A stretch of 52,178 nucleotides of DNA from a virus: positions 1 through 52,178 of the IMG/VR virus record IMGVR_UViG_3300031688_000025, one strand, 5' to 3'. This document shows, piece after piece, positions 1 through 52,178 of this stretch. The translations under genes and the position numbers were made by a program. The stretch's first letter is position 1. Every line of letters begins with the position of its first letter. The notes beneath the pieces were generated by a model, which worked only from the letters and a program-made list of their open reading frames with translations, ran no database searches and had not been told where the DNA came from.

Positions 1-208
1 AAGCAGGGAGCGTTATGGTCTGTCCTGCTGCGCTAACGTAGACATGAGTATTCACTGTCGCTGTCAAAGATGAGGCTGTGGCTACTGTGGTAATACCTGC
101 GGCTATAGTAGAGGCTAGAGCAGATGTGCCTACAGCACCATCAGCTATTTGCGCGGAGCCAATGCTGTCATCAGCAATTACACCTGCTTTTACTTTTGTT
201 AAAGCCAT
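1..208 (-). CDS. Partial tail-fibre-type protein, runs off left edge
   Basis: The first 69 residues are visible, beginning MALTKVKAGVIADDSIGSAQ and continuing with ITTVATASSLTATVNTHVYV and a TITLPA segment. The same kind of sequence (VTTAKIADANVTTAKITDG, then VTITLPASPSAG) closes the long fibre at 1279-4050, so this is probably a fibre segment or minor fibre. Its ATG overlaps the stop of the gene before it (TAATG). The reading frame is still open at the edge, so the length is unknown. If the contig is circular, the frame continues into the gene at 51883-52178. Confidence 0.6.
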   Translation of the reverse strand, partial: MALTKVKAGVIADDSIGSAQIADGAVGTSALASTIAAGITTVATASSLTATVNTHVYVSAAGQTITLPA

Positions 209-408
209 TAGCCCACCTCTGGTCTTGTATCTGGGAAGTCTTCAGTCGAAGGCCAGTCACGTAATGCCGCACGATAAGTAATAATAGCTGCTGCATTAGG
301 ATAATCAGATACTGTAGCGGCTATGTCTGTCCGAGCGAGTTCATCATTGCGCCAGAAGATTGCTGCTGAAGTTGGCGATATATGGTCTGCTTGTATTATT
401 AAAGCCAT
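208..408 (-). CDS. Small tail-assembly-chaperone-like protein
   Basis: 66 residues. The C-terminal half, YRAALRDWPSTEDFPDTRP, matches in style the C-terminus of phage tail fibre assembly / tail assembly chaperone proteins. It is nearly the same as the end of the gene at 51883-52178 (YRTALRQWPSTSDFPDTRP) and similar to 45420-45794. Start and stop overlap both neighbours (TAATG junctions), so it is translated with the propeller fibre upstream. By family it would help a fibre fold or assemble and need not be in the virion. Function is inferred from the motif and position only. Confidence 0.6.
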   Translation of the reverse strand: MALIIQADHISPTSAAIFWRNDELARTDIAATVSDYPNAAAIITYRAALRDWPSTEDFPDTRPEVG

Positions 409-1277
409 TATTTTATCCTCATATAGTTTTGGTTGCCGTACTCAGTGCCGCCTTGCGAGCCAATGCCAATTTGGTATTCGTATTTGAATACTGTATCGTT
501 TGAACTACCGCAAACCAAAAAAGAAGTACCGTCCCACCCAATTCCATCAGGCGCACTATCTTGTGCATTTATAGAAAAACTTTCCCCTGTATAAACGCCA
601 GCAGCGTTGTATTTATAAGCAGTATCATTTTGTTGTCCGACAACCCAAAAATGCGTACCGTCCCATGTAAGTCCTTCAGGAATACCATCTTGAGCAGCCA
701 CACTCCAAGATACGTTTTGGTACACGCCAGAAGCGTTAAATTTGTGTACTTGGTCACCTAGGTAGCCAACAACCCAGAAGTGGGTTCCGTCCCATGTTAT
801 GTCACTAGGGTTATGCTCTAGGGCAGCTGTTGACCAGCTTACATTCTGATAAACACCTGAAGCGTTATATTTGAACACAGCATTGTTCGCATCCCCAGTA
901 ACCCAGAAGTGAGTTCCGTCCCATGTTATCCCAGAGGCACTGGTGTCTTGAGAACCTGTTGACCAGCTTACATTCTGGTAAACGCCAGCAGCGTTGTATT
1001 TGTATACATTTCTATTCTGACCACCCAGAAGCCATAAATATGAACCGTCCCATATTATTTTTTTAGGACTAACATCTTGAGTAGCCGTAGAAAAACTTGT
1101 TCCAGAGTATGCGACCTGTGATGTGGCATCTGGGTAAGTAGACGTGTCTGTTGACGTAACACCGCCCTTCAAGTACACACGACCATCAGCCAGAGTGATA
1201 AGGTTCTCCGCTGAGTTGAACTCTTTTTTTTCATTTACTGCTGAGGCGCTGCCGCCTCCACCTAAACTTATAGCCAT
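408..1277 (-). CDS. Propeller-like repeat tail fibre / adhesin
   Basis: 289 residues from the ATG at 1277 (MAISLGGGGSASAV); a longer frame begins further upstream inside the previous fibre gene, but this ATG directly follows that gene's stop. After a short N-terminal segment there are five tandem repeats of about 43 residues, each with a WDG(T/S)HFWVVG core and a VxKYNA(A/S)GVYQNVSW turn. Regular beta repeats of this kind form propellers or beta-solenoids and often bind ligands. With fibre and chaperone-like genes on both sides, the likely role is host receptor binding at the tail. The domain family was not identified by name. Confidence 0.7.
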   Translation of the reverse strand: MAISLGGGGSASAVNEKKEFNSAENLITLADGRVYLKGGVTSTDTSTYPDATSQVAYSGTSFSTATQDVSPKKIIWDGSYLWLLGGQNRNVYKYNAAGVYQNVSWSTGSQDTSASGITWDGTHFWVTGDANNAVFKYNASGVYQNVSWSTAALEHNPSDITWDGTHFWVVGYLGDQVHKFNASGVYQNVSWSVAAQDGIPEGLTWDGTHFWVVGQQNDTAYKYNAAGVYTGESFSINAQDSAPDGIGWDGTSFLVCGSSNDTVFKYEYQIGIGSQGGTEYGNQNYMRIK

Positions 1278-1278
1278 C

Positions 1279-4050
1279 TTATAGCTCCTTCCATCCAATA
1301 GTCGCATCAACAAATACCAAGGTCGCACCAGCGTCTGCCGCCAATGAACCATCGTCTGTTGTGCTATTAATCTTAGAGCCATTACGACCCACTGTGACTG
1401 TGCCTGTGCCAGCGTTTTTAATGAAGACTACGTTGCCAGCACTAGGGCTTGCAGGCAGAGTAATTGTCACTGTGCTGCTTGAGTTGACTATGAGCTGGTC
1501 GCGAGTAACTGCGGTGTACGCAGATGTCTTGATAGCAAAGTCATTGAATGCGCCACCTACACCTGCGCCTAGCTTGGCAGAAGTAATTGCTCCGTCAGTT
1601 ATCTTAGCCGTAGTAACATTAGCGTCAGCTATCTTTGCTGTTGTAACTGCGCTGTTGACGATCTTGACTGTTGACACAGTGTTATCATCTGGTGTGCTTA
1701 CAGACACCACAACAGCGTGTGCTGCCATAACTTCTACAGCTACGCCATTAGGAGGTGCTGTGCTGAAGGTAAGCGTAGTGCCTGAGACAGAGTAGTTGGC
1801 TTTGCTTTGGTACACACCATCCCAATAAACATTGGTATTATTTTCTGGTGTGGCTTCAGATAAACTAAATGCTGTGGCTGAACCGTTACCAGTGAACTGA
1901 CTTAGTTTAAACTCAGTGCTTGCCTCTACTGGCGCAATTGTTGCCGCTGTAATCTCAATCGCAGCACCACTGTCAGGTGCAGCAGAGAATGTCAAAACAT
2001 TGTCAACAATGGCATAGCCAGTCTTGTTCTGATAGACACCGTCTATGTATACAAGAGTATTGTCTTCAGCAGGACTTGAGGAAAGCGTATAAGCGACAGT
2101 TGAGCCATTACCTGTGAAGCTGTTAAGTTTGAGATCGGCAGCACCACCACCTATCTCACCCCACTCCGTTGAGTAGCCTTCAAACTTACCTTCAGTGGTA
2201 TTGTAGCGGAACATACCTGCTGCTGGAGAGGCTTCGCGCTGACCAGTTGTACCTGCGGCAACTTTCACAGAACCAGTGTTATTCAAAACCAAAGCCCCTG
2301 TGACTGTGCCACCGGCTTTTGGTAAAGCGTTGGCCGCTAAAGTGCCTTGGGCAGCAGTAGCGTAATCTGAAGAATCAAATGCTTTTACTTCTGCGAGATT
2401 AGTAACTTCGCTGTCCATCAAAGCGCCAGCGGCTCCTACATTGGTAGCATCAGTTACATCGGCACTAGTTTCAATGTTATTTAGCTTGGTGTGATCAGCG
2501 TTCGTAAAGTTATTCTGCGACAGCTCACCGTCTTGGATACTGTATGTCGTGTTTGTATTTGTGTCTGTACTGGTAATCGTGAAGTTCGGATAAGTACCAG
2601 AAATACTAGTGGCACCCGCACCTGTTAGCCCAACAGTCTGGTCAGCTTGAGAAGCCGTGGCAAATGCTGACGATGCTGAGGTGGCTGCGGAGCCAAGTCC
2701 TAAATTACTCCTAGCACTTCCAGCATTCGCAAGGTCACTTAGGTTGTTAGCAGCAAGTAAGCTTCCAGTAGCAGATGCATAAGCTGCAACCCAATTAGAG
2801 CCTTCGTATACTTTCATTACATCTGAAGTCGTGTTGAAGTAGAGCATGCCAGCAGCCAGAGCATCGCCATCGTTGTCTGTTCCCGGGTCACTGGACTTTT
2901 GTCCCAAGTACCTATCGTCAAAAGAATCAAAGGCTGCAAGTGCAGCATCTTTAGCGGCAACTGCAGCAGTCTCAGCAGTTTCTGCATTAGTTGCACTAGT
3001 TGATGCTTCACTAGCTTTAGTAGTAGCCGTGGTAGCACTAGCAGCAGCGTTAGTAGCTGAAGTCCCTGCAGCAGTAGCTTGATTAGTAGCAGTAGTTGCA
3101 GAAGCAGCAGCGTTAGTCTCTGCGGTCTCTGCGTTAGTCTCAGCAGTCTCTGCGTTAGTTTTTGCAGTTGCAGCAGCAGTGGCAGACGTAGCTGCATTAC
3201 TGGCTGAAGTGACAGCTTCACTAGCTTTAGTAGTAGCTGTAGATGCACTAGTAGCAGCGTTAGTAGCTGAAGTACCTGAAGCAGTTTCTGAGTTAGAGGC
3301 ATTAGTAGCTGACGTACTTGCAGCAGTCTCTGAGTTAGAGGCATTAGTAGCTGATGTAGCAGCTTCGCTTGCTTTAGTAGTAGCTGTAGTAGCACTAGTA
3401 GCAGCATTGGTTGCACTAGTATTTGCAGCAGTAGCTTGATTAGTAGCAGTGGTTGCACTGGCTGCTGCATTAGTTTCAGCAGTCTCTGCGTTAGTTTCTG
3501 CAGTCTCTGCATTAGTCTTAGCAGTAGCTGCACTAGTTGCTGAAGTAGCTGCATTGCTAGCTGAAGTAGAAGCCTCTCCTGCTTTAGTAGTTGCAGTGGT
3601 TGCACTAGTAGCAGCATTAGTCTCACTAGTAGAAGCATTAGTAGCTGAGGTAGCAGCTTCGCTTGCTTTAGTAGTAGCTGTAGTAGCACTAGTAGCAGCA
3701 TTGGTTTCGCTAGTACTTGCAGCAGTCTCTGAGTTAGAGGCATTAGTAGCTGCTGTAGAAGCAGTTGTTGCCGAGTTAGAAGCATTAGTAGCTGAGGTAG
3801 CTGTACTAGTTACAGCAGAAGAAGCAGTAGTAGCTGATGAAGAAGCATTAGTAGCTGAGGTAGCTGCATTACTTGCGGAACCTTCTGCATTAGCCTCTGC
3901 TAACTCAGCAGCAACTTGGGCTTTCTTAGCTTCTGATGCAAAAGATAAAGCATCTGCTATTTCTGCTGGGCTTCCTACACTAAAGTTACCACCCTCTGAA
4001 GGATTGTTTACTAAGTTAGAACTCTCTAGGGGTGTATATTCAATAGCCAT
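1279..4050 (-). CDS. Long Ala/Ser/Thr-rich tail fibre protein
   Basis: 923 residues. Residues 1-45 form a distinct head (MAIEYTPLESSNLVNNPSEG), presumably the virion attachment part. Residues about 45-400 are almost entirely Ala, Ser, Thr and Asn in short repeats (SATNAATSATTATTKASEA), as in the trimeric coiled-coil or fibrous shafts of phage fibres. A DKYLGQKSSDPGTDNDGD-type region follows, then two copies of a beta domain with a VYxDGVYQ core, then VTTAKIxD repeats and a TITLPASPSAG tip. It lies just after the head-tail adaptor, the usual place for a podovirus fibre. The repeats make long false reading frames on the other strand. Confidence 0.8.
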   Translation of the reverse strand: MAIEYTPLESSNLVNNPSEGGNFSVGSPAEIADALSFASEAKKAQVAAELAEANAEGSASNAATSATNASSSATTASSAVTSTATSATNASNSATTASTAATNASNSETAASTSETNAATSATTATTKASEAATSATNASTSETNAATSATTATTKAGEASTSASNAATSATSAATAKTNAETAETNAETAETNAAASATTATNQATAANTSATNAATSATTATTKASEAATSATNASNSETAASTSATNASNSETASGTSATNAATSASTATTKASEAVTSASNAATSATAAATAKTNAETAETNAETAETNAAASATTATNQATAAGTSATNAAASATTATTKASEASTSATNAETAETAAVAAKDAALAAFDSFDDRYLGQKSSDPGTDNDGDALAAGMLYFNTTSDVMKVYEGSNWVAAYASATGSLLAANNLSDLANAGSARSNLGLGSAATSASSAFATASQADQTVGLTGAGATSISGTYPNFTITSTDTNTNTTYSIQDGELSQNNFTNADHTKLNNIETSADVTDATNVGAAGALMDSEVTNLAEVKAFDSSDYATAAQGTLAANALPKAGGTVTGALVLNNTGSVKVAAGTTGQREASPAAGMFRYNTTEGKFEGYSTEWGEIGGGAADLKLNSFTGNGSTVAYTLSSSPAEDNTLVYIDGVYQNKTGYAIVDNVLTFSAAPDSGAAIEITAATIAPVEASTEFKLSQFTGNGSATAFSLSEATPENNTNVYWDGVYQSKANYSVSGTTLTFSTAPPNGVAVEVMAAHAVVVSVSTPDDNTVSTVKIVNSAVTTAKIADANVTTAKITDGAITSAKLGAGVGGAFNDFAIKTSAYTAVTRDQLIVNSSSTVTITLPASPSAGNVVFIKNAGTGTVTVGRNGSKINSTTDDGSLAADAGATLVFVDATIGWKEL

Positions 4051-4061
4051 TAGCCATCTCC

Positions 4062-4823
4062 TTAAAATTGAGCAGTGTTAGAATAGGTCTGGACATAAGA
4101 ACCACCTCTAGTTTTTCTTTGTACTTCCTCAGCATTTAACTCTTGTATGTCTTTTAGTTGCTGATCTTTAAACTTAGCAGCCCTTTCGTCTTCACCTACG
4201 TAGTCGAAAGCATGAGCCACAGCTCCCCATAGTAAAGCTCTTTCATTACTATCTCTTAACCAGTTAGGTACTTCTTTGCTTATGTAATAGCTCCCACTAC
4301 CAGCAGGGAACTCTACAGATCCTGTAACACTTTGAGTAGAAGACTCAGCTAAACCAGCATCTATGTTTGTTTGGTTAACAACATAAACAGCGTTAGCATC
4401 CTTAAGCCTTCTGTAGTAGTACAGCTCGTACACATCACCAAGCTTTGCCGCAGGGTAGAACACTAGGTTTGAACCCTTACGTGCATAAGACTCTTGCTGA
4501 TGCTGATAATCTTTATCTTGCATAGCTAGTAATGATATTCTTTCATCAAATACAAAGCTGTTACCTTCAGCATCTACTTTTCTAAACTGAATAATCTCTG
4601 ACAAGTCTGAAGGTACTGTTAATTCTGTCTCACCCACAGTGCTAGCTCCCACAGCTCCATAGCTGAAGGTGTGCTCTAAGGGTGGTATTCTTAGCTTACG
4701 GTAGCATAGGTCTGCTGAGTAGTCTATGAAGTCTTCTATTAAAGCATCTGTTAAAATATTAGAATCTCTGTTTACCCATGTTCTAACTTTTGCAACTAAG
4801 GCATCGTATAGTGGAGTTGACAT
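4062..4823 (-). CDS. Head-tail adaptor (tail tubular protein A-like)
   Basis: 253 residues, ATG preceded by an AGGAGA ribosome site. The N-terminus (MSTPLYDALVAKVRTWVNRD, then a helical segment with FIDYSADLCYRKLRIPP) and the later WLRDSNERALLWGAVAHAFDYVGEDERAAKFKD helices are typical of phage adaptor proteins of the SU10/T7 gp11 type, which form a ring joining the portal to the tail. The position between capsid and fibre genes agrees with this. Assigned from pattern and gene order, not from a profile search. Confidence 0.65.
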   Translation of the reverse strand: MSTPLYDALVAKVRTWVNRDSNILTDALIEDFIDYSADLCYRKLRIPPLEHTFSYGAVGASTVGETELTVPSDLSEIIQFRKVDAEGNSFVFDERISLLAMQDKDYQHQQESYARKGSNLVFYPAAKLGDVYELYYYRRLKDANAVYVVNQTNIDAGLAESSTQSVTGSVEFPAGSGSYYISKEVPNWLRDSNERALLWGAVAHAFDYVGEDERAAKFKDQQLKDIQELNAEEVQRKTRGGSYVQTYSNTAQF

Positions 4824-4839
4824 TTATTGTCTCCTGTTG

Positions 4840-5145
4840 TTAACCACGACCCCTTGATACACTAGATGTTAAAAGACCGGGGTACTCTGATTTTATAATT
4901 CTTTTTAGTTTAGCAACGTCTTGCTTGTTGCTCATAAACTCTGATTCATTTAAGTTTAAACCATGCTTAGTTAAAATCTCAATAGCAACAATATCTGGTA
5001 TGATTGCAAAAGATCTATAGTGCGAAGCGTCACCTCGTCCTTGGGTTTCACGGGACTCTTTGGCAAACTTTAAGTATTCACCTACGTCTTGTACTACTTC
5101 AAACTTACTTGACTCAGTACCGACTTTCATATTATTGTTATTCAT
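4840..5145 (-). CDS. Small virion-region protein of unknown function
   Basis: 101 residues with a strong GGAGG ribosome site. The centre reads YRSFAIIPDIVAIEILTKHG, followed by a C-terminal stretch with KLKRIIKSEYPGLL. I recognise this as a type of small protein found beside capsid genes in marine phages, without a known function. It is the first gene after the capsid terminator, so its expression depends on readthrough or on its own promoter. It might be a head-completion or head-tail factor. Confidence 0.6.
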   Translation of the reverse strand: MNNNNMKVGTESSKFEVVQDVGEYLKFAKESRETQGRGDASHYRSFAIIPDIVAIEILTKHGLNLNESEFMSNKQDVAKLKRIIKSEYPGLLTSSVSRGRG

Positions 5146-5160
5146 TTTGCCTCCAATAGG

Positions 5161-5192
5161 TAAAAAGAAGGGGCCCCCTTTAAGGAGCCCCT
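5161..5192 (-). terminator. Intrinsic terminator after the major capsid gene
   Basis: On the minus strand a GC-rich stem of about nine pairs with one mismatch (AGGGGCTCC pairing with a GGGGCCCCT arm, small A/T loop) is followed by CTTCTTTTTA. It sits directly behind the capsid gene. T7 uses a terminator at the same place to make capsid transcript more abundant than the tail genes. Confidence 0.8.
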
Positions 5193-5206
5193 AATAGTCT
5201 TAGAGA

Positions 5207-6247
5207 TTAACTTCCACCAAGACCTACAATCAAACCACAACCCTTAGGGTTCATTACTGCAAGGGTACATTCTTCCACGATCTGACCAACAGTGCTATCA
5301 CCTTGCTGACCGACTTCAGTTTCCTGAAGAGGACGAAGAGTAGCAATCTTAAACATAGCGGGATCATACACTAATGCACAGTAGTTAGCAGCGTTAGTAG
5401 TAGCGTCACTACCAGTGTTATGAGCTAGGCCCATAATGTAGTTAGGCACAATACGGATCTCACCGAAATCACTATCAAACAGCTCAATGCTCTGACGCAG
5501 CTTACCAGTGTCATCAACATTACGTACAGTGTTGTTACCAGTAGCGTGAGCCTTAGAGGAGAAAGTACGCTTGTTTAACGGAGAAGTCATAAGAGTAGTA
5601 GCCTTACCACCCTGCTCGTAGATAGCTTGCATCATGTCATCAACGTGGCTTAACTCAATATCATTGAGGTTAGAGTCTGTCGATCCACGTACAATAGTAC
5701 CAGCAGTACCAGTACCCTGAGCGCCAGTAGACACAGCAGTGTAAGCTGCGGTTTCACCAGCGTTTACAACGTTAGCAGTGTAGTTGATGTATGCCTGATA
5801 GCCACCCATCTTACGAGTAGAACTAGAACCATCTTTAGAGTGGAAGCTGTGTACCAGATCCAACTCAAGGTCACGGCGTAGTTCAGTACCACGCTTCTTC
5901 AACTGGTAAGCATATTCATCAGCAACACCAGCCTGATCAATAGCTCGCTTAGAGCCAGAAACTTGAACAGTCTTAGAGTTAATCTGAGTGTAGTTACCTA
6001 GACGAGTACGAGCACCACCAGCAGCTTGAGCGCCTGCGATAGTAGCAAAGGTAGAACCTTCAGCAACAGCGCCAGAAGCGGGTGCTACTAGCTCATCAGT
6101 CTGCCACTCGTGATAAATAGCTTTAGCTGAAGTCTTGCCAATAGAAGACATGAATGGAGTCTCATCACGAGAAATCATCGAGATGAAGTTACCTAGGTCT
6201 TCCTTCTCAGAAAGAGTACCAGTAGTTACAAAATTTGTTGCAGCCAT
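5207..6247 (-). CDS. Major capsid protein (SU10/DUF5309 type)
   Basis: 346 residues. The N-terminus LSEKEDLGNFISMISRDETP, then FMSSIGK and a HEWQTDEL motif, is characteristic of the SU10-type major head protein family (HK97 fold), and the length fits that family. It follows the scaffold gene and is followed by a terminator, the standard arrangement for the most highly expressed structural gene. No long propeptide like that of HK97 is evident, in line with a separate scaffolding protein. Confidence 0.85.
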   Translation of the reverse strand: MAATNFVTTGTLSEKEDLGNFISMISRDETPFMSSIGKTSAKAIYHEWQTDELVAPASGAVAEGSTFATIAGAQAAGGARTRLGNYTQINSKTVQVSGSKRAIDQAGVADEYAYQLKKRGTELRRDLELDLVHSFHSKDGSSSTRKMGGYQAYINYTANVVNAGETAAYTAVSTGAQGTGTAGTIVRGSTDSNLNDIELSHVDDMMQAIYEQGGKATTLMTSPLNKRTFSSKAHATGNNTVRNVDDTGKLRQSIELFDSDFGEIRIVPNYIMGLAHNTGSDATTNAANYCALVYDPAMFKIATLRPLQETEVGQQGDSTVGQIVEECTLAVMNPKGCGLIVGLGGS

Positions 6248-6286
6248 TATTAAATTTCCTTATATATTATATTAAATCTATTTTTG

Positions 6287-7390
6287 TTAGCTGAACTTGC
6301 TTAATGACTTTAAGAATGCTAATTGAGACGCTTCGTCAGATTGACCAGACAGCACATTATCTCTAAGTGCAGATTGATCACGGACTTTACGTTGACTTGC
6401 AGTTGACTTACGTTTAGTTGGGATACCTTTAGCTTTAGGGGCTGCCTTTCGTTTAGCAGAACCACTTGAGGTTTTCTGCTTAAGTCTGCGATAATCATCT
6501 ACAAACTTAACAACGTTAGCATCCATAATGATATCAAGGAACTCTTGAGGTACACCTTCATCCAGAGCAAACTTCCGCACAGCTTCAGAGTCGAAGTCAG
6601 GTAGGACAGTTTTAATATCCTCTTCAAACTTACCCATTAACTCATCTACTTGTGCTTGGAACATTTCTTGTTGCTGGGTTTGCACAGCCCCTACTAAACC
6701 TTCACGCTTATTACGTGCTGACCAGTAGTCTTTCTGTGCTGTCTCTCGTTTATCCTTGAGCTCATTTAGCTCATACGTATCACCGTCTTCACGGGCTTTT
6801 GCAATTTTAGCTTCTAAGTCATGGAAGTTTTTAGCTAGCAAATCTTCTTGTTGTTGAAGTTGCGTACTTAAAACAGTCCCAAGTTCGAGAGCTTGATTAG
6901 TCTTTTCGGAATATTCTTCCTTAAGTTGTTTCTCAAGATCACTAACTTCTCTACCCTTCTTAGACAAGTGTTGGTCTGTAGCAAAACCTTTACGGAGTTC
7001 AGAAAGAGTTAAGTGTTTAACTTTTCCATCTACTTTGACAGGGATTTTATAGCCCCAGTCAATATCATCTTCAGAAGGTAAATCGTCATCTTGGGTAGAA
7101 TCATCTTCATCCTCATACTCTTCATCTTCTTCAGCGTCTGCTTCATCGCCATCGGTATCGTCTTCATCTGTGTTGTCATCGGGGATTTCATCATCCACAG
7201 AATCTTCCGGGTCAAGTATAGATTCATCATCATTTGGTAGAGACTCCTCCTCCTCTTCGCGCTCAAGGCCAAGTGCTGCGCCCATGGGCCCTAAAGGGAC
7301 TGGAATGTCATCGATAGACTGACCATCTTGACCAGCATAAAAACCAGCGTCATCCGAACGGGTAGAGGCTGTATTGTTTTCGTTGCTCAT
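6287..7390 (-). CDS. Capsid scaffolding protein
   Basis: 367 residues. The first third is extremely acidic (runs of D and E around residues 45-110). The middle, about 130-240, is a charged helical/coiled-coil region rich in E, K and Q. The C-terminus, about 310-367, is basic (SAKRKAAPKAKGIPTKRKST) and ends in a helix. An acidic N-terminus, helical middle and basic capsid-binding C-terminus, together with the place between portal and capsid genes, is the usual pattern of podovirus scaffolds. Sequence identity to a named scaffold was not established. Confidence 0.75.
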   Translation of the reverse strand: MSNENNTASTRSDDAGFYAGQDGQSIDDIPVPLGPMGAALGLEREEEEESLPNDDESILDPEDSVDDEIPDDNTDEDDTDGDEADAEEDEEYEDEDDSTQDDDLPSEDDIDWGYKIPVKVDGKVKHLTLSELRKGFATDQHLSKKGREVSDLEKQLKEEYSEKTNQALELGTVLSTQLQQQEDLLAKNFHDLEAKIAKAREDGDTYELNELKDKRETAQKDYWSARNKREGLVGAVQTQQQEMFQAQVDELMGKFEEDIKTVLPDFDSEAVRKFALDEGVPQEFLDIIMDANVVKFVDDYRRLKQKTSSGSAKRKAAPKAKGIPTKRKSTASQRKVRDQSALRDNVLSGQSDEASQLAFLKSLSKFS

Positions 7391-7412
7391 AAATTGTTAT
7401 CCTGTATTAGTC

Positions 7413-7610
7413 CTATTTAACCGCGTCCTTCTTCTTAGGCGCTCGGGTTTCTTTCTCAAGTTTCTTTAACTCTTCTAAAGCATTACAAGCATGTACAAAA
7501 GTTTCTGCATGGAACCGGGCTTTGCCGGGGCCTGATGCTAGTTCTTTTATCATAGCTTTGATAGTGCCTTCTGTAGCTAGGATTGCCCTAGCCAGTAATG
7601 GGTTATCCAT
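7413..7610 (-). CDS. Small hypothetical protein before scaffold
   Basis: 65 residues, helical throughout, with a Lys/Glu-rich C-terminus (ALEELKKLEKETRAPKKKDA). Its ATG overlaps the stop of the upstream gene by one base. I do not recognise the family. The position between portal and scaffold suggests a late gene with an assembly role, but nothing in the sequence shows a function. Confidence 0.55.
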   Translation of the reverse strand: MDNPLLARAILATEGTIKAMIKELASGPGKARFHAETFVHACNALEELKKLEKETRAPKKKDAVK

Positions 7611-7957
7611 CAGATATCTCCTTCTTGAGATTTATTGTAGTCTATCGTCTCTTGGTTAAACCCGTAGGTTTCAACGTTAATAAGACGTTCTTTAACGGAA
7701 CCTAATGCCATAGCTACGTGGTACAAGTACTCACGTTCTTTTACGCAGTGGGGTTCTGTGACTAACCATTGAGTAAACAAATCTACAACGATGTCAGAGT
7801 AAGCTTCAGTAAAGAACTCATCTCTTTCTTTTCTTGCAAATATTGCTCGGGTTAATGCTTGTTGAGAATCTCCAAACGGGTTAGCTTTATACTCACCTGT
7901 CTGTTGATCCATCTTAGGTTTAAACTTACGTTTAGCACCTTGTTTATACTTATCCAC
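7610..7957 (-). CDS. Hypothetical protein downstream of portal
   Basis: 115 residues. A basic N-terminus (MDKYKQGAKRKFKPKMDQQ) is followed by an acidic/aromatic helical body (ERDEFFTEAYSDIVVDLFTQ and a segment with KERLINVETYGFN). The stop overlaps the next ATG. No known domain was recognised. A small terminase or head protein is possible from the position, but the sequence does not show a helix-turn-helix. Confidence 0.55.
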   Translation of the reverse strand: MDKYKQGAKRKFKPKMDQQTGEYKANPFGDSQQALTRAIFARKERDEFFTEAYSDIVVDLFTQWLVTEPHCVKEREYLYHVAMALGSVKERLINVETYGFNQETIDYNKSQEGDI

Positions 7958-8027
7958 TATATCTCCTCGGGTTAGTGTCTTAAGTTGAAGGGCCCGTCTG
8001 GGCCCCTCAGTAGATGAAAATCACCTC

Positions 8028-10256
8028 CTACATCATACCTCCACCGCCTTGACCTAAGAAAGATTGAATAGCTTCTGGTGTCAATCCTTGACCTTGCATC
8101 TCTTGTTGCACAGGAGGCTGTTCAGGTTTCTTAGGTTCTTGATTACTCTTCGGCTGGGTCATTGTTTGCTGAATTAGAGACTGAGCTAATCCGTACATCT
8201 CTTGTACGTCAGGTTGGATAGGTTGCTCCGAACCATCTTTAGCTGCAGATAAACTTAACTTTGCCCATTCTTGATATGATTTATCCAGAGCAACAACAAG
8301 CTGCTTAAGGTTGTCTTGAATAGCATTCTGGGACTGCACATTAGTGTAGTCTACATTAGCTTGATCAAGAGCAATTTTAGTTTGCGTAGTAATATCAGCA
8401 ACACTCTTTGCCTTCTCTGCTTGTTCTTGTTCCTTCTCTTTATCTTTCATTGCGGAATCTTTGTACTCATCGGAAGTGTAGTCTACTATGTAGTCTAACG
8501 GATCTTCACCTAGTGCCTCAATGGTTTTAAAGGCAATGACTGCTGGTGCTGTGGGATTTATGGCCCCTTTGTACCCAGCTCCCATAAGAGCAGGTAAAAC
8601 TTTCTCACCAATCATTGACATTTTACTTAGGATAGTACTATTACTAGCGTCACCAACGTCAGCTTCTACTTGCAACATCATATTGTCAGGTAGTTCACTA
8701 ATGTTAACTGTGCCGTAAAAATCATTACGATCATAGTATCCCATCTTTTGCCCACGCATTTCTTTAGTCATCGTCTTATACACACCTTCACAGAGAGCGG
8801 CTAAGCCTGTTTCCATGAATCTTCTGGCGATATGCTGGATGCGTGTTTGTGCTGCTGATTGAACAGCCGATACTTTCTGTTCGGAGTTACCGGACACATA
8901 GAGAGTATCATTAAGCCCTTGTGCTGCCTTAGACAAACCATTGGCTTGCTCTTTGTGCTGCTGCAGGAACTCAAGTAAAGGTACCGTACCCGAAGATAAA
9001 GCCTCTGGTGGCATGTTGTGAACAGCCATTGCAGGGTTACCGTTGGTAGGTACAATTTGTTTTGGTTTCATATTCTGTAATGCAGAAAAGTCTACCACGT
9101 TAGGATCAGCTAGCTTAGGAGAGTAGTTAGTTAAATAAGTATTCTCAACAAAGCCACGCAAGATAGCTGTAGATGCTAGAGTAGAAGGTCTAGTCATGTC
9201 AGCCATAGACAGTCCAGCCCACTCGTGTGGGATATCAAAGGCCTTAAGCTCGCATATCTGGATAGAGTCAACATCTTCTTCGAATAAGATATTATCATTA
9301 ATAGTAATGAATCTCTTTAACTCGGAGATACCATCACCGTCACGATCTACCCGCATCCAACACTCTAACACAGAAACAACTTGGTTAGCTTCACTATTAC
9401 TGTTCTGCCCAAAGCTATGATTGCTTAAGCCTACTGAGGTTCTTCGTGCAGCCTTCTCGTTATTAATAGCCTGTGCAAAGGTATAGGTACTATTAGTAGT
9501 ATCCCAATCTATATTCTCAGAGTGATCAGGGTACTGCTTACGTATCTCTGAGCGAGTCATCTCTGTGCGTAGACCAACAAAGGAGGCATCATCTATAGAA
9601 GAAGCGCCTTGGCTAATAAGGAAAGACTCAGGTTCTATATTACGAATCTTAACTCCACTCTTATTAACAGTACGCTTAACACGAACATTTTCGTACACAC
9701 CACCTGTATTAACGTATAGGTCACCTACCACTTCTACTTCAGGATCAGACAATAACATGTCTAAGGATTCTGTAGTGATCTCATCAAACTCTTGGAAAGT
9801 AAACTCGTAGTCTTCTACAAACTCCCAGACAACCGCTGCGTTCTTCCATAGAAGAGCAGACTTAATCCAAGTATTAATAAGCTCCCAACCTTTGTTCTTC
9901 TTAAAGATACAATAGTTAGTTACATCAGAAGCTACTCTTGCTTGGTGTACACCCATAGCAGTTTGTGAGTATGGTATAAACTTTGCTAGTTTTTTATTAT
10001 TCAATAGCAATTCAGAAAGAACTGCTGAGTACCCTTCGATAGCCTCTACGGTATCTGAGGATACAATCTTAGATACACCCTGTGGGGCTAAGTGCCCAAT
10101 AGGCTGCATCGCATATTCGTAAGTAGCCTTTTCTCTTTCGTCTGATAGATCAGAGGAGTCAAGGAAGTTACCTTGAGAGCCTGCTACTTCTGAGTTAATG
10201 ATTGTAATCAACTCTTCATCTGTTACTTGTTCCATATAACCGTCAGGCTCATTCAT
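8028..10256 (-). CDS. Portal protein
   Basis: 742 residues from the ATG at 10256 (MNEPDGYMEQVTDEELITII), chosen over a start ten codons earlier because AGAGGA lies at the right distance before it. The length and features such as GFVENTYLTNYSPKLADPNV, a segment ending in QQHKEQANGLSKAAQGLNDT, and a Gln/Pro-rich tail match large P22-like portal proteins of podoviruses. The dodecameric portal is the DNA channel at one capsid vertex and the docking site for terminase and adaptor. Position directly after the large terminase supports the call. Confidence 0.8.
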   Translation of the reverse strand: MNEPDGYMEQVTDEELITIINSEVAGSQGNFLDSSDLSDEREKATYEYAMQPIGHLAPQGVSKIVSSDTVEAIEGYSAVLSELLLNNKKLAKFIPYSQTAMGVHQARVASDVTNYCIFKKNKGWELINTWIKSALLWKNAAVVWEFVEDYEFTFQEFDEITTESLDMLLSDPEVEVVGDLYVNTGGVYENVRVKRTVNKSGVKIRNIEPESFLISQGASSIDDASFVGLRTEMTRSEIRKQYPDHSENIDWDTTNSTYTFAQAINNEKAARRTSVGLSNHSFGQNSNSEANQVVSVLECWMRVDRDGDGISELKRFITINDNILFEEDVDSIQICELKAFDIPHEWAGLSMADMTRPSTLASTAILRGFVENTYLTNYSPKLADPNVVDFSALQNMKPKQIVPTNGNPAMAVHNMPPEALSSGTVPLLEFLQQHKEQANGLSKAAQGLNDTLYVSGNSEQKVSAVQSAAQTRIQHIARRFMETGLAALCEGVYKTMTKEMRGQKMGYYDRNDFYGTVNISELPDNMMLQVEADVGDASNSTILSKMSMIGEKVLPALMGAGYKGAINPTAPAVIAFKTIEALGEDPLDYIVDYTSDEYKDSAMKDKEKEQEQAEKAKSVADITTQTKIALDQANVDYTNVQSQNAIQDNLKQLVVALDKSYQEWAKLSLSAAKDGSEQPIQPDVQEMYGLAQSLIQQTMTQPKSNQEPKKPEQPPVQQEMQGQGLTPEAIQSFLGQGGGGMM

Positions 10257-10403
10257 GTTACAGTATCCTCTTAAGTGGATTAGCACAATCCATCAATCAA
10301 TCAATTAATTAAAAACGGGTTCCTATAGCTTCTCTTTCCCGAGACGTGTATGTCACCTTAAACCGAAACGTCAGTTGGAGGACTAATGGGGAAACTTGTA
10401 CAA

Positions 10404-12041
10404 CTACAGCCAACTAGTATGATCCTCCTCATACTGTTGATTTTGAAAGCCTACCCTGTTGGAGACCAATCGATCTCTATGGGTTCTTAGGACTTCAAAG
10501 GCTATAGCTGTTGCAATTACAGTATCATCATGTCCACCTGTAATAGCGTTGGTACGACCATTCGCATCAGCCACGTAACTCAAACACTCTTGAATAATCC
10601 GAGGGGACGCAAGATTGATATCATCATTCTCAATTGCGTTCTTAAGATGCGCCACGATCATGGGTTTAGTAGCTTGCGTTGTACGCCAACCAAGTCGGCT
10701 GCCTTCCTCATTAGACACGTTAGCTACTTTGGTTTGATGGTATAGGTTCACATAGTTCATCTGCTTGAGACGATTAAGTGTAGCTATGCCTAAGGAATTA
10801 GATTCAACAGCCAGTAAGGCATTGTTGTAATATCTTCCAAGATAGAATAGTAAGTCACCATATCTGGTAGGATCTACTCTATTATTTCTATATAAAGCTA
10901 CAACTTCATTCTTTGTATTCATAACTGCACAGGCTGAGTAGTCTTGGCCCACGCCTAATGCACAGTCAGCACCTATTACAAAGTTATCATCAAACTTAGG
11001 ATACTGGAATATTTCAATGTCCCCATCTTTAAAGTCCTCAAAGGAAGAAGATACATAATTAAATGTCTGAGTCTTCATAACTTGTGAGGGTATTAGGGAT
11101 TGTAACTTTTCAATATTAAACACATTAGCACCAGAAGTTTGAAATGCTTCTTCTGCTGTCAATGGGTATTCTTGTCGGAACTTACTAAGGCCTCCTTCAG
11201 CTACCTTTAACCTTCTCCAGTAAAGTTGTTCTAAGTCAAGACCATGCCTCTCTTGTATCTTATCTTCTTCACTTGATAGGGTTTCTTTGAAAGCTTCGGG
11301 CTCTAAGACTGTTCGTCTGTATTCCGGCATCAAGTACCATGGCACAAAAATAGGAAGGTAATCATTCTCACCTTCTACTGCACCTTTCCATAACCTATGG
11401 AATTCGTTACCAACACCATTAGCGGTGGACTCAAGTATTACTTCCGTTCCATTCGCTTCTGAAATACCCTGAAAGAGACCAGCTAGGATCTTCTCATCAT
11501 GAGTCCAAAAGGCTACCTCTGAGAGGTGAGCAATGGTTGGAGTAGTACCTCGACCAGCTTCAGGGGATCCTGCGGTATAGAGCCTGTAGCCTGATTCATT
11601 ATGATCAAACAGGATCTCTTTAGCATTGGACTTCTTAAAGACTGGTCTAAACTCATCAGGCATGTTAGCAATAGTATTACGTGACATGTTGAAGAGGGCA
11701 TCAGATGTGGCTGAGTCATGTGCCATAACAACTGATTTATTGTGAGCATTGAAGTAAGACTTCCAGAACACCCTGCCAGTAGCATAGGTAGATAAGCCCA
11801 TCTGTCGGCCCTTAAGGATTATAGCCCTAACACGGCCTGTTTCCTCTAGCTGCTTACGAATCTTATCGTCTACTATTCTTTGGGCCTCATTGAACTCAAA
11901 GGGTACAAACCCTAAAGAAGAATCCTTAGTCAAAATCTTTATCTGTTCTTTAGAGAATAGCTGAAAGTCCTTCTCGTATTCTGTTAGCTTTATACGTCTC
12001 TTAGATTCTTTAACTAACGCAAGCTTTCTCATGTTATTCAT
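10404..12041 (-). CDS. Terminase large subunit
   Basis: 545 residues. An ATPase domain shows a Walker A-like KGRQMGLST (about residue 78) and a Walker B-like IAHLSEVAFW. The C-terminal nuclease domain shows acidic motifs FVIGADCALG, LAVESNSLG and ITGGHDDTVIA, the expected RNase H-like metal ligands. GGGAGGACT before the ATG at 12041 is a good ribosome site. The enzyme packages DNA into the procapsid through the portal. It is the first gene of the leftward late operon, next to the 12.04-12.70 kb control region. Confidence 0.93.
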   Translation of the reverse strand: MNNMRKLALVKESKRRIKLTEYEKDFQLFSKEQIKILTKDSSLGFVPFEFNEAQRIVDDKIRKQLEETGRVRAIILKGRQMGLSTYATGRVFWKSYFNAHNKSVVMAHDSATSDALFNMSRNTIANMPDEFRPVFKKSNAKEILFDHNESGYRLYTAGSPEAGRGTTPTIAHLSEVAFWTHDEKILAGLFQGISEANGTEVILESTANGVGNEFHRLWKGAVEGENDYLPIFVPWYLMPEYRRTVLEPEAFKETLSSEEDKIQERHGLDLEQLYWRRLKVAEGGLSKFRQEYPLTAEEAFQTSGANVFNIEKLQSLIPSQVMKTQTFNYVSSSFEDFKDGDIEIFQYPKFDDNFVIGADCALGVGQDYSACAVMNTKNEVVALYRNNRVDPTRYGDLLFYLGRYYNNALLAVESNSLGIATLNRLKQMNYVNLYHQTKVANVSNEEGSRLGWRTTQATKPMIVAHLKNAIENDDINLASPRIIQECLSYVADANGRTNAITGGHDDTVIATAIAFEVLRTHRDRLVSNRVGFQNQQYEEDHTSWL

Positions 12042-12225
12042 TGTAGTCCTCCCAGACCTTAAAGTTTACCAGAGAGAGAAGAACCATAGGAATATATCCT
12101 ATAGCTTTACCTCTAAGGTTCCTAGCCGTGTCGAGAATGCCCTATAGCCCCTTAAGGGGAGGGGGGTATCTATTCTCTACACTAGATATCTATATTCTCT
12201 ATAAGATCCCATAGGGCCCTTATAG

Positions 12226-12252
12226 GCTTAGGGCCCCCTCCGTACCCTAAGC
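12226..12252. repeat. 8-bp perfect inverted repeat
   Basis: GCTTAGGG and CCCTAAGC are separated by an 11-base C-rich loop, and a TATAG word flanks both outer ends. There is no U-tract on either side, so it is not a simple terminator. It could be a protein-binding or origin structure in the control region. Confidence 0.6.
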
Positions 12253-12334
12253 TATAGTGTATCTGTGAGTGTCTTCGGGACACTACTCCAAGCATACTGT
12301 CGGGTAAGCTCTGATCTTCCTACGTATTCTCTCT

Positions 12335-12381
12335 CTCTATAAGGTACTATAATGGTTTCCCTCTATAAGGTACTATAATGG
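12335..12381 (+). repeat. Tandem 21-base repeat with TATAAT box
   Basis: Two identical 21-base copies at 12335-12355 and 12361-12381 share the core AAGGTACTATAATGG and sit 26 bases apart. Each contains TATAAT, a perfect sigma-70 -10 box, but there is no recognisable -35 hexamer 17 bases upstream. They may be a pair of early promoters for the host enzyme (extended or activated) or sites for a phage polymerase, for the operon starting at 12703. Confidence 0.6.
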
Positions 12382-12499
12382 AGCTTAAGGGTTAATGGGA
12401 CTTAAAGGGTCTTTAGGGAGTGTATAGAATAACCCTGTGATATACGGTACCCTAATATAGCTTTGTACCCCCCTGATAGGTTCCTGCACTGTTCCTGTA

Positions 12500-12514
12500 G
12501 AGCCCTTCGGTCTC
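12500..12514 (+). repeat. GAGCCC hairpin element, copy 1 (imperfect)
   Basis: GAGCCCTTCGGTCTC has one mismatch in the stem relative to the two perfect copies at 12988 and 22199. The eleven bases after it closely match those after the 12988 copy, so these two are related over about 26 bases. No T-tract follows, so it is not a standard terminator. Confidence 0.5.
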
Positions 12515-12702
12515 CTTGTAGTATATCATAGAGATCCCTAGAGATCCCGAAGATATCTGCTAGTAACGGAGGACATGGGGAGTCCCTAGGGTAACATAGC
12601 CCTTAAGACCCTATAGACCCCGTAAGACCCTTTCAGTACCTGTGGATACCCTGCAGGTACACCTGTTTAATAGAGTCCCTTAGGGGGCATGGAGTGTGTG
12701 TA

Positions 12703-12981
12703 ATGTACGAAGTTCTTTCTGACCCTTGGGGTCTTGGTTTGTTTGTGTCAGTCATTGGGCTCCTTGGTAGCGTTGCTATCTTTGGTATCCTTGAGGCTGT
12801 TAGTGTTTGGTGCCGTCTCAAGAAACGTGGGGCTACACCAATCCGAATGATTCTGGATATGGAGCATTCTCGTGCAGTGTTTAAGTATAGACGTGCCCTG
12901 ATAATGTCATGGGTGTTTATGTCTATGTCTGTACTGTTTATTGTATCATTAGCTATGTCTATAGTAAGTGGTACTCTATAA
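12703..12981 (+). CDS. Small two-helix membrane protein, first early gene
   Basis: 92 residues from the ATG at 12703; GGAG eight bases upstream favours this over an upstream GTG. Two hydrophobic segments (about residues 8-36, FVSVIGLLGSVAIFGILEAV; and about 65-90, MSWVFMSMSVLFIVSLAM) flank a basic, probably cytoplasmic loop (CRLKKRGATPIR). It is the first gene after the control region, where phages often place host-takeover or superinfection-exclusion genes. A holin role is possible but less likely because holin-like genes lie in the late operon. Confidence 0.65.
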   Translation: MYEVLSDPWGLGLFVSVIGLLGSVAIFGILEAVSVWCRLKKRGATPIRMILDMEHSRAVFKYRRALIMSWVFMSMSVLFIVSLAMSIVSGTL

Positions 12982-12987
12982 ATCTAA

Positions 12988-13002
12988 GAGCCCTTCGGGC
13001 TC
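12988..13002 (+). repeat. GAGCCC hairpin element, copy 2
   Basis: GAGCCC-TTC-GGGCTC, a perfect 6-bp stem with a 3-base loop, begins seven bases after a stop codon and lies 60 bases before the next gene. No U-tract follows. It could be a weak terminator, a processing site, or a hairpin promoter of the kind N4 virion RNA polymerase uses (5-7 bp stem, 3-base loop). Confidence 0.55.
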
Positions 13003-13062
13003 CTTGAAGTGTCCTAAAGGGCATATACCTAGTGTAATTATAACCAAGTGGAGTAATATAGT

Positions 13063-13548
13063 ATGAAAGATTCGATTAAAATTCGAAGTGTAGTTGTACC
13101 TAACATCACGATTTCTGCGTGTAAGTTGCGCAGATCGTACAATGGTAAGTTTGGTCTACAGTACGGAGCCCACCTAACTGGTGACGGTCTAGCTGAGATA
13201 GGACTAAAGCAAGCTAACGATGGCGGGTACTGGTACTCTACCAATGCCAAGTATGGCAATATGGATGTCGATGTGCCACCTGTATCTATTCAAGATGCTG
13301 CTGGTAACGACATCGAAGATGATCTGGAGAATGGAGCTAAAGCTCACCTTCTCTTCGAGCTGCGTGACTACCCAGCAGGTGTCCGTAAAGATGGTACCAA
13401 GTTTGTTGCTGGTACCAATGCTCGTATCTCCGCTGTTCGTGCTCTGAGCTTCGATGTTAAGAAGTCTAAACAAGACGCACTAACTGCTGCTCTATTAGAG
13501 ATGGACATAGAGATGGAGTCAGTAGCACCAAATGGTGCAGTCTTCTAG
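13063..13548 (+). CDS. Putative OB-fold ssDNA-binding-like early protein
   Basis: 161 residues after a GGAG site. The layout resembles the ssDNA-binding protein at 20122-20589: similar length, an N-terminal VVVPNITISACKLRRS strand, an NGAKAHLLFELRDYP segment where the other has IGNGSKGNVKVYRREY, then a TNARISAVRALSFDV strand. It ends in Phe (NGAVF) after an acidic stretch (EMDIEMES). I infer an OB-fold protein, perhaps a second ssDNA-binding protein or an inhibitor. The similarity is weak and by eye. A strong terminator follows directly. Confidence 0.4.
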   Translation: MKDSIKIRSVVVPNITISACKLRRSYNGKFGLQYGAHLTGDGLAEIGLKQANDGGYWYSTNAKYGNMDVDVPPVSIQDAAGNDIEDDLENGAKAHLLFELRDYPAGVRKDGTKFVAGTNARISAVRALSFDVKKSKQDALTAALLEMDIEMESVAPNGAVF

Positions 13549-13560
13549 CTTTCCCCCTGT

Positions 13561-13606
13561 AGGTGTATCGTTCTCTTAACTGAGTTCGGTGCACCTGCTT
13601 TTTTGT
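13561..13606 (+). terminator. Intrinsic terminator
   Basis: A 10-bp stem with two wobble pairs (AGGTGTATCG with CGGTGCACCT) and a 16-base loop is followed by GCTTTTTTG. It ends the first early transcription unit and is directly followed by the ACCGACA/CTACATGCA element. Confidence 0.85.
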
Positions 13607-13610
13607 TGTA

Positions 13611-13629
13611 ACCGACAACACTACATGCA
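13611..13629 (+). promoter_or_regulatory. Repeated ACCGACA...CTACATGCA element, copy 1
   Basis: ACCGACA, 3-base spacer, CTACATGCA. It follows a terminator immediately, as do copies 2 and 3. It is a candidate phage promoter; a second terminator begins only 25 bases downstream, so any transcript from here would be short. Confidence 0.55.
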
Positions 13630-13653
13630 AATTCCCACAGTTTCCTTGGGGAC

Positions 13654-13690
13654 GCGGGGCTGACGCTAAGCAGCCTCGCTTCCTTTTTTC
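13654..13690 (+). terminator. Intrinsic terminator
   Basis: A 9-bp stem with one wobble pair (GCGGGGCTG with CAGCCTCGC) and an 8-base loop is followed by TTCCTTTTTTC. It lies between two copies of the repeated element, so terminator plus element occurs twice in a row here. Confidence 0.85.
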
Positions 13691-13695
13691 TTACA

Positions 13696-13713
13696 ACCGA
13701 CACACTACATGCA
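13696..13713 (+). promoter_or_regulatory. Repeated ACCGACA...CTACATGCA element, copy 2
   Basis: ACCGACA, 2-base spacer, CTACATGCA. It lies 18 bases before the ATG of the first gene of the amidoligase operon and directly after a terminator. It is the likely promoter or operator of that operon. Confidence 0.6.
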
Positions 13714-13731
13714 AAAGCAATGAGGTATCAC

Positions 13732-14001
13732 ATGCCAAAAGATTATGTCAGAGGCAAACCAATATTCATAGTGAACAAGACAACCCATAGTAGATTAGTA
13801 CCAGACGCTGAGTACACCGTCAATCAACTATCAATGATAACAGGGCTAACAAAACCTCAGGTGTTCAGCAGATGTAGGAAGAAAAGTACCATAGAGGACT
13901 CAGACCTATCAGCTAAGGTACGTAAGTACACACGCCCTTGGCCTGCTCTCCATAAAGACGAAGTGTTCTCTGCTTCTTACCTGTGCAAACCTATCATATA
14001 A
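13732..14001 (+). CDS. Small possible helix-turn-helix protein
   Basis: 89 residues from the ATG at 13732, preferred over the ATG at 13720 because GAGG lies seven bases before it. Residues about 31-58 (YTVNQLSMITGLTKPQVFSR followed by CRKK) look like a helix-turn-helix with a basic recognition end, and the protein is basic overall. It is the first gene of the amidoligase operon, next to repeated elements it might bind. No family name is recognised. Confidence 0.5.
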   Translation: MPKDYVRGKPIFIVNKTTHSRLVPDAEYTVNQLSMITGLTKPQVFSRCRKKSTIEDSDLSAKVRKYTRPWPALHKDEVFSASYLCKPII

Positions 14002-14018
14002 AACCAAGAGGAATTGTA

Positions 14019-14942
14019 ATGGCAGTTTCATTCGAAGTAACGTTAAGTAATATGACTGTACTTAAGTATGTGTCAAGAGCATGCTTCGCTCCAGTCAACC
14101 ATGTATTATCTAATGATCAGATGAGTAGGCACAATAGAGTTAACGCTATCAAGTACCTACCTTTCTTTCAAAGGTACTACTCTAACGAAGACTGTATGAA
14201 CCTTGAAGGCTACAAGATGACAAAAGAAATGTCATGGGAGTTAGCTACTAAGTGGTGGGATTATCTAATGACCCTACCTTTTATAACCGAGAGTATAAAG
14301 GATGACATACCCAGCACAACAGAGGGGTACAAGTCTGGTCTAAAGGTTACAACCGAGATGCCAGCCGACAGGATGATGCTCACGTTGTTCCTCCTTAGAG
14401 CCCCGCAGTACCAGCCTAACATCGTAAGGGTGTGGGATAGGGTGATGAAACAACATGACACTAACCCTGACACAGCACTAGTAACATCCTTCGCTATCAA
14501 TAGCCAACAAGCTAGTGATATAATAGACACCGAAAGCTTTAACCCTGAATGCTCACCTTTAGATTCAATATCCCCTTTGTATTCTTGTGAGAACACTATC
14601 GTATACCCTCAGTACTTTAGCATAATCGGTGCTAAGATAATGCTTAATAGATTACTGTGCGATGACTACGATAAAGAACTCTTCGGTGGTACACAAGATT
14701 ACTTCAGAGATAAGAGTCACTACAATCGGTACGCTACTACAGATCCCAAAGCTTTAGGTAGGTTCTTCTGTAAGAAACCCGCTTCATCATACCGGACAGG
14801 TAACCTTCAAGCCCGTGTAGCTAAGGATATACTAGGGCTAGAAGATGTAAGCAAGCATAGTAACCTAGACTATAGAAGACGACATGATCTGGCAATGGAC
14901 AAGGAACAAATAGCCCAACTCATAAAGTTAATTGAATCCTAA
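14019..14942 (+). CDS. Unknown protein of the amidoligase operon
   Basis: 307 residues from the ATG at 14019, chosen because AAGAGG precedes it; the longer frame overlaps the previous gene. It is mostly helical, with a Trp/aromatic-rich region (SWELATKWWDYLMTLPFITE) and a basic C-terminal third (ASSYRTGNLQARVAKDILGL). I see no known domain or active-site motif. It lies ten bases before the first amidoligase and is co-directional with the pathway, so it may be its substrate, scaffold or regulator, but this rests on position only. Confidence 0.6.
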   Translation: MAVSFEVTLSNMTVLKYVSRACFAPVNHVLSNDQMSRHNRVNAIKYLPFFQRYYSNEDCMNLEGYKMTKEMSWELATKWWDYLMTLPFITESIKDDIPSTTEGYKSGLKVTTEMPADRMMLTLFLLRAPQYQPNIVRVWDRVMKQHDTNPDTALVTSFAINSQQASDIIDTESFNPECSPLDSISPLYSCENTIVYPQYFSIIGAKIMLNRLLCDDYDKELFGGTQDYFRDKSHYNRYATTDPKALGRFFCKKPASSYRTGNLQARVAKDILGLEDVSKHSNLDYRRRHDLAMDKEQIAQLIKLIES

Positions 14943-14952
14943 GGGAGTTAAC

Positions 14953-15759
14953 ATGCTACATAAATCTAAATTGGAAAACGTAACAGTGGGTGCAGACCCT
15001 GAGGTATTCGTAGCGAATCATACCGGTACCATAACATCTGCTATAGGTAACGTAGGTGGTAGTAAAGACTTCCCTCGTCCAGTAACAGACGGTGGTGTTC
15101 AAGAAGACAATGTCCTAGCAGAATTTAACATCAACCCTGCCAGTAATAAGATAGAGTTCCTTTACAATATGAACTCTGTTATGTCATCTCTTAAAAACAT
15201 CTTAGAAAACAAAGACTTACAACCAGTCATCATTGCTAGTCACATGTTCGACAAAGGTGAGCTCGAAAGCTATGGCCCTATGGCTATGGAATTTGGTTGT
15301 AGTGCTGAGTGGAATGCTTGGAGTGGACGTGAAATGCCAAGACCTCAAGGCTCTAAGGTTAACTTAAGAACTGCAGGTGGTCACGTACATGTAGGCTATG
15401 ATGACCCCAACAAAGCAGACAGTATCGCTCTCGTTAAGATGCTAGACTTTGTACTAGGCTTACCATCTATCGAGGTAGACCCTGACAATCAGAGACGTAA
15501 GTTGTATGGTAAAGCAGGGTCAATGAGATACAAACCTTACGGTGTCGAGTATAGATCTCTCAGTAATTTCTGGTTAAGCTCTGATGATCTCATGTCTTGG
15601 GTGTACGACACTACCCTATGGGCCACTAGTAATCTAGGTATGTTACCTGAATTCCTAGAGTTAGTGGATAATAAAACTCTTAACAAAGTTATTAATAAGA
15701 GTGACAAACAATCTGCTCGTGCAATAATAGATGAGCTAGGTATACAGAGGATTGCTTAA
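14953..15759 (+). CDS. Phage amidoligase (COOH-NH2 ligase, glutamine-synthetase-like fold)
   Basis: 268 residues from the ATG at 14953 (GGGAG upstream; the longer frame begins with TTG). The N-terminus has GADPEVFV (residues 13-20), then GGVQEDNVLAEFNINPA (48-63) and TAGGHVHVGYDDP in the middle, and a YGVEYRSLSNFW segment. These Glu- and His-containing motifs are the marks of the phage-type COOH-NH2 ligase family related to glutamine synthetase: Glu/Asp residues hold metal and ATP, and the enzyme joins a carboxylate to an amine using ATP. The substrate is unknown. Its stop overlaps the next ATG. Confidence 0.8.
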   Translation: MLHKSKLENVTVGADPEVFVANHTGTITSAIGNVGGSKDFPRPVTDGGVQEDNVLAEFNINPASNKIEFLYNMNSVMSSLKNILENKDLQPVIIASHMFDKGELESYGPMAMEFGCSAEWNAWSGREMPRPQGSKVNLRTAGGHVHVGYDDPNKADSIALVKMLDFVLGLPSIEVDPDNQRRKLYGKAGSMRYKPYGVEYRSLSNFWLSSDDLMSWVYDTTLWATSNLGMLPEFLELVDNKTLNKVINKSDKQSARAIIDELGIQRIA

Positions 15760-16454
15760 TGAACAATCCATTCAAAGATATTAACGCTAGAGATGTAAGC
15801 GGTACCTACTTAGACACTTACATTCAAATTAAAACAAGAGACGATGATGACTACTACCCTGCTCAGTTGATAAACGTCAACCAAGAGATGAATGGATGTA
15901 TACTAAGCTTTAAAAGATTCAATGAAGATGTCTTTGTTGTAGGTAAGGATGATCCTAAAGTTAAGTACAAGTTACAATGGCCTGAGTTAGGTATGGTTAA
16001 CGTGAGAGATCATGTGTGTTTTGTCAAGAGGATAGCACAACGTCAATGGAAGAAAGGGTTAAGACTATCTAACCTAGCTACCACTGTCTTTGACTCTACT
16101 ATACTTGAAGAGTTATCCTTTACTTCTGAAAGATACAGAGCAAGTAGCTTTAGTTCAGAAGACATACAACTACTGTATAGACCTGAGTACACACCCTACA
16201 TGCAAGCCATAGAATCTGTTAGCTCTGGCAGTAGTGTAGCTAGAGCAATCTCATCTAACTTTTGTATCTCTAATCGATTTGGTGTAATGACACCACTGTT
16301 ATACTATAAGAAGCATGCTGTTGGTATCGTAAAAGACAACAGTATATCTATAGTACCAGAGGTAAGCCACATCATTCCTATACTAAAGAGGGTTGTCCCA
16401 AATGGATTCCACAATTCAATCACTGTGGCAGCACAGCGAAGCAGTACCTTATAA
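15759..16454 (+). CDS. Unknown protein between the two amidoligases
   Basis: 231 residues. A beta-rich N-terminal part (residues about 20-75, IQIKTRDDDDYYPAQLINVN and later CILSFKRFNEDVFVVGKDDP) is followed by a helical part and a C-terminal IVKDNSISIVPEVSHIIPIL segment. No domain is recognised. It is joined by one-base overlap to the first amidoligase and overlaps the start of the second by about 50 bases, so it is very likely part of the same pathway. It could be an accessory or substrate-binding subunit. Confidence 0.6.
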   Translation: MNNPFKDINARDVSGTYLDTYIQIKTRDDDDYYPAQLINVNQEMNGCILSFKRFNEDVFVVGKDDPKVKYKLQWPELGMVNVRDHVCFVKRIAQRQWKKGLRLSNLATTVFDSTILEELSFTSERYRASSFSSEDIQLLYRPEYTPYMQAIESVSSGSSVARAISSNFCISNRFGVMTPLLYYKKHAVGIVKDNSISIVPEVSHIIPILKRVVPNGFHNSITVAAQRSSTL

Positions 16455-17325
16455 AAATGATAAGACTAAGACAGGTGCACTACTATCTAACACTAGGATA
16501 GGTGTCGAAGTTGAAGTAGAACAGATGCAAAGAATGATAAGCGTACCCGGATGGCGTTGCACTACTGACGGATCTCTCCGTGAGAATGGCGTTGAGTTTG
16601 TATTCAAAGGGCCTATTGGCGGTGCTGGTGCATGTCGTAGACTGGTAGCACTAGACAAAGTGTTGACATCTATACCTCAAAAGAACTTCTCAGCACGTAC
16701 CTCTGTGCATGTTCACGTAGACGTTAGAGATATGACTTGGAACGAACTTCTAAACCTAGTGATACTGTATGCTATGGTAGAACCTTACCTGTTCAGTGTC
16801 TGTGGTCAAGAGAGGGATGAGAGTATCTATTCCTTGTCTCTGTATCGTGGTCAAGACCAAGTGTCTAAGCTAATAAACCTAATAGAAAACGGGCCTGAGT
16901 TCTTAACGTCACGTAACTGGACTAAGTACTCTAGTGTAAACCTGTTGTCTGTCATTAACTTTGGTTCTTTAGAGTTCCGTGGTCACCGTGGTACATGTGA
17001 CAGCGGTACCCTTATCAATTGGATCAACCACCTCTTGTCTCTAAAGATGTGGGTTCAAATGTATGACAACAACCTGTCAGACTTACCTAAACTACTGAGT
17101 ACTAGCGGTCACATCGCAATGCTTAGAGAAGTCTTTGGTGATAAACTATTAGTGCCTAACATAAAAGCTGCTAATCGTGTACGTAATAAGATATATGAAG
17201 GTGTGTGGGTAGCTGAAGATATAATACACCACACTAAAATGAACACAACCCACCGTAATCTAATAGAATCATTACAAGGTGGCAACCAATTGGATAAGAT
17301 AAAGGATAAATTATGTGCGGTCTAG
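16402..17325 (+). CDS. Amidoligase, second type (PF12224-like)
   Basis: 307 residues from the ATG at 16402 (AAGAGGG nine bases upstream); a longer frame needs TTG. Motifs: RIGVEVEVEQ (32-41), TTDGSLRENGVEFVFKGP (54-71), SVHVHVDVRD (101-110) and SLEFRGHRGT. The ExE, HxHxD and EFR motifs are those of the Amidoligase_2 branch of the glutamine-synthetase-like COOH-NH2 ligases. It probably forms a second amide bond in the same pathway as the enzyme at 14953. Its reading frame overlaps both neighbours, so translation is coupled. Confidence 0.8.
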   Translation: MDSTIQSLWQHSEAVPYKNDKTKTGALLSNTRIGVEVEVEQMQRMISVPGWRCTTDGSLRENGVEFVFKGPIGGAGACRRLVALDKVLTSIPQKNFSARTSVHVHVDVRDMTWNELLNLVILYAMVEPYLFSVCGQERDESIYSLSLYRGQDQVSKLINLIENGPEFLTSRNWTKYSSVNLLSVINFGSLEFRGHRGTCDSGTLINWINHLLSLKMWVQMYDNNLSDLPKLLSTSGHIAMLREVFGDKLLVPNIKAANRVRNKIYEGVWVAEDIIHHTKMNTTHRNLIESLQGGNQLDKIKDKLCAV

Positions 17326-18431
17326 TAGGGGTAGTATCAAACAGTCTTACTTTTCAAACGAACAAAGTGTTCAAGCAACTGTTATATATGGATGCCCTTA
17401 GAGGCCCTCATAGTACTGGTGTTGCTACTGACAACAAAGATAACGAAGTAAGTGTGTACAAACGTGCACTAATGTCAAGTGATTTCTTACAGTTAGATGC
17501 AGCAAACACCTTGATCAATAGTATATCGGGTAGCTTCTTGATGGGTCACAACAGGTACGCAACCCAAGGTAGTATCAATGATGACAACGCACACCCATTC
17601 ACCTATGGTAACGTGACCCTATGCCACAACGGTACCTTGACTGATCAAACTACACTACCAGATCATAAAGACTTTGAAGTGGACAGTGAGAATATCGCAT
17701 GGGCTATGGGGTTAGCAAAAGAACCTGAAGAGGTTATAAGTAAACTTCACGGTGCCTTTGCTTTGACTTGGTACAATGACCATGAACTTAAGTTCTATAT
17801 AGTACGCAACAGTGAGCGACCTATGTGGTATGCTATAGATAAAGAGAAAAGTAATTACTATTATGCTTCTGAAAGATTCATGCTTGAGGCAGCTCTAACT
17901 AGAAACAGTATCAAGTATGACATCAAAGAAGTTAAGGCTGGTGAACTGCTTACCTTCGATATGTCTAAGACTAATATAGAACTCACTATTAGAACTGTTA
18001 AGTTAGCACCTAAGAAAGTAATAACTAGCCCTTCGTATCAATCATGGAACATTAAAAGTTATAAAACAGCAAACCCTCTATCGTCTTACAACCTTAAGAT
18101 AGGGGACGAGGTTGAGTTCTACACACACGGGTTACCTGATGTTGTATCATCTAAAACTTTGGGTACCCTACTAGGTGTAAGTACTTGCAAAGTACCTATG
18201 ACTATCAAGTGCTATGCACAGCCCAATGACTCTATTGCTGGGTACTACACAGGCATAGTACAATCTGTTATTAATGATAAAGGAAAAGATATCCTTATCA
18301 TAAGAGAACCTTGGCTAGCAGAGATCATAGAGGGTGATGTTAACAACGTAGGTAGGCCTGAAATCGTAGATAAAATACTATCAAAAGACGCTGCGCTAGC
18401 GTCAACCATAAACCAAAGGGCATTTAGATGA
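17313..18431 (+). CDS. Class II glutamine amidotransferase (Ntn hydrolase)
   Basis: 372 residues. It starts MCGLVGVV, so Cys2 becomes the N-terminal nucleophile after Met removal. Other GATase II features are RGPHSTG (30-36), GHNRYATQG (78-86), HNG (105-107) and DSENIA (124-129), which bind glutamine and form the oxyanion hole. The domain releases ammonia from glutamine or, in amidoligase contexts, handles a glutamyl amide. About 150 C-terminal residues beyond the usual domain (from about 235) are not recognised; they are not an SIS or synthetase domain. Its ATG lies inside the end of the amidoligase gene. Confidence 0.9.
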   Translation: MCGLVGVVSNSLTFQTNKVFKQLLYMDALRGPHSTGVATDNKDNEVSVYKRALMSSDFLQLDAANTLINSISGSFLMGHNRYATQGSINDDNAHPFTYGNVTLCHNGTLTDQTTLPDHKDFEVDSENIAWAMGLAKEPEEVISKLHGAFALTWYNDHELKFYIVRNSERPMWYAIDKEKSNYYYASERFMLEAALTRNSIKYDIKEVKAGELLTFDMSKTNIELTIRTVKLAPKKVITSPSYQSWNIKSYKTANPLSSYNLKIGDEVEFYTHGLPDVVSSKTLGTLLGVSTCKVPMTIKCYAQPNDSIAGYYTGIVQSVINDKGKDILIIREPWLAEIIEGDVNNVGRPEIVDKILSKDAALASTINQRAFR

Positions 18432-19660
18432 GTAAACTATTAGTACTTCCATACAAATCATCCAGTAAATCTGCTGTTGTAATAGCTAATGAACTGGGTT
18501 GTAAAAGAATGAACCTAACTAACTCAAGGGTAGTTGATAACCCTAACACTAGCATCATTAACTGGGGTAACTCAACAACTAACCTGTCACACTTACCCTC
18601 TGTTAAAGTGTACAACGTATCAGAGAACGTAAGATTAGCATCTCATAAGTTAGATTTCTTTAAGGCTATCGAACAGTACAACGATGCTAATCAAGATAGC
18701 CCTGTGTCTATACCAGACTGGACATCTAAGGTCAGTGTTGCAAGACGATGGTACACTGAAGGTAACGATGTAGTTGTACGTAACGTAATGCAAGGTCACT
18801 CTGGTGATGGCCTTGAATTAATAAGCTATGACGAAAGTATACTTGCTAAGGATGCTGTACCTAAAGCACCTCTATACACTAAGTATATGAAGAAGAGAGA
18901 CGAGTACCGTGTCCATGTTGTAGGCCAAGAGGCTATCTTCTTACAACGTAAAGCCCCAAGATATAGTGATAGTCGTATCGTTGACTACCAAATACGTAAC
19001 ACTGCTAATGGATTCATCTTTGTAACTGAAGGCTTAAACCCTAATCCTCTTGTAGAATCTGAGGCTGTTAAAGCTGTTGTTGCATTGGGCTTAGACTTCG
19101 GAGCTGTAGATGTTATATGGAATGAAAGACGTGGTAAAGCTACTGTAATAGAAGTCAACACTGCGTGTGGGTTAACAAGCATTAAGGGTATCGAGCGGTA
19201 CAAGAGAGCCTTAGAGTCTATGTTAACCAATAAAGCTCAAATAAAATGGAGTCAAAGTTTACCTATCGATAACTTTGAAGAGACGCTTGAAGACCTTAAC
19301 ACCATGTTTAATGAGGTAGAAGCTAAGAAAACTTTCCTTCGTAGAACTTCACAGTTACTAACAAGCTCAGCCCCTAATGAAAGGATAACCTATAACTCTA
19401 TTGGAGACTCAGTAATATTATCTGATGTCATTAAAAGTTATATAGTTGATTATGTTTTAGAAGGTGGTACTGAGAATGGAGCTAACAATTACCATACAAT
19501 ATCAGAGCTATCAGGCCTTATGTGTGACTTTATACTGTACGATTGGAAAGTACAAGAGGACACATGTCGTGTGCTATTCTCCCCTAGGTCAGATGATACC
19601 TTACGATGCCACATAGAACTAGACCTACCTAGTAGTCAAATACATTTAGTGGAGGGTTAA
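18428..19660 (+). CDS. ATP-grasp ligase
   Basis: 410 residues. Visible ATP-grasp features: a pre-ATP-grasp domain with NWGNS (45-49), a glycine-rich loop GHSGDG (123-128), LYTKYMKKRDEYRVHV (149-164) with nucleotide-binding Lys and Glu, and DFGAVDVIWN ending in the metal-binding EVN (242-244). The enzymes activate a carboxylate as acyl phosphate and join it to an amine. The ATGA overlap with the amidotransferase gene shows tight coupling. The C-terminal about 140 residues are extra and unassigned. This would be the third ligase of the operon. Confidence 0.88.
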   Translation: MSKLLVLPYKSSSKSAVVIANELGCKRMNLTNSRVVDNPNTSIINWGNSTTNLSHLPSVKVYNVSENVRLASHKLDFFKAIEQYNDANQDSPVSIPDWTSKVSVARRWYTEGNDVVVRNVMQGHSGDGLELISYDESILAKDAVPKAPLYTKYMKKRDEYRVHVVGQEAIFLQRKAPRYSDSRIVDYQIRNTANGFIFVTEGLNPNPLVESEAVKAVVALGLDFGAVDVIWNERRGKATVIEVNTACGLTSIKGIERYKRALESMLTNKAQIKWSQSLPIDNFEETLEDLNTMFNEVEAKKTFLRRTSQLLTSSAPNERITYNSIGDSVILSDVIKSYIVDYVLEGGTENGANNYHTISELSGLMCDFILYDWKVQEDTCRVLFSPRSDDTLRCHIELDLPSSQIHLVEG

Positions 19661-19661
19661 T

Positions 19662-20060
19662 ATGTTAAATGATTTGTATAAGGTAGCAGTATACGGTACA
19701 CTACGTAAGGGTAATGGTAACAACGTACTGTTATCTAACTCTAAAATGGTAGGTACTGTATTCACTGCGCCTAACTATCAAATGTTTTCCTTAGGTGGGT
19801 TCCCCGGTATCCGATCAGGTAATAAAAGAGTTCTCGTAGAGGTGTACGAGATAGACGATGCAACCCTCTCTCGCTTGGATAGATTAGAGGGGTACCGTGG
19901 TGAGGGTGAGAGTAACTTCTACGAAAGAGAACTCATTGAGACAGCCTTAGGTACCACATACATCTACACACTAGACGATGATAGGTACGATAAGTGCCCG
20001 ACCATTGAGTCTGGCAACTGGAATGAACATAAAGAAGTAAGACTTAAAGATTTAATCTAA
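19662..20060 (+). CDS. Gamma-glutamylcyclotransferase-like protein
   Basis: 132 residues. VYGTLRKG (10-17) is the signature loop of the GGCT/AIG2 fold; GGFPGI, VEVYEI and LDRLEGY follow in the expected order. Members release gamma-glutamyl groups as 5-oxoproline. As the last gene of the amidoligase operon it may trim a glutamyl protecting group, recycle intermediates or give immunity. The start is two bases after the ATP-grasp stop. Confidence 0.88.
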   Translation: MLNDLYKVAVYGTLRKGNGNNVLLSNSKMVGTVFTAPNYQMFSLGGFPGIRSGNKRVLVEVYEIDDATLSRLDRLEGYRGEGESNFYERELIETALGTTYIYTLDDDRYDKCPTIESGNWNEHKEVRLKDLI

Positions 20061-20121
20061 AGCAATAGCAACCTAAGTCAAGAGAATTCAAACTATTTAA
20101 TTCTACATAAGGTAATAAAAT

Positions 20122-20589
20122 ATGACCGCAATTCTTGGAACTTCAATCATCCGTGATGTAACTCTTAACTATGTCAAAGTAGATCCTGATAGCCCCACTG
20201 ATCCGTTTGGAACCTTACAATGGGAGTGTCAACTAGTAGTATCCGCAGATAGAAGCGAAGAACTTAGTGGATTTGGTAACGTTAAGCCAGTCAAAGATGA
20301 TCCAAGTCGAGTTGCTATCAACCTGAAACGTAAAGCTGTACGTAAAGATGGGGAAGCTAACGACCCTGTCCAGCTAGTCGATGGTAAGAAGCAAAAGATT
20401 GACGCTAAGATTAAGATTGGCAATGGATCTAAAGGTAATGTTAAAGTATATCGTAGAGAATACGATGTAGCTGGTCGTCAGGGTATATCTACTATCCTAA
20501 CTGCAATCCAGATCACTGACCTAATCGAGTACACTGGTTCAGTTGACTTTGATATTGATGATTCAGAAGCAGATGACACTCAGTTCTAA
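20122..20589 (+). CDS. Single-stranded DNA-binding protein (T7 gp2.5-type)
   Basis: 155 residues. A beta-rich body is followed by an acidic tail, VDFDIDDSEADDTQF, ending in Phe. That tail is the hallmark of phage gp2.5-type and other ssDNA-binding proteins and contacts polymerase and primase-helicase. The body carries Lys/Arg-rich strands (VAINLKRKAVRKDGEANDPV, KIKIGNGSKGNVKVYRREYD). It coats ssDNA and helps recombination and replication. It has its own ribosome site (AAGGT) and ends a unit closed by the terminator at 20752. Confidence 0.75.
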   Translation: MTAILGTSIIRDVTLNYVKVDPDSPTDPFGTLQWECQLVVSADRSEELSGFGNVKPVKDDPSRVAINLKRKAVRKDGEANDPVQLVDGKKQKIDAKIKIGNGSKGNVKVYRREYDVAGRQGISTILTAIQITDLIEYTGSVDFDIDDSEADDTQF

Positions 20590-20657
20590 GTACTAATAGT
20601 TTATGCCTCATGTCTTAAACTAAGTACCCAAACTGGGATAAGATTATCAAGGACTAT

Positions 20658-20726
20658 ATGATAATTCTTATAACACTATTCTTTGGTGTGTTAATGCTAC
20701 TAGATCTACGTGATAAACGTAGGTAG
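20658..20726 (+). CDS. Possible 22-residue membrane microprotein
   Basis: MIILITLFFGVLMLLDLRDK plus RR, then stop. One hydrophobic helix with a basic end, AAGGA five bases before the ATG, standing alone between the ssDNA-binding gene and its terminator. The composition and ribosome site suggest a real small membrane protein, but a frame this short could be chance. Confidence 0.4.
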   Translation: MIILITLFFGVLMLLDLRDKRR

Positions 20727-20751
20727 AACGCCATAGATTAGAGCCTAAGAG

Positions 20752-20793
20752 CCCTTCTCAACTTAGTAATAGGTTGGGAGGGGTTTCTTTTAT
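20752..20793 (+). terminator. Intrinsic terminator
   Basis: An 11-bp stem with two wobble pairs (CCCTTCTCAAC with GTTGGGAGGGG) and a 10-base loop is followed by TTTCTTTTAT. It ends the ssDNA-binding unit. Just after it is CTTACAACG, which resembles the start of the repeated promoter-like element but lacks the CTACATGCA half. Confidence 0.9.
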
Positions 20794-20878
20794 CTGTCTT
20801 ACAACGTAACTGAGAGGTGTTGTGTAGGATTCTAGGCAATTAAGTACCTTATAGAGGGCACCCTAGAAGGAGGATACA

Positions 20879-21331
20879 ATGTCTACTGAAGAGAAAGTCT
20901 TTACTCAAGAAGATGTAAACGATGGCAAGAAGAAGATACACCCTAACTCATTAGCTAATCTTAAACCAAGACATGATAAGCAACACATGGAAATGATGTG
21001 TAAGAAAGCTGATGAAGCTAGGTTAAAGAATGATCTAATGAAAGAACAAATGAAAGATGTTCTTAAATTAGTTAACAACCTATCTGATAGCCTAATGGAT
21101 TCAATCCCTAAAGGTTTAACTGTTATGAAACTAGCTATGATCAAAGCAATTGGTGCTGATGATATGGTTGAGGCTTCAAGGTTAGCATCTATAGTAGCTG
21201 AGTATGAGCAACCTAAACTTCAACGATCAGAAACAATCAACACTAACTTTGATTACACTGACTTAACAGATGAAGAACTGAAGGCAGAGATGGATAGGAT
21301 AAGTGGTAGCAGTAACGAAGCAGGGGCCTAG
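20879..21331 (+). CDS. Putative small terminase subunit-like / DNA-binding protein
   Basis: 150 residues with a perfect AAGGAGG site. IHPNSLANLKPRHDKQHMEM near the N-terminus resembles the basic start of many small terminase subunits and related phage DNA-binding proteins. The middle is helical. The end, NFDYTDLTDEELKAEMDRIS, is like the LTDEEL tail common in small terminases. Against this, it lies in the replication arm, far from the large terminase. Its stop codon lies inside the loop of the next terminator. Confidence 0.4.
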   Translation: MSTEEKVFTQEDVNDGKKKIHPNSLANLKPRHDKQHMEMMCKKADEARLKNDLMKEQMKDVLKLVNNLSDSLMDSIPKGLTVMKLAMIKAIGADDMVEASRLASIVAEYEQPKLQRSETINTNFDYTDLTDEELKAEMDRISGSSNEAGA

Positions 21332-21345
21332 AGCCCCTCTTTTTA
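21322..21345 (+). terminator. Intrinsic terminator
   Basis: A 6-bp stem (AGGGGC with GCCCCT) and a 5-base loop is followed by CTTTTTA. The stop codon of the preceding gene is in the loop. Two copies of the repeated promoter-like element follow at once. Confidence 0.85.
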
Positions 21346-21352
21346 TTGCAAC

Positions 21353-21373
21353 ACCGACACCTGACTACATGCA
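21353..21373 (+). promoter_or_regulatory. Repeated ACCGACA...CTACATGCA element, copy 3
   Basis: ACCGACA, CCTGA spacer, CTACATGCA, then TTTTT. It follows a terminator and lies 31 bases before copy 4. Confidence 0.6.
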
Positions 21374-21383
21374 TTTTTCGGCA

Positions 21384-21404
21384 ACCGACACCTGCTTACA
21401 TGCA
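21384..21404 (+). promoter_or_regulatory. Repeated ACCGACA...TACATGCA element, copy 4
   Basis: ACCGACA, CCTGC spacer, TTACATGCA, then TTTTT. It is 33 bases before the first gene of the large replication operon. Copies 3 and 4 agree at almost every position. Confidence 0.6.
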
Positions 21405-21437
21405 TTTTTAGACAAACCTTTGTGAGGACACAAACGT

Positions 21438-21656
21438 ATGAGCATTAAACTATTTAATAAATTAATTACCTGTGAGTTTAGATCAGGCACTGGTATTGAC
21501 ATTGAATTCTGTGACAGCAGACCTGTGTGGGTATTCAACGAGGAGAAACAAGAGGTAACCGCTATGCCTTTCGAAGGGATAGTTATAATGTTACCTTGTA
21601 TGGTGATCACTTGGGGTAACGTATACACAGAAGAGTATCTCGGAGAAGAAAAGTAA
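21438..21656 (+). CDS. Small hypothetical protein, head of replication operon
   Basis: 72 residues, beta-rich, with FRSGTGIDIEFCDSRPVWVF and a C-terminal MVITWGNVYTEEYLGEEK. No family recognised. GTGAGG precedes the ATG, and the stop overlaps the next ATG (TAATG). It is the first gene after the promoter-like elements, so probably expressed early in the middle phase. Confidence 0.55.
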   Translation: MSIKLFNKLITCEFRSGTGIDIEFCDSRPVWVFNEEKQEVTAMPFEGIVIMLPCMVITWGNVYTEEYLGEEK

Positions 21657-21832
21657 TGGCTAACTATATTATAAGGTTAAATGATTCAGAAGATAAAGAG
21701 TCAGTCTCTGTTAGTATAGAGTCTGATGGTCTTCATCTTGCAGAGGAGGATAGTAAAGCGTTTCAACTATCTGCTTATGCGTTAGATTGTATCCAATCAT
21801 TAGAGGAGAAGGCTAAGAATGCAACCCACTGA
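21656..21832 (+). CDS. Small hypothetical protein
   Basis: 58 residues, MANYIIRLNDSEDKESVSVS at the start and a helical end with LDCIQSLEEKAKNATH. Start and stop overlap both neighbours (one base upstream, 14 bases downstream), which supports a real coupled gene. Acidic; no family recognised. Confidence 0.55.
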   Translation: MANYIIRLNDSEDKESVSVSIESDGLHLAEEDSKAFQLSAYALDCIQSLEEKAKNATH

Positions 21833-22091
21833 TACACAAAGCACACTGATACAACGTGGTAACAGGTACGGATCCTTTGAAACCCAGAGTGAACTGTGTC
21901 AAAGATTAAAGCATGCAATGAGAGGGCACTCTGGTTGGTGCAATCTCAATGAAGCTCAGCAAGAATCAATTGAAATGATACAGCACAAGGTTGCCCGTAT
22001 TATTAATGGTGATCCTAACTACGCTGATAGTTGGCATGACATCTCCGGTTACGCAACACTAATAGAAAACATGTTAGATAAAAAGGAGTAG
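21819..22091 (+). CDS. DUF6378-like phage protein
   Basis: 90 residues. RGNRYGSFETQSELCQRLKH, then EMIQHKVARIINGDPNYADS and WHDISGYATL match the conserved pattern I know from DUF6378 phage proteins (RYG.F, then KxxRI.NGD, then W.DI.GY). Function is unknown; the family usually sits among nucleotide and replication genes, as here. The DUF number is from memory. Confidence 0.6.
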   Translation: MQPTDTQSTLIQRGNRYGSFETQSELCQRLKHAMRGHSGWCNLNEAQQESIEMIQHKVARIINGDPNYADSWHDISGYATLIENMLDKKE

Positions 22092-22093
22092 CC

Positions 22094-22255
22094 ATGTCCG
22101 GCAAGGGTTCAAGGCCACGGCCTATGAAAGAAAAAGAAGCGTACTCTAAATCATGGGATGCTATCTTCGGTAAGAAAGACAAACCTGAGGAAGCAGTAGA
22201 GCCCTTCGGGCTCCTAAAAGGTGAGGATAAAGATGCAGAAGATAAAGATAATTAA
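22094..22255 (+). CDS. Small basic hypothetical protein
   Basis: 53 residues: MSGKGSRPRPMKEKEAYSKS, WDAIFGKK, and an acidic tail. The GSRPRP start and WDxIFGKK middle recur in small proteins of many phage replication regions; the role is unknown. AAAGGAG precedes it. Its coding sequence contains the perfect hairpin element at 22199-22213, and its last 23 bases overlap the start of the endonuclease gene in another frame. Confidence 0.6.
   Translation: MSGKGSRPRPMKEKEAYSKSWDAIFGKKDKPEEAVEPFGLLKGEDKDAEDKDN
22199..22213 (+). repeat. GAGCCC hairpin element, copy 3
   Basis: A GAGCCCTTCGGGCTC perfect hairpin identical to the one at 12988, here inside a coding sequence 20 bases before the endonuclease VII start. 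It may fold in the mRNA and affect that gene's translation, or be the same DNA signal as at 12988. No T-tract. Confidence 0.55.
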
Positions 22256-22772
22256 ATGTAATGATGGTCACAAGTGGTACAGTTCTCTTGTTGGACAGAC
22301 AGTACCCTTAGTATCTGTAGAGTCTAATGAATATATGTCTAAGGAACCTGCAGGCTACATAAACTTTGTAGCTAAGGATGATGCTGTTCTAGTAGACGTA
22401 GAATATAAGACATGTACTAAGTGCAGAGTTAAGAAAGATGAGACTGAGTTCTCTATGGAAAGCGGTAGAGGATATCGTAAGACATCTTGTAGGCTGTGCG
22501 TAAGGTCTGTGTCTAAGGTAAGAGATGCACTTCATAAAGAAATGGGTACGCCTCCTGATGACTACGAGTGTCCTATCTGTTTAAGAAACGAAGAGGAAGC
22601 TGCAGGTTGTGGTGGTGTAAACAAATCCCCTTGGGCTTTGGATCATGATCACTTGACCAGTAAGTTTAGAGGGTGGCTATGCCACTCATGCAATAGAACA
22701 TTAGGTGGACTGAAGGATGACTTCGGTGCTCTTAATCGTATAAGAACATATCTAAAGAAGGGAAGAGAATGA
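22233..22772 (+). CDS. Recombination endonuclease VII-like (Holliday junction resolvase)
   Basis: 179 residues from the ATG at 22233 (AGGTGAGG upstream); a GTG at 22221 is the alternative. Two Cys pairs come first (CTKCRVKKD and SCRLCV), then YECPICLRNEE, the catalytic LDHDHLTSKFRGWLCHSCNR and LGGLKDD. This is the endonuclease VII pattern (T4 gp49): zinc-binding cysteines around an HxH metal site. It resolves branched DNA before packaging. T7-like phages often use a different resolvase (gp3); this one may replace it. Confidence 0.85.
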   Translation: MQKIKIIKCNDGHKWYSSLVGQTVPLVSVESNEYMSKEPAGYINFVAKDDAVLVDVEYKTCTKCRVKKDETEFSMESGRGYRKTSCRLCVRSVSKVRDALHKEMGTPPDDYECPICLRNEEEAAGCGGVNKSPWALDHDHLTSKFRGWLCHSCNRTLGGLKDDFGALNRIRTYLKKGRE

Positions 22773-24622
22773 ACACATCTAACAAAATCCTATCAGACAT
22801 AACTGTCTTCAGCAAGTATGCAAAGTACGTACCTGAGTTGGAGCGTAGGGAAACTTGGGATGAGCTAGTAACACGTAACAAAGAAATGCATATGCGTAAG
22901 TACCCTACTATGGTAGACGAAATTGAGTCTGCATATAAGTTTGTCTATGATAAGAAAGTACTACCTTCTATGAGAGCCTTGCAATTTGGTGGCGCACCTA
23001 TCGAGCTGGCACCTAACCGAATCTATAACTGTGCCTACCTACCAGTAGAAAGTACAGAAGCTTTCGCAGAGACTATGTTCCTACTACTTGGTGGTACTGG
23101 TGTGGGTTACTCAGTGCAACGTCATCACACCCGTAAACTACCTGAAGTATCAGGGCCTAAGGTACGCAAGCGTAGGTTCCTTGTGTCAGATAACATTGAA
23201 GGGTGGGCTGATGCAGTCAAGGTTCTATGTGAGTCTTACTTCAACGGCACTATGGATGTAGAGTTTGACTACCGTGACATCCGACCTAAGGGTGCTATGC
23301 TTATCACTACTGGTGGTAAAGCACCGGGGCCTCAGCCTCTTAAGGATTGCATACACAAGCTAAGGTCTACACTTGATGAGGCTATTGGTCGTAATCTTAC
23401 TACACTAGAAGTCCATGACATGATGTGCTTCATCGCTGATGCTGTGCTTACAGGTGGTATACGTAGGGCAGCTATGATCTCCTTGTTCTCTATGGATGAC
23501 GCAGACATGCTTGCTTGTAAAGCTGGTAACTGGTGGGAAGAGAACCCTCAACGTGCTAGGTCTAACAACTCAGCAGTAATGCTTAGACATAAGATTACTA
23601 AGGAAGCTTTCGAGAAGCTATGGAAACGTGTAGAGCTATCAGGTTCAGGTGAGCCAGGGATTTACTTTACTAATGATAAAGACTGGGGCACTAACCCTTG
23701 CTGTGAGATTGGCTTACGTCCATACCAAATGTGTAACCTCACTGAACTCAATGCTTCTAATGTTACATCACAAGAAGACTTGAACAGTAGAGCACGAGCA
23801 GCTTCTCTAATTGGTACGTTGCAAGCAGGGTACACAGACTTCCATTACCTACGACCTGAATGGCAAGAGACTTGTCAACGAGATGCACTCATTGGTGTAG
23901 GCCAAACAGGCATTGGGTCTGGTGCTGTACTTAAGTTTAACTTAGAGGAAGCGGCACTTGAAGTTGTTAACGAAAACAAAAGAGTGGCTAAGCTGTTGGG
24001 AATTAATTCAGCTGCGAGATGTACCACGGTTAAGCCTAGTGGCACTAGTTCTTGTGTGCTCGGTAGCAGTAGTGGTATTCATGCTTGGCATAACGATTAC
24101 TATATCCGTAGGCAACGGGTTGGTAAGAACGAAGCACTCTATCAGTACTTTGCTGAGAACCACCCTGCGTTGGTGGAAGACGAATACTTTAATCCACAAG
24201 AACAAGCAGTGATTGAGATACCACAGGCAGCACCCCCTAACTCTATCCTAAGGACAGAGAGTCCAGTTGAATTGCTTGACAGAGTACGTAAGTACAATGT
24301 AGAATGGGTAGCTCCGGGTCACATCGAAGGTCAGAACTCTCACAATGTATCATGTACTATCTCTGTTAAGGATGATGAGTGGGAGCTGGCTGGTGAGTGG
24401 ATGTGGAAGAACCGATACACCTTTAATGGTATCGCAGTACTACCATACAACGGTGGCACCTATGTGCAAGCACCCTTCGAAGACATCTCCGAAGAGCGTT
24501 ACCGTATCATGGAGTCTGCACTTACAGGTATCGATCTAACTCAAGTGAAAGAAGTAGAAGACAAGACAGACCTCAGTGGTGAAGCTGCTTGTGCAGGTGG
24601 AGCTTGTGAAGTAACTTTCTAA
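22769..24622 (+). CDS. Adenosylcobalamin-dependent ribonucleoside-triphosphate reductase (class II)
   Basis: 617 residues. Cys88 (YNCAYLP), the radical-site motif NPCCE (309-313) and Cys322 (YQMCNL) fit the active-site pair and thiyl cysteine of monomeric class II reductases; the C-terminal CAGGAC (608-613) is the reductant-shuttling pair. It makes dNTPs for phage replication and needs B12 from the host. It is shorter than the Lactobacillus enzyme (739). No separate small subunit is present, as expected. The start overlaps the endonuclease stop by four bases. Confidence 0.92.
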   Translation: MNTSNKILSDITVFSKYAKYVPELERRETWDELVTRNKEMHMRKYPTMVDEIESAYKFVYDKKVLPSMRALQFGGAPIELAPNRIYNCAYLPVESTEAFAETMFLLLGGTGVGYSVQRHHTRKLPEVSGPKVRKRRFLVSDNIEGWADAVKVLCESYFNGTMDVEFDYRDIRPKGAMLITTGGKAPGPQPLKDCIHKLRSTLDEAIGRNLTTLEVHDMMCFIADAVLTGGIRRAAMISLFSMDDADMLACKAGNWWEENPQRARSNNSAVMLRHKITKEAFEKLWKRVELSGSGEPGIYFTNDKDWGTNPCCEIGLRPYQMCNLTELNASNVTSQEDLNSRARAASLIGTLQAGYTDFHYLRPEWQETCQRDALIGVGQTGIGSGAVLKFNLEEAALEVVNENKRVAKLLGINSAARCTTVKPSGTSSCVLGSSSGIHAWHNDYYIRRQRVGKNEALYQYFAENHPALVEDEYFNPQEQAVIEIPQAAPPNSILRTESPVELLDRVRKYNVEWVAPGHIEGQNSHNVSCTISVKDDEWELAGEWMWKNRYTFNGIAVLPYNGGTYVQAPFEDISEERYRIMESALTGIDLTQVKEVEDKTDLSGEAACAGGACEVTF

Positions 24623-24674
24623 TCTAACATAACGACCTGAGTATAGTCATTAAACTTCTCGCAGAGGATACAAG

Positions 24675-26507
24675 ATGAGTAAGTATATATTTGACATAGA
24701 AACCAATGGCCTATTCCCTGATAAGATCTGGATGCTAGTCATGCAAGACATAACAACAGAGGAAGTCTACTCCTACTCTGACTACAATGATAAGCTACCC
24801 TCGCTAACTGAAGGTCTTGATAGGCTTAGTAATGCTAAGATCATATCAGGTCACAACGTTATTGGGTTTGACTTACCTGTAATGAAGAGACTACTAGGGT
24901 GGGTACCCTCTGATAGCACTAAGATCTGGGATACATTCCTTATGTCTCAACTATGCAAGTACCAACGTGGTCACCTGCATGGTCTTAAGGGATGGGGTGG
25001 TTTCTTTGAGTACCCTAAGGGTGATCATGAGGACTGGTCTTGTTACAGTGATGAGATGCTAACGTACTGCATACGGGATGTTGAGCTTAACCTTAAGGTA
25101 TACCAACGTGTATCTAAGGAAGCTTCTATCTTAATGAAGCAGAACCCTATGTTCCTACAGGCTCTTGAACTAGAGCATGATTTTGCATTAGTGAATGCAG
25201 AGATCACTGAGAACGGATGGAAGTTTAACATGCGTAAGGCTGAGAGTTTATACGAAGAGATACTAGATCGTATGGAACACATTGAAGATGTGCTCAACCC
25301 TCAGCTTGGTACTGTAGCTGTCATGCGTGGTAACCGTGAGGTCGATCAGATAATTAAGAAGGATGGGTCTTACTACAAACGTGTAGTTGATTGGTTCGAA
25401 TTAGCTGAGGACATCAAGGCATCTGATGGTAACATTGCAGGCCCCTATACTCGTGTAGAGTTTAAGGAAGTTAAGCTTGGTCAGATGGATGAGGTTAAGA
25501 AGTTCTTACTAGATAAAGGATGGAAGCCTGATGACTGGACTGTTAAGAAGATCAACGGTACATGGATAAAGCAAAGCCCTAAGCTTACTGATAGTTCCTT
25601 GAAACCCTTGGGTGAGATAGGTACACACATCAGTGACTACTACATGCTACGCAATAGGTTAGCTACTGTTGAAGGGTGGATAGCTTCAGTCAATGACGAA
25701 GAGAAGTTCAATGATGGTAGGTTGCATGGCAGTATGTTTACCATTGGCACTCCCTCTTTCAGATGTAGACATAGGACTATCGTAAACATACCGGGGGTCT
25801 ATGCACCCTATGGTAAAGAGATGCGTAGCCTACTGACATGTGAGAAAGGAAGTAAGGTTGTTGGTGCTGACTCTGCAGGTAATCAGTTCAGAGGTCTATG
25901 TCACTACATCGGTGACGATAAGTTTACCAATGAAGTTATTAACGGTGATGTTCATCAGCGCAATGCTGACATCTTAGGTATCAGCAGACCACAGGCTAAG
26001 ACATTCATCTATGCCTACCTATTCGGGGCTGGCCCTGCTAAGCTAGGGGAAGCTATCTCTGGGAAGAAGTCTGCTAAGATTGGTAAAGAAGCTGATGCTA
26101 CCTTTAAGGCTACCTTGCCGGGGCTTAAGGTTCTTAAGGATACTTTGGAAGATGAGTTCAGAATGTCTATGATGAAGACAGGTCAGGGCTTTATCATGGG
26201 GGCTGATGGTCGTAGGGTTATGGTAGCTTCCGAGCACCAGACACTTAACTACTTACTGCAAACTCTAGAAGGTATTACTTGTAAGGCTGCACTTGTGTAT
26301 GCGTACAAGAAGATTAAAGAACTTAACCTCGATGCTTACCCAGTCTTGTTCTATCATGACGAGGTTGCATTCGTAGCTAAAGAGAGCGATGCAGAAGCAG
26401 TTAAAGAAATCTGTGTTGAAGCTTTCAGAGAAGCACCTAAGAGTGTAGGTGTTATGTGTATGGATGGTGATGGGCAAATAGGAGACAGCTATGCTGACGT
26501 TCACTGA
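24675..26507 (+). CDS. Family A DNA polymerase with 3'-5' exonuclease
   Basis: 610 residues. Exonuclease residues D7/E9 (FDIETNG), D66 (GHNVIGFD) and Y131..D135 are intact. Polymerase motif A has D399 (ADSAGNQFR), motif B R438-K442-Y446 (RPQAKTFIYAYLFGAG), motif C HDE at 561-563. Y446 matches T7 Tyr526 (Pol I position 762); Tyr or Phe there goes with virulent phages. Position 404 is Gln where T7 has Glu480. It is shorter than T7 polymerase (704), and an obvious thioredoxin-binding insertion was not found. Confidence 0.93.
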   Translation: MSKYIFDIETNGLFPDKIWMLVMQDITTEEVYSYSDYNDKLPSLTEGLDRLSNAKIISGHNVIGFDLPVMKRLLGWVPSDSTKIWDTFLMSQLCKYQRGHLHGLKGWGGFFEYPKGDHEDWSCYSDEMLTYCIRDVELNLKVYQRVSKEASILMKQNPMFLQALELEHDFALVNAEITENGWKFNMRKAESLYEEILDRMEHIEDVLNPQLGTVAVMRGNREVDQIIKKDGSYYKRVVDWFELAEDIKASDGNIAGPYTRVEFKEVKLGQMDEVKKFLLDKGWKPDDWTVKKINGTWIKQSPKLTDSSLKPLGEIGTHISDYYMLRNRLATVEGWIASVNDEEKFNDGRLHGSMFTIGTPSFRCRHRTIVNIPGVYAPYGKEMRSLLTCEKGSKVVGADSAGNQFRGLCHYIGDDKFTNEVINGDVHQRNADILGISRPQAKTFIYAYLFGAGPAKLGEAISGKKSAKIGKEADATFKATLPGLKVLKDTLEDEFRMSMMKTGQGFIMGADGRRVMVASEHQTLNYLLQTLEGITCKAALVYAYKKIKELNLDAYPVLFYHDEVAFVAKESDAEAVKEICVEAFREAPKSVGVMCMDGDGQIGDSYADVH

Positions 26508-27255
26508 TGATCACGAAGAGAAGTTTGAGTTTGACAAGTGTTTTATAGACGGGGACTCGATGCTGTACAGAATAGCGTACACCACCGACTCAGATGCTCA
26601 AGCACAAAGCACCTTAGACCTAGCACTACTAGCTGTAATGAGAGATACTAACTCAGCTAAGGGTTATGTAGCTGTGAAAGGTAAGGGTAACTTCCGTCAT
26701 GACATGGCTGATGATTACAAAGCTAACCGTAGTAAAACTGAAATGGATCCTCGGATTAAACAAAACCTTAATAGCTTGTATCAATACTGCTGGGATACTG
26801 GATGTGTCCAAGCGCATGGGTGTGAGGCAGATGACTTGGTTTCTATCTGGGCTACTGAAGCAGAAGAAGCAGGCGACTCCTTTGTCATAGCCCATGTTGA
26901 TAAAGATATTGATATGGTTCCGGGTTGGCACTACAACTTCAACAAGAAAAGTATGTATCATGTTGACGAAGAAAAAGGCCACTACCTACTTTGTAAGCAG
27001 TTGCTAACTGGTGATTCTTCTGATAACATACAGGGTCTTAGAGGTGTAGGCCCTAAGACTGCAGAGAAACTGTTAGCTAACGTAAGCAAGGGTGATATGC
27101 TGGATGTAGTTAGGAAGTCTTGGAGGGAGAAACACCCAAGAGACTGGAAGGAGAAGCTTCAACTCTGCTTCAACCTAATCTATATGCGTAGATCCTTTGA
27201 CGGTTTCGAGGCACTAACTATTGAAGAAGTGTATGGAGAGGGTAGACTTAGATGA
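26491..27255 (+). CDS. 5'-3' exonuclease (FEN/T7 gp6-type)
   Basis: 254 residues from an ATG inside the end of the polymerase gene, with AGGAG upstream. The acidic metal-site motifs are visible: CFIDGDSMLYR, HGCEADDLVSIW, AHVDKDIDM, and LLTGDSSDNIQGLRGVGPKT with the helix-hairpin-helix. It removes RNA primers and resects DNA during replication and host DNA degradation. Gene order polymerase, exonuclease, then primase-helicase is a shuffled T7-type set. Confidence 0.9.
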   Translation: MLTFTDDHEEKFEFDKCFIDGDSMLYRIAYTTDSDAQAQSTLDLALLAVMRDTNSAKGYVAVKGKGNFRHDMADDYKANRSKTEMDPRIKQNLNSLYQYCWDTGCVQAHGCEADDLVSIWATEAEEAGDSFVIAHVDKDIDMVPGWHYNFNKKSMYHVDEEKGHYLLCKQLLTGDSSDNIQGLRGVGPKTAEKLLANVSKGDMLDVVRKSWREKHPRDWKEKLQLCFNLIYMRRSFDGFEALTIEEVYGEGRLR

Positions 27256-27791
27256 CTAAACAAAACTTAGGGCATTGGGAGTACGGAGGTTCTCCCTTTG
27301 ATCCTGATAGTTACTTCGGGTTTATATACCTGATTACATGCACACACCCTGAAGAACCTAAGAGGTACATAGGTCGTAAGCAATTCCATATGTACCGCAA
27401 GGGTAAAGACAGGGCTGTGTCTAACTGGAAAACTTATAGCAGTTCATCTAAACATATTAACAAGATGATACTAGACTACGGTAGCGATAACTTTAAGTTT
27501 GAGATACTACAATTGTTTGAAACTAAAGGTGGCTTGTCAGCAGGTGAAGTCAAGGTTCAATGGGAACTTGATGTGCTTACTCAGAAGTATACCGATGGTA
27601 CTCCTGTCTTTTTAAACAGACAGATAGGGGCAATTAAGTTTATTCCTAAGGAAGAAGTTAATGACAGAACAAGAGAGCGACTCCAAGGTATCGCCTTCGG
27701 AATCAGAGAAGAACGGGAAAGTCAAGAAAGCCTCAAGGATTCAGAGGAAGAAGCTATCACAAACAAAGAGAAGATTAATAAAGAACCTTAA
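27252..27791 (+). CDS. GIY-YIG endonuclease
   Basis: 179 residues. GFIYLITC, then KRYIGRKQF is the GIY-YIG motif (FIY...YIG with catalytic Arg), and AGEVKVQWELDVL supplies the downstream Glu. The C-terminus is a charged Glu/Lys tail. Such nucleases act in homing, host DNA breakdown or intron spread. The gene is joined by ATGA to the exonuclease, so it is a fixed part of the operon, not obviously a recent insertion. Its target is unknown. Confidence 0.75.
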   Translation: MTKQNLGHWEYGGSPFDPDSYFGFIYLITCTHPEEPKRYIGRKQFHMYRKGKDRAVSNWKTYSSSSKHINKMILDYGSDNFKFEILQLFETKGGLSAGEVKVQWELDVLTQKYTDGTPVFLNRQIGAIKFIPKEEVNDRTRERLQGIAFGIREERESQESLKDSEEEAITNKEKINKEP

Positions 27792-27809
27792 AGAAAAACG
27801 GTGGTCTTA

Positions 27810-29426
27810 ATGAAAACCAAAGATAGATTTGTAAAGCATATGCCATGCAAACACTGTGGTTCTTCTGATGCAGTAGGTATGTACTCCAATGGGATTGGTA
27901 CATGCTTCCACTGTAAGAAAACTACATTCGAAAATGAAAGAGAAGATACCATGCAAGAATCATATGCACCAAAACAAGTTGAAGACTTATCAACTATTAC
28001 TTCCTACGACACAAGAGGTGTACAGGAAAGAGGTATAACTAAGCAGGTTGCAGCCCACTTTGGTATGAGGGTTTCATATAATGCTGACGGGACTATCGAG
28101 TCCCACTACTACCCATACACTAAGAAGAATAAGATAGTTGCGTACAAGATTCGTAACTTACCTAAGGACTTCAGAGTTAAGGGAGACTTCTCTGACATTG
28201 ATCTGTTTGGTCAATCAACTTTCACCCAAGGTGGTAGATCACTGACTATTACAGAGGGTGAGCTAGATGCTATGGCAGTGGCTCAATCAAATCTATCAAA
28301 CGGGAGTACGATATATCCCGTAGTATCCCTACCTTCTTCAAGCAACCTCAATCCTCTTATAAAGAATCGTGAGTGGATAAGAACATTCGATACAGTTGTA
28401 TTGATGTTTGATCAAGATGATGCAGGGGAGAAGGCAGTAGAGAATGCAGCTAAGATCATTGGCTGGGATAAGGTAAAGGTAGCTAGTCTACCTGAAAATG
28501 ATCCATGCGAAACTTTAATTAAACATGGGCCTAAGGCATTAGTAAGTGCGTTCTGGTCTGCTCAGCCATACACACCGGCTGCAGTAGTACGAGGCGAAGC
28601 CATATGGGAAGAGTATGTTAAGCGCAAGACAGTTGAATCAGTACCATACCCTAGTTGTCTTAGTGGTTTGAATGACAAGCTAGGTGGTATGAGACATGGT
28701 GAGATAACATTGTTCACCTCAGGTACTGGGTCAGGCAAGTCCACTATGATTAAAGAAATTATTTTACAACTGAAGGAAGAGACAGAAGATAACATAGGGG
28801 TTATATCACTAGAAGAATCTATTGGTGACTCAGCCCAGAAGTTTATTCAAATGTTTGTACCGGAAGAACCAACCGAAGAGCAGGAGCGAAAAGCATTTGA
28901 TGATGTATTTGGAGATAACCGTATCATTCTCCTTGATCATAACGGCGCTGTATCTGATTCTTCTCTTATAGATCAAATAGAGAACTTGTGTCTGTTAGGG
29001 TGTAAGCACTTGGTGCTTGATCACATTACTATTGCAGTGTCAGAAGGCACTAACGGTAAGACAGGTAACGAAGCTATCGATACTATCATGTCTGACTTGT
29101 TAAAGATTGTTAAGAAACATAATGTCTGGTTGGGTATCATCTCCCACCTACGTAAGTCTCAAGGTAAGTCCTTTGAAGAGGGACACCTTGCTTCTATCGA
29201 TGACATCAAAGGTTCAGGTTCAATCAAACAAATCAGCTTTGATATTGTAACGTTTGCTCGCAACCTAATAGCAGAGAACGAAGATGAAAGAAATACCATA
29301 CACCTTAGAGTACTGAAGTCTAGATTCACAGGGCTTACAGGTGATTGTGGTTCAGCATACTACGACCAGAAGACTAAACGTCTGAAGGGTCAGATGGATT
29401 TCTTAGACTACAAAGCAGGAGTGTAA
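27810..29426 (+). CDS. T7 gp4-like primase-helicase
   Basis: 538 residues from the ATG at 27810 (the GTG nine bases earlier is possible). The N-terminal zinc ribbon CKHC...CFHC aligns with the T7 gp4 zinc domain. TOPRIM motifs follow (TITEGELDAMAVA; VVLMFDQDDAGEKA), then a RecA-like helicase domain with Walker A SGTGSGKSTM and a KHLVLDHITIAV Walker B region. It unwinds the fork and primes the lagging strand. The end (MDFLDYKAGV) lacks the long acidic tail of T7 gp4. Confidence 0.92.
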   Translation: MKTKDRFVKHMPCKHCGSSDAVGMYSNGIGTCFHCKKTTFENEREDTMQESYAPKQVEDLSTITSYDTRGVQERGITKQVAAHFGMRVSYNADGTIESHYYPYTKKNKIVAYKIRNLPKDFRVKGDFSDIDLFGQSTFTQGGRSLTITEGELDAMAVAQSNLSNGSTIYPVVSLPSSSNLNPLIKNREWIRTFDTVVLMFDQDDAGEKAVENAAKIIGWDKVKVASLPENDPCETLIKHGPKALVSAFWSAQPYTPAAVVRGEAIWEEYVKRKTVESVPYPSCLSGLNDKLGGMRHGEITLFTSGTGSGKSTMIKEIILQLKEETEDNIGVISLEESIGDSAQKFIQMFVPEEPTEEQERKAFDDVFGDNRIILLDHNGAVSDSSLIDQIENLCLLGCKHLVLDHITIAVSEGTNGKTGNEAIDTIMSDLLKIVKKHNVWLGIISHLRKSQGKSFEEGHLASIDDIKGSGSIKQISFDIVTFARNLIAENEDERNTIHLRVLKSRFTGLTGDCGSAYYDQKTKRLKGQMDFLDYKAGV

Positions 29427-31523
29427 ATGGCTAACGCTATACATGCTGTAGCTCAGTACATAAGGAGCAATAGAGAAGGTGCCCGAGGTAGGAATCACTC
29501 GGGTATCGAACTCTTAAACAGGCATATGGATTACGGTATAGAATACGAAGAGCTTGTTATATGTGCAGTACAGGCAGCTCAAAGCTTATTCCTTAGATCC
29601 CGTAACGCTAGTAGTAGAAGCTTCAAGTTAACAGCAACATCAACATCAATAGGTTTATCTGTGGTCTCTAGGATAGGGATCAGGAACAGTACCTATACAG
29701 AGTTATTCTCAGTTGGTGATCTGTTTGTCGAAGCCTTACTACAACTTAAGTACCTTGAGATAGAAAGAGAGTACGAAGGTTACCGAGCACCGTATGTAAT
29801 ATTCTTAACAGAAAAGTGGGAAGACTTAGGTGAGATACCTCCAGAGTTTGATAAGGCTACACTGAGTGGTACTAGCTTTAAGAAATTCCCTAAGATAATT
29901 GGGTTAAGAAACCCGATAACCAAGAGGCCGTATATCAAACGTATGACCTCGGAGAGGGACTTTAACCAGTGCCTTGACCAACCCTTTGTGAAAGCTCTAG
30001 ACAAGCTGCAATCGTCTGCTTGGCACCTTAACGTAGACCTTGTTAAAGCTCTCAGAGATAACGTCACTAAGTTCTTAGATATGAAAGATAAGACAGACAA
30101 AGGTAGGTCTAAAAGAATAGAGATGAAGTTTATCTTAAACAAAGCAAGGGCTATAGGAGACGAAACTTTCTACCAAGCGGTAGAGTGTGACTACAGGGGG
30201 CGAGTGTACTACACTGAACCGTTCTTAAACTACCAAGGTTCTGACTTAGCCAAAGGTCTCTTTCAGTTTGGCGTAAGTAAACCTATGGATGACAAAGGAT
30301 TCTTTTGGTTATGTGTACACACTGCATGTTCTTACAACCAGTCGTATACGATAGAGGACTTAGATAAACAATCATGGTTAACAGAAGACTACAGGCATCA
30401 CTTAGCAGAAGAAGGGTTGGATACTATTTCAGTAGACAAAATGACGTTAAGGGACAGAGCACATTGGACAGTACACCACCAGAAGGAACTGATAAACGAT
30501 GCAACCTTGATGAACTTCAGGATGGAAGCGGAGAAACCAGTATCACTCCTAGCTTGCTGTCTTGATCTTAAAGGTTATGTAGAATCTGAAGGGGTATACG
30601 AGTCTTGTCTGCCTATACCTGTAGACGGAAGTAACAATGGATGGCAACACCTAGCTGCTATGTCTAAAGACAGTCAAGCAGGGGCGTTAGTCTCCATAGT
30701 ACCTCAGCTAATACAAAAAGATTTCTATGTAGAAGTAGCTAAGCGATTGATAGTTAGAATGCCTGAGTGGTTTGAGGGTAGGTCTATGCCAATGAAAGCA
30801 ATACGTAAAGGGATAGCCAAGCGTGGGTCTATGACTAGAGCTTACTCTGCAGGTCAACGTAAGATAGCAGAGAATATGTTCTATGATTGTAAGACTGAGG
30901 GATACAATAAGAAGTACAAGATAAGCAAAGATGACTGCGACAAGCTGTCTAAGAATCTAATTCTTGCTATCAATGATACTTGTGTTGGGCCCTTAAAGAC
31001 CATGAAGTTCTTACAAAAGATAACTGACTACTCACTAGAGAGTGGACAGACTTGTCTATCGTGGACTACACCATCAGGATTCCCTGTGTTGTATGAAGTA
31101 TGGAAGCAAAAGAACCTGACACTAAGGGGTACTATCAGGGGCTTAGGGCAGATAGGTCATAGCATCAAGGTGCCTGTGCTTACCAGAGAAAGTAAGCCTA
31201 TACCATGCCGTAGGTCTTTTGCATCTGGATGTTCACCTAACTTTGTACACTCAATGGATGCAGCACACATGGCTAAGGTAATCGAGTCATTCCCCGGAAG
31301 CTTTGGGGCAGTACATGATTCCTTCTCTACCCATGCGTGTGACGTTGAGAGGTTACTTGAGCATACTAAGTGGCAGTTTGCTATGATGTATAATGTAAGT
31401 AACTTCTTTAATCGCATAGAGTCTATGATCCTTGAGGATCGTACAGGTTACTGTGTTAAACAACCAGATATAGGTGATCTAAAAATAGAAGAAGTCATAA
31501 GCTCTGACTATTTCTTTTCTTAA
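29427..31523 (+). CDS. Single-subunit T7-like RNA polymerase
   Basis: 698 residues. CDYRGRVYYTEP (254-265), motif A VDGSNNGWQHLAAM with D400, motif B AKRGSMTRAYS (K465, Y473), motif C FVHSMDAAHM and VHDSFST with D631, and a C-terminus SDYFFS like the T7 FAFA foot. It transcribes phage genes from its own promoters. It is about 185 residues shorter than T7 RNA polymerase (883); the loss is mainly N-terminal, the promoter-contact and initiation region, so its promoter may differ in form. T7 Arg627 is Lys461 here. Confidence 0.93.
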   Translation: MANAIHAVAQYIRSNREGARGRNHSGIELLNRHMDYGIEYEELVICAVQAAQSLFLRSRNASSRSFKLTATSTSIGLSVVSRIGIRNSTYTELFSVGDLFVEALLQLKYLEIEREYEGYRAPYVIFLTEKWEDLGEIPPEFDKATLSGTSFKKFPKIIGLRNPITKRPYIKRMTSERDFNQCLDQPFVKALDKLQSSAWHLNVDLVKALRDNVTKFLDMKDKTDKGRSKRIEMKFILNKARAIGDETFYQAVECDYRGRVYYTEPFLNYQGSDLAKGLFQFGVSKPMDDKGFFWLCVHTACSYNQSYTIEDLDKQSWLTEDYRHHLAEEGLDTISVDKMTLRDRAHWTVHHQKELINDATLMNFRMEAEKPVSLLACCLDLKGYVESEGVYESCLPIPVDGSNNGWQHLAAMSKDSQAGALVSIVPQLIQKDFYVEVAKRLIVRMPEWFEGRSMPMKAIRKGIAKRGSMTRAYSAGQRKIAENMFYDCKTEGYNKKYKISKDDCDKLSKNLILAINDTCVGPLKTMKFLQKITDYSLESGQTCLSWTTPSGFPVLYEVWKQKNLTLRGTIRGLGQIGHSIKVPVLTRESKPIPCRRSFASGCSPNFVHSMDAAHMAKVIESFPGSFGAVHDSFSTHACDVERLLEHTKWQFAMMYNVSNFFNRIESMILEDRTGYCVKQPDIGDLKIEEVISSDYFFS

Positions 31524-31540
31524 TTAAATAAGGATTAATA

Positions 31541-31744
31541 ATGATAATTAAAATGCCCGGTGTCACGGACACTAGTACGCCCTTACTAACAGAAGCTCAC
31601 TTCGAAACAGAAGAGAAACTTATAGAAGACCTAGGTGAGTTGTTAGAAAGTTACAACGGTAAGGTATCTAACCTAGCTATGGTTGGTGCCTTGACACTGT
31701 ATGCAAATATGGTATCATTAGGTTCTTTAGAGGCAAATGATTAA
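31541..31744 (+). CDS. Small acidic hypothetical protein
   Basis: 67 residues: a short beta start, then two helices (EEKLIEDLGELLESYNGK and NLAMVGALTLYANMVSLG). AAGG precedes it and its stop overlaps the next ATG. No family recognised. It follows the RNA polymerase gene; a polymerase modulator would fit that position, but the sequence does not show it. Confidence 0.55.
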   Translation: MIIKMPGVTDTSTPLLTEAHFETEEKLIEDLGELLESYNGKVSNLAMVGALTLYANMVSLGSLEAND

Positions 31745-32082
31745 TGGATAAAGTAAATGAGTTTCAAATTGTAGAAGACTTGGAGAACAAGGTAGTGGAC
31801 TGGGGTTACAGCAAAGGTATACTTACCAGTGCAGCACCAGATACTTTCCGTAGGATTAAACAACTTATTAAAACGGAAGAAGAGGTCATCGAGTTAGCTG
31901 ATGCTATACATGGTGACGATAGAACGGAGGCAATAGATGCCATTGGTGACATACTTGTTACTCTTATCATGCAGACACGTCTGTGGAATACTAATTTATA
32001 CGAGTGCCTCGATGAAGCTTTCGAGGTTATCAGTAAACGAACTGGACGAATGGTTGACGGCATATTCGTTAAGGATGAATAA
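31744..32082 (+). CDS. MazG-like nucleotide pyrophosphohydrolase
   Basis: 112 residues. The MazG metal motif EExxE...ExxD is visible as E46-E47-V-I-E50 and E62-A-I-D65 with D69, on helices as expected for the all-alpha NTP pyrophosphatase superfamily. The single-domain length fits phage MazG-like proteins, which hydrolyse (d)NTPs or alarmones and are common in marine phages. Confidence 0.75.
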   Translation: MDKVNEFQIVEDLENKVVDWGYSKGILTSAAPDTFRRIKQLIKTEEEVIELADAIHGDDRTEAIDAIGDILVTLIMQTRLWNTNLYECLDEAFEVISKRTGRMVDGIFVKDE

Positions 32083-32084
32083 CA

Positions 32085-32360
32085 ATGACTAACATGAAGA
32101 AAGAATCGTACAACATTATGCGGCACGAAGGGATAGATGATATGGAGTATGTAGAGGAGCTAGGTCTTAACCCTGCCCTTGCGTACACACCAGCTATCAA
32201 CGAAGCTATCATTGAGCATGTCTCTGCTGAGAACTACGCAGGCTATATAGCCAAGGGGGTTGACCATGATAAAGCAAATGAAATGGCTAATGCTCTAGCT
32301 AAGAAAGCAAGGGCTACAGTCAGCCATGCTAACCCTATCCTAAAGGATAAAGGTTATTAA
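32085..32360 (+). CDS. Hypothetical protein, last gene of rightward operon
   Basis: 91 residues, helical, with YVEELGLNPALAYTPAINEA and a C-terminal KAARATVSHANPILKDKGY-like stretch (KKARATVSHANPILKDKGY). AAGGATG lies upstream. No domain recognised. Convergent late genes follow after the double terminator. Confidence 0.5.
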   Translation: MTNMKKESYNIMRHEGIDDMEYVEELGLNPALAYTPAINEAIIEHVSAENYAGYIAKGVDHDKANEMANALAKKARATVSHANPILKDKGY

Positions 32361-32364
32361 AAAA

Positions 32365-32384
32365 GGGCCCCAATTAAGGGGCCC
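32365..32384 (-). terminator. Terminator for the leftward late operon
   Basis: A perfect 7-bp stem (GGGCCCC and GGGGCCC) with loop; on the minus strand it is followed by TTTTTTAAT. It ends transcripts from the virion RNA polymerase gene. Confidence 0.85.
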
Positions 32385-32399
32385 AAAGTACTACTATAT

Positions 32400-32425
32400 G
32401 GGGGCCCTAACGGGCTCCCTTTTTT
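32400..32425 (+). terminator. Terminator for the rightward operon
   Basis: An 8-bp stem with one wobble pair (GGGGGCCC and GGGCTCCC), 4-base loop, then TTTTTT. It overlaps the stop codon of the converging late gene. Confidence 0.85.
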
Positions 32426-35400
32426 ATTGTAATGTTGTTTTAAACTTAGGATCATCCATAGCAAACTGATAGATACCTCTTGCCTTACCTTCTCCGCTAG
32501 CTGCGGAAACGTACTGGTAGTGTGCATCTTTCATATGCTTAGCTACTCCTCTTCTCCTTTCAGCAGAATCTCTATCAAGCCTTGCAAGATCCTTTACAAC
32601 TGAACCAAACTTCCACTTCATTAAGAAAGACATAGACTCTGATAAGGTAGCATAGTTTCTGTAAGGGTTAGGTGTCTCTATCTCAAGACCTTTGTACTGA
32701 TGTGGCTTTAACCTAGCAGCTAAACGTTCAGCTTCTTCCTTAAGTGGCCCGTCAACATCTAAGTAATTAAGTTGATTCCTAACAAACTCAACAGTATTGT
32801 TGTGTTCATCTTCCATTATCAACTCTTTACCTGCCTGTTCCCCTCGTCTTTTAAACTCCTTAAAGCCATGGTGGATGTTACCTGTAACTACATCCTTGAT
32901 ATCCTTAAGAACAGCAGAGTTATTAGTTTGATCAAACCAATCATCATTTAACATCTGTTCTACAATATCACCTTGACTTAAGTCTGTAACAACAGCGTCA
33001 TAAATAGGAGATAGCCAAGGCATATTATCACCTTGCGTAAGCTTAGTCCAGTTCTTACCAGATGCCAACATAATCATGTTCATTGCATCAAAAGACTGAG
33101 CAAGTGTAGCTAAGGAAGATCCCCTTGCTTTACCGCCTAAGATACCACCCTGTGCAGCATAAGGGGTTAGCTGTGGGTTAGCAGAAGTAGTTTGAATCCT
33201 TTGATCAACTGACTTAAGCTGTTTCCTTAGTGCATCAGCTCTGACTAAGTTACCTTCAGCTTCAGCTCTTGAAATACTATCTTGTATTCCTTTGTTTACC
33301 TTACGGTTACCTGCTATAGTTTTACTGTCAAGCCTCTTACCATTTTCAAATGGAGTTATCATACCCCTCTTGAAACTCTCAGTGTCGTATACTTTCTCCA
33401 TACCACCTAACGTAGTCTTACCGCCACTTGGGCTTGGGAAAGTAACCATTCTGTTAAACATAGTAGACGCATCAACAGAATCCTTAAGCAAAGCAGCAAA
33501 CTCTACAAGCTCAGGCCCTAAGGTAGCTTCAACTGCAACACCTCTTATATCGTTTAGTAACATAGCAGCGTTGTTAAGTCCACCGGGGAATGACTCAGCC
33601 GCTTGCTTAAGAGTAGGATCACTAAGTAAAGTATCCCAGACAGAACCTATTAAGTTATCCATCTCTTGACCATAAGCAAAGGTCATTAAAGGTTTCTTAA
33701 GGAAGTCTGCCTTGTTCTTTAAAGACAACTGAAAGAGTTCTCTTACATTATCTAACATAGTTTCGTCATAGCTGTACTTATCCATGAACGCTTTGTCAGT
33801 AAGCATGTAACCGCTGAACTCACTGTCAAGTAAAGTCTCTAAGTTATTACTGAGGGTCTTTCTTATATCACCTTCGTAAGCTTCAAAGCCTTCTATGTCA
33901 GAATAAGCTCCAAGTATCTTACTAGCATTCTCAGCACGGAACAAACCAACCCGATACAACTTCTCTTTAAGACCTAGTATGCTGAACATAGTAGCTAATC
34001 CATTAGAGATGCCATCGATTTCCATATAGTTAACAGCAGATCTAAAAGACTTACCTGCTTTCATAGCTGCATCATAGTTAGCTATATCAATAACAGCATC
34101 TATCATTTGTATAGCATGCTTGTGTGCTTTCTTGTTATTAGCCAAACCTTGTATGAAGTCTGCAACCTCAGGGTCAGAAGATAAAGCTGCTGGTACTCTA
34201 GTAGGTAGCTTGTCTACACCTGAAACACCATTACTGTTTACCATAATCTGAGACAAAGCTAATCGTGCTGGCTTGTCATCGTAAGCCTGAAGGGCCTCGT
34301 TGATCTTTTTGCCAATCCTAACTAGTCTCTTATGGGCCTCAGATTGTGTACGTATGTTACCCGCAGCTTGCTCTATAGCATCAGCCCTTACAAGACCACC
34401 TCCGTCATAGAACAAAGCAGACATAGTAGCCAACCAGTTACTCTCTTCTCTGCTACGGCTGTTAGGAATGACCTCGATCATCTTACCACTGCCAATAATA
34501 TTACGAACAAGATGGTTGTTAACTGGTGATAGCGAAGAGTGTGGTGTTAACCTTTGAGTAACTCTTTGTTTAAAGTATGTAAAGTAAAAAGGTTTATTGT
34601 CATACACAGATAAGCTCGTAAGAACCTCAAGGGCTTTGTTAGCATGCATGTAATACTGTTGCTGTTGGAACTCTGGAGTTCTAAACTTAGCTTCTTGCAA
34701 CTTAGATATCTCTATATCTTGCTGTAGTTTCTCTATTAAAAACACAGTACGATAATAAGCAGGACTAGAAGGTTCAACAAGCAGAGCTTTATCTAGCTTA
34801 GCCTGAAGTACAAGACCCCTAGCATTTTCATTTTCTGCTATCTTTGCAATAGAAGCTTTCCTTTCATCACCTATGTCAAACATATCAAGCAAAGGGTTAC
34901 CATTAGCACCCATAGCAGCCTGACCCATAGCAGCAGAGCCTAACAAGATTGCAATCTTAGATCGTCTAGGTTCAAAGTAATTAGGCACTTGACTGTAACT
35001 AAACATAGCATCATCGGCGCTAATAGACTTAGGGTTAGGTACAGATCCTGTGCTAGACTTAGTATAAGCAGATCCCTCATACATAGGTTGACCTGTAGCA
35101 GGGGGAGATAGAAGTGGCTTCATCCTTGGATTAAAAGGTTTATACTTCCTAACATCTCTTGAGAGTACCTGAAATCCTAGCTTAGTCAAAGACAAAGTAG
35201 GTGGTAAAATATTACCAGCTTCATCAATACCGCCCGGAGAATGAGTAACTATATCCGGGAAACTCATTTGATAATCAGCAAGAAAAATCTTACCAATCAT
35301 TTCAAAAGCCTCAGGTGTTAAGTTCTGGTAATCAGCTACGTAAGAATCTGTTTCCAAACCTTCCATCTCAGACTTAGCTCTACGAAAATCCTTAAAGATA

Positions 35401-36410
35401 GCCTCACCCACACCTCTAACCGATGTGTCAAACTTAGAGTCTCCGGCTTGATAACCTTGCAACTCATCTATGTCTGCTTGAGCAGCAGAACTTAGAGGTG
35501 AACCATCGTCATTGTTAGCTTGAGACATGCTTAGAAGCCAAGGCTCTATCACTGCCATTTGTATTAGGTCAAACCGTGGGTCTACTTTAGCTGTCCTTGC
35601 GTAAGATATTTCCTCAAAGTCTGCCTCTCCGTCTGCATAAGCCTGAGCTGTGTCACGTTCGAACTTAGCATCTAGCTTACCAACCCCAAGGATCTTAGGG
35701 TGCATCACTAAGTTAGACATGCTTAACTTTAAATCAGGATTGTCCTTGAAAACATTAGGGGCTACATCATCCTGAGTCTGCATCTGTTCGATAGCCTCAG
35801 CAGTAACTTCCTCATCAGGGTTAAGCTTAAGGGTATCCTTAATGCTTAGACCAATAACATCCCTGTCCTGAGAGTCCCTTGTTTTAAACCTAACTCTTTC
35901 TGTAAGCTCATGCCCTAAGACATTTGCTGCATTAGAGAAGCTAGTGGCGATACCCATTCTTTCTAATGGGCCGGGGACTCTTTCCTGTTCCCGTTGTTGA
36001 ACCTCAAGGGGTGTCTCAGCTTGATCAACAAAGACATTGCTGCCTTCCTCAACCACAGAGCCAACACCCTGAGAGCCTACGTCAGCTTGCGCAGGTAGTA
36101 CAGTGGCTTCTGCCAGACCTAAGTCTGAAACAGGAGTCTCTAGTTGAGACCCCTCAGCAACCATATCAGTTTCATCTATGATACCAAGTTGTATCAAGTC
36201 TTCTCGGGTATACTCACCTTCGCCTTGTACTCCTTGAGGCCCTTCCAATGGGCCGAACTGTTCCTCTATTCCTTGAAGAGCCTCGTTACCACCTTGAGCT
36301 TGTTGAGAAAGCTCTTCCTGTAACCTGAGAAGCGACTCTTGTTTACTTGCTTCTGTTTCAGCAGCCGTAGGTTGAGCACCTATCACTGCGTTAGCTGACG
36401 TAATCGCCAT
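32424..36410 (-). CDS. Candidate virion single-subunit RNA polymerase (T7/N4 superfamily)
   Basis: 1328 residues, AGGAG site before the ATG. The first about 550 residues are Glu/Gln-rich with no match. The rest shows polymerase motifs in order: R620 in YFKQRVTQRL, with P629 aligning without gaps to T7 R425 to P434; motif A EIDGISNG (D799); motif B KKPLMTFAYG (K905, Y913); then AQSFDAMNM (D1108) and PIYDAVV (D1138). Spacings (R-A 179, A-B 114, B-C 225) are close to the T7 and N4 values as I recall them. Being last in the late operon beside ejection proteins suggests packaging in the virion, as for N4 gp50. Weak points: no Arg at the T7 R627 place, Tyr for His before D1138. Confidence 0.75.
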   Translation of the reverse strand: MAITSANAVIGAQPTAAETEASKQESLLRLQEELSQQAQGGNEALQGIEEQFGPLEGPQGVQGEGEYTREDLIQLGIIDETDMVAEGSQLETPVSDLGLAEATVLPAQADVGSQGVGSVVEEGSNVFVDQAETPLEVQQREQERVPGPLERMGIATSFSNAANVLGHELTERVRFKTRDSQDRDVIGLSIKDTLKLNPDEEVTAEAIEQMQTQDDVAPNVFKDNPDLKLSMSNLVMHPKILGVGKLDAKFERDTAQAYADGEADFEEISYARTAKVDPRFDLIQMAVIEPWLLSMSQANNDDGSPLSSAAQADIDELQGYQAGDSKFDTSVRGVGEAIFKDFRRAKSEMEGLETDSYVADYQNLTPEAFEMIGKIFLADYQMSFPDIVTHSPGGIDEAGNILPPTLSLTKLGFQVLSRDVRKYKPFNPRMKPLLSPPATGQPMYEGSAYTKSSTGSVPNPKSISADDAMFSYSQVPNYFEPRRSKIAILLGSAAMGQAAMGANGNPLLDMFDIGDERKASIAKIAENENARGLVLQAKLDKALLVEPSSPAYYRTVFLIEKLQQDIEISKLQEAKFRTPEFQQQQYYMHANKALEVLTSLSVYDNKPFYFTYFKQRVTQRLTPHSSLSPVNNHLVRNIIGSGKMIEVIPNSRSREESNWLATMSALFYDGGGLVRADAIEQAAGNIRTQSEAHKRLVRIGKKINEALQAYDDKPARLALSQIMVNSNGVSGVDKLPTRVPAALSSDPEVADFIQGLANNKKAHKHAIQMIDAVIDIANYDAAMKAGKSFRSAVNYMEIDGISNGLATMFSILGLKEKLYRVGLFRAENASKILGAYSDIEGFEAYEGDIRKTLSNNLETLLDSEFSGYMLTDKAFMDKYSYDETMLDNVRELFQLSLKNKADFLKKPLMTFAYGQEMDNLIGSVWDTLLSDPTLKQAAESFPGGLNNAAMLLNDIRGVAVEATLGPELVEFAALLKDSVDASTMFNRMVTFPSPSGGKTTLGGMEKVYDTESFKRGMITPFENGKRLDSKTIAGNRKVNKGIQDSISRAEAEGNLVRADALRKQLKSVDQRIQTTSANPQLTPYAAQGGILGGKARGSSLATLAQSFDAMNMIMLASGKNWTKLTQGDNMPWLSPIYDAVVTDLSQGDIVEQMLNDDWFDQTNNSAVLKDIKDVVTGNIHHGFKEFKRRGEQAGKELIMEDEHNNTVEFVRNQLNYLDVDGPLKEEAERLAARLKPHQYKGLEIETPNPYRNYATLSESMSFLMKWKFGSVVKDLARLDRDSAERRRGVAKHMKDAHYQYVSAASGEGKARGIYQFAMDDPKFKTTLQ

Positions 36411-36413
36411 TGT

Positions 36414-39400
36414 TTATTCTCCTGTTATCCAACCATTATCTACAGCGGTATCATACATCCGATGCTTTAAGAAAGAGAAGGGTGTTAACCCAGCACCAGA
36501 TTTAAGTGCCTTTCTTGCGTCATCTTCTAAGATACCCTGTCCAAAGCCGTGTACGTTTTTAACTATATTAGATGCAGGGGCTTCTCCTGACATAAGGTTC
36601 CACATAGAACCAAGTGCACTATCACTTCTGTTTTCATAGAGAGGGAACATTAGATCACTGCTAATGATTCTTTCAGTGGTGCCCAACAGACCTGTAGAAT
36701 ACAGGGCTCTTAGGTATTTCTCTTCATCACTTAAGTAAGGTGATCCTTCTCCAAACTTAATAAGGTCTTTCAAATGTTGTGAAGCATAGCCTAACATAAG
36801 CATAGTCATGATCGATGCAAAGGCAGAGTACTTCATTCCGGGGGTAGCGTTCTTAACTGTATCCCACAAAGCTGGTATATGGTTAGCAGTAAACTGGGAT
36901 ATGAAACCCTGAAACTGAGTAAACAAAGCTAGATGTGGATTACTGTAGAACAAAGGTCTTCCCATAGCTGTAGGCATAGGCACTGAGGCGTTGACATAGC
37001 TTATAAAACCATTGTCAAACTGTCTCTCATACTCAACCTGTAGCTCAGCTTGTTGTTGTTTAAAGAAGGCTAGCTCCCTTGGCCCTAAAGATTCTATGTC
37101 AACCTGTTTATTTTCTAACAGTCTACTAGAAAGATTAAGCATCTTATCCACAGGGATACCCATGTACTCTAACATCTTACGAGCTTCCGCTGCTTCGTTA
37201 GTAATTGTACCTTGGCTATTGTGAAGTATATCTAAGTTCTCAATTAAAAAGTCGTTGTACATAGACGCACGTATACTTCTTGTTAAGTTAGTTATACCTT
37301 GGAGACCAATGATCTTAAAGAAGGAGTCCATTATAGCCTGAGTCATCTGATTAGTTTCAGATACACCAACTAGAACAGCAGCACCAGTCTTCTGAGATAA
37401 GAATCCACCACGACTTAAGTTACCTCTAGGATCATCTAAGCCTACGAATCGTGGGTCAGAAGCTTGTCTATCGCTGCGAGACTTAATCTGAGTATCAAAG
37501 TTACTACGTGTAGGGGCTACTCCTGTAATCCTACCTACTTCTGCAAAGTACTCAAACATTTCTCTACCTAACAGTAGACCAAAAGACCCTACGTTCTTAT
37601 GTAGGTTCTGTAGTGAACTTCCTTTTACTGTAAGTGCCAACTCTACGGTAGAAGAGATAGCAGCTAACGGTAACATAGTTAGTACACCAGTCAGTGTTAA
37701 GAACTTCTGGGCACCACGAACAGCATCGCTTTGGATACGCTTGTAGTTACCAGAGTCAGCATTGATAAGATCACCCAGTGCAAGGGTAAGGTCTTCTACT
37801 GTTTCACGAGCGTTAAGCTCAGCAGGTGTGCCAACCTCAGCGTCCCCTCGGATCTCATTGTATACATCATTAAGCATAGATGTAACTAGCATATTGTTCT
37901 TACCAAGAAACTTAGTAGTAGTCATATACCTAGCAGAGGACTTCATAGAGTACTCAAGATTATTAAAGATATCTTGCTCTAAGAACTTGTCAAAGGCAGG
38001 GGTATCTGAAATGTCTAACGATCTTCTCTTATGGCCCTTAGGGTACAAACCACCACGAGTTAAATCGAATGCCTCATCTAAAGTATTTATCTCTGGATTA
38101 TCAATGATAGCATCAGTTATAGAAACAGCATCATCCCTGTCCATGCCCTTATGTCTTACAAGCAAGTTAACAAACTCATCCTTGTTCTTAGCTATGACTT
38201 CCTTTAGGAACCCTTTGCTTCTGAAGATGTGATCCTGAAGAGCACCAAGTATGTTAGGGTTGCCTGCTTGCTTTTGTCTACCAACTATATCAGTGTACAT
38301 AGTGTTATCCACAGTGTACAACTCACTGATTAACATCTTAAGAGAGTCAGCGTTTTCAGTGAAGTTAGGGTTAGATAAATTATCCCAATCAATAGCAGCA
38401 ATAACTTGATCGCCAGTCATCCACTCTTCGTTAGTACGTTTAGATCCGTCCTTGTTAACCCTAGTTATCGGGGCAATGTGTTCTAAGTAAAAAGAGTTAA
38501 CTAAAGCTGATACTGCTGTCTTCCGTGCACCATATCTGCTAGCCTTAACCTTAAAGGATGCAAGGACTTCTTGCATAGGCCTTAGCTTATTCTCAAAGTT
38601 AATGTAGTTAATTACTTTATCATTATGAAAGTCAACACCACCATGTGTCTTGTTCTTTCTACCACCAAACATATCGTATATAACACGAGCAGTCTTGCTT
38701 TGGTTAAGTAATTCAGTGCTCATTCTAGTATCTAGTGCTGTACGTAACAGAACCATAGGGCTAGTCAGTGCATCCTTTAGGGATTCACGGATAGTCTTAG
38801 CATCTTTACGTCCTTGAGCAGACTCTGTCCTACGTTGACCAGCATCAGGGTCATCTCTTAGTTTTTGAGCTCTAGCCTTTGCTCTAGCTTTATTAGGTGC
38901 ACTTGCACCCTCGTCTACATTACCATTAGCAGAGTCCCAAGCATTCTGCATGACCTCATCTAAGTCAGGAACTTCGTCTACGTTATTCTTACTCTTGTTC
39001 TCTGCTCTAGCTTCAGCTTTGTAACCTACAGTAGCGTCATCAAACCTACCATCGTAGTCAGACTTAGAGATACCAGCGTCATACCATTGACCTGCTTTAA
39101 AAACAGTAGTAGGTACAGAGAAAGCGCCACCTAAGGTACCACCAGCAACTAAAGCACTGGCTAATCGGCTCTCTAACTCTTCGTAATCCCAAGTTTTCTC
39201 AGAACCAATGACAGAAGCAGTGTACTGAGTAAGTTCCTGCAGCATCTCAGTGCTTCCTTCAAAGGCTGCACCAGCGGTAAGTCTCTTTGTAAGCTCTTTT
39301 AGTATGTGACCCTTAGCATATTGCTTAGATGCAAACTCTCCAGCATCTTTAGCATAACTAGCTAGCTCTCGTTTAGTTAAACGTGTCAATACTTCTTCAG

Positions 39401-41228
39401 CTTGATCCTTACTTAAGCCTACAGTAGCCGCATTACCTGCCTCTTTGCCTAAAGTAGCAGCAGCTCGTGCTAGTGGAGCACCAGTAGCGTTCATAAGGGC
39501 ATCAATAGCTACCTTCTTAGACTCACCAGTTAAGAAATGCTGGCTGTTAAAGCCCCCTAAAGCTCCTCTAAGGCCTAAACGATCCAGAGAGGCTGCGATA
39601 GCACCACCAACTACAGCTACGCCATAGCTCTTATCCTGTATGTTACCGGGCATCTCATCAAGTATAAGACCAGAGTACATAGCAACAGGAATAGTAAGGC
39701 TAGCCCCGAAAGTTAAAGGTGCAGTAACCATAGAAGCCATAGTGACTCCCATAAAGGGTATAGACATCACAAGGTTAGACCCTATGAACTCGCCTACTTC
39801 ACCAATAGAGCCCCAGTTTACATCCTTATAGTCTAAGCGTACCTTAGCCTGACCTTCCATCTCAGTTTTACTCTGCTCTACTTGACCAGTAAGCCACGCT
39901 CTAGTGTCTGTAGCTCCAACTACATCTGCCATTGCAGCACCAACCATCTTAAAAGAGTTACCTACCATAGTCAGGGATGAATCCCAAGTGTCAGACAGTG
40001 GTGTTTTAGATCGGTTGTCTAGTGTTGCGTTGGTGTTTCTAATTAAAACATCAGAGAATATCTCAGGAAATGCTGAGTACTCTTGCTCGTTAAGAGCCTG
40101 TAGTTTTGCAATAGGTACACCATTAGTAGGGGACAAGCCTGCTACTTTAATTAGTTCAGCAGCAAACTCGTAGTCTGTCTTAGGTACAGTGTCTTTCCTT
40201 AGGGCCCTTAGGCCATCACCGTACAACGACCTTGAGTAGCTATCGTCACTAAGGGTTTCCCGTGAGTTACCTATGAAGGTAGGCCTAGCGATACCACCAG
40301 AGATTAGGAAGTCTGTGAAAGACCTACCGTCCTCGTCTACTAGATCACCAATAGCTCGACCGTATCTATCTTTTTCCTTAGATGCTTTTACAGTAGTGTA
40401 TCCATACTTGTTAGCAAGAGCAGACACCATGTCTTTGCTTACTTGCCCAGCACCCTCACCGACTACGTAACCTTTCTCTTTAAGAACCTTAGAGGTTTCA
40501 GCTAAGTCAATGTCCCGTAGTCTTACACGATCTCCAGTTGCAGAGTCCTTAATGGTATCTCCATCAATGAAAGACCATCCTGAGTTTCCGATACTATAAT
40601 CGAATGTTTCGGTTGTAGCCTCAGGTACTACTTCCGTCTTTGATGGGTCAGTCAAGAAACTTTGACCGGCGTAAGAGCCAACAGCGTTAGCTACTCTCTT
40701 CATTCTTTTGTGTACACCTGTTCCTTCTTTTATAGACTTTTCGTAGTCATCATTACGCAGAAACTCTTGAGAAGCTTCCTCGTAATTACCTTCGTTCATA
40801 AAGCCTACAAACTTAGGGGAAGTACCAAGGTCACCTCTGTACTCAGCTTGAATGATCTCAGCCTTAAGGTCTTCTGGTAAATTATCTAGTGTTGGTATAC
40901 GATTACGTGCCCTCTCAACGTGATGTTGGAATGCAGCATCAAAACCTTTATCTATCCACTCACCTGTTTGACCTACGCCTTGAGTTGTCACACCCTTAGT
41001 ATCAAGGTAGGGGGCAGCTCGGTACCCTTCCTCTGCAACTACTCTTTGCTCAGCGTAAGTTAAAGGTCTTCCAAGGTTCTCGGAGACTTTAGTTATTGCA
41101 TCTGCTCCGTGGTAGACATCCTTGTCCACCGTGTTACTTTGTGGGAGAGTAGGGTCGGTATCAGGTTCATTTAAGAGACCCAGAGCACTCAACTCTTCTT
41201 CTGTATATTCAATTTTATTGTCGCTCAT
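36414..41228 (-). CDS. Large ejection protein with lysozyme and SNase domains
   Basis: 1604 residues. Residues about 55-180 are a T4-lysozyme-type domain: E67, D76 and T82 have exactly the T4 E11-D20-T26 spacing, and VGFMNEGNYEEASQEFLRND follows as in that family. Residues about 215-345 are a staphylococcal-nuclease domain: IDGDT (221-225), R236, D241, E244 and R291 match SNase R35, D40, E43, R87. The remaining about 1250 residues are helical with some hydrophobic segments, like T7 gp16. The likely role is a virion protein that opens peptidoglycan and enters the cell at infection, carrying a nuclease. The place next to the other internal virion genes supports this. Confidence 0.8.
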   Translation of the reverse strand: MSDNKIEYTEEELSALGLLNEPDTDPTLPQSNTVDKDVYHGADAITKVSENLGRPLTYAEQRVVAEEGYRAAPYLDTKGVTTQGVGQTGEWIDKGFDAAFQHHVERARNRIPTLDNLPEDLKAEIIQAEYRGDLGTSPKFVGFMNEGNYEEASQEFLRNDDYEKSIKEGTGVHKRMKRVANAVGSYAGQSFLTDPSKTEVVPEATTETFDYSIGNSGWSFIDGDTIKDSATGDRVRLRDIDLAETSKVLKEKGYVVGEGAGQVSKDMVSALANKYGYTTVKASKEKDRYGRAIGDLVDEDGRSFTDFLISGGIARPTFIGNSRETLSDDSYSRSLYGDGLRALRKDTVPKTDYEFAAELIKVAGLSPTNGVPIAKLQALNEQEYSAFPEIFSDVLIRNTNATLDNRSKTPLSDTWDSSLTMVGNSFKMVGAAMADVVGATDTRAWLTGQVEQSKTEMEGQAKVRLDYKDVNWGSIGEVGEFIGSNLVMSIPFMGVTMASMVTAPLTFGASLTIPVAMYSGLILDEMPGNIQDKSYGVAVVGGAIAASLDRLGLRGALGGFNSQHFLTGESKKVAIDALMNATGAPLARAAATLGKEAGNAATVGLSKDQAEEVLTRLTKRELASYAKDAGEFASKQYAKGHILKELTKRLTAGAAFEGSTEMLQELTQYTASVIGSEKTWDYEELESRLASALVAGGTLGGAFSVPTTVFKAGQWYDAGISKSDYDGRFDDATVGYKAEARAENKSKNNVDEVPDLDEVMQNAWDSANGNVDEGASAPNKARAKARAQKLRDDPDAGQRRTESAQGRKDAKTIRESLKDALTSPMVLLRTALDTRMSTELLNQSKTARVIYDMFGGRKNKTHGGVDFHNDKVINYINFENKLRPMQEVLASFKVKASRYGARKTAVSALVNSFYLEHIAPITRVNKDGSKRTNEEWMTGDQVIAAIDWDNLSNPNFTENADSLKMLISELYTVDNTMYTDIVGRQKQAGNPNILGALQDHIFRSKGFLKEVIAKNKDEFVNLLVRHKGMDRDDAVSITDAIIDNPEINTLDEAFDLTRGGLYPKGHKRRSLDISDTPAFDKFLEQDIFNNLEYSMKSSARYMTTTKFLGKNNMLVTSMLNDVYNEIRGDAEVGTPAELNARETVEDLTLALGDLINADSGNYKRIQSDAVRGAQKFLTLTGVLTMLPLAAISSTVELALTVKGSSLQNLHKNVGSFGLLLGREMFEYFAEVGRITGVAPTRSNFDTQIKSRSDRQASDPRFVGLDDPRGNLSRGGFLSQKTGAAVLVGVSETNQMTQAIMDSFFKIIGLQGITNLTRSIRASMYNDFLIENLDILHNSQGTITNEAAEARKMLEYMGIPVDKMLNLSSRLLENKQVDIESLGPRELAFFKQQQAELQVEYERQFDNGFISYVNASVPMPTAMGRPLFYSNPHLALFTQFQGFISQFTANHIPALWDTVKNATPGMKYSAFASIMTMLMLGYASQHLKDLIKFGEGSPYLSDEEKYLRALYSTGLLGTTERIISSDLMFPLYENRSDSALGSMWNLMSGEAPASNIVKNVHGFGQGILEDDARKALKSGAGLTPFSFLKHRMYDTAVDNGWITGE

Positions 41229-41242
41229 ATCCGACCTTTCTC

Positions 41243-43579
41243 CTATTTTTTAGTAAGTAGTGCCTTTGCATTTTGTATGCTTTGGACTACACTATTAGCT
41301 ACGTCTGAAGGGGAACCAGCTAAGTATTGTGGTTCAGATTTACTCTTAGTAAACATACTGTTTACCCAAAGAAGAGCAGGTGATAATTGCTCTGCTTTGT
41401 TATCTGATGAAGCCTCAGATCTAGATTCCCAATGCTCCTTAATACCCTTAGGCCCTGTTAACATTGCGTTACTATAAGCCCTATGTAAATGTTTGTATAC
41501 ATTACCATTGGTAAAATCAGACTGAGGTAATTTACTATCTTTTAGTTTAGAGTTAAGTACAGAGTTAAAAGTCTTAGCATTAGTCCTAACCTTAGCCCAA
41601 GCGTTCTGACCAATCTCACCTTTAGGTTTACCTATGACTTCAAAGAACGAAGAAGGTATACCCTTATCAGTGATATCATACTTAAGCTTTTGGAAGTCAA
41701 AGAAAGATGCAATATCTTTATTGTTCTTAGCTCCACCTCTAGCTACAGTATCAATCCAATCTTCCATACCCTTAGTAATCATAGACTGAACAACTGATTC
41801 ATCTGTTGCGAAGTCAGTGTTAGCTGGAAAACCGTTTACAAAAGAAGAAACAGCTTGAACAAGACTACTACGTGCAGTGGAGCTATTTAACTGCTCTATT
41901 AAGAATCTTCTTTTCTCTACTTTCATATCAGGGTCAGCTTCCAAGACACCTGTTATCCTTTTAACAGCATTCTCAGAAGTTGTTTGAGCTTCTTTAACTA
42001 GTCTTTGGATAGCACCATCTTGAGTCTCACCATTAAAAGAAAAAGCATTACTGCCAATAAGAGCAGACATTGGAACACTGCCGCCAGCTTTAAGATCAGG
42101 AAATGAGCTTAGAAACGGCTTAATATTTGAAGGGAAGAAACGACTATTATCTTGAGACTTAACACCATCCACTTCTTGCCTTGTACTGTTGTCAAACAGG
42201 GTAACGCCATTATCAAAATTTGGAGAGAGATCAGCAGCTTGCTTAGCAGAAGCTGTAGCTTTTACTTTACCTGAAGCAATTGCTTGATCAGAGTCAGCTT
42301 TAGCTTTAGCAGCTTGTACTTTCCACTCGTTCTCAAGGACTGCAGCACCAAAGGATACACCGTCCCCACCTAGTACCTTAGAGGCTGTGTAAGCAAACAA
42401 AGCTTTACGCAAAGCAGGATCTTCAAAACCTTGCTTAGCAATATCCTTAACGCTGTCCCAAAGTTTACCAAAGAAAGTTGGATCTTCCTTTGCTTCATCT
42501 AATGAAGCCTTAGGTGTTTCGTTACCTGCACCACCTATATCAGAATCTTTAAGGTTTTTATCTACTTTGGTAGCTACAGCAGTTGGCACTGTAGGATCAG
42601 CTTTAGTAGGATCAGCTAAATTAGGATCAGCTAAATTAGGATCAGCTTTAGTAGGATCAGCTTTAGTAGGATCAGCTTCAGTAGGATCAACCGGTACTTC
42701 AAGTACTAGCCCTGCTGCAGTTGGATCAGCCGGTACTTCAGGGGTTTCTTTAATCCCCAGTTTTATCTCTAAAGCATCAGCTTGATCGTCTAAACCAGAA
42801 GCTCGTAAACGTGCTACCTTATCTTTTTTCTCTGCTTCTTTATCTAATTTGAGTTTAAGAACGCTTTGTTTTATACCCGCTATCTTCATGGTCTCTATTC
42901 TTATAAGAGACTCTGCTCTCTCTGGAGTGATATCTCCGTTATCTCTCAGAGCTGTTATGTTTACAATCTCCTGTTCAGCTACAGGTATTTTACTTTCGTC
43001 TGCAACAAAGCCTTCATAAACATTAGAAACAGGATCAATTATATTATCCCTAATAAAAGGAATCTCAGGTATGTTCTTAATAAACTGAGGGATAAGATCG
43101 CCAGCTACCCCTGAAACAGGAGAATTCATTAGTGGCTGATATAGCTCAGGCACAAAGTTTTCAGACTTAGGTACGGGTACATTAGAAAATTCAGTAGGAA
43201 CACCTGATGAGTTACCTTCTCCGCTAAGATCCCCAGAAACAGGGGGTATTGTATAAAGTGCGGGTAGCTCTTTAAGATCACCATAGCTGTTAAATGCTTT
43301 CGGAGCAACCCCTCCGCTAACAGGGGTTGCCTTAGTAGGATCAAAGTTCTCTTCAAAAACCTCTTGAGCCTTAGGTATTAAATTACCATCTGACCCGTAT
43401 TCCATGGGAGGTGGAGTTGGGCCTGTAAAGGTAACCTTTGGGCCAGTAAGCTCCTCAAGTGGGGCACTTGGTACAGCTATTTGTCTGTTGCTATAAATAG
43501 CTTTATCTTTATCCTCTTGATCCATGTCTTTCATCAAGGTCATTATAGCCCCAAACGCATTATTAAAATCATTAGCCAT
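41243..43579 (-). CDS. Internal virion protein-like, 778 residues
   Basis: The N-terminal half is Pro- and acid-rich and probably unfolded; it contains tandem ADPTK/ADPNL pentapeptides encoded by the 15-base repeats at 42594-42683. The C-terminal half is helical (for example ALRKALFAYTASKVLGGDGV). Size and position, between a small Gly/Ala-rich protein and the lysozyme protein, match T7 gp15-type ejection proteins. No direct similarity was recognised. AAGGATAAG precedes the ATG. Confidence 0.6.
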   Translation of the reverse strand: MANDFNNAFGAIMTLMKDMDQEDKDKAIYSNRQIAVPSAPLEELTGPKVTFTGPTPPPMEYGSDGNLIPKAQEVFEENFDPTKATPVSGGVAPKAFNSYGDLKELPALYTIPPVSGDLSGEGNSSGVPTEFSNVPVPKSENFVPELYQPLMNSPVSGVAGDLIPQFIKNIPEIPFIRDNIIDPVSNVYEGFVADESKIPVAEQEIVNITALRDNGDITPERAESLIRIETMKIAGIKQSVLKLKLDKEAEKKDKVARLRASGLDDQADALEIKLGIKETPEVPADPTAAGLVLEVPVDPTEADPTKADPTKADPNLADPNLADPTKADPTVPTAVATKVDKNLKDSDIGGAGNETPKASLDEAKEDPTFFGKLWDSVKDIAKQGFEDPALRKALFAYTASKVLGGDGVSFGAAVLENEWKVQAAKAKADSDQAIASGKVKATASAKQAADLSPNFDNGVTLFDNSTRQEVDGVKSQDNSRFFPSNIKPFLSSFPDLKAGGSVPMSALIGSNAFSFNGETQDGAIQRLVKEAQTTSENAVKRITGVLEADPDMKVEKRRFLIEQLNSSTARSSLVQAVSSFVNGFPANTDFATDESVVQSMITKGMEDWIDTVARGGAKNNKDIASFFDFQKLKYDITDKGIPSSFFEVIGKPKGEIGQNAWAKVRTNAKTFNSVLNSKLKDSKLPQSDFTNGNVYKHLHRAYSNAMLTGPKGIKEHWESRSEASSDNKAEQLSPALLWVNSMFTKSKSEPQYLAGSPSDVANSVVQSIQNAKALLTKK
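42594..42683 (+). repeat. Six tandem 15-base repeats in the 778-residue virion gene
   Basis: Six units of GGATCAGCTTTAGTA with small changes (CTAAATTA in units 2 and 3; TTCAGTA in 6), then a diverged seventh. They keep the frame and encode ADPT(K/E) or ADPNL on the minus strand. In-frame repeats can change number by slippage and lengthen or shorten a linker. Confidence 0.9.
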
Positions 43580-43596
43580 TATACTTATCCTTTATT

Positions 43597-44154
43597 CTAT
43601 GACATTCTACGTAAGTGAGAACGTTTCTTTTGCATGTTCATAGCAGCTCTCTGATACATACTAGGTGCTTGTTGAGGTGCACCTGCAAGGCTAGCATTAT
43701 AATTTGTCTGTTGAGCTTGAACTTCTTTCGGTGTCAATGCTTGTACTCCTGCACCTAGGGCTTGCGGGGCCATAGACATTAAGAACTTTTTCCTAGCTTC
43801 TTCTTTTGCTAGAGTTGCAGCGGCAGTTGCTGCTGTATTTGTACCGGCTGCAGTAACCGCACCAGACCCTAAGGCTCCACCATAACCAGCAGTTACCCCG
43901 TTTAAGGCTCCAGTTGCACCTGCAGTGACCGCTGGAGTTGCTGCTGCACCCATTGTACCTACACTTGTAACTATAGGTGCTGCTGTTGCTGCTACAGGAG
44001 CTACTGCTGCTGTTGCAGGTGCCATTAGACCAGCCGCCGCAGGGCCTAAAAGTCCAATGCCTAAGCCCATAAGAGCACCTTTCTTTCTATCTTTCTTATT
44101 AGCTAAAGCGCCTAAGGCTGCTGCACCTAATGCTATTGCAATTGGTCCCGGCAT
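43597..44154 (-). CDS. Gly/Ala-rich internal virion-type protein
   Basis: 185 residues. MPGPIAIALGAAALGALANK starts it, and residues about 25-115 are Ala/Gly/Val/Thr-rich and mildly hydrophobic with glycine patches. The end is basic and Gln-rich (KKRSHLRRMS). Small amphipathic or membrane-inserting proteins like this lie first among the ejection proteins of podoviruses (T7 gp14 position). The call rests on composition and order. Start overlaps the preceding stop. Confidence 0.5.
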   Translation of the reverse strand: MPGPIAIALGAAALGALANKKDRKKGALMGLGIGLLGPAAAGLMAPATAAVAPVAATAAPIVTSVGTMGAAATPAVTAGATGALNGVTAGYGGALGSGAVTAAGTNTAATAAATLAKEEARKKFLMSMAPQALGAGVQALTPKEVQAQQTNYNASLAGAPQQAPSMYQRAAMNMQKKRSHLRRMS

Positions 44155-44963
44155 TATTTGCCACCTCCCTTAGTAGTTGTTATGTCTCCGAAGTTGATAC
44201 CACCTAGCATACCAGATGCATCTCGAAGTACTTGACGATCAGCGTCTTCCTCAAACCCGAACCTATCCATGGCAGCATCAATGTCAGCTTGAGCATAACC
44301 TTCTCTACCAGCTCCAACATCCTGAAGGATCTGAGAAGGAGTAAGTGCACCTTCTTGTAAGGAGCCCAACTGCTGTAACATACCAAGTTGATTCTCTCTG
44401 TTTTGACCAACGATACCCTGAAGAGCTTTAGTTCTAGTGTCACCCATTTCTGCCATATAATCTCTAGCAGCACCTTGAGCTAGTATGTCAGCTCGGTCTC
44501 CACCAAACGCACCTTGCTTAACTGCTGATGAAGATAAACCGGGAAGTGTCTGCTCATTGAACTGACGAGTAAGTGGGTTAGTTATAGCTGTTAAGTAGTC
44601 TTCAGTGCCGGGATCTTTTAAGGGATCGTAAGCCATAGCATCCTGAAACCTTTGAGCAGCAGAAGCACTCAAGTCCCCAGCTACACCAGCAGCACCCTCT
44701 TGTGCTGTAAGGCCTGCTTCTGTTTGATCAGACATATCAGCCACAGTGTCACCACCAAAATACTGCTGAGGCCCTAAGTCTTCCATCGAATTTGCGTAAC
44801 CTAGTTGCTGACGTAATATTTGTTCTTGCTGGTAGCTAGGTGCAGTAGTCGTTGTAGACCTAGAGCCACCACCTTTGCACTGAATCATGAAGTTGTCTAC
44901 AAAACAACCTATCTCTGAGTCGTACTGATCTCCAATAGAAGATCTTTTACCTTTAAGTTTCAT
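44154..44963 (-). CDS. Virion-region helical protein of unknown function
   Basis: 269 residues from the ATG at 44963 (AAGGA upstream), directly after the previous stop; a longer frame overlaps that gene. Contains YQQEQILRQQLGYANSMEDL and a LSSSAVKQGAFGGDRADILA region followed by helices with Ala/Gln. I have the impression that such proteins occur before internal virion genes of marine podophages, but cannot name the family. A possible tail-assembly or ejection component. Confidence 0.5.
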   Translation of the reverse strand: MKLKGKRSSIGDQYDSEIGCFVDNFMIQCKGGGSRSTTTTAPSYQQEQILRQQLGYANSMEDLGPQQYFGGDTVADMSDQTEAGLTAQEGAAGVAGDLSASAAQRFQDAMAYDPLKDPGTEDYLTAITNPLTRQFNEQTLPGLSSSAVKQGAFGGDRADILAQGAARDYMAEMGDTRTKALQGIVGQNRENQLGMLQQLGSLQEGALTPSQILQDVGAGREGYAQADIDAAMDRFGFEEDADRQVLRDASGMLGGINFGDITTTKGGGK

Positions 44964-44964
44964 T

Positions 44965-45405
44965 TTAAGAATCCTTATTATTTGAGGGTTTACCAAGAGA
45001 CTTACCAATTACAGTATACCTATCAGTGTAACCATGTTCTTTGAGAGCTTTTACCCAGCCCCTTCTACCGTAGATTTGAATGTCATTGCAGTTATTAGTA
45101 ACCGCCCAGTCTTCAATCTCTTTAACTTCAGCCAGTGCACCCAGTACACCGCTGTCACCTTCACCACCAAGATAGCAGATTTCACAAGTCCTCTTACTAG
45201 GGTAGTCAATAATCTGGGTAACAACAGTTGCTACAAACTTAGAATCCAAAGTCCCTATCCAAATCTGTTTGTTACCATCTATTAGATCTTGAGCTACATC
45301 AGTAACCTCTCGCTCTCCGTAACCAAACTTTAAAGCCGAAGCTATATGCTCTACCGATAGACTAGGTAGTTTGTTGAAATACTCTTGTGTCCACATGCAT
45401 AGCAT
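44965..45405 (-). CDS. GNAT-like protein (T7 gp13-type position)
   Basis: 146 residues, GGAG seven bases before the ATG. IWIGTLDSKFVATVVTQIID, then CEICYLGGEGDSGVLGALAE and VKALKEHGYTDRYTVIGKSL are the usual strands and helices of GNAT-fold phage proteins near internal virion genes. T7 gp13 has a similar size and place. The acetyl-CoA loop Q/RxxGxG/A is not clear (GGEGDSG is a candidate), so catalytic activity is uncertain. Confidence 0.55.
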   Translation of the reverse strand: MLCMWTQEYFNKLPSLSVEHIASALKFGYGEREVTDVAQDLIDGNKQIWIGTLDSKFVATVVTQIIDYPSKRTCEICYLGGEGDSGVLGALAEVKEIEDWAVTNNCNDIQIYGRRGWVKALKEHGYTDRYTVIGKSLGKPSNNKDS

Positions 45406-45419
45406 AAGGTTCTCCGGTC

Positions 45420-45794
45420 TTAAGGTTTAGTGGGGTATACCACATTAGAAGTGTCGCAAGTGTCAGGTAAATCCCTGAGTGCTTGCCTGTAAGTAGCCCA
45501 TTGGGTTTTAAGGGTATCTGTTAAGGGGCTGTCAGTGACTTGAGTCCAGTCAGACTCCTTAAGTAAATAATCTCTTGTGCTACGTACCCATTCAAGTACA
45601 GACTCAGTTACATCATCAACAGAGACTACTGTTTCTATTACTTGATTTAAGTCTTCATCGTAAATGTAATCTACTGTTTGCCTTATGTAGTCTATAGAGT
45701 CGGTAGTCTTAATAAACTCTACCCACCCTGCAGTTCCCTCTGGCATTGTCTGAGGAGATCCCTGAGGAACTCCATTCTCAACTCTTATACGCAT
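45420..45794 (-). CDS. Tail assembly chaperone-like protein
   Basis: 124 residues. RDYLLKESDWTQVTDSPLTD followed by TYRQALRDLPDT is the phage tail assembly chaperone pattern (RDxLLxxSDWTQ, then YRQALRDLP). It is joined to the fibre gene before it by overlapping stop and start. It is the third protein of this type in the window. Confidence 0.7.
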   Translation of the reverse strand: MRIRVENGVPQGSPQTMPEGTAGWVEFIKTTDSIDYIRQTVDYIYDEDLNQVIETVVSVDDVTESVLEWVRSTRDYLLKESDWTQVTDSPLTDTLKTQWATYRQALRDLPDTCDTSNVVYPTKP

Positions 45795-47128
45795 TATACA
45801 ATACCTATTGTTGTGCCTGACCAGTGTGCTGTTCCAGTCCTAGATTGGTTAGTAGAGCCAGTCCCATTGTCTGCAAACATTTGGATTGATACTTTAAACC
45901 TAATAGCAGAAGTAGTACTAGGAGCACTTCCTACAACAGGAATAGTTGTCCAAGAGTTACCACCAGCAGAGGTTTTATTTCTCATTGTTTGTATTGTGCT
46001 ATAAGCTCCGGGAGACCCGCTAGTTAATACAGCATAGTCTAGTTTAACATAAGCAGTGTCTGTAGCAAACGCAGCATCAAACGCCATGTTGATATGAGGT
46101 ATATGAGCTTTGTTATCAGTGGATGCAGGGCAATCTACTTCAATAAGAAGTACATACCCAGAAGAGGTAGGCCCAAAAGTTTTACTACCACTACCCTGAA
46201 AAGCTGAAACACTGTTAAGAGTTCCGTTCATGTTACCTACGGTCAGGTTCTTGATGAAGGCAGCTTCCATTGTCACAAGGCCATTCGTGATGTCGAACAC
46301 TGTCGCGCCCGTTTCTCCTGCAACTGCCCCTTCGACAATAAGGAACTTATCTGCGGTAATCTTAAAGGTTCCGGTAGAACCGTTATTGTTCTGTTCAAAA
46401 CCAGTGATGTAGCCGTTGGCATCTAAAGAAACGCCATACTTGGCTTCGAGTATTCCATCGGCCAGAACCCTAGCAGTAGTCTCTGTGGTGACTGAGGTTG
46501 CCACCACACCAACTGCTGCTGATACTGTAGATACACTGGTTGCCAAAGCATTGTCTGCATTCACAGAAATGCTGTAGTTGTTGGCAATGTTGCCATTTGC
46601 CGTAGCGACAGCGGCAGTCAAAGAGGTAATAAGAGTGGCACTCGCAGTGTCAGCATCTGATCTAGCCGTGGCTTCAGTGGAAATCGCGGATGTGTTGTCA
46701 CCGACAGTTGCTGTGAGCGTTGTGACATTGGATGCCACTGCGGCAGTAGCAGTTGCAGCAGCCGAAGCCTCAGTCACAACCGAGGCAGCCACAGTATCTA
46801 CATTCGCTTGTACAGCTTGCCGTGCAGTTGCTTCGGCAGTTATTGCGTCAGCCCTAGCAGTTGCTTCGGTTACAACAGAGGCAGCGTTAGTTGCAACATT
46901 TGCTTGCACAGTGGTAATCAAAGACGCATTAGCTGCAGTAGCCGAAGCAGTAGCAGTAGCAAGTGATGTCACAGAGCCGCTTACATTTCCTACAGTAGAA
47001 GTAAGATCTACTATAGACTGCTCTAAAGTAACAGCACCAGACTCTAAAGGATAAACTCTAGAGGCCGTGATGTTAACTGTATTGAGTTCTCTTTGAATAG
47101 CTTTAGCATCATACTTTACTGGTAACAT
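45794..47128 (-). CDS. Tail fibre/tip protein with lambda gpJ-like C-terminal module (DUF1983)
   Basis: 444 residues. Residues about 45-225 are Ala/Thr/Val-rich heptad-like repeats (ASVVTEATARADAITAEATA). Then LEAKYGVSLDANGYITGFEQ and TFKITADKFLIVEG match the DUF1983 part of host-specificity protein J. The C-terminus is a beta-rich tip with SGYVLLIEVDCPAS. Probably forms a trimeric fibre for host recognition; the chaperone-like gene follows. Confidence 0.7.
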   Translation of the reverse strand: MLPVKYDAKAIQRELNTVNITASRVYPLESGAVTLEQSIVDLTSTVGNVSGSVTSLATATASATAANASLITTVQANVATNAASVVTEATARADAITAEATARQAVQANVDTVAASVVTEASAAATATAAVASNVTTLTATVGDNTSAISTEATARSDADTASATLITSLTAAVATANGNIANNYSISVNADNALATSVSTVSAAVGVVATSVTTETTARVLADGILEAKYGVSLDANGYITGFEQNNNGSTGTFKITADKFLIVEGAVAGETGATVFDITNGLVTMEAAFIKNLTVGNMNGTLNSVSAFQGSGSKTFGPTSSGYVLLIEVDCPASTDNKAHIPHINMAFDAAFATDTAYVKLDYAVLTSGSPGAYSTIQTMRNKTSAGGNSWTTIPVVGSAPSTTSAIRFKVSIQMFADNGTGSTNQSRTGTAHWSGTTIGIV

Positions 47129-48894
47129 TATCTAGACCCCCTCACTTTCCCTTTAACTACTATGTTAGAGATCTCCCAAGTATCCGTTGGATCATTAGAA
47201 GATATCCTAAGGAACAAGTAACGACCAGAAGTTCTTAAGTCATGCCCCTTGTAGTCATCAGTTGTATAGAAAGTATCGCTAGGGTTAAAGGTAGGGTCAT
47301 CATCAATCTCCGATGCCCACCCTACCTCAACTTTAGGATTACCTAAGCCAGTCTTACCTACTCTTATACTAGTTAATTCCTTGACTGCGTAAGGGTCTTC
47401 AAGATCATGAGCCTTAGTAGTAGCTACTGTAGAGTGTGCAGAGGAACCTCCATTCTCGTAGAACAAACTACCAGTAGAGTTGGCTGACATAGCATGACGG
47501 AACACTCCAGCTTCTAAGAAGGCTGAGGAGTTCTCAGTTCTTTTGCTAAAGGTATTGTTAGAATAGTTATAAGTTATCTCAGTGGTTGGTATTGTATTCT
47601 TAAAAGGAATAGACCACACAACCTCATTGTTCTCTTTGTTGTGATAAGCACAGACTTGCTCGTACTCACCTTCTGCAATATTCTCAGCAATGTACTTGTT
47701 GATACCTTCAAGATCCCCTAGTCTTTCAACAGAGTTACCGTCTGTCATAAACAAACCTCTTTTAGAAAGACCGTAGTTAACTCTATCTACAGACACAACT
47801 GCCTTAGCAGATACAGCACCTACGCCAGAAGCCATAGCAGTCTCGTACCCGAAGTAGAAAGGAGCACCTATGTAGTTTAAGATAAACATCTCACTCTCAG
47901 TGTAGATAGCTTTAGCTTCCCCTAAGGGTACAATGCATCTAAGTTGAGTTGATGCTTCTCGTAAGGTAAGACTACCAGCAGAGTTAGTAGCAGACGCAAC
48001 CCAAGTATCGGGGTCATCTTCCGAGCACCATGCTACATCATAAGGATGATCAGTTGCTGCCTTATCATAGTTTATTGCTAGTAGGTGTGGGCCTGACTTG
48101 TCTACTGCACTCACTCTAGTAAAAGGGCAGTCTGGCATAGTAGCCGTAGCTGTTAGACCAGTACCTGATCCTGATGTACTTGCTTGAGTCAGTGAGGTAG
48201 TAGCTGAAAAGCCAGATCCAAAGTTTGTAACCTTGAGCCTTGCAACAGCACCACCATTAACAGCAGTAACAGTTGCTGTCAACCCAGAACCAGAGCCACC
48301 AGAAAAAGTTAAGGTATCGTTAACAGCGTGGTTGATTCCACCTGCAGTAATGTTAACTCCAGATATTTTATTAACCTGTAACTCTGCAAAGGTTTCATTA
48401 CTTTTCTTAATCTTAAGTGGGCCTACACCATCTGCAGCAAATACCCAAGTTCCGAAGTTAGTGAATGACCAAGAGGCTGCTGCGATAACACCATCATCCC
48501 ACGCTGAAGCTCCAACATCCCAAATAGAATTACCAGAGTCCCAAGAGCTTGCACCTGATGTATTAATAAGATTAAACCCAGAGCCTACTACCACTGCGGC
48601 TGCAGTAGGAGAGTCTTGTCTCCACCTGTAGATGTTAGACAAAGAACCAGCGTACACAACCTTAGTATCAAACTCTTCAGTAGCTACAAGGCCACGTATG
48701 GGTTCTGATGTTAAAGCTGAAAGCAAAGACTTACCCGGCTTTCTTCTGATTCCTGTTTCTGTAAACTGTATGCCATCGACTTCTGCCCAGAAGGGAATAC
48801 TTTTATCAAATTTATTTGTTTGCCACCCCGATGTAATTAGAGGTGTTAAATCAGCCGGGAAAAAAGCTCTCGGACTTCTCGGTGAAGTTGGCAT
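47128..48894 (-). CDS. Tail nozzle/hub protein
   Basis: 588 residues, beta-rich. The start MPTSPRSPRAFFPADLTPLI and segments such as NYGLSKRGLFMTDGNSVERL and TYNYSNNTFSKRTE resemble the large tail hub proteins of podoviruses (P22 gp10 / T7 gp12 role), which form the lower tail tube. A Gly/Ser/Thr-rich region with SGGSGSGLTATVTAVNGGAV around residues 195-250 looks like an inserted beta domain. Assigned by pattern and context. Confidence 0.55.
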   Translation of the reverse strand: MPTSPRSPRAFFPADLTPLITSGWQTNKFDKSIPFWAEVDGIQFTETGIRRKPGKSLLSALTSEPIRGLVATEEFDTKVVYAGSLSNIYRWRQDSPTAAAVVVGSGFNLINTSGASSWDSGNSIWDVGASAWDDGVIAAASWSFTNFGTWVFAADGVGPLKIKKSNETFAELQVNKISGVNITAGGINHAVNDTLTFSGGSGSGLTATVTAVNGGAVARLKVTNFGSGFSATTSLTQASTSGSGTGLTATATMPDCPFTRVSAVDKSGPHLLAINYDKAATDHPYDVAWCSEDDPDTWVASATNSAGSLTLREASTQLRCIVPLGEAKAIYTESEMFILNYIGAPFYFGYETAMASGVGAVSAKAVVSVDRVNYGLSKRGLFMTDGNSVERLGDLEGINKYIAENIAEGEYEQVCAYHNKENNEVVWSIPFKNTIPTTEITYNYSNNTFSKRTENSSAFLEAGVFRHAMSANSTGSLFYENGGSSAHSTVATTKAHDLEDPYAVKELTSIRVGKTGLGNPKVEVGWASEIDDDPTFNPSDTFYTTDDYKGHDLRTSGRYLFLRISSNDPTDTWEISNIVVKGKVRGSR

Positions 48895-48907
48895 ATAAGT
48901 CTCCTTG

Positions 48908-49813
48908 TTATGCTGTACGTTTCCACATGCTAATCACAACGTAAGGTGACACTGTGGCTAAAGTTACACTAGTTGTTCTATCTGCAGACGCATGTGCTAG
49001 AGATTCTAAATTCTCATTGTTTTCTTCGAGACCTGAACCTGTAATCAACCTTCCACTTGTAGTAGGCTCTGCAAGTTTACCACTAGATTGGACAGCACCC
49101 CATCCATCTCTCGGGGTAGTTATACTTGCTGCGGCTGACTTAGCTCCACCTGTTTCTTCAAGAGTATCAAAGTCTGTATCAGCACCATCAATACCAACTA
49201 GCATCTTACCAGTACCAAAAGCTACCCATGTCCCACCAAATAGGGTACTAGGGTTTGCAGCTAACACTGATAAGTAAATAGAGCCTACAGGATAAACTTT
49301 AAGTAACCCTTGGCTTTCTAGAACCGCTGCAGTAGTAACATCTGCTGAACCATTAAAGCTTACAGAACCAGTTACATCGCCAGTCAAAGAAATAGTCCTT
49401 GGTGCACCTATGACTCCACTCTCTATAAGAACAGGGTTCATTAAGATCCAAGAAGACAAAGTAGCACTCCACATTAGATCTAAGTAATGGTTAACTCCAG
49501 CTATGTTACCAGCTACTAACGCTGCATTGCTTACGGTAACTATAGGGTTAGCTCCAGAACTGTCTACGTTTAAAGTACAAGCACCAGTGTTAACACCAGA
49601 TGCTTTAATTGTTATACGTACACCTGCCGCTTTAACTACGTTGTAGGAAAAGTCAGCAGTTAGTACATCAACTGTACCTGCTGCTGCCGCAAAGTCTAAA
49701 CTAGATCTTAGGGCTGCGTTACTTTCATTTTTAGCTGCTGCAAAGTTATCTCTTACAGACTCAGTTGTCGGTGATCCTGCAACTGGCTTTGTACTATCAA
49801 TTCCACTAGCCAT
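48908..49813 (-). CDS. Tail fibre protein with collar-type C-terminus
   Basis: 301 residues. The C-terminal half YPVGSIYLSVLAANPSTLFG, GTWVAFGTGKMLVGID and the final SPYVVISMWKRTA are the standard tail-fibre tip/baseplate collar module. The N-terminus MASGIDSTKPVAGSPTTESV with VRDNF is a common attachment segment. The middle contains ISLTGDVTGSVSFNGSADVT, another fibre repeat motif. Likely a minor fibre for host binding. Confidence 0.75.
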   Translation of the reverse strand: MASGIDSTKPVAGSPTTESVRDNFAAAKNESNAALRSSLDFAAAAGTVDVLTADFSYNVVKAAGVRITIKASGVNTGACTLNVDSSGANPIVTVSNAALVAGNIAGVNHYLDLMWSATLSSWILMNPVLIESGVIGAPRTISLTGDVTGSVSFNGSADVTTAAVLESQGLLKVYPVGSIYLSVLAANPSTLFGGTWVAFGTGKMLVGIDGADTDFDTLEETGGAKSAAASITTPRDGWGAVQSSGKLAEPTTSGRLITGSGLEENNENLESLAHASADRTTSVTLATVSPYVVISMWKRTA

Positions 49814-49959
49814 TATTTGTTATCCTTATAATTCTTAGATAAAGGAGTGCCGGTAATTTTAGTCTTTGAAGTCTTCTTACCACCGGGTTTTCCTGAGACT
49901 GCTGCATTTCTTGCCATACGCTTAGTCTTTTTAAAAACAGTACTTTTAGTATCTTTCAT
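49813..49959 (-). CDS. Very small basic protein with TPLSK motif
   Basis: 48 residues: MKDTKSTVFKKTKRMARNAA, then SGKPGGKKTSKTKITGTPLS and KNYKDNK. AGGGAG lies upstream and the stop overlaps the next ATG (TAATG). Very Lys-rich. It shares a (G)TPLSK end motif with three other small basic proteins nearby. Possibly DNA- or virion-associated; no family known. Confidence 0.6.
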   Translation of the reverse strand: MKDTKSTVFKKTKRMARNAAVSGKPGGKKTSKTKITGTPLSKNYKDNK

Positions 49960-49961
49960 AA

Positions 49962-50339
49962 TTATTTCTCCCTTTGAACCCCTTTAGTTTTCTCTACAGT
50001 ACGCATAGCGCCAAGACCAAGCATACCCATAAGTACTGTTGTAAGTAAAGAGCTATCAACAGGAGGTACAGTAAACCAGATACCTAAGATAGGGGATAAG
50101 ATAGTAGAATACACAAGAGCAAAACAACATGACCATCCAACAGCAGGTCTCCATCCAGCTACAAACATATTCTTGTGTGCAGCCTCAACCTTGTTAACCT
50201 CCAACTGACCTTTGGCTAGCTCCTGAGCATGCCTCTCAGCCATAGTGCTGATCTCATGGGCTAATTTGTTCTTAACATCTTTGTCTTCAATAAACTTATC
50301 TAGCAGACCCGTTACAGGTGCAATCAATTGTGCTAACAT
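49962..50339 (-). CDS. 3TM holin-family protein
   Basis: 125 residues. A helical N-terminal region is followed by AGWRPAVGWSCCFALVYSTI, then a second hydrophobic stretch (LSPILGIWFTV) and a third (LLTTVLMGMLGLGAM). The GWRPxVGW motif and three short membrane spans are those of the GTA/phage 3TM holin family. It would permeabilise the inner membrane late in infection. Confidence 0.75.
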   Translation of the reverse strand: MLAQLIAPVTGLLDKFIEDKDVKNKLAHEISTMAERHAQELAKGQLEVNKVEAAHKNMFVAGWRPAVGWSCCFALVYSTILSPILGIWFTVPPVDSSLLTTVLMGMLGLGAMRTVEKTKGVQREK

Positions 50340-50348
50340 TCTTATCTC

Positions 50349-50765
50349 CTATTTCTTAGACAAAGGGCCCTTACGGTACTTAGCGGTTTTCTTAGCAATC
50401 TTCTTAGGTTGCTTAGAGAACTGTTTGCCTTTCTTAGTGTCGTCCCTTTTCTTTTTACTAGTAGCAGCATACTCTTTAGATGACAAAGCACCTCTAGCTT
50501 TCTTAGGTAAGTATCTTTCACCAGTAGCCTTAGAGCCCTGTGTACTATTCTTACCAGACTTAGTACCCCACTTTTCTTTAGTCCATTTACTCATGGACTT
50601 CTGAGCTTTAGTCTTTGCTCCGTTATACTTACCACCCGCTTTACGATATTCTTTACCAGCTATCTGTGCCTTACGGGCACTCCACTGTCCGGGACTACCG
50701 CCCTTGCTTCCAGCTTTTACCCTAGCTACAATTCTTTTCCATAGCTTTTCGTTTGACCTAGCCAT
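50349..50765 (-). CDS. Small basic DUF5872-like protein
   Basis: 138 residues, strongly basic. MARSNEKLWKRIVARVKAGS, GGSPGQWSARKAQIAGKEYR, KWTKEKWGTKSGK, and ATGERYLPKKARGALSSKEY are familiar conserved blocks of a DUF5872-type family (name from memory) found in phages and large viruses. Function unknown; likely a nucleic-acid or virion-associated protein. It ends with KGPLSKK, the motif shared with neighbours. Confidence 0.65.
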   Translation of the reverse strand: MARSNEKLWKRIVARVKAGSKGGSPGQWSARKAQIAGKEYRKAGGKYNGAKTKAQKSMSKWTKEKWGTKSGKNSTQGSKATGERYLPKKARGALSSKEYAATSKKKRDDTKKGKQFSKQPKKIAKKTAKYRKGPLSKK

Positions 50766-50767
50766 AG

Positions 50768-50968
50768 TTATTTAGCCTTTTTCTTTTTACCCTTACCGTA
50801 GCTCATAGCTTTCTCCTTTGCTTTATTGGATAGTTCTTCAAAATGAAAAAGTTTCGCAGACAAAGGGCCATGAGCGGCACCAGAGTGAACTTCACCATTT
50901 GGCATTTTATGAGTACCGCCTTTATGGGGAGTACCTTCTTTTGTATAATGCATTACACCTTTAGCCAT
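50768..50968 (-). CDS. Small basic phage protein with HYTKEG motif
   Basis: 66 residues from the ATG at 50968, which overlaps the previous stop (TAATG) and has AAGGTG at proper distance; an ATG two codons earlier is too close to it. HYTKEGTPHKGGTHKMPNGE, VHSGAAHGPLSAKLFHFEEL and a Lys-rich tail. A widely seen small phage protein type of unknown role. Carries GPLS. Confidence 0.65.
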   Translation of the reverse strand: MAKGVMHYTKEGTPHKGGTHKMPNGEVHSGAAHGPLSAKLFHFEELSNKAKEKAMSYGKGKKKKAK

Positions 50969-51255
50969 TACCATTTCACCTTATTAGCCCAGTAAGCTGC
51001 AGACAAAGGGCCTTTAGCAATGTTCTTTGCATGCCTAGCCTTAAAGCTTTTACGCTTTGCTTTCATCTTAGATGACTCACCAGACTTAGGGGAGCCTGCT
51101 GTGCTAGCTCCCTGTTCTCCAAAACGGATTGTTTTGATAGTATCTCCTGACTTAGCAACAACAACGTGGCTTTTAGTAGGGTGACTAGGGGTTCTCTTTG
51201 GTTTATTAAATCCACTAACGCCTGCTCTTTTTAATCTTGGATCTTTAAGAGGCAT
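50968..51255 (-). CDS. Small basic phage protein (KVKW family)
   Basis: 95 residues. KSHVVVAKSGDTIKTIRFGE, then SKMKAKRKSFKARHAKNIAK and the end SAAYWANKVKW are conserved in small basic proteins of many marine phages. Possibly binds DNA or capsid. It carries GPLS just before the SAAYWANKVKW end. Confidence 0.65.
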   Translation of the reverse strand: MPLKDPRLKRAGVSGFNKPKRTPSHPTKSHVVVAKSGDTIKTIRFGEQGASTAGSPKSGESSKMKAKRKSFKARHAKNIAKGPLSAAYWANKVKW

Positions 51256-51256
51256 G

Positions 51257-51424
51257 TTATTTATCCTTTTTAATCAAGCTCTGGATAGTGTCTGATTCAA
51301 ATATCCTTAAAGACATCCAGATAATAGTTAGAAGAGAAGCTATAGGTGGTAGCCAAGCAGCTAATGTAAGGACTGCTGTTGAAGCAGCGGCTACATCAAT
51401 AACTTCTTTTGTAGATTCTTCCAT
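51257..51424 (-). CDS. Class II holin-like protein (T7 gp17.5 type)
   Basis: 55 residues from the ATG at 51424 (AAGGAT upstream); a longer frame starts inside the previous gene. MEESTKEVIDVAAASTAVLT, LAAWLPPIASLLTIIWMSLR and IFESDTIQSLIKKDK: two membrane spans around a Pro turn, acidic N-terminus, basic end. This fits small T7-type holins. Together with the 3TM protein it gives two holin candidates. Confidence 0.7.
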   Translation of the reverse strand: MEESTKEVIDVAAASTAVLTLAAWLPPIASLLTIIWMSLRIFESDTIQSLIKKDK

Positions 51425-51434
51425 AAAAATATCC

Positions 51435-51881
51435 TTATAATATGTACAAGTACACAACAAGTGCGACTGAGAGTAGTAATAAAGACCCTAAGGTTGTTTT
51501 AATAAGCTCTGACAACTCACGCTGTTTCTTTAGCTTAGATAACCTAGTCTTCTCTATTCTATGTTTATGTTCCATTAAGGACTTATGTTGTATAGCTAAC
51601 ATATCTCTCCATACTTCCCTTGGTGTTACTTTCTTTAATTCTTTTTCTTTGGCACGTATATCAGCCTTAGCCCATGCTAACTCAAGAGCTTCCTCCTGAG
51701 TCAACACATGATCACCTGTCTTAGTAGCTTGCTCAATAGTCTCAACTGCTGCTTTACTTTCAGTCAGTGAAGAGAAAACCCCAGCAAGCCCTGTTAGGTT
51801 AGCACCTGATTCCTTAACGGTTTTAATGCCATCGTTAAGAGTCTTAAGGATACCTACGACTGCTGAGATTTCTGCAATCAT
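51435..51881 (-). CDS. Coiled-coil protein with C-terminal membrane anchor
   Basis: 148 residues. Helical charged body (KADIRAKEKELKKVTPREVW, then MEHKHRIEKTRLSKLKKQRE) and one C-terminal membrane span (LGSLLLLSVALVVYLYIL). It lies before the holin-like gene, so a lysis role (such as an antiholin or spanin-like protein) is possible, but spanins usually have an N-terminal anchor. Family not recognised. Confidence 0.55.
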   Translation of the reverse strand: MIAEISAVVGILKTLNDGIKTVKESGANLTGLAGVFSSLTESKAAVETIEQATKTGDHVLTQEEALELAWAKADIRAKEKELKKVTPREVWRDMLAIQHKSLMEHKHRIEKTRLSKLKKQRELSELIKTTLGSLLLLSVALVVYLYIL

Positions 51882-51882
51882 A

Positions 51883-52178
51883 TTAGCTGCCTAAAGTTGG
51901 GCGTGTGTCAGGAAAGTCTGAGGTAGACGGCCATTGACGCAATGCAGTCCTGTACAGCAAGATGTTGTCGCGGTTAGGCCAGTCTGGGGTTTGTGCTGCT
52001 GTGTCTGAAGATGACAGTTCGCCATCACGCCACATACGCCCAGCTTCTGCCGCTGTTGGCTCTACAGGTGTAGGTGCTACCCAAAGCTCATAGTGGTCAA
52101 AGTTAGCTGCAACAAACTCAGCGTCAGCAGTGATGGTATTTGTGATGTTACCGTCAGCATCTTTAATATTATATTTCA
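51883..52178 (-). CDS. Tail assembly chaperone-like protein, first base outside window
   Basis: 98 residues if the missing base is A, giving ATG at 52179: (M)KYNIKDADGNITNTITADAE, then EFVAANFDHYELW and the end LLYRTALRQWPSTSDFPDTR. The KYxIKDADGxxxNTI start and WPSTxDFPDTRP end are typical of tail fibre assembly chaperone-like proteins. It is close to 208-408. The only uncertainty is the start, because the window ends inside the initiation codon. Confidence 0.65.
   Translation of the reverse strand, partial: KYNIKDADGNITNTITADAEFVAANFDHYELWVAPTPVEPTAAEAGRMWRDGELSSSDTAAQTPDWPNRDNILLYRTALRQWPSTSDFPDTRPTLGS

Follow-up and report, generated by a model that had tools for sequence, protein, structure and literature searches.

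A 52,178-nucleotide stretch of viral DNA (IMG/VR record IMGVR_UViG_3300031688_000025, positions 1 to 52,178), hereafter the window, carries as the last gene of its late operon a 1328-residue product (32424..36410, minus strand) that motifs, profile matches and predicted fold strongly support as a single-subunit RNA polymerase, presumably catalytically active. Very probably it is an N4-type virion RNA polymerase in compact form, which would be packaged, ejected and used to transcribe early genes before handing over to a resident T7-like RNA polymerase. According to PMC5512222, single-subunit RNA polymerases of the virion are confined to N4-like phages or prophages, and nearly all of them are fused to a metallopeptidase.

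Catalytic residues, profile matches and predicted fold

The motifs of single-subunit RNA polymerases follow one another along the minus strand. R620 (34551..34553) is the counterpart of R424 of the N4 mini-virion RNA polymerase (mini-vRNAP), and motif A contains the predicted catalytic D799 (34014..34016) within EIDGISNG, a version of the ExDGxxxG motif of virion RNA polymerases (vRNAPs) given in part of PMC10654107. Motif B extends from K905 to Y913 (KKPLMTFAY, 33672..33698) and is followed by G914; D1108 (33087..33089), in AQSFDAMNM, is the counterpart of the T7 HSQDGSH element; and the predicted catalytic D1138 of motif C (IYDAV, 32997..32999) is flanked by two predicted strands. A first-pass annotation had named R620, P629, I639, D799, K905, Y913, D1108 and D1138, and all are found where it put them. 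P629, however, is not a conserved residue (9 of 20 members). The ungapped match that it described between R620-I639 and T7 residues 425-444 is also present, but comprises 4 identities in 20 and is only the second-best 20-mer of the protein against that T7 segment; profile alignment nevertheless sets R620 and the following stretch opposite R424 of the N4 mini-vRNAP and its NPQ.

D799, G800, K905, Y913, G914, D1108 and D1138 are invariant in all 24 distinct sequences of the window's cluster, whose identities go down to 21%. R620 is kept in all 20 members that include its region, the other four being fragments, and E797 of the ExDGxxxG motif is a glutamate in 20 of the 24. With no more than 44 invariant columns among 1328, the retention of both aspartates, the lysine and the tyrosine throughout speaks for selection on catalysis. 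This bears on the proposal that the product is an ejection or scaffold protein of polymerase descent, which has kept the fold and serves DNA translocation or the ejectosome without transcribing. Such a protein would fit the fast divergence of the gene (about 31% identity where TerL has 86%) and the arginine that replaces the motif B lysine in all 10 CRP-7-type members compared (see below), but given the invariant catalytic set in the window's own cluster we consider it quite improbable.

Profile comparisons point to the N4 enzymes. Residues 753-914 match the PHROG family 'virion RNA polymerase' (E 8.7e-07), and the family profile scored 97.2% (E 3e-11), 97.5% (E 5.6e-12) and 97.7% (E 1.4e-12) in three comparisons with 11 Schitoviridae vRNAPs, against at most 0.1% for 30 column-shuffled control profiles and 0.2% for the reversed profile. 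Against T7-like RNA polymerases it scored 36.8% (E 3.6e-4) or 7.1%, depending on direction. Of the two kinds of RNA polymerase compared, the family is therefore nearer, by sequence profile, to the virion polymerases of N4 than to the T7-like enzymes. When 20 family members were scanned singly at E <=1, five matched the virion RNA polymerase PHROG and eight a general phage RNA polymerase PHROG (best E 6.3e-08). Several other searches gave nothing: the family profile found nothing at the core of the N4 mini-vRNAP compared alone, without relatives (3.8%), and only one irrelevant match among PDB sequences (E 2.3); direct tblastn, with a cutoff of 1e-5, returned no match among 50,697 phage records, and relatives sought in genome contigs were not found.

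The AlphaFold model of the protein has a mean pLDDT of 73.4, with 10-residue block means of 69-90 at the motifs. All 50 PDB matches listed by Foldseek (best E 2.6e-12) and all 50 listed by VIA-align (best Z 18.8) are single-subunit RNA polymerases. The model superimposes on the N4 mini-vRNAP (3c46) with Z 18.4 and an rmsd of 4.8 over 603 residues, and on T7 RNA polymerase (1s76) with Z 18.4 and an rmsd of 6.0 over 546 residues. A fold prediction had been named in the first-pass annotation as a check on its reading; palm and fingers are predicted, and the reading stands. Model residues 272-1170 correspond to residues 289-1063 of 3c46, which places the polymerase core at about residues 421-1319 of the protein (32454..35150, minus strand). 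Most matches to N4 structures begin at model residues 272-282, equivalent to protein residues 421-431, and one begins at 195; several T7 and mitochondrial matches reach over the N-terminal part, at high rmsd. The N-terminal part (residues 1-420; 35151..36410, minus strand) has an approximate boundary taken from the starts of the N4 structural matches, and consists of residues 1-149, which lie outside the model, and about 270 residues preceding the core. Since the core ends almost at the C-terminus, nothing resembling the 1400-residue C-terminal region of N4 lies behind it.

That the product is not a polymerase at all, and that its motifs are coincidental, might be argued from the lack of any Pfam or PDB sequence match to the 1328-residue protein and from the low identity to T7 (4 residues in 20) in the 620-639 segment. 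Contradicted as it is by the fold search, by profiles controlled with shuffled and reversed versions and by family-wide conservation, this explanation is scarcely credible.

Proposed packaging, ejection and early transcription

The position of the gene at the end of the late operon, its neighbours and its lack of cysteine support packaging in the virion, as the first-pass annotation had proposed and as we infer. The unbroken order of the late operon is visible in the relative G003. In the window, the polymerase gene follows those of two probable ejection proteins: one of 1604 residues (36414..41228, minus strand) that matches SNase and, below the threshold, lysozyme, and one of 778 residues (41243..43579, minus strand), the third member of the putative cassette. 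None of the three proteins contains a cysteine, compared with 30 cysteines in 6437 residues of the other late ORFs counted. N4 gp50 (none in 3500 residues), gp51 and gp52 and T7 gp15 and gp16 are likewise cysteine-free. The absence of cysteine from vRNAP has been tied to passage through the tail and periplasm (argued in part of PMC3715699). The character is not exclusive to such proteins, being found in 8 of 22 other late ORFs counted, including a 923-residue fibre and a 367-residue scaffold protein, and in CRP-7 gp37, gp42 and gp51; T7 gp14 has one cysteine and gp13 three.

The C-terminal region of N4 vRNAP is reported to be necessary for encapsidation (PMC5512222, in part; cited as unpublished in part of PMC4496689). 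It is absent here, so that packaging would need another signal. The missing region (PMC5512222, in part) would also suit a functional single-subunit RNA polymerase that is made late but left unpackaged, perhaps serving late genes alongside the resident enzyme. To this explanation we give an outside chance: the protein is cysteine-free, while the intracellular T7-like RNA polymerases of the same phages hold 13-17 cysteines; it is encoded at the late-operon end beside two large cysteine-free proteins and is replaced together with its neighbour; and the nearer profile, of the two polymerase kinds compared, is that of the N4 virion enzyme.

A resident single-chain T7-like RNA polymerase of 698 residues and 16 cysteines is encoded in the early/middle operon (29427..31523, plus strand), convergently with the virion-type gene. 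The first-pass annotation had recognised this second enzyme, and its identity is confirmed by PF00940 (E 8.6e-50). A convergent junction of 63 bp (32361..32423) carries a GC-rich inverted repeat (GGGCCCC...GGGGCCC) that looks terminator-like by eye. The coexistence of the two polymerases extends beyond the window: of 58 loci, 47 have at least 3 kb beyond the match, and in all 47 a T7-like RNA polymerase convergently adjoins the slot gene. The other 11 have less flank, and 5 of them still show the polymerase.

In the preferred reading of a packaged N4-kind enzyme, the virion polymerase would be produced late alongside the ejection proteins, enter the particle and be ejected together with the DNA. 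It would then transcribe early genes from phage promoters, among them the gene for the resident T7-like polymerase, which would take over middle and/or late transcription. The promoters are possibly short hairpins of the early region, judged by the N4-type pattern of a template-strand loop 5'-GNA-3' closed by C:G. Two perfect 6-bp hairpins of this type occur in the early direction of the window and none in the late direction. One (12988..13002, plus strand; loop TTC, template strand C-GAA-G) stands about 60 bp before an ORF at 13063, and the other, identical to it (22199..22213, plus strand), precedes the endonuclease VII/RNR/DNA polymerase block. Allowing one mismatch adds a candidate in the early leader (12500..12514, plus strand; 6-bp stem, 3-nt loop TTC), as well as sites at 19156 and 42929. 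At least two such hairpins arose in 2 of 200 random sequences with a 6-bp stem and in 14 of 200 with a 5-bp stem. The nearest relative, G003, has two early-direction hairpins, one in the leader before the orf161 homologue and one upstream of RNR; at the same stringency hairpins are absent from five more distant relatives, the scan of CRP-7 covering the first 50 of 58 kb. Since these letters would equally form a C(UNCG)G tetraloop in RNA, promoter and RNA-hairpin readings are inseparable; a terminator scan did not list the three sites at 12500, 12988 and 22199.

Two other promoter signals were considered. A leader motif, TAAGGTACTATAATGG (12340 and 12366), could be assigned as a promoter to neither polymerase; 15 of 100 shuffles had at least two matches, and no further copy occurs in the window at up to three mismatches. 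Between 12000 and 31999, a scan for sigma-70 promoters yielded 42 sites where 46 would be expected, which is uninformative.

Diversity and apparent exchange at the polymerase slot

The slot at the end of the late operon comprises four deeply diverged protein clusters; the idea that all slot proteins form one alignable family proved wrong. Slot proteins were taken from 27 of 42 loci in one set (at least 500 residues) and from 22 of 41 in a second (at least 290 residues), loci too short for the slot being dropped from both. Nine of the 22 share their contigs with L008-L016, so the 61 proteins include duplicates and yield 37 distinct full-length proteins of 1190-1328 residues. Two fragments, L081 (cluster 4) and L015 (cluster 2), were omitted from the profiles. 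Clusters 3 and 4 have no direct match to known polymerases (1.1% and 8.8% against N4 vRNAPs, 0.2% and 1.2% against T7-like RNA polymerases) and link to them through cluster 1 in profile comparison; cluster 4 has no significant PHROG match (best E 0.024).

In loci that are 98-100% identical across the resident-polymerase region, the slot genes can be unalignable by blastp and their neighbours 21-26% identical, so that the ejection cassette, on these alignments, appears to be swapped between viruses as a unit. The counterpart of the 1604-residue protein changes together with the polymerase gene in the swapped relatives. Among 37 locus pairs with resident polymerases at least 95% identical, which are not independent because several contigs are near-identical, 14 have slot genes that do not align over 30% of the query, and in every pair the neighbour aligns. 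We put at about even the chance that phages of the CRP-7 group carry at least four lineages of compact virion RNA polymerase, unalignable by blastp over most of their length, which replace one another, along with the partner ejection protein(s), in genomes that are 98-100% identical across the region of the resident T7-like polymerase. If so, the virion polymerase would be an arms-race module selected at entry rather than a conserved housekeeping enzyme. The apparent exchange raises the question why the ejected enzyme is replaced and the resident one is not.

The cultured relative is Roseobacter phage CRP-7 (MK613349), with which the window has in common the portal (51.3% identity over 89%), the replication genes and the gene order around the slot, as expected of a CRP-7-type phage; identities are 34% for DNA polymerase, 46% for primase, 32% for RNA polymerase and 53% for capsid. 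In CRP-7 the slot is filled by gp33 (1235 residues), annotated as hypothetical; the part of PMC6918029 cited here does not call it a polymerase. Like the window's protein, gp33 is convergent with a T7-like RNA polymerase, has no cysteine, and shows motif C, here as IHDAL, preceded by GGDST. Unlike it, gp33 has arginine for the motif B lysine, and it resembles the window's cluster neither by blastp nor by profile (0.1-0.3% in profile comparison of the CRP-7 type). Against N4 vRNAPs the CRP-7 type reached at most 13.9% (E 0.002, in the motif C stretch), and 3.7% in another comparison; it has no significant PHROG match (best E 0.018) and is weakly linked to cluster 4 (37.7%, E 3.4e-4; controls E 0.03 or more). 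AlphaFold gave no confident model of the CRP-7-type protein (7 sequences, mean pLDDT 41.8), and this branch thus depends on slot, motifs and the weak cluster 4 link, which makes its reading as a polymerase the weakest link of the argument. Early transcription is open to testing in CRP-7.

Comparison with known systems

A 2270-residue protein of Stenotrophomonas phage StenR_269 has been put forward as a virion RNA polymerase by its authors, who point to its size, its helix content and the absence of cysteine (PMC10747016); it is larger than the window's protein, and is set apart by its description, the relevant part of PMC10747016 giving no reliable sequence or fold evidence. T7 gene 1 RNA polymerase agrees with the window's protein in superfamily, catalytic residues and fold. 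In contrast to gene 1, the window's protein is cysteine-free, belongs to the late operon and gives a weak profile match, in a phage that already has a T7-like enzyme.

The closest likeness is to N4 gp50 and the vRNAPs of Schitoviridae, which have the same catalytic core, fold, ExDGxxxG motif A and lack of cysteine. In N4, too, the vRNAP gene is a convergent terminal late gene beside ejection proteins, with a T7-like RNA polymerase as partner. Nevertheless, the window falls outside Schitoviridae: its TerL is phrog_2 (phrog_38 in N4), its capsid phrog_1328 (phrog_1357) and its T7-like RNA polymerase a single chain, the portal (phrog_1216) being common to both. The pairing of vRNAP with a T7-like, heterodimeric RNA polymerase in N4-like phages (PMC4496689, in part) means that the principle of the pairing was already known. 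Of the first-pass suggestion that the combination is undescribed, what holds is that our searches found no description, outside Schitoviridae, of a compact enzyme paired with a single-chain polymerase.

N4-type vRNAP carries a fused zincin-like metallopeptidase (HEXXH) and a C-terminal encapsidation region (PMC5512222, in part). Here the polymerase core lies at the C-terminus, and H[EQ]xxH, sought in P0001, P0005 and P0007, has no match. Schitoviridae vRNAPs span 2842-3820 residues in reference genomes (PMC10654107, in part), a range that excludes the 1328 residues found here, and compact polymerases would have escaped the survey in that source, which, in the part cited, discarded N4 vRNAP homologues below 2500 residues. 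At about one third of the 3500 residues of gp50, the version in this marine phage group shows which parts of the N4 enzyme may be dispensable, and offers a tractable scaffold for studies of packaging, ejection and hairpin-promoter recognition.

Catalytic motifs, profiles and predicted fold of P0001

The first-pass annotation had read the open reading frame at 32424-36410 (-) as a compact virion RNA polymerase (vRNAP); its length of 1328 codons was confirmed, and every residue named is found at its position in the product, P0001. P0001 has no Pfam match and no sequence match in the PDB, and its residues 753-914 match PHROG 2206 'virion RNA polymerase' (E 8.7e-07). Among the 24 distinct sequences of its cluster (cluster 1), D799, G800, K905, Y913, G914, D1108 and D1138 are each conserved in 24/24 and R620 in 20/20, the other four being fragments without that region; 44 of the 1328 columns are invariant. 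P629, also named as a polymerase residue, is present in P0001 but in only 9/20 members, and therefore does not characterise the family. The motif A pattern is ExDGxxxG, with the Glu in 20/24; PMC10654107 uses this pattern to recognise N4 vRNAPs. The N4 equivalents in an 11-sequence Schitoviridae alignment are R424, EADGVTNG, KNPLTITIYG, the Asp of GTGDG, and IFDG.

The window-family profile matches that of the Schitoviridae vRNAPs, N4 gp50 and its homologues, at 97.5% (E 5.6e-12; 97.2% with a 20-row alignment). The columns for the Arg, for NPQ and for motifs A and B are aligned in register, and the alignment stops before motif C. As controls against N4 vRNAPs, 30 column-shuffled plus reversed window-family profiles reached at most 0.2%; the neighbouring protein family, a further control, reached at most 1.6% in each of its six profile pairs. 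The match to T7-like RNAPs is weaker (36.8% or 7.1%, depending on direction); N4 vRNAP and T7-like RNAP profiles match one another at 95%. Compared with N4 alone, the core of the window-family profile was unmatched. In scans with single members at a threshold of E 1, 5/20 matched the virion-RNAP PHROG and 8/20 the PHROG for phage RNAPs in general.

An AlphaFold model of residues 150-1328 (mean pLDDT 73.4, pTM 0.64; 10-residue block means at the motifs 69-90) agrees with the proposed polymerase fold, since the best 50 matches each from Foldseek and VIA-align to this prediction were all single-subunit RNAPs. Counting Z scores that differ by 1 or less as ties, these include yeast mitochondrial RNAP (Z 18.8, rmsd 10.6), the N4 catalytic core, mini-vRNAP 3c46 (Z 18.4, rmsd 4.8, 603 aligned), and T7 1s76 (Z 18.4, rmsd 6.0, 546 aligned). 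Matches listed from a viral structure library were mostly RNAPs, annotated vRNAPs among them, the top matches also including two 'coil containing' proteins of Vibrio phages and entries without a name. In the model, two predicted strands flank D1138, and the strand that contains D799 leads into a helix.

Probable packaging and candidate promoters

The arrangement is N4-like, the P0001 gene being terminal in the late operon and convergent on the early/middle operon; in G003, the nearest relative genome, the late genes form one run from TerL through the counterpart gene. P0001 and the two adjoining probable ejection proteins, P0003 (1604 aa) and P0004 (778 aa), contain no Cys in 3710 aa, where 17 would be expected from 22 other late ORFs (30 Cys in 6437 aa). 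N4 gp50/51/52, T7 gp15/16 and gp33, gp34 and gp35 of Roseobacter phage CRP-7 likewise have none (T7 gp14 has one and gp13 three). Of 37 distinct full-length proteins encoded in the slot, the gene place convergent with the resident T7-like RNAP, 34 are Cys-free and three have one Cys each; the resident RNAPs hold 13-17. PMC3715699 links the lack of Cys in a vRNAP to passage via tail and periplasm. Cys is also absent from 8/22 other late ORFs, including a 923-aa fibre and a 367-aa scaffold, and its absence is therefore support for packaging, not proof. From operon position, neighbours and missing Cys, we infer that P0001 is packaged in the virion.

P0003 (gene at 36414-41228 (-)) has a domain resembling staphylococcal nuclease (E 4e-05) together with a lysozyme match below threshold (E 0.012) near the N-terminus, which reads as a nuclease within a probable ejection protein. 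Tandem coding repeats occur in the P0004 gene (15 bp, 42577-42696) and the 923-aa fibre gene (21-bp register, 2941-3912).

In the early direction, early genes are preceded by two perfect hairpins, at 12988 and 22199, and by a one-mismatch hairpin at 12500. Their template loop 5'-GAA-3' and closing pair C:G fit the N4 promoter hairpin, which needs 5'G, 3'A and a closing G:C (PMC4496689). The late direction of the window holds no such hairpin; two or more occurred in 2/200 random sequences with a 6-bp stem and in 14/200 with a 5-bp stem, and the one-mismatch search also finds hairpins at 19156 and 42929. Of the two in G003, one stands ahead of the corresponding early gene and differs in its stem; none occurs in five more distant relatives. 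Because these letters equally spell a UNCG RNA tetraloop, the reading as candidate N4-type promoters is a lead only.

The early leader carries tandem TAAGGTACTATAATGG at 12340-12355 and 12366-12381 (+), and the leaders of G003 and a second relative, G001, carry similar CTATAAGGTACT copies; this motif may be a promoter. Further on in the early operon, genes at 17313-19660 (+) match glutamine amidotransferase and 'ribosomal protein S6 glutaminyl transferase' PHROGs (G003 counterparts 56% and 46% identical), possibly a protein- or peptide-modification module. Near the left end (559-1058) lie four 113-nt copies spaced 129 nt; relative to the reference copy, the remaining ones show 63-73% identity.

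Pairing with a resident polymerase and apparent cassette exchange

The separate 698-aa polymerase noted in the first-pass annotation, at 29427-31523 (+), is indeed a standard T7-like RNAP (PF00940, E 8.6e-50). A direct IMG/VR scan recovered three near-identical contigs and one further locus (L004, 42%) with the same convergent RNAP. With the resident RNAP as query, 42 loci were retrieved, 27 of them encoding a slot protein no shorter than 500 aa. An independent scan, queried with the slot polymerase family itself, found 58 loci; a convergent T7-like RNAP was present in 47/47 of those extending 3 kb or more past the match, at match-to-match distances of 0.7-1.6 kb.

Judged by resident RNAP (32%) and by portal (51%), CRP-7 (MK613349) is the closest phage record; it has the same gene order as the window, its slot being filled by the hypothetical gp33 (1235 aa). 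The accessible portion of PMC6918029 mentions one CRP-7 RNAP (ORF30) and names no virion RNAP. In the CRP-7-type slot proteins (cluster 2), which are candidate active polymerases, Arg replaces the motif-B Lys in 10/10 examined; structure prediction yielded no usable model.

Clusters 2-4, the three further slot clusters beside CRP-7-like resident RNAPs, have no blastp match (200 columns, E 1e-5) to cluster 1 or to one another, clusters 3 and 4 sharing short matches spanning 10-18% of length. By eye, each has D-xxx-G, K or R-x7-YG and a hydrophobic-(H/F/Y)D motif. Profiles link clusters 1 and 4 (97.1%), 3 and 4 (96.3%), 1 and 3 (84.9%) and, weakly, 2 and 4 (37.7%); those of clusters 2-4 have no direct match to N4 or T7-like profiles.

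The resident RNAP region is 99.9% identical over 4225 bp between loci L073 and L101, 99.3% over 5602 bp in L084/L086, 98.9% over 4239 bp in L091/L092 and 98.0% over 3051 bp in L101/L104. Just past it homology is lost abruptly in all four pairs, whose slot proteins have no blastp match and whose neighbours are 21-26% identical. Homology returns ~9.5 kb on in L091/L092 and ~8.8 kb on in L101/L104; this is close to the ends of the loci, and the reading frame of the third protein is cut off there. The polymerase and ejection-protein cassette thus appears to be exchanged between near-identical loci. As these are metagenome contigs, single cases could be assembly errors, which is unlikely for all because several independent pairs are involved. 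The swapping cassette is the most interesting extension of the compact vRNAP finding. G003 is 86% identical to the window in TerL, 84-88% in resident RNAP, 55% in the 1604-aa neighbour and 31% in slot protein; judged by these identities, the slot gene diverges fast even without a swap.

The open-licence literature, as far as its texts were accessible, yielded no description of a compact vRNAP together with a T7-like partner RNAP of one chain. PMC10654107 discarded homologues below 2500 aa, and PMC10747016 puts forward a vRNAP of 2270 aa but gives no reliable support for it from sequence. Beside these, the compact virion-type RNAP is a real and apparently so far unannotated class.

Follow-up and report, generated by a model that had tools for sequence, protein, structure and literature searches.

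Why should four small Lys-rich proteins of one phage, otherwise unlike each other, carry the same short peptide, GPLS or a close variant of it? We followed this question in an entire IMG/VR virus record of 52,178 bases, hereafter called the window. It encodes a T7-like RNA polymerase, a portal, a scaffold, a capsid and a terminase, as well as very large proteins, one of which matches virion structural profiles. The closest cultured relative that we found is Roseobacter phage CRP-7, with 53% identity in the capsid and 55% in the terminase; its small basic proteins have no terminal tag. The host can only be inferred from this roseophage-like genome and its nearest cultured relative, and the group is marine with, probably, roseobacters as hosts. 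The phages with the tagged cluster form one marine lineage of podophage-like type. Both record G003 and locus L163 extend from the capsid side to the tagged genes, which makes it probable that the window ends (1-1500 and 51900-52178) are neighbours in the genome. If they are, some tail-fibre sequence between them is probably missing from the window.

The four ORFs and their motifs are all present where an earlier note on this DNA had placed them, with one correction, and all features of the cluster named here lie on the minus strand. Family 1 (50968..51255) is a small basic protein of 95 aa with a charge of +19, in which GPLS forms residues 82-85 (codons at 51001..51012) in the context AKGPLSAAYW. 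Family 2 is a small basic His-rich protein of 68 aa, charge +9, with GPLS at residues 36-39 (codons at 50858..50869; AHGPLSAKLF). Its ORF spans 50768..50974, and the end at 50968 given earlier is an internal start. Family 3 (50349..50765), very basic with 138 aa and a charge of +37, bears an appended tail KGPLSKK (codons at 50358..50369), so that YRKGPLSKK directly precedes the stop. Family 4 (49813..49959; 48 aa, charge +13) has the variant TPLS at residues 38-41, encoded by ACT CCT TTA TCT at 49837..49848 in the context TGTPLSKNYK. Within the cluster lies a holin (49962..50339; GTA_holin_3TM, E = 8.9e-16), a membrane protein without the tag. A 55-aa one-TM protein at the upstream edge (51257..51424) and a 148-aa TM protein further upstream (51435..51881) are likewise untagged.

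Profile searches placed family 1 over its full length in phrog_7595 (E = 1.1e-42) and family 3 in phrog_14910 (E = 2.6e-32) and phrog_17747 (E = 1.1e-13). Family 3 scored 15.6 bits against Pfam DUF5872, below the gathering cut-off of 27.5, and the NCBIfam search gave no match. A comparison of families 1 and 3 with solved structures gave nothing significant; the hits were ribosomal proteins with E of 0.1 or worse. Family 1 is apparently a shortened version of a broader phage domain, VxVxxGDxxKxxxFGD..F.ARH...KT.xxYW (window 50968-51255; L439:1399-1773; L440:1423-1680), which occurs in proteins of Vibrio phage GR7B and CRP-902 annotated Peptidase_S78_2 and HVA1.

We asked how unusual the shared motif is within the window. 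The 11-mer GACAAAGGGCC occurs three times on the two strands of the 52,178-base record, at 50359, 50859 and 51002, where shuffles predict 0.02 copies, and all three copies lie in one codon phase, GGC CCT TTG TCT. Positions and frame agree exactly with the earlier note, and the 11-mer is absent from the rest of the record on either strand, rather than being common across the genome. GPLS was common to at least three of the four proteins in 0 of 20,000 shuffles, and in 75 of 20,000 (0.4%) three proteins had some 4-mer in common that contained no more than one K/R. The window alone is no more than fairly strong evidence for a shared motif, and the relatives described below make the evidence strong. 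The three window copies are more alike in codons than usage predicts (about 2e-4, by hand calculation), for which short-range copying could be the source. We also considered whether shared 4-mers are a general trait of small basic proteins, and rejected this: in 223 loci, GPLS was shared only in those of the window's lineage, and the other shared 4-mers were few (AKGK, RDPR, NKPK), with about 3 such loci expected from shuffles.

Alignment with homologues showed how each family came to carry the motif. At the family 1 site, 204 homologues include 151 with GKMS, 16 with GKLS, 5 with GKCS, 3 with GPMS and 10 with GPLS, and all 10 GPLS cases belong to the window's lineage. Since an old conserved site holds the motif, GPLS in family 1 is a substitution and not an insertion. 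Beyond this tally, two later finds outside the lineage (L411 and L320) have GPLS in family 1, with no further tagged neighbour in L411, and GPMS occurs outside the lineage in L010, L031 and L157. In family 2, the lineage has HGPLS or HSPLS where homologues mostly have H[GT][AKST][TSN]S, and in family 4 the window has TGTPLSK where homologues have TG[MT]PVKRK. Family 3 is the clearest case of tag gain among the four: about 110 homologues stop at KKTARYR or a few residues on without the motif, and the KGPLSK(K) tail is found in the lineage only. Thus GPLS is a tail addition in family 3 and an in-place substitution in families 1, 2 and 4. The statement in the earlier note that relatives of two families lack GPLS holds for all four, with the rare family 1 exceptions, and homologues in unrelated phages, which might all have had GPLS for reasons of their own, generally lack it.

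Inspecting the same cluster in relatives revealed five more families, each with the motif at the protein end, which brings the tag to about nine unrelated small families of one lineage under the working consensus [KRTH][GAST]PL[SQAGK]. Family 5 ends in KLKGPLQAK, KLKGPLKK or KRKAPLSQGY, family 8 in KGKGPLSK, and family 9 in STKGPLSKQES. The two family 6 proteins end in KKITGPLGNPGK (L084) and DSMKGPLQG (L451), tails that are unlike each other except for GPL, and the family 7 ends RQAPLSNYK and RTPLSSNYR also differ otherwise. In one type of family 1 (L086 and its kin), an N-terminal extension MQKRKGPLAK carries the tag and the ancestral GKMS is kept. The tag has therefore arisen by three routes: substitution in families 1, 2 and 4, growth of a C-terminal tail in family 3 and, in one case, extension of the N-terminus.

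Similar ends were seen in some other proteins. A 63-64-aa TM protein ends in TVPLNKK, VMPIASK or TMPLSSK (L444:4197-4388, L446:568-762, L447:383-577) in lineage members that lack small basic proteins, and a 159-aa TM protein of L086 kin ends in LSNPLGK; PL near the C-terminus of TM proteins is possibly intrinsic to these families. Outside the lineage (L030, in a 53-aa ORF; L045; L138), other small families have ends in ARGPLA or starts with MSTRIGPLSR or AGNTRVGPLAR.

How complete is the tagging? Among Lys/Arg-rich non-membrane small proteins of the cluster, 26/26 unique proteins of the lineage are tagged, compared with 5/504 in other phages that have families 1-3. Because the lineage set had been assembled partly by following the tag, we ran a tag-blind test, in which relatives were retrieved through the neighbouring 588-aa virion structural (tail) protein (47128..48894 on the minus strand of the window). 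This yielded five new loci in which 15/15 small soluble cluster proteins are tagged, one of them without net positive charge, and no untagged small soluble cluster protein was found in the tag-blind loci. In four further loci (L444-L447), the cluster holds membrane proteins only. As several of the tag-blind loci are near-copies of known ones and many loci are close relatives, independent observations are fewer than these counts. The holin and the other TM proteins of the cluster carry no tag, and neither do the small basic proteins found in other parts of the window and in the 54-kb relative G007. The tag is restricted to this lineage and this cluster.

In AlphaFold models, which were used only for loop and tail placement because of their modest confidence (mean pLDDT 65 and 69), the motif of family 1 lies in a loop between helices 62-80 and 86-92, and that of family 3 in a C-terminal stretch with pLDDT < 50, as in a disordered tail. 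Both placements would suit a motif that is read by a partner.

These results make it very likely that GPLS is a shared peptide motif under selection. Selection at the peptide level would act on nearly all small soluble, mostly Lys-rich proteins of the cluster. Since unrelated proteins carry the tag while their counterparts in other phages do without it, it looks like a shared address label, and the motif probably recruits its carriers to a common partner. We infer that this partner is constant because fast-turnover unrelated proteins of one late cluster each acquire the same 4-6 residues; a single partner would recognise the tag in an exposed loop or disordered tail, whatever the carrier. The tagged cluster sits among virion genes; in G003, family 1 is about 8.5 kb from the capsid gene and on the same strand. 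Family 1 also matches phrog_220 ('minor head protein and DNA pilot') weakly (E = 1.3e-4). Late expression among virion genes, the Lys-rich character and this weak match favour the head, and we give about even odds to the partner being a component of the assembling head. The tag would then bind scaffold, capsid or portal, and basic, fast-changing proteins would be loaded into the assembling head, packaged with the DNA and carried into the next host, like the T-even internal proteins. As an overall reading, we hold it as likely as not that a lineage-specific short linear motif lets a changing set of small late proteins dock onto a single partner, with head loading as the most likely purpose. More tentatively, the motif may be a position-tolerant, uncleaved phage cargo address of four residues, gained independently by each entrant to the cluster, that loads a varying set of basic proteins into the particle for delivery to the next host. 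Our literature search found no paper that describes a tag of this kind or says where in the virion these families lie, and it brought up neither virion proteomics nor binding data for any of them.

The strongest competing explanation accepts a real shared tag and places its partner outside the virion, as a host enzyme (chaperone, prolyl isomerase, protease or RNA polymerase, for example) or a late-acting phage enzyme. The same tag evidence (26/26, 15/15 and the codon variation given below) applies to it, and with a holin in the same cluster the proteins could act in the dying cell. However, a place in the late virion/lysis stretch, richness in Lys and rapid exchange of members are better suited to packaged internal proteins, and small basic proteins from other parts of the window and from G007 do not have the tag. 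We therefore regard a non-virion partner as rather unlikely.

Cleavage is much less probable still. A virion-maturation or host protease could have its site in a short, recurring motif with a proline close to protein ends, and the earlier note had raised this possibility. Yet a cut would take off only 1-4 residues in families 3, 5, 6, 7, 8 and 9, split family 2 in two and cost the L086-type family 1 its first few residues, and the head genes that we examined included no recognisable protease. Since in most families a cut would free so little, cleavage at GPLS is highly improbable.

Coincidence, in which helix-capping turns in families 1 and 2 combine with unrelated Lys-rich tails, has some basis in these two families. 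There, the motif replaces the family's own [G]xxS site at or before a helix, with ancestral GK[ML]S in family 1 and G[AK]TS in family 2 at the same places, and a few other phages have GPLS or GPMS in family 1; a purely structural reason for the motif is possible in these two. Coincidence leaves unexplained the KGPLSK that family 3 gained, family 4's TPLS, the ends of families 5-9 and the N-terminal copy in L086-type family 1, and it is contradicted by the 15/15 of the tag-blind test, so that we give it very little credence.

The earlier note had left open a common tag or a DNA repeat that happens to be translated. The 41 tagged proteins use 18 distinct codon sets, with synonymous forms in relatives such as GGC CCT TTG TCT, GGT CCA CTA AGT and GGG CCC CTG TCT, and codon-set similarity between families is 0.35 within genomes versus 0.29 between genomes (P = 0.14). 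As the codons vary while the peptide recurs, across unrelated families and positions, the peptide is what is kept, and the tag is the alternative that stands. Of the uses that the note named for such a tag, capsid binding would be our preferred candidate. A repeat, regulatory or recombination element translated by accident would fit the 11 bases that three genes share and that recur nowhere else in the genome, and the 18 identical bases over the tag in two families of L425, but it is largely refuted by this free codon variation, has no within-genome similarity significantly above the between-genome level and no copy outside genes or in another frame, and is thus most improbable.

Known systems offer partial parallels to the shared peptide tag. 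The T4 capsid-targeting sequence (CTS) is an N-terminal tag that the prohead protease cuts off. The tag here resembles it as one short conserved sequence on otherwise unrelated small proteins. It differs in its place, since only L086-type family 1 has it at the N-terminus and every other family has it inside the protein or at the C-terminus, and as a position-tolerant, apparently uncleaved stretch of 4-6 residues; we do not claim membership in a T4-type CTS system. T-even internal proteins with a CTS are diverse, fast-changing, small, basic and late, and have only the short sequence in common (PMC3012670). As to the removal of the T4 tag, reference 48 of PMC9024508 names proteolytic processing in its title. 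In phage P1, the N-terminal packaging signal of DarB suffices to send a foreign protein into the head (PMC9024508). This too is a terminal segment, but it is a 30-residue signal on one very large protein, versus a tiny motif on many small proteins.

In other marine phage lineages, we noticed that several small basic proteins bear KGG with K/L/M/Y as the next residue (L334:6953-7270; L060, L078; L221-L230), with additions at corresponding ends, before family 1 in L334 and as FNKGGYVACGAS after family 3 in L060 and L078. Some of the families are the same as those with GPLS, but the sequence is another and the excess over chance is only mild (17 loci with at least three carriers versus 7.3 expected by shuffles). 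We therefore did not accept KGG as an equivalent tag, and it stays a lead. No literature on KGG-type short motifs was found. Other marine phage lineages may nevertheless mark these protein families with motifs of their own, for example KGG.

Marine phages encode many small Lys-rich proteins to which no function is assigned. A shared tag means that in this lineage the whole set probably goes to one place or partner, and the tag gives a simple handle for finding that partner. If the place is the head, the tagged proteins would be injected, and their counterparts in uncultured phages would be recognisable by the tag of the lineage. The tag could also find use as a minimal loading signal where phages are made to deliver proteins to bacteria.
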